Below, one piece after another: positions 1-37,934 of a stretch of DNA of 37,934 nt (position 1 is its first letter; each line of letters begins with the position of its first letter). The notes under the pieces were generated by a model. The model saw only the letters and a program-made list of their open reading frames with translations. It was not told the DNA's origin and searched no databases. The stretch spans positions 1-37,934 of the forward strand of contig NZ_BCRQ01000026.1 in assembly GCF_001552675.1 (NCBI RefSeq). Reading direction: 5' to 3'. This DNA is from Alicyclobacillus sendaiensis NBRC 100866 (GTDB lineage: Bacteria > Bacillota > Bacilli > Alicyclobacillales > Alicyclobacillaceae). Both the position numbers and the translations under genes were made by a program.

Positions 1-26
1 GACACGGACATGGCCTTGCTCCCCCG

Positions 27-55
27 TTGACGCGCACGTAATTTTTCAGTATATT
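27..55 (+). promoter_or_regulatory. sigma-A promoter of the MerR/acyl-CoA operon
   Basis: A TTGACG box (27-32) and a TATATT box (50-55) are separated by exactly 17 bp, which is close to the sigma-A consensus. Transcription would start near 61-63. This places the upstream TTG at 54 inside the -10 box and rules it out as a start codon. The -35 box is part of an imperfect inverted repeat, TTGACG-CGCA-CGTAA (27-41), and a perfect palindrome TTGAGCTCAA lies at 54-63 by the transcription start. Either could be the operator of the MerR protein encoded just downstream; that is inference. Confidence 0.75.
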
Positions 56-95
56 GAGCTCAAATTCTCGTCATCTCGCGGCGAGGTGCATGCCG

Positions 96-503
96 ATGCG
101 CCGCTATTACACCATTCGAGATCTCGCCGACATGTTCGACATCACCCCGCGCACCCTCCGCCACTACGAGGATGTCGGGCTCTTGAAACCCGTGCGCCGG
201 GGTGCAAGGCGCCTCTACAACGAGCGGGATCGCGTCCGGGTCCAGCTCATCCTGCGCGGGCGCCGCCTCGGATTCAGCCTCCCTGAAATCGCCGAGATGC
301 TGGATCTGTACGATGCCGATCCGACCGAAATCACGCAGCTGCGCGAAGTCCTCCGGCGAGGCGACGAAAAACTGCGCCAGGTGGAGGCGCAAATTGCGGA
401 ACTGCAAGCCCTGCACGACGAGCTCATCGCGACGCGAAACCGCCTTCAACGCGTGCTCGACGCCAAGCTGAAACCGCGTCAACCGAAAGGGTGTGACGAT
501 TGA
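96..503 (+). CDS. MerR-family transcriptional regulator
   Basis: A 135-residue DNA-binding regulator, probably controlling itself and the two acyl-CoA genes behind it. The N-terminus is a MerR winged helix-turn-helix (YYTIRDLADMFDITPRTLRHYE, split here at residues about 4-25) followed by the wing RRGARRLYNERD. The C-terminal half is a long amphipathic helix rich in Glu, Arg and Leu, typical of the MerR dimerisation coiled coil. There is no cysteine-rich metal-binding tail. The pattern resembles the GnyR/LiuR-like branch that regulates branched-chain and fatty-acid breakdown. The start is ATG 96, because AGGTG (84-88) is 7 bases upstream and the promoter excludes the earlier TTG; ATG 90 is possible but too close to the ribosome site. 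The stop overlaps the next start by one base. Confidence 0.85.
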   Translation: MRRYYTIRDLADMFDITPRTLRHYEDVGLLKPVRRGARRLYNERDRVRVQLILRGRRLGFSLPEIAEMLDLYDADPTEITQLREVLRRGDEKLRQVEAQIAELQALHDELIATRNRLQRVLDAKLKPRQPKGCDD

Positions 504-2089
504 TGCGCGCGATTTCGTACGCCTATGGGACCAATCATTTCTCGCAGGACATCGTGCTCCAGGACGTGCTCCGCCACTTTTGGCACGACTTCGAGGCGCA
601 TGAGGCGGATCTCACCCGCTTTGGCGCCATCGCCGGCCGCGAAGTGTACGAGACGGTGTATCACGTCGATCACGACGCCCCGCCCGTGCTCGTCCAGCAC
701 AACCTCGACGGCAAGCGCATCGATCGCGCCCGCCTCTCTCCCTCCCACCTCGCCCTGTTGAAAGCGCTTGCCTTTATCAATCGCCCGCCCTACGACGGCG
801 ACTCCTGGCACCACCATTTCGCGTACGGCTACCTCATCGGCGATCCCGGCCTCTACTGCGTGCTCACCATCACCAACCAAGTCGCCTACGCCATTCACAA
901 ATACGCGCCGGAATTCGCCGAATGGAAGGAAGCGCTCCTCTCCGGCCGCGCGTTTGGCGCCACGTGGATGACCGAAGTGCAAGGGGGCAGCGATCTCGGC
1001 GCCAACCAGACCTCCGCCCGCTTCGACGGCGAGGTGTGGCGGCTGTCGGGAGACAAGTACTTCGCGAGTGGCGCCGGCCTCACCGACTACGCCATCGCCA
1101 CCGCGAGGCCACAAGGCGCGCCGAGTGGCCCGAAAGGGCTCGCCCTCTTTCTCGTGCCGCGGCTGCGCAAGGACGGGAGCCTCAATTTCCACGTGCGGCG
1201 CCTGAAGGATAAAAGCGCCACGCGCGCCGTGCCGTCCGGCGAGGTGGAATTTGCCGATACGGAGGCGTTTCTCATCGGCGACCCCCACCTCGGCATCTAT
1301 TACACGCTCGAGAACCTCACCGTGTCGCGGCTCGCCAACGCGGCCGGCGCTATGGGCATCGTGCAGAAGGCGCTTCTCGAGGTCATGCACCGGGTTCGCC
1401 ATCGCCGCAGCTTCGGGCACGCCCTGCACGATCACGCCCTCATTCGGCGCGATCTCACCGACTTCGCCGTCCGCCACGCCGGCGGGCTTGCGCTCACGTT
1501 TCAGGCCATCGACTTATTCGATCAGGCGTGGCACGAGCGCCCGCCGTACAGCCCGAAGTATCACCTCGCACGGTTTTTCACCCATCTTGCCAAGACGCGC
1601 ACCGCGGATCACGCGGCGCACCTCACCGCGATGGCCATGGAACTGTTTGGCGGCCTCGGCTTCCTGGAGGAGTACGCCATCGCCCGCTGGCACCGCGAGG
1701 CCCTCATCACGCCCATCTGGGAAGGGCCGAGCAACATCCAGGCGCTCGACTTCTTGGAGACGCTCTTCAAGCTCGGGCATGGGGACGACGTGATCGCCCA
1801 CATCGCGGCGCCGCTTCGCATCGCACCGAACGCCCATGAAGCGATCGACAGGGTGCGCCAGGAGGTGGCGGCGCTGCGCGCTCTCCCTCGCCCCGAGGCG
1901 GAGTGGCACGCGAAGTCGGTCCTCCGCGCCGTGGCGGATCTCGCGCAGGCATCGAGCCTGTACCGACTCGCCGAAACCGCAGGAGAGCGGTACGAGAAAC
2001 TGGGCCAGCTGTATCTCTCTCATTTTCTCGCCCGCGAGGAGTACCCGTCCTGGGCGTTCTATGATTCGTCCGTTTGGGGGTGGATGTGA
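503..2089 (+). CDS. Acyl-CoA dehydrogenase, AidB-like
   Basis: A 528-residue flavoprotein of the acyl-CoA dehydrogenase family, oxidising an acyl-CoA at the alpha-beta bond with FAD. Visible family marks are the middle-domain motif WMTEVQGGSDLG, SGDKYFASGAG following it, the C-terminal-domain LFGGLGFLEEYAIARWHREA, and IWEGPSNIQALDFLE, which sits where the catalytic-base loop and FAD contacts occur. At over 520 residues it is longer than ordinary short- or medium-chain enzymes (about 380) and fits the AidB-like group with a C-terminal extension. The natural substrate cannot be read from sequence. The ATG overlaps the regulator's stop (TGATG) with AAAGGGTG about 10 bases upstream, so it is translationally coupled. 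The next gene begins one base after its stop. Confidence 0.9.
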   Translation: MRAISYAYGTNHFSQDIVLQDVLRHFWHDFEAHEADLTRFGAIAGREVYETVYHVDHDAPPVLVQHNLDGKRIDRARLSPSHLALLKALAFINRPPYDGDSWHHHFAYGYLIGDPGLYCVLTITNQVAYAIHKYAPEFAEWKEALLSGRAFGATWMTEVQGGSDLGANQTSARFDGEVWRLSGDKYFASGAGLTDYAIATARPQGAPSGPKGLALFLVPRLRKDGSLNFHVRRLKDKSATRAVPSGEVEFADTEAFLIGDPHLGIYYTLENLTVSRLANAAGAMGIVQKALLEVMHRVRHRRSFGHALHDHALIRRDLTDFAVRHAGGLALTFQAIDLFDQAWHERPPYSPKYHLARFFTHLAKTRTADHAAHLTAMAMELFGGLGFLEEYAIARWHREALITPIWEGPSNIQALDFLETLFKLGHGDDVIAHIAAPLRIAPNAHEAIDRVRQEVAALRALPRPEAEWHAKSVLRAVADLAQASSLYRLAETAGERYEKLGQLYLSHFLAREEYPSWAFYDSSVWGWM

Positions 2090-2090
2090 G

Positions 2091-3677
2091 GTGCGCCGGG
2101 GCGTCCTCCATGAAATCCTATTCGACGCAGCGTGGAAACATGGCACCACCGAACTCGTGAGTGATCAAGTTCGCATCACATACGCAGAAGCCTGGGAGCG
2201 CGCTGTGAAGGCGGCTCATGCCATGCAAGCGATGGGCATAGGACGTGGCGACGTGATTGGCATCCTAGACGTCAATTCCCATCAAGCGTTTGAGTTGCAT
2301 TACGCAGCAAGCATGCTGGGGGCCATCGCGCATCCGCTCAACTTCCGCTTGCCTCTGAATCAACTTGTGCACATGGTTCGCCAAGGTCAGGACCGAATCC
2401 TGTTTGCCAACCGCGCGATGGCGTCGGTGGTGAAGGCGCTAAGTCCTCTTGTGCACCACATCGTCTGGCTCGGCGAAGGGCCTGCGGACGATGAAGGTGC
2501 GGCACGAGGGCTCGCGGAGCTGGAGTACGAGGAATTTTTGTCGGGAGCAGAGGCGGGATCGACACCTGACGCTGGCGTGATCGACGCGGATCCCTATTCA
2601 CTGCTTCACACCACGGGCACCACGGGCCACCCGAAGGCCATGCGGTACCGCCACCGCGACATCGTCCAGGCGCCGCTACAGATCGCGCACCACCTTGCCC
2701 TGCATCAGACCGGAGCAAAACTCACCTCAGACGATGTGGTGATGCCGCTCATTCCCTTTTTTCACATCCACGCCTGGGGCGCACCGATTTTCGCTCCCTA
2801 TCTGGGCCTAAAACTTGTCCTACCGGGCAGAGCAACGCCAACGCAGCAGATCCGTCTCATCGAGGCAGAAGGTGTCACTTGGTCGAACATGGTGCCCACC
2901 CAGCTTCTGATGCTGCTCGACGCCATGAACAACGAGGGCAAAAGTGAACTACGGTTCAAGGTCTTGACCGGCGGATCGCAATTACCCTTGGGCCTCGCCT
3001 CGCGGGCTTACGAGGCGGGCATTCGCTACTCCGTGATCTATGGCGGATCGGACCAGCTCTGCGCGGCTGTGACTGTGAGCGCGCATACCGCGGGGTCGCG
3101 GGACAATCTCGAGGCTCTCTCGAGCCGACTCGTCCCCATTCCCATGGTGCGGATGTCCATCCGCGGCGAAGACGGCGGCGAACTGCCCGCAGACGGCCAC
3201 TCAGCGGGGGAACTGTGGGTGGAAAGTCCCTGGCTCCCGGATGGATACGTGGGCGACGAGCCCGCGACAAAAAGTTCCTACGTGGATGGGTGGTTTCGCA
3301 CAGGCGATCTCGCCGTCGCCCACCGAGATGGCACGTTCACAGTCGTCGATCGCGTGAAGGACGCCATCAAAAGCGGGGGAGAATGGATCATTCCTAGCGT
3401 GTTGGAGTCGCTGCTTTCGGAAATCGCCGGCGTCCGCATGGCAGCCGTGATCGGGCGACCAGACGAACGGTGGGGAGAACGCCCGATAGCCATCCTGGCT
3501 GCAGAGGAATCCTTTGACGCGTCGACGGTCAAGCGGCATCTGGAGAAGGCTGTAGAGGATGGCCGCCTGGCCCGCTTCTGGCTTCCGGACGCGATCCACC
3601 TCGTCGACGACCTACCCCTGACAAGTGCCGGCAAGGTGAATAAAGCAGAGCTGCGACTCCGATTCGCAGAAACGTGA
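2091..3677 (+). CDS. AMP-forming acyl-CoA synthetase (ligase)
   Basis: A 528-residue ANL-superfamily enzyme that activates a carboxylic acid with ATP to the acyl-adenylate and then to acyl-CoA, plausibly feeding the dehydrogenase encoded just upstream. The phosphate-binding loop LLHTTGTTGHPKAM lies near residues 171-184. Further on come YGGSDQ (adenine-side motif), GWFRTGDLA (ribose Asp), VKDAIKSGGEWI (hinge) and the C-terminal SAGKVNKAELR carrying the adenylation lysine, so all catalytic motifs are present. The start is GTG 2091, with GGGGGTGG (2076-2083) seven bases upstream and one base after the dehydrogenase stop. A longer open frame reaching back to 1836 only overlaps that gene. The chain length or type of acid used is not determinable here. 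Confidence 0.9.
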   Translation: MRRGVLHEILFDAAWKHGTTELVSDQVRITYAEAWERAVKAAHAMQAMGIGRGDVIGILDVNSHQAFELHYAASMLGAIAHPLNFRLPLNQLVHMVRQGQDRILFANRAMASVVKALSPLVHHIVWLGEGPADDEGAARGLAELEYEEFLSGAEAGSTPDAGVIDADPYSLLHTTGTTGHPKAMRYRHRDIVQAPLQIAHHLALHQTGAKLTSDDVVMPLIPFFHIHAWGAPIFAPYLGLKLVLPGRATPTQQIRLIEAEGVTWSNMVPTQLLMLLDAMNNEGKSELRFKVLTGGSQLPLGLASRAYEAGIRYSVIYGGSDQLCAAVTVSAHTAGSRDNLEALSSRLVPIPMVRMSIRGEDGGELPADGHSAGELWVESPWLPDGYVGDEPATKSSYVDGWFRTGDLAVAHRDGTFTVVDRVKDAIKSGGEWIIPSVLESLLSEIAGVRMAAVIGRPDERWGERPIAILAAEESFDASTVKRHLEKAVEDGRLARFWLPDAIHLVDDLPLTSAGKVNKAELRLRFAET

Positions 3678-3749
3678 GCCGAGTCGAGCGGCGGGCCCCT
3701 GCGCATCGCGCCCGTCGCTCGCACACCCGGCCTTTCCTCCCGACTCGGC
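3678..3749. terminator. Hairpin between convergent acyl-CoA ligase and bioB
   Basis: CGAGCGGCGGGC (3685-3696) pairs with GCCCGTCGCTCG (3710-3721), giving twelve pairs including one G-T. An alternative outer pairing joins GCCGAGTCG (3678-3686) to CGACTCGGC (3741-3749). It lies between two converging genes (stops at 3677 and 3783). There is no clear T-run, so it is a possible bidirectional or factor-assisted terminator, not a textbook intrinsic one. Confidence 0.5.
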
Positions 3750-3782
3750 CCACGCCGTGGCACCACGTTCAACTCCGCATCG

Positions 3783-4781
3783 TCACAGCGCACATTCTTC
3801 AATTTCAAAACCGAGGTCCTCAATCATCGCCCAGTCCTCGGTCGGCGCCTGCCCGGGCGTCGTGAGATAGTCCCCGACGAAAATGGAGTTGGCCGGGTAC
3901 AGGCCGAGCACCTGCAGGCTGCGCAGATTTCGCTCGCGCCCGCCGGCGATGCGGATCTCCTTCGACGGATTCACGAAGCGCATCATGCAGAGCAGCTTCA
4001 GGCAGCGCCGTGGGTCCAGGGTCTCCAAGCCTTCGAGCGGCGTGCCCGGGATGGGGTTCAAGAAGTTGCACGGGATGGAGTCGGCGTCGACATCGCGCAA
4101 CGCAAAGGCCATGTCCACCGCCTCTTCGTCCGATTCGCCCATGCCGAAGATGACCCCCGAGCACGGCGAGATGCCCGCCTGCTTCACGTGCTCCAGCGTT
4201 CGGACGCGATCGTCGTAGCTGTGCGTGGTGCAGATGTCCGCATATCGATCTCGGCTCGTGTTGAGGTTGTGATTGTACCGGTGCACACCGGCTTGGGCGA
4301 GCCGCTCCGCCTGGGCCGGCGTGAGGAGCCCGAGGCAGCAGCAGATCTTGAGCCGCGTCGTGGCGCGAATTTCCTCGACGGCCTCGGCAATGCGCTCCAC
4401 CTCCCGATCCGACGGGCGCCTGCCGCTGATGACGATGCAGTACGTGCCGGCCTTGCGCCGCTCGGCTTCGCGCGCGCCGGCGAGGATCTCCTCCTTCGAC
4501 ACCAGTGGATACTTCGCCACCGGCGCCTTGGAAATGGCGGACTGGGAACAGTACGCGCAGTCCTCGGGGCACATCTTCGACTTGGCGTTGATGATCATGT
4601 TGAGCTTCACTTTCTTGCCAAAGTATCGCTTGCGGATCAAGAAGGCAGCGGCGAGGAGATCCAACAGCTCGTCGTCGCTCGACCGCAGCACGTCGAGGGC
4701 CTCTTGGCGCGTCACGGCGCGCCCGCCGAGGACGCGATGGGCGAGGTCAGCCCAAGAGGTGTAGTCCTTTGTCATCATCAT
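3783..4781 (-). CDS. bioB: Biotin synthase
   Basis: Radical-SAM enzyme that inserts sulfur into dethiobiotin to make biotin, the last step of the pathway. The product is 332 residues, normal for BioB. The [4Fe-4S]/SAM motif CPEDCAYC (Cys 71, 75, 78) is followed by SQS. Later motifs GTYCIVISGRRP, YNHNLNTS, GMGESDEEAVD and IPCNFLNPIPGTPLE are characteristic of BioB. The start is ATG 4781, with GGGGAGGA (4794-4787) five bases before it; three ATGs in a row follow, so the start may be one or two codons later. It is the last gene of the bio operon, 59 bases behind bioD. Unlike the other three bio genes it has the high GC of the surrounding genome (39 of 60 bases in 4321-4380). Confidence 0.97.
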   Translation of the reverse strand: MMMTKDYTSWADLAHRVLGGRAVTRQEALDVLRSSDDELLDLLAAAFLIRKRYFGKKVKLNMIINAKSKMCPEDCAYCSQSAISKAPVAKYPLVSKEEILAGAREAERRKAGTYCIVISGRRPSDREVERIAEAVEEIRATTRLKICCCLGLLTPAQAERLAQAGVHRYNHNLNTSRDRYADICTTHSYDDRVRTLEHVKQAGISPCSGVIFGMGESDEEAVDMAFALRDVDADSIPCNFLNPIPGTPLEGLETLDPRRCLKLLCMMRFVNPSKEIRIAGGRERNLRSLQVLGLYPANSIFVGDYLTTPGQAPTEDWAMIEDLGFEIEECAL

Positions 4782-4840
4782 TGAGATCCTCCCCAAGAAC
4801 AACAAAATGGATTGCGTCCAGCGTGTCGTTGAAGCGGAAG

Positions 4841-5584
4841 TTAATCGCCGGAATACACAGAACCCAAAGACTCAAGCAGTCCGCGGAGATTCACATTCTC
4901 TTCCACAAGACTTCCAATATCCAGATCAGCTGTGAATGAGGGAATATGAGGAAGAGTACCGAATACAGGAACACCGGTTGATTCACGAATATAACTAGCA
5001 TTTGTCTCTTCTAAGAGAACCATGAGACGGCTATCCGTGTCATTTTCGGTGCAGAGGGCGCTACTTCTATTGAACACGACACCAACAACTCGGATATCCT
5101 GGTTCCTGAGATATTCAATGGTTAGGATCGAGTGATTTACCGTCCCTAAACCCGGCCTGGCAACGATGCGAACAGGCAGGTCAAGAGCCCGGATCACATC
5201 GGAAACCCAGGCGTCAGACACGTATGGAACAGCAACCCCTCCTGCCCCTTCCACAAACAACCATTCATGGCGGTTAGATGCCCGTCGGCAGAAGGAAACG
5301 ACATCCTCCATATAAATGTCTACATTGGAAAGCCTCATCGCTAATTGAGGCGCCACAGGCTGAGGGAGAGCACAAAGACAGATGTCCGAGATACTGTCCG
5401 AAACATCGGCCAGGCGCCTTAGCGTCATCGCGTCACCCGCTGGGTCGTCCTTGAGATTTCCACTTTGGATGGGCTTGCACACGCCAACATCGTAACCCCT
5501 TCGACGCAGCGCACGAGCTAAAGCCCCCGTAACCCACGTTTTCCCTACACCTGTATCGGTACCGATGATAAATAGCCCCTTCAT
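4841..5584 (-). CDS. bioD: Dethiobiotin synthetase
   Basis: ATP-dependent enzyme that closes the ureido ring of 7,8-diaminopelargonate with CO2 to give dethiobiotin. The product is 247 residues. The P-loop GTDTGVGKT is at residues 8-16, KPIQSG provides the substrate-side lysine near residue 37, and VEGAGGVAVP is the conserved Mg/ATP loop. All are diagnostic for BioD. The ATG overlaps the stop of bioF by four bases (ATGA), so translation is coupled. Base composition is low for this window (29 of 60 G+C in 5041-5100), matching bioF and bioA but not bioB. Confidence 0.97.
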   Translation of the reverse strand: MKGLFIIGTDTGVGKTWVTGALARALRRRGYDVGVCKPIQSGNLKDDPAGDAMTLRRLADVSDSISDICLCALPQPVAPQLAMRLSNVDIYMEDVVSFCRRASNRHEWLFVEGAGGVAVPYVSDAWVSDVIRALDLPVRIVARPGLGTVNHSILTIEYLRNQDIRVVGVVFNRSSALCTENDTDSRLMVLLEETNASYIRESTGVPVFGTLPHIPSFTADLDIGSLVEENVNLRGLLESLGSVYSGD

Positions 5585-6798
5585 CCCCTTTCACCTCCTT
5601 TGGCAAGACTCGTCACAAAGAAATCGTTGTACGCGGTTTCTTTCCACTCTTCAAATATTTCTAGAACGCGTTCAATGTCAGTCATTTCGTGCGCTGCAGT
5701 CACACATAAACGCAAACGGCACCGCCCTTCAGGGACAGAGGGTGGGCGAATGGCCGGAACGTAGACCCCCTTTTTGAGAAAGAAATCAGACATTGCGATG
5801 GCATGTTGCTCGTCACCCACAATTACAGGCACGATCGTCGTCGATCCATCCAGCACTAGATAACCGAGTTCCCTGATACCCACGCGCAATGCATCGCTAA
5901 GCGAAAGTGCCCTCTCTCGTCGCCACGCCTCATGTTCTGCAATCTTCCGCGCCTTCCGCGCAGCTCCCGCGCATGACGGCGCCAGGCCGGTTGAAAAGAT
6001 GAAAGAACGCGATCGATTGACGAGATAATCAATTAGAATGCGTCTTCCTATCACATACCCCCCTTGTGCCGCGAGGGCTTTTGAAAGTGTCCCAATGACA
6101 ACTATGTCGTCGGCAACAGGTATTCCGAGGGCTTCGAGCGTACCGGCTCCGCGGGTCCCCAATACACCCACACCGTGTGCGTCATCCAGAACGGTCACTG
6201 CTTCGAAGCGACGTGCAACATCAAGTAGATCTCCGATAGGCGCAATATCCCCGTCCATTGAAAATACAGCGTCCGTGACCACAAAGCGCTGGCCTTGACA
6301 ACGCGTCTTACGGAGTAACCAACAAAGATGATCTACATCAGCGTGCCTATAAATTACAACCTTGGAACGTGTCATACGACACCCGTCAATGATACTCGCA
6401 TGATTTAACTCGTCAGAGAAAATGACGTCCTCCGGTTGCGCGAGGGCAGAGATGACACCAACATTGGCGGCGTAGCCTGACGAGAATACCAAACTAGCTT
6501 CTGCACCGTGCCACGATGCTAGCTCCGCCTCCAGCATCACGACTTCCGGGTGATTGCCAGAGATGAGGCGTGACCCAGTAGCTCCTCCGCCATAGCGCAT
6601 AGTCGCTACCTGCGCCGCCTCTCGAACTCTTGGATCGAAGCTCAGCCCTAGATAATCGTTAGAAGCGAAATGCAACGCTTCCTGACCGTTTAACCACATG
6701 CGCGCTCCATGGATGACACTTGATCTTAGGCTACGCTCTCGCCGAGCCTTGCGAAGACGGGCAACTTCGTGCTGAATACGTTCTTCCAATTGTTTCAT
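5581..6798 (-). CDS. bioF: 8-amino-7-oxononanoate synthase
   Basis: PLP enzyme that condenses pimeloyl thioester with alanine to give 8-amino-7-oxononanoate, the first committed step of biotin ring assembly. The product is 405 residues, slightly longer than the usual ~385-390 because of a C-terminal tail. Visible motifs are FASNDYLGLS, GGGATGSRLISGNHP, DELNHASIIDG, VLDDAHGVGVLG (PLP-binding Asp/His) and GTLSKALAAQGGY with the Schiff-base lysine. It overlaps bioA upstream and bioD downstream by four bases each (ATGA). GC is low (27 of 60 in 6361-6420). The alternative 2-amino-3-ketobutyrate CoA ligase is unlikely in this operon context. Confidence 0.95.
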   Translation of the reverse strand: MKQLEERIQHEVARLRKARRERSLRSSVIHGARMWLNGQEALHFASNDYLGLSFDPRVREAAQVATMRYGGGATGSRLISGNHPEVVMLEAELASWHGAEASLVFSSGYAANVGVISALAQPEDVIFSDELNHASIIDGCRMTRSKVVIYRHADVDHLCWLLRKTRCQGQRFVVTDAVFSMDGDIAPIGDLLDVARRFEAVTVLDDAHGVGVLGTRGAGTLEALGIPVADDIVVIGTLSKALAAQGGYVIGRRILIDYLVNRSRSFIFSTGLAPSCAGAARKARKIAEHEAWRRERALSLSDALRVGIRELGYLVLDGSTTIVPVIVGDEQHAIAMSDFFLKKGVYVPAIRPPSVPEGRCRLRLCVTAAHEMTDIERVLEIFEEWKETAYNDFFVTSLAKGGERG

Positions 6799-8150
6799 TT
6801 CCCCGCGACCTCCTTCAATCCGCGTTCAACCGCGTCGCAGAGAATGGATGTCATTTCCTGAATCTCATCCACGGTGGACGCCAGCGGAGGCATAAACACA
6901 ACAACGTCTCCAAGAGGTCTCAAAAGCATTCCTAGCTCCCTAGCTTTCCAGCAGACGCGCCACCCCGCCCTTGTAGTCAACGGAAACGGACGTTTCGTCT
7001 CGCGGTCTTCCACCAGCTCAATTCCAATCATCAATCCGGCTTGCCGAATGTCACCAACGTTCGGATGATCGCGCAGCGCGTTCAAACGCATTGAGACAAT
7101 GTGGGCTACTTGCCTCACATGGTCGATCAGCCGATTTTTCTCTATCAGATCTAGGTTTGCTAGTGCACAAGCACATCCAAGTTGATTGCCGGTGTATGAA
7201 TGACCGTGATAGAGTGCCTTGAACTCCTCATACTCTCCGTAAAACGCTGCGTAAATTCGTTCTGTTGTCAGCGTTGCTGCAACTGGCAAGTACCCTCCCG
7301 TCAACCCTTTGCCAATTGTCAAGATGTCGGGCGAAACTCCATCATGTTCACAAGCCCACATGCGTCCAGTTCTTGCGAATCCTGTTGCCACCTCGTCAAC
7401 GATAAGCAAGACGTTATAGGCGTCGCAAAGTGCCCGCAGTCCCTTTAAGAAGCCCTTTGGCGCCGGAACAATTCCGCCTGCGCCCTGCACTGGTTCGACA
7501 ATGAGCGCCGCAATTTGGTCAGCTTCCCTCTGAAACAGTTCCTCGACAGCGTGAAGTGCTCCGAGAGCCGGATCAGAGCTTATGTACGGATTGCGATAGC
7601 TGTTAGGAAAAGGGATCTTATAAGTCTGAAACAAGAGCGGCGCGTAACGCGCATGAAAGATCTCAATATCCCCCACCGAGACAGCACCTATCGTGTCTCC
7701 ATGGTAGCCGTCACACATGGTTACAAATTTACTCTTTGAACACGTTCCTTTATTCTGCCAAAACTGATACGCCATCTTAAGTGCGATCTCCACAGCCTCC
7801 GCGCCGGAATCCGAGAAAAAGACTTTTGTTAAACCCGTAGGCGCAATCTTAGCGAGTCGTTCTGCGAGGAGTATGGCCGGAACATTAGCTTGGCCGAGAA
7901 GTGTTGAATGAGCGATATCCTCTAATTGTCGCCGAATAGCGTCATCTAGCTCAGGAATCCTGTGTCCGTGTACGTTAAGCCATAGAGACGAAACACCGTC
8001 CCAGTACACATTGCCATCTACGTCGATGAGTCTGCGACCCTCTCCTCGTGCGATGATGACGGGGCGGTGGTCGAAATAGTCCTTCATCTGCGTAAATGGA
8101 TTCCATAGATACTTTTTGTTTTTTTCCACCAAATCACTATACACGTGCAT
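6795..8150 (-). CDS. bioA: Adenosylmethionine-8-amino-7-oxononanoate aminotransferase
   Basis: Class III PLP aminotransferase that converts 8-amino-7-oxononanoate to 7,8-diaminopelargonate using S-adenosylmethionine or lysine as amino donor. The product is 451 residues. Marks are the N-terminal LWNPFTQMKDY typical of BioA, DSGAEAVEIALKMA, CDGYHGDTIGAVSVGD, LLIVDEVATGFARTG (PLP Asp), TIGKGLTGGYLPVAAT (Schiff-base lysine) and HGHSYTGN. The start is ATG 8150 with GAGGGTGG six bases upstream. An open frame continues to 8330, but the promoter at 8203-8231 lies inside it, so the longer start is not used. This is the first gene of the operon. GC is low (30 of 60 in 7801-7860). Confidence 0.95.
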   Translation of the reverse strand: MHVYSDLVEKNKKYLWNPFTQMKDYFDHRPVIIARGEGRRLIDVDGNVYWDGVSSLWLNVHGHRIPELDDAIRRQLEDIAHSTLLGQANVPAILLAERLAKIAPTGLTKVFFSDSGAEAVEIALKMAYQFWQNKGTCSKSKFVTMCDGYHGDTIGAVSVGDIEIFHARYAPLLFQTYKIPFPNSYRNPYISSDPALGALHAVEELFQREADQIAALIVEPVQGAGGIVPAPKGFLKGLRALCDAYNVLLIVDEVATGFARTGRMWACEHDGVSPDILTIGKGLTGGYLPVAATLTTERIYAAFYGEYEEFKALYHGHSYTGNQLGCACALANLDLIEKNRLIDHVRQVAHIVSMRLNALRDHPNVGDIRQAGLMIGIELVEDRETKRPFPLTTRAGWRVCWKARELGMLLRPLGDVVVFMPPLASTVDEIQEMTSILCDAVERGLKEVAGK

Positions 8151-8172
8151 ACGCCACCCTCTTGTCCACGAA

Positions 8173-8204
8173 TCGTCAACTCTTAAATCTTTTCCAGTTA
8201 ACAT
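8173..8204 (-). promoter_or_regulatory. Candidate BirA operator
   Basis: On the minus strand ATGTTAACT (8204-8196), a 14-bp spacer, then AGTTGACGA (8181-8173). The BirA sites known in Bacillus-type genomes are TTGTTAACC and GGTTAACAA half-sites 14-16 bp apart, so both half-sites and the spacing fit with a few mismatches. It starts inside the -10 box and covers the transcription start, the classic place for biotin-dependent repression. Confidence 0.65.
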
Positions 8205-8231
8205 ATTAGTCGAATGAGTGCTCTTTGTGAA
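8203..8231 (-). promoter_or_regulatory. bioA operon promoter
   Basis: TTCACA (8231-8226) and TAATAT (8208-8203) are separated by 17 bp on the minus strand. The start point would be about 8196, some 45 bases before the bioA ATG. It overlaps the candidate BirA operator. Confidence 0.7.
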
Positions 8232-8331
8232 GATATGAACTATGCTCCTGTGTACGAATGGATTTCCGGGCTGCTCATGCATCAATTCCGTGAATGCAAG
8301 GCATCTAGCCCCCTTAGGGTCCAACGACACC

Positions 8332-9471
8332 TCACCCGCCCATCATCCACCTCCACACGAGCCTGTCGCCAAGCGGCGCCAGCGAGCGAAACAACACATC
8401 CCGCGCCTGCCCCGCCGCCTTGCCTTCCCACTGCATCACATCGCCCATGAAGCGGGTGACGTACGCCATGCGCGCCACGCGACGCCTGCGCACCGCCGCG
8501 TACGTCTGAAGCGCCCCCGCCAGCCGCTCGGACTCCTCTGCCACCCGGTACAACGCGAGGGCCTGCAGGAGCGCCGCGCCGTCCTCGAGCGCGAGCCCGC
8601 CTCCAAAGCCAAGGTTCGGCGTGATGGCGTGCGCGGTGTCCCCAAGCAAGGCCATCCGTCCCACGGCGAGGGGCAGGCCGGGGGCGAGATCGAAGATGTC
8701 GTGCGTATAGACCGCCTGCATCGGCGTCGCCGCCATCATTCGTGCCACCTCCGGCGGGCTCTCCGCCGCGAGCGCCCCGAGCGTGCGCCAGGTTTCGGCC
8801 GCATCGCCCGCGCGCTCCAGGAGGCTGCGATTCACGGTGGCAAACCAATACACGTCGCCCGCGCCCATCGCGGCGTAGCCGAAGCGAAAGCCGCGGCCCC
8901 AGATCTCCCGCATCCTCCGCCCGACATCCACGCCGCGCGCGATGCCGCGCCAGGCCAGGTAGTGGGTCGGGCGCGTGCGCGCCTCCACGACGGATGAGCG
9001 CGCGCCCCCGCGGATGCCGTCGGCCAGAACTACCCCGTCGTATTCCATCCGGCCGCCATCCCACGCCACGACGACGCCCCGGTCGATCTCGACAACACGC
9101 CGCACCTCGCGGATCTCGATGCGCGGACTCCCCGCGGCGCCGTGCATCCGCCGAAGCAGCTCTGCGCGGCGCACACACACCGGCAAAAAGCCGAAGCGCG
9201 CCTCCATCCATCGAAGCGGAAGGCGATATAACGTGCGCCCGCGCATGTCGACAATATCACCCTCTTCCATGGGCACCCACCCCGCCTCGGCGCGGACGTC
9301 CACGCCGAGATCGCAGAGCGCGCGAAGGGCGTTCGGCCACAGGGTCAGCGCCACGCCGCCTTCGAGCGGATGTGCGGCGCGATCCATCAGGTCATACGCG
9401 ATGCCCGCGCGAGCGCAGGCCAAAGCCGCGGCGAGCCCCGCGACCCCCGCGCCCACGATGCCGAGCTTCAC
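8332..9471 (-). CDS. FAD-dependent monooxygenase (aromatic hydroxylase family)
   Basis: A 379-residue flavoprotein of the class A hydroxylase fold that would use NAD(P)H, FAD and O2. The Rossmann motif GAGVAGLAAALACARAG is at residues 7-23, the DG motif VLADGIRGGARS near 149-160, and the FAD-ribityl GD motif LLGDTAHAITPNLGFGGG near 275-292, followed by ALEDGAAL. These three define the 6-hydroxynicotinate/salicylate hydroxylase-like group. The substrate cannot be told. GTG 9471 overlaps the stop of the upstream permease (GTGA), with GGGAGGA nine bases before, so it is translationally coupled to the FetAB-like pair, an unusual partnership. Open sequence upstream of 9471 in this frame belongs to the permease gene and is not part of the protein. 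Confidence 0.85.
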   Translation of the reverse strand: MKLGIVGAGVAGLAAALACARAGIAYDLMDRAAHPLEGGVALTLWPNALRALCDLGVDVRAEAGWVPMEEGDIVDMRGRTLYRLPLRWMEARFGFLPVCVRRAELLRRMHGAAGSPRIEIREVRRVVEIDRGVVVAWDGGRMEYDGVVLADGIRGGARSSVVEARTRPTHYLAWRGIARGVDVGRRMREIWGRGFRFGYAAMGAGDVYWFATVNRSLLERAGDAAETWRTLGALAAESPPEVARMMAATPMQAVYTHDIFDLAPGLPLAVGRMALLGDTAHAITPNLGFGGGLALEDGAALLQALALYRVAEESERLAGALQTYAAVRRRRVARMAYVTRFMGDVMQWEGKAAGQARDVLFRSLAPLGDRLVWRWMMGG

Positions 9472-10226
9472 GTCAACACGTCCTCCCGCAGCTGCTGATA
9501 CCGATTGAACAAGGTCGGATACGTCAGGAACCCAATCACGATGCTCGTCACGGCCGATCCCGCCAAGATGCAGAACAAGATCATCAGCTGGTACCGCACC
9601 GCCTGCACGGGGTCCTGGCCCGCGATGATCTGACCGGTCATCATGCCGGGCAACTGCACGAGCCCCGTCGTCTTGGTGGAATCGATGGTCGGAATCATGC
9701 CGGCCCGGATAGCTTGCACCAGCCGCGGATACATCGCCTGCCGCGGCGTCCCGCCAAGCGCCAGGATGGCCATGATCTCGTTTCGACCGTTCTCCACCTC
9801 GCGCCGCAGCCGATTCATCAAGAGGCCCGCCGCAACCATGGAATTCCCGACGATCATCCCCGATGTCGTGATGACATAGCGCGCCTGAAAGGGGATCACG
9901 CCGAATCCCACGAGCACCGCCTGGGTCAGGATTTCCGTCACCACAAGCCCACAGGCGATCCGCCAAAAAGCCCCCGGGATGCCCTTGGCTCGGCCTCGCG
10001 CGTTCCAGGCCGCGACCGCGATGATGAGGGCGACCATGAGCACGATAAAGACCAGGCGGTGCGAGGCGAACACGAGCTTGAGGATGTACCCGATGACGAT
10101 GAGTTGTACGGCGGCGCGCACTGCGGCGACCACAATGTCGCGCTCCACGCCGAGGCGCAGCCACAGCGAGAGCGCGATGGAGAGCGCGACGAACAGCACC
10201 GTGAACGAAAGCGACACGTAGCTCAT
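9468..10226 (-). CDS. fetB: FetB-like ABC transporter permease (UPF0014)
   Basis: A 252-residue integral membrane protein with about seven hydrophobic segments, starting with a stretch at residues 5-24. The conserved UPF0014 signatures are visible: GMIVGNSMVAAGLLMNRL, ILALGGTPRQAM, GMIPTIDSTKTTGLVQLPG and GMMTGQIIAGQDPVQAVRYQ. In E. coli the FetA/FetB pair has been linked to iron export and peroxide resistance; that role is inferred here by family. It lies between the ATPase and the monooxygenase with four-base overlaps on both sides, so the three are one transcription unit. The gene symbol is by family and orthology is not proven. Confidence 0.88.
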   Translation of the reverse strand: MSYVSLSFTVLFVALSIALSLWLRLGVERDIVVAAVRAAVQLIVIGYILKLVFASHRLVFIVLMVALIIAVAAWNARGRAKGIPGAFWRIACGLVVTEILTQAVLVGFGVIPFQARYVITTSGMIVGNSMVAAGLLMNRLRREVENGRNEIMAILALGGTPRQAMYPRLVQAIRAGMIPTIDSTKTTGLVQLPGMMTGQIIAGQDPVQAVRYQLMILFCILAGSAVTSIVIGFLTYPTLFNRYQQLREDVLT

Positions 10227-10951
10227 GACCTGACCTCCCCGCCCTCCGCCAAAAACGACCTCAGCGCCTCACTCCGCGGTTCGTTGAAGATCTCCGCTGG
10301 CGTTCCGCGTTCCACAAGCCTTCCTCCCGCGACGAACCAGACCTCGTCCGCCACGCGGCGCGCCTGGTCGAGATCGTGCGTGACCCACAGCATGGTCTTG
10401 CCGAGCTCCCGCTTCAGGCGAAGAAGGGTCGATTCCACCTCGCGCTTTGCGTGCACGTCGAGGGCCGCCGTCACCTCATCGAGGAGCAGGATGTCCGGCT
10501 CCATGGCGAGCGTGCGCGCGAGGGCCACGCGGCTCTTCTGGCCGCCGGACAGATCCTCCGCCGCGTGATCCGCGAGATGCGCGGGGAGATCCACCATCTG
10601 GAGGAGTTCCGCGACATCCCGAGGCGGTCGACGATGGAGCTCGAGGCCGAACAACACGTTGTCCCGCACGCTGCCCGGAAAGATGACGGGCGACTGGAAC
10701 ACCATGCCCACCCGCTGCCTGAGCTCGCGCACAGGCCAAGCGCGCACCTCCTGCCCGAGCACCCAAATTTCGCCCTCGGTCGGTGTGCGCATGAGGTTGA
10801 TGAGCGAAATCAGGGTGCTCTTCCCTGCGCCGGACGGGCCGATGATGGCCACCGTCTGCCCGACGTCCACCTCGGCCGACACCCCGCGGAGCAGCCACAG
10901 GCCCCCTGTTTCAAATCCGACGTTCTTGAGTTCGACCGCGCGAGAAGCCAC
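10223..10951 (-). CDS. fetA: FetA-like ABC transporter ATP-binding protein
   Basis: A 242-residue ABC ATPase that would energise the adjacent UPF0014 permease. Walker A GPSGAGKST is at about 38-46, the Q-loop at VFQSP, the signature LSGGQKSRVALARTL, Walker B ILLLDEVTAALD, and the switch His in WVTHDLDQA. The start chosen is GTG 10951, with GGAGG (10965-10961) nine bases upstream. An ATG at 10999 would add 16 residues (MPGPQYTPCG onward) that look unlike the family and has no ribosome site. It is the first gene of the fetA-fetB-monooxygenase unit and is divergent from the oxidoreductase at 11050. A phosphate or amino-acid ABC role is possible but less likely with a UPF0014 partner. Confidence 0.87.
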   Translation of the reverse strand: MASRAVELKNVGFETGGLWLLRGVSAEVDVGQTVAIIGPSGAGKSTLISLINLMRTPTEGEIWVLGQEVRAWPVRELRQRVGMVFQSPVIFPGSVRDNVLFGLELHRRPPRDVAELLQMVDLPAHLADHAAEDLSGGQKSRVALARTLAMEPDILLLDEVTAALDVHAKREVESTLLRLKRELGKTMLWVTHDLDQARRVADEVWFVAGGRLVERGTPAEIFNEPRSEALRSFLAEGGEVRS

Positions 10952-11049
10952 CTCGTTTCGCCTCCGCTCTCCGCATGGTGTATACTGAGGTCCGGGCATC
11001 CGTATTGTGCCCCAATCGTTGGTGCATCGAATTGGACGGAGGTGCTCCC

Positions 11050-12054
11050 ATGACTGTCACCGCCAAGCGCATCGTCCTCGCCAAGCGGCCGCAGGGCACG
11101 CCCACACCCGACTGTTTTCGCTTTGAAACGGTCGATCTCCCGTCGCTTGAAGACGGACAGGTGCTTGTCAAAACGCTGTACTTATCCGTAGACCCCTACA
11201 TGCGCGGGCGCATGAACGACGTGAAATCGTACGTGCCTCCGTATCGGTTGAATGAGCCCATCACCGGCGGTGCGGTGTGCGAGATTGTGGAATCCAAGGC
11301 GGAACACCTGCGCCCAGGAGACATCGTGCTCACCCAGACGGGCTGGCAAACCCATGCCGTCGTCCCCGCCGCGAAAGTTCAGAAGCTCGATCCGGCGCCC
11401 CAACCCCTGACCCTCGCACTCGGGCTGTTGGGCATGACCGGCTTGACCGCCTATTTCGGCCTCATCGACGTGTGCGATCCCAAGCCTGGCGAAACCGTCG
11501 TCGTATCCGGAGCCGCCGGCGCGGTGGGCATGGTGGTCGGCCAGATCGCTAAGATCTTGGGATGCCGAGCCGTCGGGATCGCCGGATCCGACGAGAAGGT
11601 CCGCTTTTTGACCGAAGAGCTCGGCTTTGACGCGGCGGTCAACTACAAGTCGCCCACCTTCGCCGAGGACCTGAAGCAGGCTTGCCCAGACGGGGTGGAC
11701 GTGTATTTTGACAACGTCGGCGGCACGGTCTCGGACGAGGTGCTGAAGCGCATCAACGAATTTGCGCGCATTTCGCTGTGCGGCCAAATTGCGCTTTACA
11801 ACCTCGAGAAGCCTGACGTCGGCCCCCGGCCTGGCCCGCTGCTTCTGACCAGGAAGGCGAAGATGCAGGGGTTCATTGTAGGCGACTACGCCCCTCGCTT
11901 CCCGGAAGGACTCCAAAAGCTGCAGACGTGGTTCAACGAAGGCAGGCTCAAATCGCGCGAAACCGTCATTGAGGGCTTTGACCGGACCATCGAGGCGTTC
12001 CTCGGCCTGTTCACGGGCGTGAACACTGGGAAGCTCGTGGTCAAGGTCTCGTGA
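11050..12054 (+). CDS. NADP-dependent oxidoreductase, MDR superfamily
   Basis: A 334-residue zinc-free medium-chain reductase of the leukotriene B4 12-hydroxydehydrogenase/curcumin reductase type, which reduces conjugated C=C bonds of enones or quinones with NADPH. The motifs are LSVDPYMRGRMND near the N-terminus, GMTGLTAYFGL, the nucleotide-binding VVSGAAGAVGMVVGQIAK, then FDNVGGTVSDEVL and NTGKLVVKVS at the end. No zinc-binding cysteines are seen. The start is ATG 11050 with GGAGGTG (11038-11044) five bases upstream. It is transcribed alone, divergent from fetA, and followed at once by a strong terminator. The physiological substrate is unknown. Confidence 0.9.
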   Translation: MTVTAKRIVLAKRPQGTPTPDCFRFETVDLPSLEDGQVLVKTLYLSVDPYMRGRMNDVKSYVPPYRLNEPITGGAVCEIVESKAEHLRPGDIVLTQTGWQTHAVVPAAKVQKLDPAPQPLTLALGLLGMTGLTAYFGLIDVCDPKPGETVVVSGAAGAVGMVVGQIAKILGCRAVGIAGSDEKVRFLTEELGFDAAVNYKSPTFAEDLKQACPDGVDVYFDNVGGTVSDEVLKRINEFARISLCGQIALYNLEKPDVGPRPGPLLLTRKAKMQGFIVGDYAPRFPEGLQKLQTWFNEGRLKSRETVIEGFDRTIEAFLGLFTGVNTGKLVVKVS

Positions 12055-12077
12055 AGCCACGCGAAACCATGGAAAGA

Positions 12078-12108
12078 GGGCAAGCCGCGAGGCTTGCCCT
12101 TTGTTATA
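12078..12108. terminator. Rho-independent terminator
   Basis: A perfect stem GGGCAAGCC (12078-12086), loop GCGA, and GGCTTGCCC (12091-12099) is followed by TTTGTTAT. It ends the oxidoreductase gene on the plus strand. It also sits just past the stop of the small membrane protein on the minus strand, where the stem is followed by TCTTTCC, so it may serve both. Confidence 0.88.
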
Positions 12109-12349
12109 CGCGCCAAAGATGATCATGAAAAAATTGACGGTACATCCAAGCCGCCAGGACGGCGGAGAGAAGCACGTGCAGCACGAGTGCGATGTCGTGT
12201 CCCATAGCGCCGTGCGGGTTGTACAGATAGCGGAACGCCACGATGCCGACCAATTCGAAGCTGAACGCGAACAAGACCGCTGCGGTGACGACGGTCAACA
12301 GGCTTCTCGCCAACGTCGTGAGTGCACGCAACACACTTGGCCCCCGCAT
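12104..12349 (-). CDS. Small membrane protein of unknown function
   Basis: An 81-residue protein I do not recognise. After a short basic N-terminus it has two hydrophobic segments: about residues 14-39 (LLTVVTAAVLFAFSFELVGIV, split at the end) and about 54-72 (IALVLHVLLSAVLAAWMY). Between them lies the loop RYLYNPHGAMGHD, and the tail ends FFHDHLWRV. The His-rich loop and tail could face the same side of the membrane in a two-pass hairpin. The start ATG 12349 is chosen because the extended -10 promoter (12373-12378) leaves a leader of only about 17 bases; a TTG at 12358 is the alternative. The ribosome site is weak (GCGGA). The arrangement vaguely recalls half of a PsiE-like protein but I cannot support that. 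Confidence 0.6.
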   Translation of the reverse strand: MRGPSVLRALTTLARSLLTVVTAAVLFAFSFELVGIVAFRYLYNPHGAMGHDIALVLHVLLSAVLAAWMYRQFFHDHLWRV

Positions 12350-12372
12350 TCCGCACAAACTTGGTATTCCCG

Positions 12373-12381
12373 ATTATACCA
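12373..12381 (-). promoter_or_regulatory. Extended -10 promoter of small membrane protein
   Basis: The minus strand reads TGGTATAAT: a perfect TATAAT (12378-12373) preceded by the TGN extension. No good -35 box is present (TTGATC would be at 15 bp). Transcription would begin near 12366. Confidence 0.6.
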
Positions 12382-12593
12382 TGGAACAGAAGTGATCAAC
12401 ATCAAAAGCTCCTTCGGCTCGTCGCACGGGCCGGGTGTCACAGAGGCGCGTTCTTCGGCGTCGATCTCGGAGGAGGTGAAAGGCCGAGACGGCGCTGCGC
12501 GTGACGATTTCGTGAAGCGTGGGCAAAAACGCGCATGCGGCGGTTTCAACGGCATACACCAGAATTGCGGCCACGATTGCACCGTTCGACAGC

Positions 12594-12623
12594 TTGTGAC
12601 GCTGGCAATCCGTAGAGTATATA
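12594..12623 (+). promoter_or_regulatory. Promoter of the L,D-transpeptidase gene
   Basis: TTGTGA (12594-12599) and TATATA (12618-12623) are 18 bp apart. A start near 12630 gives a leader of about 70 bases and excludes the upstream in-frame extension of the coding frame. Confidence 0.55.
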
Positions 12624-12698
12624 TGGATGGAAGAAGATTCTGTCGACGACGGTGGGTTTACCCCCAGGTGTTCGCCGGAAGAAGACGGAGAGATGGTC

Positions 12699-13718
12699 AT
12701 GCGCACACGGTGGATTCATTGGATCGCGTTGGTGTTGGCGTTTTGCGTGTGGCTCAGTCCGCTGCCTTTCTCGCTCGGTGCGACGAGCGCAGAATCCGAA
12801 CTCCCGTCCCCGAATGTCCCGCCGTCCGCGTGGAATTCACTGCAGCAGGACTGGAAGAGCCTTCAGAACCTTGCTCAGACGGCGGCCCCATCCCCGGCCG
12901 GCAGCCAGAACAAAACCTCTTCCTCCGGGCGTGCCGCCCAGCCATCCAACCACGGGGCCCCGGGCGTCGTGATAGGGGTCGGCGATATCGGCCCGAAGGC
13001 GCTGTGGCTCAACGAATCTCTCGCGGTCCTAGGTTACCTGCCCGCGGCGTTTTCGCCGTCCGCGCATGAATCTCCGCAGGCCGTGCGGCTCGCCCTGTCC
13101 GCGAGTGCCCGCGCGCAGACCTTCAAGCCCTTGCAAGGAACCTGGAAGCTTCGGTATGTTCATCCGAACGCATGGGTCTCCCTCTGGTCGGCCAATGAGG
13201 ACACGCCCATCACCGAAGCCGCCGTGATGGCGTTTGAAGCTCAACATCACCTCGCGGTCGACGGGATCGCAGGGCCTGAAGTCATTCGGGCGCTGGCCCA
13301 ATCGCTCGCGGCCGACGAGAGCGCTCCCCAAGTTCCGTACAGCTACATCCTTGTGACCACGGCGCTGCCGGAGACGCTCCAACTGTGGGTCAATGGGAAA
13401 CTCGTTCTGACCTCGCTCTGCAACACAGGCATCCCGCAAGCGCCCACGCCGTATGGGACCTATGGCGTGTACATGCAGTATGCGTCTCAGGAGATGAAGG
13501 GCGAAGACCCGAACGGCACGCCGTATGACGATCCCGGCGTGCCTTACGTCAGCTACTTTTACAAGGGATGTGCGGTGCACGGCTTCATCCGCCAGAAGTA
13601 CGGCTTCCCGCAGAGCCTCGGCTGCGTGGAGCTGCCCTACGCGGCTGCCGCAAAGGTGTTCGCCTACACGCACATCGGCACGCTCGTCACCATCACCCCG
13701 TCGCCGCTTACCTCCTGA
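12699..13718 (+). CDS. Secreted L,D-transpeptidase with peptidoglycan-binding domain
   Basis: A 339-residue exported cell-wall enzyme that would form or exchange L,D peptide cross-links. A signal peptide covers about residues 1-30 (MRTRWIHW, then a hydrophobic core and SLGATSA). A Ser/Pro/Ala-rich linker follows. A peptidoglycan-binding region (ITEAAVMAFEAQHHLAVDGIAGPEVI) comes before a YkuD domain with the catalytic signature: His294 in AVHGFIRQKYGF and Cys309 in SLGCVEL. A second, weaker repeat of the binding motif (ALWLNESLAVLGYL) lies nearer the N-terminus. The start is ATG 12699, with GGAGAG (12687-12692) six bases before it; ATG 12693 is too close to that site. It may be followed by the small membrane protein at 13829 in the same transcript. 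Confidence 0.9.
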   Translation: MRTRWIHWIALVLAFCVWLSPLPFSLGATSAESELPSPNVPPSAWNSLQQDWKSLQNLAQTAAPSPAGSQNKTSSSGRAAQPSNHGAPGVVIGVGDIGPKALWLNESLAVLGYLPAAFSPSAHESPQAVRLALSASARAQTFKPLQGTWKLRYVHPNAWVSLWSANEDTPITEAAVMAFEAQHHLAVDGIAGPEVIRALAQSLAADESAPQVPYSYILVTTALPETLQLWVNGKLVLTSLCNTGIPQAPTPYGTYGVYMQYASQEMKGEDPNGTPYDDPGVPYVSYFYKGCAVHGFIRQKYGFPQSLGCVELPYAAAAKVFAYTHIGTLVTITPSPLTS

Positions 13719-13740
13719 CTGTGTCGGTTGTGCGAACATG

Positions 13741-13754
13741 CCCGCGCGAGCGGG
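13741..13754 (+). terminator. Weak hairpin after the L,D-transpeptidase gene
   Basis: CCCGC-GCGA-GCGGG forms a short perfect stem 23 bases after the stop. There is no T-run, so read-through to the next gene is likely. Confidence 0.3.
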
Positions 13755-13828
13755 ATCTCCGGCATGGAGACGAGGTAAACTGATAGGGTGGAGAAAAGTG
13801 ATGTCGCGCCTTCAGGAGGCTTGAAACG

Positions 13829-14113
13829 ATGAAGTTCGTGTACTGGCTGATCTCCGCTGTGATCGTGCTCGGCGGATGCTATTACCTGTATCTTTATATT
13901 CGCAAGCTGGACTCAGTCGAAAGCAAGTACTATCGTCTGCTGAAGGAGTTGCCCAACCACCCAGATGATGAGTCCTTGCGCCAGGAAATCTACGCCGTGG
14001 GCCGGCGGTTTTACCGCAACCGCATGTCCGGCATCGACGATGCCATCCGGATCGATATCGAGCAGGCGCTTGCGGGCGAGTTGAAGACACCGGAGGACTA
14101 CCAACTTCGGTGA
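13829..14113 (+). CDS. Small membrane-anchored protein of unknown function
   Basis: A 94-residue protein I do not recognise. A single N-terminal transmembrane segment (about residues 4-23, YWLISAVIVLGGCYYLYLYI) is followed by a charged soluble part. That part has two likely helices (VESKYYRLLKELPNHPDDES and RQEIYAVGRRFYRNRM) and an acidic end. The short basic stretch after the membrane segment suggests the soluble part is cytoplasmic. The start ATG 13829 has a strong AGGAGG (13814-13819) nine bases upstream, which is the main reason to accept it as a gene. It lies in the same direction as the L,D-transpeptidase, 110 bases behind it, so a cell-envelope role is possible but only by position. 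Confidence 0.75.
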   Translation: MKFVYWLISAVIVLGGCYYLYLYIRKLDSVESKYYRLLKELPNHPDDESLRQEIYAVGRRFYRNRMSGIDDAIRIDIEQALAGELKTPEDYQLR

Positions 14114-14116
14114 CCC

Positions 14117-14175
14117 GTCGGTCGGCCCCGCGGGCGCGTACGGCGCCGGCTGGGACGCCCGCGCCCGCGTGACGG
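14117..14175. terminator. GC-rich hairpin between convergent genes
   Basis: GCGGGCGCG (14130-14138) pairs perfectly with CGCGCCCGC (14160-14168), and an outer CCGTC/GACGG pairing can extend it. It lies just after the stop at 14113 and just before the end of the minus-strand reductase at 14177. There is no T-run on either side. Confidence 0.5.
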
Positions 14176-14176
14176 A

Positions 14177-15112
14177 CTAGGCGCTCGCCAGAGACATCTT
14201 CGCGTGAGGCGCGATGGTGCGGATGGCGTGGTACAGCAGTTGATTGACGGGGGTTGGCACCCCGAGTTCTGCGCCCAGGCGGATCACCGTGCCCGCGAAC
14301 TGCTCCACCTCGGTGGGCCGGCCGGCTTCGACGTCCTGAAGCATGGACGTCTTGCCGTTTGGTGACATCCTGTTCAGGATGTCATCGAAGCCTCGCACGT
14401 CGTCTTCCGAGAGCGAGATGCCTCGTTTTTGCGCGATGGCCACCACTTCCCGCATGGCCATGCGCATCACCTCGCGCGCGTCCTCCGACCGCTGAAACAC
14501 CCCGTACGGCGCGCGCATCACCGCTGACGCCTGGTTGATCCCCACATTGATCATGAATTTCCACCAGACGACCCGCAGAATGTCCTCAGGCGTCTCATAG
14601 GCGATTCCCGCCCGATCCAACACGCCTCGCACCGCGCGGACAGCGTCCTCGTGCCGCCCCGTGGCGTCGCCAAACGAGATGTAGCCCAAGGTGGAGTACC
14701 TGACGTCGCGCCCCTCGCGCACCGCGTCAATGGCGACACTGATCGCGTGGAGGACGACGTTCTCGGGGAACGCCGCCTGAATCTCGTCTTCGCTCGCAAT
14801 CCCGTTCAACAGAGACATGAACACCGTGTTCGGGCCCACGTGGCGACGCACCATCTCGATGGCGGAGGCGAGATCGTCATATTTGACGCAAAAGATCACC
14901 AGATCTGCCGGCTCGACCGAGGTCGCAGGGACCATCAGCGGAAAGTCGATCCGCCGGCCATTCACCTGAACCCCCGACTGTTCGTAGCGGCGCTTTCGCT
15001 CCTCGTCCACGAGCACCCGCAATTCGACGCCCGGCGCCGCCAGCAGCCGCTCTCCGTAACTCGCTCCAATGGCGCCGAGCCCCACCAGCGTGACCTGATG
15101 TACGCTTGTCAA
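14177..15112 (-). CDS. Ketopantoate reductase family protein (PanE/ApbA-like)
   Basis: A 311-residue NADPH-dependent 2-ketoacid reductase of the PanE fold. PanE makes pantoate for coenzyme A, but Firmicutes often carry several paralogues, so the substrate here is uncertain. The nucleotide-binding motif GLGAIGASYGERLLAA is near residues 11-26. The conserved lysine lies in VVWWKFMINVGINQASAVM, and the C-terminal SMLQDVEAGRPTEVE carries the substrate Ser and Glu. The start is TTG 15112, with GAGGGGG about eight bases upstream; an ATG at 15119 is out of frame. It is divergent from the asparaginase gene, with 141 bases between them. Confidence 0.85.
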   Translation of the reverse strand: MTSVHQVTLVGLGAIGASYGERLLAAPGVELRVLVDEERKRRYEQSGVQVNGRRIDFPLMVPATSVEPADLVIFCVKYDDLASAIEMVRRHVGPNTVFMSLLNGIASEDEIQAAFPENVVLHAISVAIDAVREGRDVRYSTLGYISFGDATGRHEDAVRAVRGVLDRAGIAYETPEDILRVVWWKFMINVGINQASAVMRAPYGVFQRSEDAREVMRMAMREVVAIAQKRGISLSEDDVRGFDDILNRMSPNGKTSMLQDVEAGRPTEVEQFAGTVIRLGAELGVPTPVNQLLYHAIRTIAPHAKMSLASA

Positions 15113-15202
15113 CTCCCATTCCCCCTCGCAAGGCAGCGCATGATGCCACCCTCATCTTGATGGAATCTGCCTCAGGCGTAAAGCCCGCGGCGCTCGCGTA
15201 TG

Positions 15203-15211
15203 TGATACACT
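15203..15211 (+). promoter_or_regulatory. Possible extended -10 of the asparaginase gene
   Basis: TGATACACT gives TGN plus TACACT (15206-15211), about 42 bases before the start codon. No recognisable -35 box is present, so the call is tentative. Confidence 0.3.
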
Positions 15212-15253
15212 CTTCCTGCAAAACGGTGTCCACGCGAGAAAGGAAGACCCGAC

Positions 15254-16252
15254 ATGAAGCCATTTGTCCGTGTCACCCGCGGTGCAGTTGACGAGAGCTG
15301 GCACGCAGGCGCCATCGCCGTCGCAAATCCAGAGGGCGAGATCGTCGCCTCGTATGGCGATCTCGACTTCTTCACGTTTGCCCGCAGTTCCTGCAAACCC
15401 ATTCAGGCGATCCCAGTGGTCGAGTCGGGCGCCCTCGAGGCCTTTGGACTGGACGAAAGCCACCTGGCCTTGATGTGTGCCTCCCATAGCTCGGAGCCCA
15501 TGCACGTGGAGAAGGCGAACGAGATCCTCCAAAGCATCGGGCTCGGGCCCGAGCACCTCGTCTGCGGCGTGCACGTGCCGCACAGCCGAGAAGCGTACGA
15601 AGACCTGTTGCGGCGCGGAGGAACGCTCACCGCCATTCACAACAACTGCTCTGGCAAGCACGCGGGCATGCTCGCCTACTGCAGGGCCACGGGGACCGAT
15701 CCGTCCTCGTACGCCGAGCTGGACCACCCGCTGCAACAGGCCATCCTCCGCACGCTCAGTGAACTCGCGGGCGTGCCGGTGGACGACATCCGCGTAGGGG
15801 TGGACGGGTGCGGCGTGCCCGTGCATGCGATACCGCTCAGGGCGTGGGCGCGCGCGTTTGCGTCGTTCCTCCGCCCCGGCGCCCCCCACGCGGCCGCCAT
15901 GAAGCGCATCCTGAGCGCCATGGGCCGCCATCCCGAGCTCGTGGGCGGAAGCCGGGATCGATTCGACACCGACCTCATGCGCGCGACTCAAGGCCGCATC
16001 GTGGCGAAGGGCGGCGCAGAGGGATTTTTGGCCGCGATGGACACGCGGCTTGGCCTGGCGATGGTGGTCAAGGTGCTCGACGGCAACGCGCGCGCCATTC
16101 CGCCGGTCGCGCTGAAGGTGCTGACCGATCTCGGCGCGATCTCGGCCGCGGAACGGGATTCGCTTCACGCGTACGTCGAACCGGCCGTCCTCAACACGCA
16201 GGGGCGCGAAGTTGGCCGCATCATGGCGGATTTCAGCCTCCACCGCGCTTGA
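15254..16252 (+). CDS. L-asparaginase, asparaginase II family (Pfam PF06089 type)
   Basis: A 332-residue amidohydrolase that would convert asparagine to aspartate and ammonia. It is not the classical EcAI/EcAII fold. The sequence belongs to the family first described in Rhizobium etli, marked by RSSCKPIQAIP near residue 45, MCASHSSEP, NNCSGKHAGML (the SxxK-type serine/lysine region) and GVDGCGVPVHAIPL. All are intact, so it should be active. The ATG 15254 has AAAGGAAG about eight bases upstream. It is cytoplasmic, with no signal peptide. The neighbouring GGDEF gene follows after about 70 bases in the same direction. Confidence 0.9.
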   Translation: MKPFVRVTRGAVDESWHAGAIAVANPEGEIVASYGDLDFFTFARSSCKPIQAIPVVESGALEAFGLDESHLALMCASHSSEPMHVEKANEILQSIGLGPEHLVCGVHVPHSREAYEDLLRRGGTLTAIHNNCSGKHAGMLAYCRATGTDPSSYAELDHPLQQAILRTLSELAGVPVDDIRVGVDGCGVPVHAIPLRAWARAFASFLRPGAPHAAAMKRILSAMGRHPELVGGSRDRFDTDLMRATQGRIVAKGGAEGFLAAMDTRLGLAMVVKVLDGNARAIPPVALKVLTDLGAISAAERDSLHAYVEPAVLNTQGREVGRIMADFSLHRA

Positions 16253-16324
16253 CCTGCGCAAGTTTCGCCGCGCGCGGGCGAGAAGCAGGATCTTGGAGGC
16301 GCTTGTCGAAGATGGACACTGGTG

Positions 16325-17455
16325 ATGGCCGTGGCTTTGCCAGAAGATGTCCGCGAGTTCCGCAACGGCGCGCAGCGCGCCATTCAGATTCATCGGCTGT
16401 TCCTCGCGCTCTTCCTGGCCGGGAACTTGCTCTTTGCGCCCGGTGAGTGGTGGCTGCATCGCGCCCATCTGCTCCCGTTTGCTTTGCGCGCTTGGGTGTT
16501 TGCGCCGCTCGCCATGTTCTGCATCCAGGGGATGGCGGAATGGAGCGCGCGCAAACATCCAGGCGTACGAGAAAATACCCTGATTGCGTCCGGGACGCTG
16601 CTCGCACTCGTGACCACCGCCGCGTATCCTGAGGCACAGCCCTTGCGTGCCGCGCTCCTGTTGCCCATTGTGACGTCCATTCTCCATCTTCAGGTGGAGA
16701 AGGTGTGGCTCGCGGGTACCGCGGCGTTTGCGGCAGAATTGGCGCTGACGCTGATGCCGTTGTCCAACCGCGCGAGCGCTGCAGTCATTTTTCAGTCGCT
16801 GGGGCAACTGGCGCTGTGGGGCTTGGTTCTGTTGTGGATGACGGCTGCATCTCACATTGTGTTGCGATTTGGCCTCCGAATCTGGAACGAACTGCGCGTG
16901 CAGACCCGCGCACAAACCGAACTTTGGGTTCGGCAGATTTTGTCGGAGAAAGAGGCCAAGACCGACGCGTTGACCGGCCTCTACAATCGCAAATCCTTCG
17001 ACGAATATCTCGACTTCGCGCTTCAAATCAGCGATGGCACGAATACGCCGCTGCACCTCGCCGTGATCGACATCGACAACTTCAAACAGATCAACGATCA
17101 GTTCGGACACCTGGTCGGCGACGAGATCCTTCGGCGCACGGCGCGGGCCATCCAACAGCACCTTGCGGCCGGCGACTTTCTCGCGCGGTACGGCGGTGAG
17201 GAGTTCGCCGTGATCATCCCGGAGATCAGCCACGAGCAGGCCGTCCAACATATGGAGAAGATCCGCGAGTACATCGCGAATGTTCATCACGTGGAACTCG
17301 ACGGACACCGCGCGACCGTGAGCATTGGCCTGTCCACGCATCGCCCTGGCGAAACCCGGGATGAACTCTTCGAACGAGCGGATCAGTGCCTGTACCGTGC
17401 CAAACAGACGGGCAAAAACAAGATCGTGGCCTGGGAATCGGCGATGTCGGGGTGA
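16325..17455 (+). CDS. Membrane-bound diguanylate cyclase (GGDEF)
   Basis: A 376-residue protein predicted to make cyclic di-GMP from two GTP. The first ~185 residues hold about six hydrophobic segments (for example RLFLALFLAGNLLF, RAALLLPIVTSILHL, LGQLALWGLVLLWM), probably a membrane sensor of unknown signal. A short linker helix (TRAQTELWVRQILSEKEAKT) leads to the cyclase domain. That domain starts at DALTGLYNRKSF, has DIDNFKQINDQFGHLVGDE, and the active-site GGEEF at residues 290-294. The inhibitory I-site RxxD is AAGD at 281-284, so its arginine is missing. The start ATG 16325 has only a weak ribosome site. No EAL partner is in the window. Confidence 0.9.
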   Translation: MAVALPEDVREFRNGAQRAIQIHRLFLALFLAGNLLFAPGEWWLHRAHLLPFALRAWVFAPLAMFCIQGMAEWSARKHPGVRENTLIASGTLLALVTTAAYPEAQPLRAALLLPIVTSILHLQVEKVWLAGTAAFAAELALTLMPLSNRASAAVIFQSLGQLALWGLVLLWMTAASHIVLRFGLRIWNELRVQTRAQTELWVRQILSEKEAKTDALTGLYNRKSFDEYLDFALQISDGTNTPLHLAVIDIDNFKQINDQFGHLVGDEILRRTARAIQQHLAAGDFLARYGGEEFAVIIPEISHEQAVQHMEKIREYIANVHHVELDGHRATVSIGLSTHRPGETRDELFERADQCLYRAKQTGKNKIVAWESAMSG

Positions 17456-17469
17456 ATGTGTGAAGAGCA

Positions 17470-17501
17470 GAGGGCCGGAAGGATGGACAAATCCAGCCCT
17501 C
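17470..17501. terminator. Weak hairpin between GGDEF gene and glcA
   Basis: GAGGGC (17470-17475) and GCCCTC (17496-17501) form a six-pair stem with a 20-base loop between convergent stops. No T-run follows; low confidence. Confidence 0.25.
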
Positions 17502-17508
17502 AAGTTCC

Positions 17509-19848
17509 TCACAGACGGATGGAGAACGATATGCCTTCTACGCGAGCCTCCCGTATCTCATGGGACGTAAACAAGCGAACCACACTTTCCTGACTTCCAC
17601 CCTCCCCTGATCCTTCGACAAGGTGGCATTCAATCTGTGTTCCGTCCGCTGTGGCGAGGACCTGCAGCACGCGGTCACAGTAGGCGCCGTCCTCATAGTT
17701 GAACGTCTCGCCGTCGTCCTCGTAGCATCGCCCCGAAGCGTGACCGTTGGCGTCCATAAAGATCTCCCATCCGAGTTGCGTCTGTCTCGGATTTTCCATG
17801 AGATTCACGGGAATCACGCTACCTGCCCGGATGTAAAGCGGGATGCGGTCGAGAGACGCGTGCGTCAAGATGTACTGGCGCCCTTGGTATCGCTCGCGTG
17901 TTTCGTAATCGATCCATTCCCCTTCCGGCAAGTACACCATTCTACGGGTCATACCCGGCTTGAGGATAGGAGCCACGAGCAGGTCCGAACCCACGAGGAA
18001 CTGATCATCGATGTGATGCGTGTTGGGATCGTCAGGGTACTCCAAGACTAACGGCCGCATCATGGGCAAGCCGGTCTCGTGGGCTTCCCGCACGAGCGTG
18101 TACAGATAGGGCAGGAACCGATAACGAAGGTGTATCGCACGTCGGATGGCGGCCTCGAACTTGGGGCCGAATGACCAAGGTTCTTGTCGGTGCGTTCCCA
18201 TAGCACTGTGATTTCGAAAGAACGGGAAGAACGCGCCCATTTGTGTCCAACGCGCGAGCAGCTCACCGGAAGCATGATGGGCAAAACCACCCACATCTGG
18301 GCCGCTTAACGGAACACCGGACATCCCCATGTTGAGCACCATCGGTATGGCCATCGCCATATGCTCCCAAAAACTCCGATTGTCGCCTGTCCATACCGCG
18401 GCGTATCGTTGAATGCCGCTGTAGCCAGCGCGCGTGAGCACAAACGGTCGCTTGCCATCCAACTGCGCCTTCAGTCCTTGATAGGTGGCCTCAGCCATCC
18501 AGAAACCATACAGATTGTGAACCTCGCCGTGCGTGTGCAGTCGCCCGTCTCCCCGGTGGACCACGTTCACGTCCATGGTCTTTGTCTCATTGAACACGGC
18601 CGGCTCGTTCATGTCGTTCCATATGCCTTCTATGCCCATCTGGGTATACGTTCGGTGCCAACGACCCCACCACGCCCTCACGTCCCCTGACGCGAAGTCG
18701 GGAAAGGCACTCAATCCGGGCCACACCTCGCCAAGATAGACCTGACCCTCAGCGGTTTGGCAGAAGTGGTTGTGAGCAAGTCCATCCATGTAGACCGGAT
18801 ATTCCGGGTCCTGTTTCACCCCCGGATCCACGATGGGGACCACGCGCACCCCAAGCTTCTTCAGCTCGTGACACATCCGCGCCGGATCAGGGAATCGCCG
18901 TTCATCAAAGGTGAACACCCGATAGCCGTCCATATAGTGGATGTCCAGGTAAATAGCATCCAAAGGAATGTCTCTGGCTACAAACGTTTGCGCAACAGAG
19001 AGTACCTCGCTCTGGGTCTCGTATGAGTAGCGAGACTGATGATAGCCGAGCGCCCATTTAGGTGGCATAGGCATACGCCCCGTGAGCTTCGTGTAACGCC
19101 GAATGACATCCTTTAAGGACGACCCAAAAATGAAATAGACGTCTAACCCTCCTCGATCTGTCGAGATTTCGACGTCAGGATACCTGCTTCGGAAGTCAAA
19201 GCGAGATAGTCCTGGATGATCGACAAAGACGCCAACGGCGGTTCCTCCTTGCATCCGCAAGAAGAACGGGATCGACAGATAGAGGGCCTCCATCTCGGGC
19301 ACGTGCGGCGCGTAGACGTCGGAGTTCCACATGGTATACGCCTCATGCCGTTTGTCAAGAGGACCAGGTTTTTCGCCAAGGCCGTAGAACCGAGCGTCTT
19401 CGAGCGAAGCGAATGCCAATGCGCCACCTTTTTTACGCTTGTACCACGTGATGCCCTCGACGGCCGTTTCGAAGCCGGTATGGCGAATACGCCATGTTCC
19501 ATCATCTTGGTCGATTTGAATTCGCCACCCAGCATCACATTCGAGCAGCACGTGCGTTTCCGCTTGAGTCATTCTCCAGGGATACCGCTGGGTGATTTCC
19601 TCTACAACGGCGGGGCTCGTCGTCGGCCACTCCCCAACGGTCTTGCAATACGCGACGCGCAAAACACTATCGTCGACTGCGGCCACACCCACAGCTACTC
19701 CGGCGTCATACACAATCGCCGCCCCGCCGTCGCGGTCCACGTCAAAACGGCGAGGTCGCCCGAGATAAACCCAGTCATCCGGCGTCGATGTCTGCGCATC
19801 CGGGCGGATCGCTTCACTGGTCGTGAGATCCGTCTGTTCGTGAATCAT
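17509..19848 (-). CDS. glcA: Alpha-glucosidase, GH31
   Basis: A 779-residue cytoplasmic glycoside hydrolase of family 31 that releases glucose from maltose and maltodextrins. The catalytic nucleophile lies in GIWNDMNEPAVF (Asp412) and the acid/base in WTGDNRSFWEH (Asp489). FYGLGEKPGPLDKR and YLDIHYMDGYRVFTFD are further family motifs. No signal peptide is present, so it works on imported sugar. The start is ATG 19848, with GAGGGG seven bases upstream; two earlier starts (19872, 19863) lack such a site. Its start lies 35 bases inside the end of cdaA, and it closes the maltodextrin cluster. A CAAACGTTTG palindrome at 18981-18990 is within the coding frame. Confidence 0.95.
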   Translation of the reverse strand: MIHEQTDLTTSEAIRPDAQTSTPDDWVYLGRPRRFDVDRDGGAAIVYDAGVAVGVAAVDDSVLRVAYCKTVGEWPTTSPAVVEEITQRYPWRMTQAETHVLLECDAGWRIQIDQDDGTWRIRHTGFETAVEGITWYKRKKGGALAFASLEDARFYGLGEKPGPLDKRHEAYTMWNSDVYAPHVPEMEALYLSIPFFLRMQGGTAVGVFVDHPGLSRFDFRSRYPDVEISTDRGGLDVYFIFGSSLKDVIRRYTKLTGRMPMPPKWALGYHQSRYSYETQSEVLSVAQTFVARDIPLDAIYLDIHYMDGYRVFTFDERRFPDPARMCHELKKLGVRVVPIVDPGVKQDPEYPVYMDGLAHNHFCQTAEGQVYLGEVWPGLSAFPDFASGDVRAWWGRWHRTYTQMGIEGIWNDMNEPAVFNETKTMDVNVVHRGDGRLHTHGEVHNLYGFWMAEATYQGLKAQLDGKRPFVLTRAGYSGIQRYAAVWTGDNRSFWEHMAMAIPMVLNMGMSGVPLSGPDVGGFAHHASGELLARWTQMGAFFPFFRNHSAMGTHRQEPWSFGPKFEAAIRRAIHLRYRFLPYLYTLVREAHETGLPMMRPLVLEYPDDPNTHHIDDQFLVGSDLLVAPILKPGMTRRMVYLPEGEWIDYETRERYQGRQYILTHASLDRIPLYIRAGSVIPVNLMENPRQTQLGWEIFMDANGHASGRCYEDDGETFNYEDGAYCDRVLQVLATADGTQIECHLVEGSGEGGSQESVVRLFTSHEIREARVEGISFSIRL

Positions 19849-21547
19849 ATCTACACCCCTCATGTGAATCACATTCCCATATCAGGACCGTCCGGTCCTC
19901 GCCGGTTCGTGACGGAACATCCCAAGCGAAGAGTGGAGAGTCCTTCCCGATACCTAAGGCGCGACGTTTGCCAAGCGCAACATGAAGATGCGAGCCGGTG
20001 CCACCGTGGCGCACATAGTGCAGCACACCAGGCTTCACATCGAGAATCTCCATCCTATCTCCTGCGAGCGCAGGATGCGTTCGCTTGAGCCATGCGAGTT
20101 GCCGGATGGCTTCGCGTAGGTGGCGCTTCCATAGGTTCGCGTCCCACGGCATACCCCTTCGGCAATCTGGATCGGCGCCACCTTCCATGCCAATTTCGTC
20201 CCCGTAGTAGACCATGGGAATACCAGGCAGCGTGAACAGCATGGCAAAGGCCAGTACGACCGAGGGGACATGGCCGCGGGCTCGCGTGAGAACGCGTTCA
20301 GTATCATGGCTGCCCAACAGATTCCACATTGCCCGCCATGCCGCACGTGGATATTGGAGGTATAGCCGTACCCAGCCTTCTGCGAAAGCGAGCTCATCCA
20401 TAGACTCGTCGACCGCATATCGCAGGACAAGCTCTCGAAGCGGATAATTCATGACGCCGTCAAATGCGTTGCCCGTCAGCCAGGGAAGACTGTCATGCCA
20501 TATTTCGCCTATCAGCAAGATGTCCTGCTTCAAAGCACGTAGTTCGGAACGCAACCGCGGCCAGAACTGGGGATCGATTTCATTGGCGACGTCAAAACGC
20601 CATCCGTCGATATCGCACTCGAGAACATAATGTTTGGCCACGTTCAGAAAGTACGCCTGAGCAGAAGGCTCGGCCAAATTCAGTTTGGGCATATCTCGGA
20701 GGCCCGACGCAAAGGTCTCGTAATTGACGGATTCCACATCGACGTGGTCTCCGTGCACGAAGAACCAGGACCAATAGGGAGACGCCTTGCCGCGAGCCCT
20801 CACGTCTCGAAACGGCGCGAAGAGGAACCCTGAATGATTGAACACTGCGTCGAGCACCACGTGAATCCCAAGGCGATGAGCCTCTTTGACGAGCAGCTTC
20901 AGATCGTCGAGCGTGCCAAAGGCGGGATCCACAGAAAAATAGTCCTGCGTATCGTATTTGTGGTTGGAAGGAGCTTGAAAGATGGGCGTGAGATATACGA
21001 GATTGACGCCGAGATCGCTCAGATAAGCAAGTTTCTCAACAATGCCTCGCAGGTTCCCGCCAAATACGCTCTTTGGAGCCGGGCGCGCGTCCCAAGGATC
21101 CGTCGGACGAACCAGCAGGGGTTCACCCATGGCAAACCGGTCAGGGAATATTTGATAGGCCACTGCATGCCCCACCCAATCCGGGACGGTGAGAACCTGG
21201 GACGGGTGAATATAAGGATAGTGAAATGGCTGAACCGCATCCAAAGCATGAGCGAGCCCACCCTCACCTAGGTACACGACGCAACCGCTGGGGGACAACA
21301 CTTCAAACGCGTATTTCAGCCTGCGTGTTGGAACGGCCACTTCACAGGTGAACCAGTCAAACGCCCCGTCCGATCCGTACCGGCAAGCTTCGCATGAGTC
21401 CTGAAAGTGAGGTTCATACCGATCTCCAAAGTGCACGCGCACCCTCAACACCGGCGTGCATCGCGCCACACGCAAGGCAAGCACGATGGTGGAGGAATTG
21501 AGCGGGTACGCGTCCACCGCCCAACGATGTTGCCACACGAGTTCCAT
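19814..21547 (-). CDS. cdaA: Cyclomaltodextrinase / neopullulanase, GH13
   Basis: A 577-residue cytoplasmic enzyme that hydrolyses cyclodextrins, maltodextrins and possibly pullulan. The N-terminal ~120 residues form the extra beta domain of this subfamily. Then come VAYQIFPDRFAMG, region I DAVFNHSG (His238), MPKLNLAEP (the neopullulanase-specific fifth region), region II DGWRFDVANE (nucleophile Asp319), region III LIGEIWHD (Glu348), and region IV GSHDTER (His414, Asp415). All canonical residues are kept. The ATG 21547 has GGGAGGG about eight bases upstream. It sits between malR and glcA. The lack of a signal peptide fits intracellular use of imported dextrins. Confidence 0.95.
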   Translation of the reverse strand: MELVWQHRWAVDAYPLNSSTIVLALRVARCTPVLRVRVHFGDRYEPHFQDSCEACRYGSDGAFDWFTCEVAVPTRRLKYAFEVLSPSGCVVYLGEGGLAHALDAVQPFHYPYIHPSQVLTVPDWVGHAVAYQIFPDRFAMGEPLLVRPTDPWDARPAPKSVFGGNLRGIVEKLAYLSDLGVNLVYLTPIFQAPSNHKYDTQDYFSVDPAFGTLDDLKLLVKEAHRLGIHVVLDAVFNHSGFLFAPFRDVRARGKASPYWSWFFVHGDHVDVESVNYETFASGLRDMPKLNLAEPSAQAYFLNVAKHYVLECDIDGWRFDVANEIDPQFWPRLRSELRALKQDILLIGEIWHDSLPWLTGNAFDGVMNYPLRELVLRYAVDESMDELAFAEGWVRLYLQYPRAAWRAMWNLLGSHDTERVLTRARGHVPSVVLAFAMLFTLPGIPMVYYGDEIGMEGGADPDCRRGMPWDANLWKRHLREAIRQLAWLKRTHPALAGDRMEILDVKPGVLHYVRHGGTGSHLHVALGKRRALGIGKDSPLFAWDVPSRTGEDRTVLIWECDSHEGCRYDSRTDGSHDQ

Positions 21548-21571
21548 GGGGACCCTCCCGGGACGACGGTT

Positions 21572-22600
21572 CTAGGTCGTCATGGTGCCAATTGGCTTTG
21601 CGCCGCAGGAATACCGAATGACCAGTTCATGATGGACGGTGACATGCCGTTGTAGAGGTTTGCCTTGTGCAATCTCCTCCAGCAAAAGTTCGGCCGACCG
21701 CACACCCAACTCATGCATGTGAACCCGGACACTGGTCAGTGCGGGATGGGCGAGCTCCGCCAATCGAATGTCGTTAAATCCGACAATGGCGAGATCGCCG
21801 GGTACCTCGAAACCCAGTTCATGAGCTGCACGCATGCCACCGAATGCCAACACGTCGTCTGCACAGAGAACCGCGCTCGGGCGGTCTGGGATGGCGAGCA
21901 AGCGCATCATGCCGAGGTAACCGCCTTGCTCGAGAAAAAAGCTGGAGACCTCAAGCCGCGGATCAGGTTCCACCCCGTGGTCCAACAAGGCCTGCCGGTA
22001 GCCCGCGACGCGATCGATGGTCACGACCAAGTCGGAAGCGCCACCCAAAAACCCAATTCGGCGATGCCCCAGATTCAGCAAGTGGACTGTCGCATCATAA
22101 GCAGCTCGCCGGTTGTCATTATTCACCCAACTGATAGGCGACGGGTCCGCAGGGCGACCGAGAAGGACAGCGGGACAGCGCAACTTCGCGACCTCGTGCA
22201 GGACGGGATCGCTCTTCCGCGTGCCTATCAGAAGAACACCGTCCACACGCCTACCCCGTATCATGTGATCCAAGGTTTCGATCTCGCCCCGCGAAGAGGT
22301 GGAGAGAACCGTGTCCACGCCACGTTGCCGGGCCACCTCTGCCACACCCGCCATCCATTCCGAGAAGAAGGGGTTCACGAAAAACTCTTGTGCTGAGGGC
22401 GGAATGAGAATGCCAATGGCCCCCGTAGAGTTCGTCACCAGACCGCGTGCAAACGCGTTTGGATGGTAATTCAGTTGTTCAAGAGCAGCTCGAACCCTTC
22501 GCTTGGTCTCCTCAGAGATGCGAGGCGAGTTAGCAAGCACGCGAGACACCGTGGACGGCGACACGTTTGCAAGGCGTGCGACGTCTTTGATCGTGGCCAC
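21572..22600 (-). CDS. malR: LacI-family regulator of the maltodextrin cluster
   Basis: A 342-residue repressor. The N-terminal helix-turn-helix is ATIKDVARLANVSPSTVSRV, followed by the hinge NYHPNAFARGL. The remainder is the periplasmic-binding-like sensor domain (GILIPPSAQEFFVNPFF, GVLLIGTRKSD, PSAVLCADDVLAFGGMRAA, VGFNDIRLAELAHPALTSV), presumably binding maltose or a maltodextrin. The likely targets are the 16-bp palindromes with a CAAACGTTTG core at malE and amyA, since LacI-family proteins bind such sites. GTG 22600 has GGAGG eight bases upstream. It is co-transcribed with malEFG, so it is probably autoregulated through the malE promoter. A global CcpA is a less likely identity because of the cluster context. 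Confidence 0.92.
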   Translation of the reverse strand: MATIKDVARLANVSPSTVSRVLANSPRISEETKRRVRAALEQLNYHPNAFARGLVTNSTGAIGILIPPSAQEFFVNPFFSEWMAGVAEVARQRGVDTVLSTSSRGEIETLDHMIRGRRVDGVLLIGTRKSDPVLHEVAKLRCPAVLLGRPADPSPISWVNNDNRRAAYDATVHLLNLGHRRIGFLGGASDLVVTIDRVAGYRQALLDHGVEPDPRLEVSSFFLEQGGYLGMMRLLAIPDRPSAVLCADDVLAFGGMRAAHELGFEVPGDLAIVGFNDIRLAELAHPALTSVRVHMHELGVRSAELLLEEIAQGKPLQRHVTVHHELVIRYSCGAKPIGTMTT

Positions 22601-22625
22601 GGCGAACGCCTCCTTCCAGCAAACA

Positions 22626-23531
22626 TCAACCTTTTACCGATCCCGCCACCAGCCCTTTCGTCAGATATCGCTGTGCGATGGCAAACACGATGGCAAGAGG
22701 CACAGCCGACAACAGCGCAGCGGCAGCAAACTCTCCCCAGTTTTTCGCGAACTGCCCGCTGATCAAATTGTACATGCCCACACCCAGCGTGTAATTCCAA
22801 GGTGACTGGAGAATGGTACCCGCGAACATGTACTCGCTGAAGATGCCGACCAGTGTCAGAAAGAAAATCACGACCATCATCGGAGTGGACAACGGCAATG
22901 TCACGTGGATGAATCTCTTCCAGGTGGTCGCGCCATCAATGACGGCCGCCTCGTCCAACTCCCTCGGCACAGAATCCATGTACCCTTTCAAGAGCCAGAT
23001 GTTAAATGCACTCGTTCCGAGCATCACGAGGATGTACGAACCCAACATGTCGATCATGTTCAACTTCGCGAGCGCCGTATAGAAGGCCGCGATCGCCAAG
23101 ATATTGGGAAACATCTGGAGGAGGAGCAAGGTCATGAGACCGTATTTCCTCCCGTAGAATCTGAGCTTGGAAAACGCAAAAGCGGACATCGCCGTGATGA
23201 ACGATTGTGCTACTGCGACCACCACGCCGACCAGCAAACTGTTGCGAACCCATGCCCAGAATTGCCCGCCTTGAAACAGAGTTTTGTAGTTCACAAGGGA
23301 AGCATTCGCAGGGAACAACGAAAACGAAATGTATGAATTTGAAGGGTTAAACGACGCGATCACGACAAACCACATCGGGAGCAAAACCATGACGATGATG
23401 CACCAAATGACGACGCGGGACGCCCAGAGAACGACTCGCTCTCCCGGTTGCATCGAGCGCCGGCGGCGTGTGCGAGATGCAGGAAGACGTTCGGATGTCA
23501 GTGATGAGATACGGTCCGTCGACGTCGCCAT
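22626..23531 (-). CDS. malG: Maltodextrin ABC transporter permease
   Basis: A 301-residue inner-membrane permease with six hydrophobic segments, the first at about residues 33-60. The EAA loop that docks the ATPase is ELDEAAVIDGATTWKRFIHV, and the tail ends KGLVAGSVKG as in MalG proteins. It pairs with MalF to form the channel fed by MalE. The ATG 23531 overlaps the malF stop (TGATG), with AAGGAGGT nine bases before it; a GTG three bases earlier is equally placed. The N-terminal ~30 residues are basic and Arg-rich (RTRRRRS), an inside anchor. No ATPase gene accompanies it in this window. Confidence 0.94.
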   Translation of the reverse strand: MATSTDRISSLTSERLPASRTRRRRSMQPGERVVLWASRVVIWCIIVMVLLPMWFVVIASFNPSNSYISFSLFPANASLVNYKTLFQGGQFWAWVRNSLLVGVVVAVAQSFITAMSAFAFSKLRFYGRKYGLMTLLLLQMFPNILAIAAFYTALAKLNMIDMLGSYILVMLGTSAFNIWLLKGYMDSVPRELDEAAVIDGATTWKRFIHVTLPLSTPMMVVIFFLTLVGIFSEYMFAGTILQSPWNYTLGVGMYNLISGQFAKNWGEFAAAALLSAVPLAIVFAIAQRYLTKGLVAGSVKG

Positions 23532-24496
23532 CACGCATCGACCTCCTTAAACGCTCCGGTGTATCGCATCTGTACCCAGCTGATGAGAGCTACGAGAATG
23601 AAGAGCAGGACCGAGATCGTCGCGCCTAAATCATAGCGATTGAAGGTCAGCGTCATCTTGTAGGCAGCAGTTGCCAAAATATCCGTCTCACCTAGGAACG
23701 GATTGTTCGAATTGGGCGGCCCTCCGCCGGTCAAGAGATACGATGCGTTAAAGTTATTAAAGTTGAACGAAAAAGAAGGTATTAAGAGCGGCAGTGAGAT
23801 GCGCCAAACCGAGGGCATGGTCACGTACCGGAACACTTGCCACCAGTTGGCTCCGTCAATTTCCGCGGCCTCATATTGGTCCGTCGGGATCGATTGCAGA
23901 GCACCTAAACACACGATCATCATGTAAGGGAAACCGGCCCAGACGTTGACCATGATCACCGCAACCCTTGCCCACAACGCACTCGTGAGCCAGGGAATGG
24001 GCGGTAGGCCGAAGACGCCGTGCAGAAGTGCATTGATTTGACCGTACTGATCATTTAACAGACCTTGCCATGCGAGCATGGAAATCAGGTTCGGAACCGC
24101 CCACGGCACGATGAGCAGGGTGCGATAGAGTGTGCGCTCCTTCATGTGCTTGTTGTTGAGAAGGACGGCCAAGAACAGTCCGACAAGGTACGCGAGCACC
24201 GTCGTGCAGAGTGCATATACCAAGGTCCAAATGAACGTCGGCAAGAACAGATTCGACAATGGATCGTGCGGATTTAAGAGTTCCTCATAATTCTTCAGAC
24301 CGATAAACTGATACGACAGAAAGTGCATTTGATTGAAATTCGTAAAGGAGATGTAGATAGTATAGAAAATCGGAAGAATGCTCAACACGCAGATGGTGAC
24401 GAGCGCGGGAGACAAATATCCATAAGCTATCCAATCCACGCGCCGCTTCGCGCGCTGCCGGCTATGAGACCTTCTGATCTCCATGACGGTGGCCAT
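23531..24496 (-). CDS. malF: Maltodextrin ABC transporter permease
   Basis: A 321-residue inner-membrane permease with six to seven hydrophobic segments (first at ALVTICVLSILPIFYTIYIS). The EAA motif is YEAAEIDGANWWQVFRYVTMP, and the preceding QSIPTDQ is typical of the family. It lacks the long periplasmic P2 loop of enteric MalF, as usual in Gram-positive forms. The start ATG 24496 has GGGGGG about eight bases upstream; the earlier in-frame start at 24532 falls in the hairpin between malE and malF. It overlaps malG by one base. Confidence 0.94.
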   Translation of the reverse strand: MATVMEIRRSHSRQRAKRRVDWIAYGYLSPALVTICVLSILPIFYTIYISFTNFNQMHFLSYQFIGLKNYEELLNPHDPLSNLFLPTFIWTLVYALCTTVLAYLVGLFLAVLLNNKHMKERTLYRTLLIVPWAVPNLISMLAWQGLLNDQYGQINALLHGVFGLPPIPWLTSALWARVAVIMVNVWAGFPYMMIVCLGALQSIPTDQYEAAEIDGANWWQVFRYVTMPSVWRISLPLLIPSFSFNFNNFNASYLLTGGGPPNSNNPFLGETDILATAAYKMTLTFNRYDLGATISVLLFILVALISWVQMRYTGAFKEVDA

Positions 24497-24520
24497 AGGC
24501 TTACCCCCCTCGTAAGGAAA

Positions 24521-24543
24521 GGAGCCAGCCACAGGCCGGCTCC
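24521..24543 (-). promoter_or_regulatory. Intercistronic hairpin between malE and malF
   Basis: GGAGCC-A-GCC (24521-24530), loop ACA and GGC-C-GGCTCC (24534-24543) form a ten-base stem with one mismatch. On the minus strand it is followed by TTTCCTTACG. Such stems after binding-protein genes commonly protect the upstream message or thin out downstream transcription, so that MalE is made in excess of the permeases. The role here is inferred. Confidence 0.65.
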
Positions 24544-24562
24544 CACCTGCGCACCGATGATA

Positions 24563-25840
24563 TCAGGACCCTTGCGCCATGATGCCCTTTTGAATATTTT
24601 TCACAAAATCCTTTCCACCCTGCTCGGGCGACACCTTTCCTGCAATGATGTTCTGCAGGATGCTCATCGCTTGCCACACGGCCTGCATCTGCGGAATGTT
24701 GGGCATCGGCACCGCGTAGCGCAGCTGTTCGACAAACGCTTTAAAGATTGGACTCGACTGAACCGAGCTCGACCTTTGCACTGACAAAAGTGCAGGAATC
24801 TGTTGAGAATCTTTGAAGTACATTTGCTGTGCCTGCGCACTGGTCAATGCTTGCACAAGGCTCCAGTCGGCGGCCTGTGTTTTGGACTCCTTGTTCACAA
24901 ATGCCGTGATGACCCCCAGGAACGGCGTGGCGTGTTTACCGTTTGGCAAGGTGGGCCAAGGCGTAACGCCAAAGTCAATTTTAGCCTTTTCAATATCCGC
25001 CGTGTCCCACGGCCCACTCACATACATGCCAATTTTCCCAGCGACAAACTCAGCCTTTGCAATCGAGCCATTCGTGCTTGGTGTCATCCAGTGGTACTTG
25101 GAAACCATGTCGCGCATGAGCGTATAGGCCTGAACCGCGCCCGGCGTGTCAAGCCCTATGTTGTTCGGATCAAGCGTGCCGTTTTTGTCCTTGAACACGT
25201 ACCCGCCATAACCACCGATGATGGCGTAATCAAAGTAAAGGTTCGCCTGGTCGTACATGAAGCCATGTGCATTCGCGTCTTTCACGAATTCCGACCATGT
25301 CTGCGGTGGCTGCGGCACAAGCTTCTTGTTGTAATACATCGCCGCGACCTGAACGGACACCGGCACCGAATACATCGTGCCATTCACCTTGATTGCGTCA
25401 ATGGTGTTTGGCGCGTAGAGGCTCGTGTTGATCACGCCAGGCGGCACCGGCGCCATGAGTCCTTCTTCCGCAAAGACGCCGTTGTTGTCGTGCGGCATTC
25501 CAAATACCACGTCAGGCCCCTTGCCCGTCCGCGCCGCGGTAGCATAAAACTGGAATCCCTTCGGGTTGGAACTTTGGTCGACGACGACGACCTTGTCTCC
25601 ATGCGCCTTGGCCCATTGCGCGGCGATTTTCTTCACGTCTTGCAACTCGGGCCCGGTCTGCCACGACCAAACGGTAATGGTCTGCCCTTTCGGCAGCGTG
25701 CTGGGCTCTCCGCTGGCCGTCGAAGAGCTCGCCGGAGGAGACGCGTTCTGCCCGCCACTCGACGCTCCGCAGCCAACGATGGTTCCGCCGGCCAACACCA
25801 GTGTGGCCACACTTGTCGATACGATTCCCCATCGCCTCAC
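24563..25840 (-). CDS. malE: Maltose/maltodextrin-binding lipoprotein
   Basis: A 425-residue extracellular solute-binding protein tethered to the membrane. The N-terminus is a lipoprotein signal with lipobox IVGC (modified Cys24), then a Ser/Ala/Pro/Gly-rich linker. The mature part begins GQTITVWSWQTGPELQDVKK, as in family 1 sugar-binding proteins. GKIGMYVSGPWD and GVITAFVNKESK are further family marks. It captures maltodextrins outside the cell at acid pH and passes them to MalF/MalG. GTG 25840 has GAGGGGG about eight bases upstream. It is the first gene of the malEFGR-cdaA-glcA run, behind a promoter covered by a MalR-type operator. Confidence 0.95.
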   Translation of the reverse strand: MRRWGIVSTSVATLVLAGGTIVGCGASSGGQNASPPASSSTASGEPSTLPKGQTITVWSWQTGPELQDVKKIAAQWAKAHGDKVVVVDQSSNPKGFQFYATAARTGKGPDVVFGMPHDNNGVFAEEGLMAPVPPGVINTSLYAPNTIDAIKVNGTMYSVPVSVQVAAMYYNKKLVPQPPQTWSEFVKDANAHGFMYDQANLYFDYAIIGGYGGYVFKDKNGTLDPNNIGLDTPGAVQAYTLMRDMVSKYHWMTPSTNGSIAKAEFVAGKIGMYVSGPWDTADIEKAKIDFGVTPWPTLPNGKHATPFLGVITAFVNKESKTQAADWSLVQALTSAQAQQMYFKDSQQIPALLSVQRSSSVQSSPIFKAFVEQLRYAVPMPNIPQMQAVWQAMSILQNIIAGKVSPEQGGKDFVKNIQKGIMAQGS

Positions 25841-25878
25841 CGAACTAACCCCCTCTGTAAATTCACTTTAAATTCACT

Positions 25879-25894
25879 GCGCAAACGTTTGCGC
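25879..25894 (-). promoter_or_regulatory. MalR-type operator at the malE promoter
   Basis: GCGCAAACGTTTGCGC is a perfect 16-bp palindrome starting four bases downstream of the -10 box and covering the predicted transcription start. It is shaped as a LacI-family site with a central CG. A repressor here would block initiation directly. Confidence 0.88.
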
Positions 25895-25898
25895 GAAC

Positions 25899-25928
25899 AG
25901 TATAACGCTTTCACACGGTCGCGATCAA
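25899..25928 (-). promoter_or_regulatory. malE promoter
   Basis: TTGATC (25928-25923) and TATACT (25904-25899) are 18 bp apart on the minus strand, with start near 25892 inside the operator. Confidence 0.7.
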
Positions 25929-25948
25929 GAGTCCACCTCGAAAATGTC

Positions 25949-25963
25949 GGGGACCTCATCCCC
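25949..25963 (-). terminator. Short hairpin after amyA
   Basis: GGGGA-CCTCA-TCCCC is followed on the minus strand by GACATTTT, 23 bases past the amyA stop. It could be a weak terminator separating amyA from malE; read-through into malE is possible. Confidence 0.4.
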
Positions 25964-25985
25964 TAGCCATTGACAGTTCACCTGT

Positions 25986-28900
25986 TTAACGCGACAACGT
26001 CAGCGGGTTCGACACAGCTTGCCCATCGTCATTTTGCGCAGCGACTCGGTAGGTGACTGACGAGAGGCCGGCCGGAACTCGAAGGGAAACCGTCATGACT
26101 CCTCTCCCCAGCATGTTTGAGTCCTCATCCGCACCGTTCCCTGGGCTTTTCACCTCCTGGTACGCCGATACTCTATTGACTACCATATACGCCCCGTCCA
26201 ACTGTTTCTCGTAGATGATATATTGTGTTGCACCCGACACAGGTGTGATGGAAAGGATGGCTCTCCCCGCTTCGATCCGGCCACGAATCTCCGGCTGATT
26301 CAGGCGCACGGCGGGTACATCTACTGGAAGAGACAGATGGCCTTCATTCGGACTCGTCTCCCGACCAGGCGTTCCAAGGATGGCTTCAACAGCAAACGTT
26401 TGCGCCGTCGCGCCGCGGCTTACCGTAAAACTCAAGTCTTCCGCAGAAAGCACGGGCCCAGCGGGCAGCCAGTGTCCGTCCGCATTCTTCTTCCAAACGC
26501 GATAACCCAAGGCACCTTGAACAGGTGTCCAAGCAATCTCGTCCTGAGAATGTTCCTCCTGCAAATAGGCCACCGGCGTGTCGCTTGGCGTCACGAATAT
26601 CGCGCCTTGGTAGGGCTGCAAAGTGAGCGTGATATGACCGTTCTGCACCTCGTGCCATTGGTTGGTCAGCTCATCAAGCATCATGGTGCCGTCCGCAACG
26701 GTCCCGCGCGTCGGAATGGTCACCGTGGTCGTTTGGTTCTGATTGTTGATGGCCACGATGGCCGTGGCGTTCCGCGCTGGGTCGCCGAAGACATCATGCC
26801 CATCTTGGATGGTTCTCGCAAATGCGTACACCATCCCTTCTGCATACAAAGGTGTGAAACCTCCGGTCTGTAGAACAGAATTGGCAGTCCGAATGGCGCC
26901 AAGCTTGCGATAGTGGTTCAAGAGCGCAAGGTTCTGATGATCCCACGGATAGGTCCTACGATTGAGCGGATCAGAATAGCCGCCTAACCCCGCTTCGTCT
27001 CCGTAAAAAATCGTCGGATCACCAGGAAAGCTGAATTGGAAGTCGGAAACAAGTTTCAGCCTCTCAATGCCGAGCTCATCATCTGCCGCGGACGGCTCGT
27101 ACTCGTCCTGCTCAAGCGCAGACATATCGCCCGGTTGTGGCGCGTTCTCCAGGATGGTCAAGATCCTCATGGTGTCCTGTGAATCGACAAGGTTCATCAT
27201 CGAATCAAACGACTGCAGCGGATACTCGCTGTAGAGCCGCATCAGTTCTTGGTTGAATCCTGGGGCGTCGACGGCGTGATGTTGCACATTGCCGTCATTG
27301 TATGTCCCACGGAAGAAGTCGATGACCGCATTCCGAAACTGGTAATTCATCACACTATCAAACGTCGAACCCGTCAGCCAATCCGTTCCGTTGTCATTTG
27401 TGGCGTTTCCCCAGACCTCTCCTACAATCGCCGCATTTGGGTCGATGGACTTCACCGCTTTGCGGAAGCCACTCCACCAGGAAGTATTGAAGTTGCTGTT
27501 GTCTGCCGAGTCCAAACGCCACCCGTCCGCTCCTTCGCCTATCCAATAACGCGCCACAGAGTGGCTGCCCCCGTAAACAAATCGCTGATAGGCAGGGTCC
27601 GACGTATTCGTCAAGGGCAGGGTGTCAATCTGGAACCACGAATTATAAGGGTTCGAGGCATTGCCTGTCCATGAATACCAGGAATAGTAAGGCGATAGGG
27701 ATGGCTGGTTCTTCAGGTATGCCTGCCATGCCCCCTCTGAGCGGAAATTCCCGAACTTATTAAAATATACACTGTCACTTCCGGTGTCCTCGAACACCCC
27801 GTCCAGGATGATGTGGAACCCCTTTGCGTGCGCGGCCCGCACCAGGTTCAACCAATCCTGCTGCGTGCCAAATCCGGGGTCGATCTTGAAGTAGTCAGCT
27901 GTATCGTACTTGTGATTGGACTCCGCTTCAAACACAGGCATGAGATAAAGCGTATTGACCCCTAAGCTCTTCAGGTAATCCAGCTTGTCCTCAATGCCCC
28001 GCAGATCGCCCCCAAAAAAGTCGATGTTCCATTGTCCATTCCCTCGGAGCGCAGCAATGCTCGGGTCGGACGAGGGAGGGATGTTAGGGTCGTAAGGCGG
28101 CGAGTCCCAGTTCCCGTGGAACTCAATGGGACCCAACGACTCCGCGCCGTTTTCGTTTACATAGATCCCCTTTTGAGTCTTTGGGTTCTCTTCCGTCGCG
28201 ATGTCTCCGTTATAGAACCGATCCGGCATGATTTCATAGATCACCGCGTGTTTCAACCAATCGGGGGTTTGAAATCCCCGTTCGTACACGGTGATCTGAT
28301 AGCTTGGTCCGTCAGAAGACAACCCAACCTGGCCAAGACCTTCGAGTTGGGCCCCGTTATCATCGTAATAAATGACCTGACCGGTTTCCGTCTCTGTCTT
28401 AAACTGATACCACATGGTACCGGGTGTTTTTACATAAGAAGGAGGGATCGTCACTGTCCACCATGTGTAGTTGCTCGCATCCTCCACGCCCGCTTGTTGA
28501 GCCAATTCGTCCGCAGACATTTGCAGCTTTTGCATGGGTAGGTCCACCTCGCCCGCCCGACCGTCGGCTCCCCACAGTCGAAGCGTCGCGCGCTCGACGC
28601 TGAGAGGCGCACGCAGACGAAGTGTGATGGGTGTTCCTGTCGGCACCGCTCCGAATGGCGAACGATAAAACGCCCGAAACGAATCGTGTTCATACGCTTC
28701 CATCCACGCAGGCAGCGGACCAATCACAAGTTCCGCACTTCTATCGAACTCGACGTTCACCACCCCATCCGCGTCCTTCGCGACTGTGACGATTTCGACG
28801 CGGTACAGACCATTCGGGAGGCTCGCGGGAACCGTGAATTGAACGCTGTTCCAGGTCGCATTTGCCCCACGAGCCGTGGCAACCGTATCGCCCGATGAGT

Positions 28901-29870
28901 TGACGAACCGCACCCATGTCTCGTTGGGCTGGTCCTGACTTCCCGCGAAGTCCCCCACAGGATCGGAAGCCGTGATTGTATCACCAGGATTGGCTTGTAG
29001 GGACGAGAGCGTCAGCGTGCCCACAGGCAGCGGAAAGTTGTTGTTTGTGTCGTCGGACGTGTGCAGGCCGTCACCGGAGAGACATGCAAAACTGGTGCCG
29101 TCGTAGATGTCGAAACGGTAGTAAACGGTTCCTCCATCTGAGGCCGGGATTTGGGCGGACCAGAGTTGATAGGGTCCAAATGTTCTGCCTGGGGACATTG
29201 CCACCTGAAAGCCTTTGTTCTGTGCGGTGTCCCAGCAGTTCAATACCACCTTCGTCAGATTTCCGCTGTACGCACGAAGACGGATGGTCACCGCTTCTCC
29301 CGGCGAAGGATTGGGATCAGATACGTACATCGAACTATCCGACGTGTAAATCCCGTCCCATTGAATCGTGCTGGCGGTTGTATAGGGCATCACCTCAAGC
29401 CCTTGTCCTGGAGGTGTCGAGACGGAAAGTGTCCCACTTTCGACGGTCACCGTGTACGTGCCCGCCCCCAGCCCATCCTCACCCCCGGGAAGCCGCAGCG
29501 TGACAGAATTGGGCCCCGTCAGCGCGGCGTAGTCGGTTACGTCGATCACGCCGTTGTTCGAATTCGATACCTCTACCTTCAAATTTGTGGCATCCAGGTT
29601 CAGGCCGGTCACGGTGAGGACCACCGTGGCTGCGTCTCCCGCCCGAAAACCGTTGCCGCTGACAATCTGAACGGAACCGGAATCGGTTGGTTCAGTTGCG
29701 TTGCCAGGCGAAGCCGCGCCGGTCGAGGATGGCGCATCGGGACTGACTACCGTGTTCGCCGCGAGAACGCGGGCCTTGCTCACGACACGTGGGTTGCCAA
29801 ACACCGCCACCGGGAGCGTCGCCGACATGACGATGGACGTCGCGAGTCCCGCAGCACCTTTCCAATTCAA
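25986..29870 (-). CDS. amyA: Secreted alpha-amylase/amylopullulanase, GH13, multidomain
   Basis: A 1294-residue exported starch-degrading enzyme. A signal peptide covers about residues 1-25 (LNWKGAAGLATSIVMSAT, then AVFG). About 500 residues of beta-sandwich modules follow. The catalytic barrel begins at HAVIYEIMPDRFYNGD (~540), and two fibronectin-III-like repeats end the protein. Region II EGADGWRLDSADN (nucleophile Asp787), region III VGEVWGN (Glu818) and the region IV Asp899 are present. However, region I reads DGVFEDTG instead of DxxxNH, and region IV SQD instead of SHD, so both conserved histidines are replaced. The start TTG 29870 has AAGGAGG eight bases upstream; the frame upstream runs through the operator. 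A GCAAACGTTTGC palindrome lies inside the 3' coding part. Confidence 0.93.
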   Translation of the reverse strand: MNWKGAAGLATSIVMSATLPVAVFGNPRVVSKARVLAANTVVSPDAPSSTGAASPGNATEPTDSGSVQIVSGNGFRAGDAATVVLTVTGLNLDATNLKVEVSNSNNGVIDVTDYAALTGPNSVTLRLPGGEDGLGAGTYTVTVESGTLSVSTPPGQGLEVMPYTTASTIQWDGIYTSDSSMYVSDPNPSPGEAVTIRLRAYSGNLTKVVLNCWDTAQNKGFQVAMSPGRTFGPYQLWSAQIPASDGGTVYYRFDIYDGTSFACLSGDGLHTSDDTNNNFPLPVGTLTLSSLQANPGDTITASDPVGDFAGSQDQPNETWVRFVNSSGDTVATARGANATWNSVQFTVPASLPNGLYRVEIVTVAKDADGVVNVEFDRSAELVIGPLPAWMEAYEHDSFRAFYRSPFGAVPTGTPITLRLRAPLSVERATLRLWGADGRAGEVDLPMQKLQMSADELAQQAGVEDASNYTWWTVTIPPSYVKTPGTMWYQFKTETETGQVIYYDDNGAQLEGLGQVGLSSDGPSYQITVYERGFQTPDWLKHAVIYEIMPDRFYNGDIATEENPKTQKGIYVNENGAESLGPIEFHGNWDSPPYDPNIPPSSDPSIAALRGNGQWNIDFFGGDLRGIEDKLDYLKSLGVNTLYLMPVFEAESNHKYDTADYFKIDPGFGTQQDWLNLVRAAHAKGFHIILDGVFEDTGSDSVYFNKFGNFRSEGAWQAYLKNQPSLSPYYSWYSWTGNASNPYNSWFQIDTLPLTNTSDPAYQRFVYGGSHSVARYWIGEGADGWRLDSADNSNFNTSWWSGFRKAVKSIDPNAAIVGEVWGNATNDNGTDWLTGSTFDSVMNYQFRNAVIDFFRGTYNDGNVQHHAVDAPGFNQELMRLYSEYPLQSFDSMMNLVDSQDTMRILTILENAPQPGDMSALEQDEYEPSAADDELGIERLKLVSDFQFSFPGDPTIFYGDEAGLGGYSDPLNRRTYPWDHQNLALLNHYRKLGAIRTANSVLQTGGFTPLYAEGMVYAFARTIQDGHDVFGDPARNATAIVAINNQNQTTTVTIPTRGTVADGTMMLDELTNQWHEVQNGHITLTLQPYQGAIFVTPSDTPVAYLQEEHSQDEIAWTPVQGALGYRVWKKNADGHWLPAGPVLSAEDLSFTVSRGATAQTFAVEAILGTPGRETSPNEGHLSLPVDVPAVRLNQPEIRGRIEAGRAILSITPVSGATQYIIYEKQLDGAYMVVNRVSAYQEVKSPGNGADEDSNMLGRGVMTVSLRVPAGLSSVTYRVAAQNDDGQAVSNPLTLSR

Positions 29871-29890
29871 GCTTATCAACCTCCTTGTAC

Positions 29891-29906
29891 GTGCAAACGT
29901 TTGCAC
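29891..29906 (-). promoter_or_regulatory. MalR/cre-type operator in the amyA leader
   Basis: GTGCAAACGTTTGCAC is a perfect 16-bp palindrome about 14-29 bases downstream of the predicted amyA transcription start and just before the ribosome site. It shares the CAAACGTTTG core with the malE operator. It also fits the loose catabolite-responsive pattern TGNAANCGNWNNCW, which the malE copy does not. Confidence 0.88.
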
Positions 29907-29923
29907 CAAACTTATCGTCCTGG

Positions 29924-29951
29924 ATTATACGCGTAGTCCGCATGAGGTCAA
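29924..29951 (-). promoter_or_regulatory. amyA promoter
   Basis: TTGACC (29951-29946) and a perfect TATAAT (29929-29924) are 16 bp apart. The start would be near 29918-29920, giving a leader of about 50 bases that contains the operator. Confidence 0.8.
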
Positions 29952-30041
29952 TGGCGTTCCCTCACCGTTCATTGTCCGAATCGCCCTTCTTTTTGTGCCC
30001 TCCCTTGTTCCCTTCACCTCTCGTCCACTGTTAAAATGTAA

Positions 30042-31007
<966 letters not shown>

Positions 31008-31040
31008 CCGGGGCGAGCACAACCGAGAGGAGGCTTTCAC

Positions 31041-31793
31041 GTGGCATGGATGAAGTTCCCCGGTGCGCATCGCGCGCCTATCATGTTTCTCGAGCACGCG
31101 CGCATCTTCCCGTCCCGCACCACGCCGTATGTGGATCCCTTTCTCCTTTTGGACCACTTCTCCATCCAGCACCCGGATGGCTTTCCGGATCACCCGCATC
31201 GGGGATTTGAGATCATCACGTACGTCTTGCGTGGCGCCGTCGCACACGCGGACAGCGCAGGCCACCAGAGCGTCATTCCCGAGGGCGGCGCGCAGCACGT
31301 GACAGCGGGGCGCGGGATTGTGCACTCGGAGATGCCTGGGACGGACGGGATCGACAGCGGTCTGCAGCTGTGGATCAACATCCCCCGAAGCGACAAGGGG
31401 ATGGAGCCGAGCTACGAGGATATCCCGCCCGACGCATTGCCAATAGACGAGCCCGCGCCAGGCGTGCGGAGGAAGTGGATTGTCGGCGGTGGATCGCCGC
31501 TTCGGACCCATCGGCCGATGACGTACCAGGACGTTGAGATGGCGCCAGGCGCATCGTACGTGCTCGAAGCGCCCGCGCATCATCAGGGGTTCATCTTCGT
31601 GCTCGGCGGCTCGGGTCACCTGGGTGAAGAAGAGTTCCCTATGCAAAAGGGTGATCTCTTCATCTGGCACCAGGCCACCGACGAGGCGTTTGCGCCCACG
31701 CCGGTCCGGGCCGTGGAACAGCTTCGCGCCGTCATGGTCTTCGGCGAGCCGGTCGGCGAGCGGCCCATCTTCAACGGCCCGTTTGTCGATTAA
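31041..31793 (+). CDS. Pirin family protein
   Basis: A 250-residue bicupin. Pirins bind a metal, usually Fe, and some bacterial ones show quercetin dioxygenase activity; the role here is unknown. The metal ligands are visible in the N-terminal cupin: His51 and His53 in DHPHRGFE, then His95 and Glu97 in GIVHSEMPG. VIPEGGAQHVTAGRG is the pirin hallmark, and the C-terminal cupin begins about residue 160. GTG 31041 has GAGAGGAGG seven bases upstream. It follows est2 by 33 bases. Its stop overlaps the stop of the convergent NUDIX gene in a shared TTAA (31790-31793). Confidence 0.9.
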   Translation: MAWMKFPGAHRAPIMFLEHARIFPSRTTPYVDPFLLLDHFSIQHPDGFPDHPHRGFEIITYVLRGAVAHADSAGHQSVIPEGGAQHVTAGRGIVHSEMPGTDGIDSGLQLWINIPRSDKGMEPSYEDIPPDALPIDEPAPGVRRKWIVGGGSPLRTHRPMTYQDVEMAPGASYVLEAPAHHQGFIFVLGGSGHLGEEEFPMQKGDLFIWHQATDEAFAPTPVRAVEQLRAVMVFGEPVGERPIFNGPFVD

Positions 31794-32428
31794 GGCGCAT
31801 CTTCCTGGGCGAAGAACCTTTCGAGCAGTTGCAGGTATGCGCGCGATCGCGGCACGAAGTCTGCCCAGGCCGCGACGCGCGCGTCTCGTTGCAGGCCGGA
31901 TGGCGACAGGCGGTACCCAGTGAGCACCGCTTCGCGCCGACGGCCGAAGGCGAGATCGAGAAAATCGCCCATGGGAATCTCGTAGATGCCGGCAATCTCA
32001 TCCGGCGCCGGGCGCAGCGCCTCGAGCACAAGGTCTGGGACGATGGCGGCATACACGTGGTGAAACTCGCGGTCCCAGACGGACCCGAACCGCGCCTCGT
32101 TCGCCACCACGCCGAGTTTGTGCAGGCGCGCCGCGGACAAGTGAAGGCCGAGCTCCTCCTCGATCTCGCGCACGCCGTCGTCCGGCGATTCCCCTGCCTC
32201 GAGGTGGCCGGCGGCGCTCACGTCAAAGCGCAGGGGATTCGTATCCTTGTGCGGGCCGCGCAGCTGGATGACGAGCTTCGCGTCGAGGCGCCTAGCGGAC
32301 GCAATCCAAGCGTGAAACGTCTGGTGCCACAGCCCGCGCTCGTGTACCATGGACCTTGGCGCTCTGCCGCAGGGAATCATTTCGGAAGTGAAAATATCAA
32401 GCCATTCTTCGCGCTCTTCTGTGCTCAT
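31790..32428 (-). CDS. NUDIX hydrolase
   Basis: A 212-residue hydrolase for a nucleoside-diphosphate-linked compound or related substrate, not identifiable from sequence. The Nudix box is GHLEAGESPDDGVREIEEELGL (residues 74-95, quoted as GHLEAGE plus REIEEELGL around SPDDGV). It has six rather than the canonical seven residues between the first Glu and RE, while the metal-binding Glu residues are all there. The N-terminal WHQTFHAWI and the length suggest the isopentenyl-diphosphate-isomerase-like branch. ATG 32428 has AGGGGGG about five bases upstream. It is convergent with pirin and divergent from the MFS gene at 32495. Confidence 0.88.
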   Translation of the reverse strand: MSTEEREEWLDIFTSEMIPCGRAPRSMVHERGLWHQTFHAWIASARRLDAKLVIQLRGPHKDTNPLRFDVSAAGHLEAGESPDDGVREIEEELGLHLSAARLHKLGVVANEARFGSVWDREFHHVYAAIVPDLVLEALRPAPDEIAGIYEIPMGDFLDLAFGRRREAVLTGYRLSPSGLQRDARVAAWADFVPRSRAYLQLLERFFAQEDAP

Positions 32429-32494
32429 GATGTCCCCCCTGGTTCAACGTACCACATTCGTTGCCGGCGCAACATGCCCGAAGGAGGATGGACC

Positions 32495-33691
32495 TTGCCC
32501 CTCTACGTATGGCTCGCATGCGGCCTGTACTGGATGAACGGGATGGCCACCGTCGTCCTCGGCAGCGTGTTGCCGCTCGCCGTGCAACACCTGCACACCA
32601 CCTACGTGTTCGGGAGCGATCTCGTCTTCCTTCAGTTCGTCGGCTACTGGATTGGAGTTCCCCTCTCCTCCATGGCCGTGCGCCGCACGGGGTATCGGGG
32701 CGCCATCGTCGCGTCGAGCGCCATCACCGCCCTGGCTTCGGCGGGCTTCACCGCGTGGCCGAAACCCTTACCGTACCTCGTGTGCTCGCTCGCAAACGGC
32801 ATCGGCATGGCGCTGATGCAGGCGACCGTGTCCACCTCCCTCATCGAGTGGTTCCCGGCCCGCCGAGCGGTCATCATGAGCCGGACCGAGGCCGCGTTTG
32901 GCCTGGGCTGCGTGCTCGGCCCCCTCTTTGCGGGCGCATGCATCGCCGCCGGCAGGTGGCAGATGGCCTTCGCACTGGTGGCCGCGGCGGCTGCGGCGCT
33001 CGCGGTAGCCGGCGCCTTCACGCCTATGGCCGCGCGCGACAGCCGTGAGGGCCCGCGCGACGCGCACACGGACGCCATTCATCTCGCCAACCGGCGCGAT
33101 CGCGCCCTTGTCCTTGCGCTCTTCATGCTCTGCGTTCTCATCTACGTCGGCTTGGAATCGTGCGTGAACAACTTCCTTCCGGCCGTGTTTGTCGAGCATT
33201 TTGCCCTTCCGGCCACCACCGCGTCCGTCGCCGTGAGCGCGTTCTGGGCTGCGATGGTGGCAGGGCGCATGGCGACCGGATGGATTGCGAGGAAACTGCC
33301 GTATCGGCCGTATCTCATCCTCGCGGCGGTGGGAACGCTCTGCACCACCGTGGCCTTGGCTGCGACGAGATCCGTTGTCCTAGGGTATGTCGAATGCGTG
33401 TGGCTCGGCCTCTTCATGTCGGGGATTTACGTCGTCACCCTGGTGTTCGCGAATCACGCGTTTCCGGACCTCACCGGGCTTGTGACGAGGTTGGTCACGT
33501 TCTTCGCGGGGCTGGGTGGCGCGACGCTGCCGTACGCATTTGGTTGGACACTCGCCAAGACGGGATCGCAGTGGGCGGACGTGGCGTTGGCCCTTTTTGC
33601 GGCCATGCTGTTTGGCGTGGTGAGCTGGACGGGGTGGGTGACCAAGCGCAAGTCGAGATCGCCGAGCAAACGCGTGCACGCGGCGGGGTGA
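32495..33691 (+). CDS. MFS transporter
   Basis: A 398-residue membrane carrier with about twelve hydrophobic segments and the short N-terminus typical of the major facilitator superfamily. The segments run from LYVWLACGLYWMNGMATVVL to LFAAMLFGVVSWTGWV. A polar central loop (AARDSREGPRDAHTDAIHLA) splits it into two six-helix halves. The second half starts ALVLALFMLCVLIYVG. A degenerate loop motif AVRRTGYRG sits between helices 2 and 3, and GRMATGWIARKL is its counterpart in the second half. The substrate is not identifiable. The start chosen is TTG 32495, because AAGGAGG (32481-32487) is seven bases upstream; ATG 32474 is in frame but precedes that site. The upstream open frame is antisense to the NUDIX gene. 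Confidence 0.85.
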   Translation: MPLYVWLACGLYWMNGMATVVLGSVLPLAVQHLHTTYVFGSDLVFLQFVGYWIGVPLSSMAVRRTGYRGAIVASSAITALASAGFTAWPKPLPYLVCSLANGIGMALMQATVSTSLIEWFPARRAVIMSRTEAAFGLGCVLGPLFAGACIAAGRWQMAFALVAAAAAALAVAGAFTPMAARDSREGPRDAHTDAIHLANRRDRALVLALFMLCVLIYVGLESCVNNFLPAVFVEHFALPATTASVAVSAFWAAMVAGRMATGWIARKLPYRPYLILAAVGTLCTTVALAATRSVVLGYVECVWLGLFMSGIYVVTLVFANHAFPDLTGLVTRLVTFFAGLGGATLPYAFGWTLAKTGSQWADVALALFAAMLFGVVSWTGWVTKRKSRSPSKRVHAAG

Positions 33692-33720
33692 GCGGATGTA
33701 AAGACAACACGGGGCCGCGG

Positions 33721-34056
33721 TCAGGAAGACCGGCGGCCCGAGGGTTCCCACGAGGTTTCCGCCCGTGCGGCCCACTCCGTGAGGACATCGGAGAGCGCTC
33801 GCAGCCGACGCCCGTTCAATCGGTAAAAGGTGAACCGTTCGTCACGGGGGTGGCGGCGAACCTCCACCAGCCCGTGCTCGCGAAGCTGTCTCATGTGATG
33901 GGAAAGCGTGTTTTGCCGCACGCCGAGGCGCTCGGAGAGCTCACCCGCGGTCTGCTCGCCGTCGGCCAACGCCCGGAGAATCCGCAGCCGCTGGGGCTCG
34001 CCGAGCACCGCCAAGCACCTCATGCAATCCTCTGGCGTACCCAGTCCGTGCGTCAT
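33721..34056 (-). CDS. ArsR-family transcriptional regulator
   Basis: A 111-residue winged-helix repressor. The pattern LAVLGEPQRLRILRALADGE then TAGELSERLGVRQNTLSHHM is the ArsR/SmtB helix-turn-helix. The wing is VRRHPRDERFTFYRL. An N-terminal CMRC (Cys11, Cys14) could bind a metal or sense thiol oxidation, but the usual CVC or C-terminal His sites are absent. ATG 34056 has GAGGAG eight bases upstream. It lies 44 bases behind the PHS-type transporter on the same strand and probably regulates it; a palindromic site upstream of that transporter is a candidate target. Confidence 0.9.
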   Translation of the reverse strand: MTHGLGTPEDCMRCLAVLGEPQRLRILRALADGEQTAGELSERLGVRQNTLSHHMRQLREHGLVEVRRHPRDERFTFYRLNGRRLRALSDVLTEWAARAETSWEPSGRRSS

Positions 34057-34100
34057 GGCGTTTCTCCTCGCTTCGCGACCGACGCCCTACGCGGACAGCA

Positions 34101-35501
34101 TCAGCCCACGATGCTGTGATGCGTCTTGGCCTGGGGCGCAAGCCGGATGTCTTCCGTGTCTTCGAGCGACTTCTGTTTCATCTCCGGCACGGCGAGAACC
34201 GTGAGCAGCGCGCCGAGGAGGGCAACGCCCGCCAGCATCCCCATCGTGACACTGAGACCCGTGGCCTTCAGGATGCCTGGCAGGACAAACGCACCGAGGA
34301 ACGCGCCAATCTTGCCGGCCGCCGCCGAAATCCCGTGCGCCGTGCCGCGCAGGTTCGTCGGAAAGGCCTCGGACGGCACGAGGAACGTCGTGGTGTTGGG
34401 ACCGAACTCGATGAAGAAGTAGCTCACCGCATACAGCACCAGGAACAAGATGGGCATCTTCGCAATGCTCGGCACAAAGAACAGCGCAGCGTAGGCAGCC
34501 GCCATCACCGTAAAGCCAAGCGCCTGGATGAACTTGCGGCCCCACTTGTCCATCAGGTTGGCTGCGACGAAGTAGCCCGGAAGCGCAGCCACCATGAAGA
34601 TGGCCGTGGCGACAAGCGTCGTGGTAACGAGCGCCGCATGCGGCAGCAGCGCCTTCAGAATGAGTTGCGACGACACGCTGTTGCCGTAGAACGCCACATC
34701 GATGAGGAACCAGCTTCCCGCTGTGCCCAGCAGGCGCACGAGATGCTTCGGCGTCCACAAGGACTGCTGTGCGATCACGGCTTGCGGAGTCGCGGATGCC
34801 ACCGCAGTGCGCACGCTCTCGCCCGTCAGCTCCCGGACCGCGCTCGCCGCCGCATCCGCGTCCTGCTTCACGGCCATGAGGTAACGCGGCGACTCTGGCA
34901 TCTTGCGGCGCAGGTAGATGACGGACGCCGCCGGAATGGCGCCGAGCGCGAGCATGATGCGCCATGCGATGTCATGCGGAATGCCTACGGAGAGCAGGAT
35001 GGACGCGACGAGCGGACCCGCCAGGAGCCCGAGTCCCTGCATGGCAAAGACCATCGTGACCATGAACCCGCGATTTCTGCGGTTGGAATACTCCGTCATG
35101 ATGACCGAACTGGTGGGGTAATCGCCGCCCACGCCGAGACCCACGATGAAGCGGAAGATGACGAGCCAGATAAACGACGGGGCGCAGGCTGAAAGAATGG
35201 CGCCCACCGCGAGCATGATAACCTCAAATCCGTACATCGCCTTGCGGCCCAACTTATCCATCAGCTTGCCGAAAAAGAGCGCGCCGAGCGCTGCGGCCGC
35301 AAGCGAGGTGCTGTTCAAAATGGAGAGTTGCGCAGTGGAGAGATGCCAGATGGGAGTGAGAATGGCGGTCACCGTGCCGATGATGAAGAGGTCGTACGCA
35401 TCGGTGAAAAAGCCCATGCCAGCCGTGAACATGGTCTTCCAATGGAAGCCGCTCAGCCGACTTTCGTCCATGGCTTCGAGAACCTTCGGATTGACGGACA
35501 C
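34101..35501 (-). CDS. PHS-type MFS transporter
   Basis: A 466-residue twelve-helix carrier of the phosphate:proton symporter-like branch of the major facilitator superfamily. Marks are GMGFFTDAYDLFIIG in helix 1, LMDKLGRKAMYGFEV between helices 2 and 3, GLGVGGDYPTSSVIMTEYSNR in helix 4 (split here), MPESPRYLM in the central loop, and NLMDKWGRKFIQ plus EAFPTNLRGTAHG in the second half. Related proteins carry phosphate or small organic acids; the real substrate is open. GTG 35501 has AGGGG about eight bases upstream. It is followed by the ArsR gene, and an inverted repeat ATTGAATC/GATTCAAT lies about 65-90 bases upstream. Confidence 0.9.
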   Translation of the reverse strand: MSVNPKVLEAMDESRLSGFHWKTMFTAGMGFFTDAYDLFIIGTVTAILTPIWHLSTAQLSILNSTSLAAAALGALFFGKLMDKLGRKAMYGFEVIMLAVGAILSACAPSFIWLVIFRFIVGLGVGGDYPTSSVIMTEYSNRRNRGFMVTMVFAMQGLGLLAGPLVASILLSVGIPHDIAWRIMLALGAIPAASVIYLRRKMPESPRYLMAVKQDADAAASAVRELTGESVRTAVASATPQAVIAQQSLWTPKHLVRLLGTAGSWFLIDVAFYGNSVSSQLILKALLPHAALVTTTLVATAIFMVAALPGYFVAANLMDKWGRKFIQALGFTVMAAAYAALFFVPSIAKMPILFLVLYAVSYFFIEFGPNTTTFLVPSEAFPTNLRGTAHGISAAAGKIGAFLGAFVLPGILKATGLSVTMGMLAGVALLGALLTVLAVPEMKQKSLEDTEDIRLAPQAKTHHSIVG

Positions 35502-35563
35502 GCGAGTCGCCCCTTTTGGCTAGGTTTGAGCTGCGACGGGTCAGTGCACTTGCCGCGGTCGCG

Positions 35564-35590
35564 ATTGAATCCATACCCATTGATTCAATG
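35564..35590 (-). promoter_or_regulatory. Operator-like palindromes upstream of PHS transporter
   Basis: ATTGAATC (35564-35571) and GATTCAAT (35582-35589) form an exact inverted repeat with a 10-bp spacer. A second, overlapping palindrome CATTGATTCAATG spans 35578-35590. TTGAA/TTCAA dyads are common in ArsR-family operators, and an ArsR gene ends this transcription unit. I could not place a convincing promoter around it. Confidence 0.5.
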
Positions 35591-35693
35591 GATATCGATC
35601 CTTTCCGTCATCACATGCTACGCGCCATTTGTGAAGTCCACGTGTTCGGATTGTGAAGAGTGTGTAAAGAAGAAGGAACATCCTGGAGCAGAT

Positions 35694-35734
35694 GCGCGAT
35701 CCCGGACGCTGAAATGTGCGCGCCGGGATCGCGC
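35694..35734. terminator. Strong GC-rich hairpin after the DUF979 gene
   Basis: GCGCGATCCCGG (35694-35705) and CCGGGATCGCGC (35723-35734) are perfectly complementary, giving 12 pairs with a 17-base loop. The hairpin starts seven bases past the DUF979 stop on the minus strand. No T-run follows, so the mechanism of termination is unclear. It also shields the transporter region from read-through. Confidence 0.6.
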
Positions 35735-35740
35735 GAAGAA

Positions 35741-36694
35741 TCACCATCGGGCCAAGGCGTACATGAGCAGGATGTTGACCGCAAGAACGATGACCGCCGT
35801 GGGCCACTGGGCGCGAATGACCGCGTATTGGCTGCGCAGGTTAAGCAGGGCGGCTGGGACGATGTTGAAGTTGGCAGCCATCGGGGTGAGCAAGGTGCCG
35901 CAATAGCCTGCGAACATGCCGATGGCCGCAACGCGATTGGCGTCGACGCCGAAGTGGCCGATGATGAGCGGAATGGCGATCCCGGCCGTCATCACCGGGA
36001 ACGCGGCGAAGGCATTACCCATGACCATGGTGAACAGCGCCATGCCGACGCAATACGCGAAGACGGCCCAGAACAGCGAGTGATGCGGAATCACGCGACT
36101 CGCCACGTTGGCCACCACGGTGCCCACGCCTGCGGAGGCAAACAGGGTGCCGAGGACCGCGAGCATCTGCGGCAGGACAGCCGCCCACCCGATGGCCTCG
36201 ATCAGGCGCCTCGCTTCGCGGACAGACGTGACCGGTGAACTTCGGGTGACGGCGAGCGCCACGATGAGCGCCGCCGCGGCGGCGATGCCGAGGGCAACCA
36301 GGGTGACGTTGGCCGAATCGAGCAGCGACTCAGCGCCGATGCGAACGCGGCCGAGCCCTTCGACGCCGGCCACGGTGACGAGCGGAATGAGCACGGCCGG
36401 GATGAACAGCCAATTGCCAAGCCGGGTCCGACTCGCCTCGCGCTCCTCCGCGCTCGCCTCGCGATAGCTTCCCGTGCGCACCCCGCCAAATCCGGCGATG
36501 GCGACGATGGCGAGCACCCCGACGCCGAGCACGGCGGGCGGGAGAAAGTCCGCGAGGATGAACGCGAGTCCATACAACAAATAGAAGAGCCCCGTGGTGA
36601 TGCGCCGAGGATTCGTGCCGTCGCGAAACGTATACAGGCTCGAGAGCACGAGAATGAGTCCGACGAGATCGTAGACGTACTGAACGCGAATCAC
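35741..36694 (-). CDS. DUF979 family membrane protein
   Basis: A 317-residue integral membrane protein with about eight to nine hydrophobic segments. I recognise it as the DUF979 partner of DUF969 proteins, a pair found together and often near pyroglutamyl peptidase or 5-oxoproline genes in Firmicutes; neither of those is in this window. Its C-terminal half carries MGNAFAAFPVMTAGIAIPLI, GMFAGYCGTLLTPMAANFN and LLNLRSQYAVIRAQW. The glycine/proline-rich GTLLTPMAANFN resembles the helical-hairpin motifs of ion-coupled carriers. GTG 36694 overlaps the DUF969 stop (GTGA), with AGGGGG seven bases before. Function is unproven, probably half of a two-component permease. Confidence 0.8.
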   Translation of the reverse strand: MIRVQYVYDLVGLILVLSSLYTFRDGTNPRRITTGLFYLLYGLAFILADFLPPAVLGVGVLAIVAIAGFGGVRTGSYREASAEEREASRTRLGNWLFIPAVLIPLVTVAGVEGLGRVRIGAESLLDSANVTLVALGIAAAAALIVALAVTRSSPVTSVREARRLIEAIGWAAVLPQMLAVLGTLFASAGVGTVVANVASRVIPHHSLFWAVFAYCVGMALFTMVMGNAFAAFPVMTAGIAIPLIIGHFGVDANRVAAIGMFAGYCGTLLTPMAANFNIVPAALLNLRSQYAVIRAQWPTAVIVLAVNILLMYALARW

Positions 36695-37401
36695 GGGTGG
36701 ACCCCCTCTCCGGGCGATGCGGAAGCAACGGATGAATCTGAGGACAGCCAGCAGCGGAGGCGCCGATCCAGCAGGTAGAGCCGCACGCTGTGCACCATGA
36801 AGACCGCGATGGCGGTCGGCAAGGCCCACAGCCCCATCAGGATGGGGGTGGCGTGAATGTGGAACTGATCGAAGACCCCCTTCATGAGAAGGACGGCGCC
36901 CACGGCGACGAACACGTCCTCTCCGAAAAAGAGGCCAACGTTGTCGACGGCGGCGGCATGGGCGCGGATGTGGTCCCGGACGTCGTCGGGCAGCTTTCCG
37001 TACTTGGCCAGCGCAGCGCCCTCGGCCATAGGCGCGACGACGGGGCGCACCATCTGGGCAGGCCCGCCGATGGACGTGAGGCCTAAGGCCGCCGCCGCTT
37101 CGCGAATGAACAGGTACGCGTTCAGAATGCGCCCTGTGGTCGCGGCGCGCACCCTCGACACCAAGTGTTGGGCCTGTTCGCGAAGCCCGTGGCGCTCGAG
37201 CAGGCCGATGACGGGCAGTGTCGCGATGAAGACGGCCATGTACCGATCTTTCGCAAACGCCGCGCCGAACTGCGAAAGGATGCTGTAGAGCGATTCGTGC
37301 GCCAGAAGTCCTGTGGCGATCCCGGCCACCGTCACGACGAGCAGTGGGTTGATGCGAAGTGCAAAGCCGACGATCACGATGAGGACACCGATCAGAACCA
37401 T
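36691..37401 (-). CDS. DUF969 family membrane protein
   Basis: A 236-residue membrane protein with about six hydrophobic segments, starting MVLIGVLIVIVGFALRIN. The motifs TLPVIGLLERHGLREQA, ALGLTSIGGPAQMVRPV and DNVGLFFGEDVFVAVGAVLL are those I associate with DUF969. Together with DUF979 it likely forms a carrier for an organic acid or peptide-derived compound; this is inferred from membrane topology and pairing only. The start is ATG 37401 with GGGAGG seven bases upstream; an earlier start at 37464 falls within the predicted promoter. It is the first gene of a two-gene unit. Confidence 0.8.
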   Translation of the reverse strand: MVLIGVLIVIVGFALRINPLLVVTVAGIATGLLAHESLYSILSQFGAAFAKDRYMAVFIATLPVIGLLERHGLREQAQHLVSRVRAATTGRILNAYLFIREAAAALGLTSIGGPAQMVRPVVAPMAEGAALAKYGKLPDDVRDHIRAHAAAVDNVGLFFGEDVFVAVGAVLLMKGVFDQFHIHATPILMGLWALPTAIAVFMVHSVRLYLLDRRLRCWLSSDSSVASASPGEGVHP

Positions 37402-37428
37402 GAGACCACCTCCCGAGATATCCGAAAG

Positions 37429-37474
37429 GTGCGACTTTGCCGGACACAATAGGGCAGGTCGCACGCATGATGAA
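37429..37474 (-). promoter_or_regulatory. Tentative promoter and inverted repeat of the DUF969/979 unit
   Basis: On the minus strand TTCATC (37474-37469) and TATTGT (37451-37446) are 17 bp apart; the -35 match is poor. An exact inverted repeat GTGCGAC (37429-37435) and GTCGCAC (37458-37464) flanks the -10 box symmetrically, with inner TTTGCC/GGGCA pairing. This suggests an operator for an unknown regulator. Confidence 0.4.
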
Positions 37475-37934
37475 GGTTTGGCGTCACCCGGAGACCGTCA
37501 GGCGCGGATTCGGCGCCTGGAAGTACACGTGGTGATACACCTGCGGACGCAAGCTTCCCGTGAATGAGCATCGGCGTACGGGCAGGCGCTTCACTGGGTG
37601 GCGATGGATGTACGTGTTCGATTCGAATCTAGGAAATCCTGCTCGAATGCTGCACAAATGGAACAGAAAAGCGCATCCTTTCGTCACGCGCTTGGGATTT
37701 GGATGGTCACCAACCAGACGATCTCGTCCCAAACCACGAAGGCCATGCGCGAACCGGAATCGATGGCGCAAGCATAGGGGGTTCGCGATCTTCGAAAATT
37801 CGGCGTGGGGACTGGATTTTTGAGCGGAGAGAGGGTATCATGAGGGCAGTTGGAAGTCGTGGAAAAGGGACGTTCAGCAGAGGTTCGCGATTTTCGCCCG
37901 CGAAGCGGCGCCACAAGCGAGTTCTGGAGGGAAG
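37475..37934. other. Region without a supported gene
   Basis: About 460 bases to the right edge. Open frames here (for example 37560-37823 plus) are very rich in Arg and Trp, lack ribosome sites and look like chance. An ATG at 37840 with GGAGAGAGG before it opens a frame (MRAVGSRGKGTFSRGSRFSP onward) that runs off the window; it overlaps the direct repeat and I do not accept it as a gene. Nothing resembling tRNA or terminator structure is clear. Confidence 0.4.
37780..37896 (+). repeat. Direct repeat GGTTCGCGAT(C/T)TTCG
   Basis: A 15-base sequence occurs at 37780-37794 and again at 37882-37896 with one difference, 102 bases apart. It may be the edge of a repeat array or two copies of an interspersed element that continues past the window. 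Confidence 0.5.

Follow-up and report, generated by a model that had tools for sequence, protein, structure and literature searches.

The AmyA locus and its neighbours

The window, by which we mean the whole stretch of 37,934 nucleotides that was analysed, carries on its minus strand the genes of two GH13 proteins, the exported amylopullulanase AmyA and the GH13_20-like CdaA. The features on which the analysis draws are as follows.

25986-29909, minus strand: open frame of AmyA, 1307 residues when read from the TTG at 29909
29793-29870, minus strand: signal-peptide-like stretch at the AmyA N-terminus (LNWKGAAGLATSIVMSATLPVAVFGN), placed by eye with approximate limits
26865-28301, minus strand: catalytic stretch of AmyA used as query, A and B domains, residues 537-1015
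27912-27914, minus strand: H666 of SNHKYD, the third conserved histidine, kept
27780-27803, minus strand: region I, DGVFEDTG, residues 703-710 (codons GAC GGG GTG TTC GAG GAC ACC GGA)
27789-27791 and 27786-27788, minus strand: E707 in place of N or S, and D708 in place of His
27504-27524, minus strand: region II, GWRLDSA, residues 796-802, with R798 and the nucleophile D800 kept and S801 where relatives have an invariant Val
27492-27503, minus strand: DNSN, residues 803-806, after region II, with a two-residue insertion and N806 for Glu
27411-27422, minus strand: region III, GEVW, residues 830-833, with the acid/base E831 kept
27171-27182, minus strand: region IV, SQDT, residues 910-913 (TCA CAG GAC ACC), with Q911 for His and D912 kept
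19814-21547, minus strand: CdaA, with no signal-like N-terminus and with the histidines of both NH and HD kept

Residue numbers follow the longest open reading frame (TTG 29909); those of a preliminary description of this locus, counted from TTG 29870, are 13 lower. The latter codon, nine bases past AAGGAGG, is the more likely start, and gives a protein of 1294 residues.

AmyA is adjoined by a maltodextrin cluster (17509-25840, minus strand), in which CdaA is surrounded by a GH31 alpha-glucosidase, a LacI-type regulator, two ABC permeases and a solute-binding protein. A frame of 786 residues (15152-17512, minus strand), which overlaps the GH31 gene by four bases, is probably not a gene: it has no Pfam or NCBIfam match, is rich in His and Arg, and lies opposite plus-strand frames. 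BioF- and BioA-like genes of biotin synthesis are found at 5581-8330 (minus strand). Throughout the genome (2.79 Mb, 153 contigs) there are two PF00128 matches at E ≤ 0.001, namely, AmyA and CdaA.

AmyA is a GH13 enzyme without the histidines of regions I and IV

The histidines of regions I and IV of GH13 enzymes touch the sugar in subsite −1 and aid transition-state binding. They are listed among the seven best conserved residues of the family, and termed 'almost completely conserved', in the available part of the source (PMC6274110). The preliminary description had claimed that AmyA lacks both, within a span (26892-27810) that includes the two sites, themselves of 8 and 4 codons. This was confirmed by the codons and by alignment, since phmmer sets ED opposite NH and SQD opposite SHD of TVAII (Thermoactinomyces vulgaris alpha-amylase II). 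In the same alignment the nucleophile, the acid/base and the third Asp are in register, family alignments agree, and the triad previously given as Asp787, Glu818 and Asp899 is indeed kept as D800, E831 and D912.

Residues 560-978 match PF00128 with 180.1 bits (cut-off 22, Pfam scan), and this domain, the catalytic triad and the region II Arg, all present, place AmyA in GH13. The two histidines expected of the family, which are not absolute in their source (PMC6274110), are replaced by D708 and Q911, and this marks AmyA as a GH13 variant without thereby excluding membership. The loss of active-site histidines is not total, as H666 is conserved in 27 of 27 AmyA-type genes and in 91 of 91 relatives.

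It had also been proposed that the replacements are not a loss of function, and the following evidence sustains this. First, a purified Alicyclobacillus AmyA homologue, MMBJNONL_14124, acts on pullulan at pH 4.5 and 60 °C with triose as the main product, and in the same set the closest counterparts of AmyA and CdaA were about 80% identical to them (available parts of PMC12510369); and an optimum of pH 3.0 and 75 °C is given for AmyA in the available part of PMC6172347, citing Matzke 1997. Second, the catalytic stretch has a dN/dS of 0.038 with L004 and of 0.031 with L005, at dS of 1.5 and 2.1, near saturation, and the ratio is not computable for three of the five pairs (L007, L008, L010), where dS is saturated; we read this as strong purifying selection. 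Third, an AlphaFold2 model of the catalytic stretch has a mean pLDDT of 94.9 and a pTM of 0.94, its closest solved folds being entries of T. vulgaris alpha-amylase I (TVAI). Because of the low dN/dS, the confident fold model and the active homologue, AmyA looks like a working enzyme with a rebuilt active site, not a decayed gene.

Distribution of the replacements

When 59 Alicyclobacillales genomes were searched with the catalytic stretch as query, 24 of them had matches at E ≤ 1e-80. There are 29 such matches, of which 27 are full length and two are partial, without region I (L027, L038). Region I reads E-D in all 27 full-length genes, with differing synonymous codons, which discards a sequencing or frame error. 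Region IV of the same genes has Gln in 17 and His in 10, and both partial genes have SQD. The group was first sorted by the ED residues themselves; independent of that sorting are the presence of ED in every full-length match and the single clade that these genes form on the tree. A short AmyA paralogue with ED (frames of 714-862 residues; L019-L024, L034-L037) occurs in the order's second family, and long and short forms occur together in several genomes (G037, G044, G048, G049).

ED and SQD are found together in all eight AmyA genes read from Alicyclobacillus, the genus of the window. The gene of Ferroacidibacillus organovorans (L039) has ED in region I and keeps His in region IV. This organism is 'extremely acidophilic' according to a title cited in PMC11123200, in whose available part most Alicyclobacillaceae, except Tumebacillus, are said to be acidophiles.

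Relatives outside the order were drawn from the best 80 of 585 in a scan of named genomes (76 others, plus four that repeat genes of the order), from 15 loci of a class search and from two loci of another search; after dropping two repeats, 91 rows remained. Both region I and region IV have His in 91/91 of these, and ED in none. They include Thermoanaerobacterium saccharolyticum (L043), Sporomusa, Anoxybacillus flavithermus, Neobacillus kokaensis and Clostridium manihotivorum. A phylum search added 29 loci, read among 72 match rows besides that of the window itself, all of them His/His, some of which may repeat the first set. Thus, relatives with ED and SQD, which would have spoken against the acid reading of the preliminary description, were sought and not encountered (0/91 outside the order and 0/29 further loci), among relatives from hosts of mostly unspecified growth pH. 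The canonical NH assumed for region I needs qualifying: its His is invariant in the 91 relatives and the residue before it is variable (60 S, 29 N and 2 A).

One change in region I, several in region IV

A tree of the 27 genes and 12 outside rows, from which the trait columns were removed, joins the ED genes in one clade with a support of 100/100, so that one change in region I suffices. Region IV requires on the same tree at least four switches between His and Gln. This is a parsimony count whose direction is not fixed, on a tree that was rooted by choice on the outside rows, with five inner branches open and long joining branches. The two residues are one base apart (CAC/CAT and CAG/CAA), and all four codons are seen among the genes. 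In sequence terms, the pattern suggests that region I was altered first, and region IV afterwards, repeatedly or with reversals. The two replacements had been presented as one package, and this did not hold: ED is a single inherited event, and Gln is missing from 10 of the 27 ED genes. Since ED arose once and was passed on by descent, its link with acid depends on one change and is statistically uninformative on pH.

The ED clade differs also around the nucleophile. Four differences are absolute between 31/31 ED rows and 93/93 others (counts that include four and two repeated genes, respectively), namely, H708D, V801S, a residue inserted at 804, and E806N, and all four lie within or adjoining conserved regions. 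Together they could alter substrate choice, and this may have fixed ED; the occurrence of the region II changes in the same clade makes a change of specificity, which may have driven region I, a serious rival to any explanation by acid.

Other GH13 proteins of the genome and of the order

PF00128 matches were found in 45 of the 59 genomes, four weak ones (L176, L177, L178, L180), unaligned by the profile, being left out of the counts. Among the GH13 proteins without an export signal that were read, the histidines are kept in both types. First, CdaA of the window, as had been pointed out, has both (DAVFNHSG, GSHDTER; L001), and NH and HD are present in 8/8 CdaA-type genes read (L001, L028, L031, L032, L160-L163), with no export signal visible in the four N-termini inspected. 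Second, frames of the oligo-1,6-glucosidase type have NH in 28/28 and NHD in 27/28, the remaining one being a fragment of 243 residues. NH and SHD are also present in L175, an exported protein that resembles a CGTase.

A second exported type, of 712-919 residues with an N-terminal export signal or anchor, has TVAI as its closest sequence in the PDB. All 11 genes of this type in the order (L164-L174) were taken, and all have NH in region I. In region IV, eight have Gln (STQD) and three have His (DHD; L168, L169, L170). TVAI itself keeps NH and NHD, and relatives of this type outside the order have His in 6/6 (L186, L187, L217, L218 and the plasmid loci L219 and L220), a count from which two further Vibrio matches were left out. 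At least two changes in region IV are needed on the tree of this type, which has long outside branches and from which L220 was left out.

Both residues can be found within one genome. In G031 and G061, an AmyA with ED and SQD stands beside a TVAI-like gene of the His type (L009 with L169, and L033 with L170), and G016 has one TVAI-like gene with Gln and one with His (L167, L168). These mixed genomes indicate that external acidity does not impose Gln on all exported GH13 enzymes. In the TVAI-like genes with His, this residue is preceded by an acidic or glycine pair (DDHD, GDHD), where the Gln types have STQD; to judge by these motifs, the pair in L168, L169 and L170 is a possible compensation.

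Acid adaptation and its alternatives

The preliminary description read the replacements as a possible adaptation to acid. One part of this gained support, as the change from His to Gln recurs in a second exported lineage (8/11 genes); the part that joined ED and Gln did not.

With a pKa near 6-7, His is charged at pH 3-4.5, where carboxylic acids are largely or partly protonated and Gln is neutral. As His would thus be a cation and Asp, Glu and Gln would be neutral, a swap for neutral partners is the simplest form of the acid reading. The putative course of events has two steps. In the first, taken once in the ancestor of the Alicyclobacillales AmyA-type genes, N/S-H would have become E-D, together with V801S, the gain of two residues and E806N; in the second, repeated and reversible, the His of region IV would have given way to Gln. 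If the enzyme works at about pH 3-4.5, a His would be a cation beside a cationic, oxocarbenium-like transition state, whereas Asp and Glu, largely protonated, and Gln could hydrogen-bond to O6 and O2/O3 of the −1 glucose without carrying a charge. Binding would then survive without a pH-dependent charge, if the contacts are those of the family.

The recurrence of Gln in the second exported lineage strengthens this reading. The low share of charged residues in the ED clade and the kept histidines of the GH13 proteins without an export signal also speak for it. It is weakened by the His keepers, one of them in an extreme acidophile, which imply that Gln is not required: the region IV His is kept in 10/27 ED genes and in 3/11 TVAI-like genes. 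Against it is also that N to E and H to D add acidic residues despite the loss of charge in the clade, that inside the clade the genes with His have a smaller share of charged residues than those with Gln, and that two TVAI-like proteins outside the order (L186, L187) are equally low in charge. On the sequence comparisons, adaptation to acid seems to us the best single explanation of the replacements, one whose chances of being right and wrong we judge about equal, and an effect on the pH profile is predicted. We hold more tentatively, as possible yet doubtful, the fuller proposal that selection by acid repeatedly strips −1 subsite histidines from exported GH13 enzymes, in at least two lineages of one order, with protonated Glu/Asp and Gln standing in for them as neutral partners of the transition state at pH 3, and that a one-time change in region I and a reversible one in region IV have thereby given an active centre without either canonical His.

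The strongest alternative, serious though in our estimate somewhat unlikely, is a remodelling of specificity, in which selection acted jointly on ED and on the changes of region II, for linkage or chain preference or for transglycosylation, acid being a minor factor for region I and Gln a tolerated variant. The mainly triose product obtained from pullulan with the AmyA homologue is in its favour (available parts of PMC12510369). So is the place of the four absolute differences, in or near conserved regions. The residue after the nucleophile steers the preference between alpha-1,4 and alpha-1,6 bonds in GH13 alpha-glucosidases, which adds to its side. However, the relative of the Thermoanaerobacterium type (L043), presumably an amylopullulanase, has NH, SHD and the usual region II, so that alpha-1,6 cleavage needs no such change, and a remodelled specificity leaves the change from His to Gln in the TVAI-like type unexplained.

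A second alternative is drift: exported proteins of the order would shed ionisable residues, and the two histidines would have been swept along without benefit to the active site. K, R, D and E make up 16.6% of the ED clade (13.6-20.7% in single genes) and 26.1% of its relatives, with 22.8-30.4% in 13 large relatives of the GH13_39 kind, and S, T, N and Q make up 27.3% against 17.2%, N and Q being roughly doubled; the switches of region IV run in both directions, as drift would have it. Yet total His barely differs (1.8% in the clade, 2.2% in relatives, 2.1% in AmyA), H666 is kept in all 27 genes, and ED adds acids; moreover, both histidine positions are invariant in the 91 relatives, and are thus not free there. 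We therefore regard drift as improbable.

Two simpler ideas on composition were discarded. First, Gln does not follow the degree of charge depletion, since the trend inside the ED clade is the opposite (charged residues are 15.3% in His keepers and 17.4% in Gln carriers). Second, the kept H666 and the little altered His content dispose of a general loss of histidines in acid. Two TVAI-like proteins from outside the order are also poor in charge (L186, 15.2%; L187, 14.6%).

Finally, that AmyA has lost all or nearly all catalysis and now binds starch or acts as a scaffold is barely credible: two of the seven best conserved residues of the family are gone (PMC6274110, available part), but the triad is intact, purifying selection acts, the homologue is active, as is AmyA at pH 3.0 and 75 °C (PMC6172347, available part), and the idea falls altogether if MMBJNONL_14124 has ED and SQD, as do the eight AmyA genes of the window's genus.

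Meaning and comparison with known systems

The alpha-amylase family is taught as binding sugar, almost without exception, through the histidines of regions I and IV. Nature provides intermediates, in which ED is combined with either His or Gln, or, in the TVAI-like type, NH with Gln. These let the roles of the two histidines in binding, in the transition state and in the response to pH be tested in enzymes that evolution has already compensated. The clade also points to a concrete way of obtaining starch enzymes that are active in acid, and it cautions that searches with a region I motif miss the ED enzymes.

The closest named relatives outside the order, among the best 80 of 585, are Thermoanaerobacterium saccharolyticum L043 and Thermoanaerobacter L044, with 43% and 41% identity over the best segment. 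Both, which we take to belong to GH13_39, are of exported size and have the same regions, but region I reads NH or SH, region IV SHD and region II VENE or VANE. As for the tentative placement of AmyA in GH13_39, its nearest outside relatives by sequence include these two genera, and the tree is rooted by choice and has long branches. dbCAN assigns AmyA to GH13_39 with CBM34 (PMC12510369, available parts); the Pfam scan found no CBM34 in AmyA.

The closest counterparts known are A. acidocaldarius AmyA (UniProt Q06307) and MMBJNONL_14124, which share the layout of the AmyA/CdaA cluster and an exported GH13 of about 1300 residues, and are both described as GH13_39 with CBM34, converting pullulan into maltotriose at acid pH (PMC12510369, available parts). 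The AmyA of the window and Q06307 very probably belong to the same gene family. In the passages available from PMC12510369, three of the four conserved regions are found in the AmyA homologues (four in the discussion) and the two histidines are not discussed. Our literature search found no description of their loss in AmyA, an earlier mention in the AmyA papers of the 1990s (Matzke, Schwermann) being possible. The variant active site, in a known family, is real and conserved, and within the literature searched it is apparently undescribed.

Two further enzymes help to situate AmyA. TVAI (PDB: 1ji1, 5z0u), which has the nearest fold to AmyA and the nearest sequence to the second exported type, keeps NH and NHD. 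BmaN1 of Bacillus megaterium, of GH13_45, is a precedent for an active GH13 clade with odd residues in its conserved regions that is defined by descent (PMC5347038, available part); in BmaN1, however, members of the triad itself are replaced, whereas in AmyA the triad is intact and it is the flanking histidines that are replaced.
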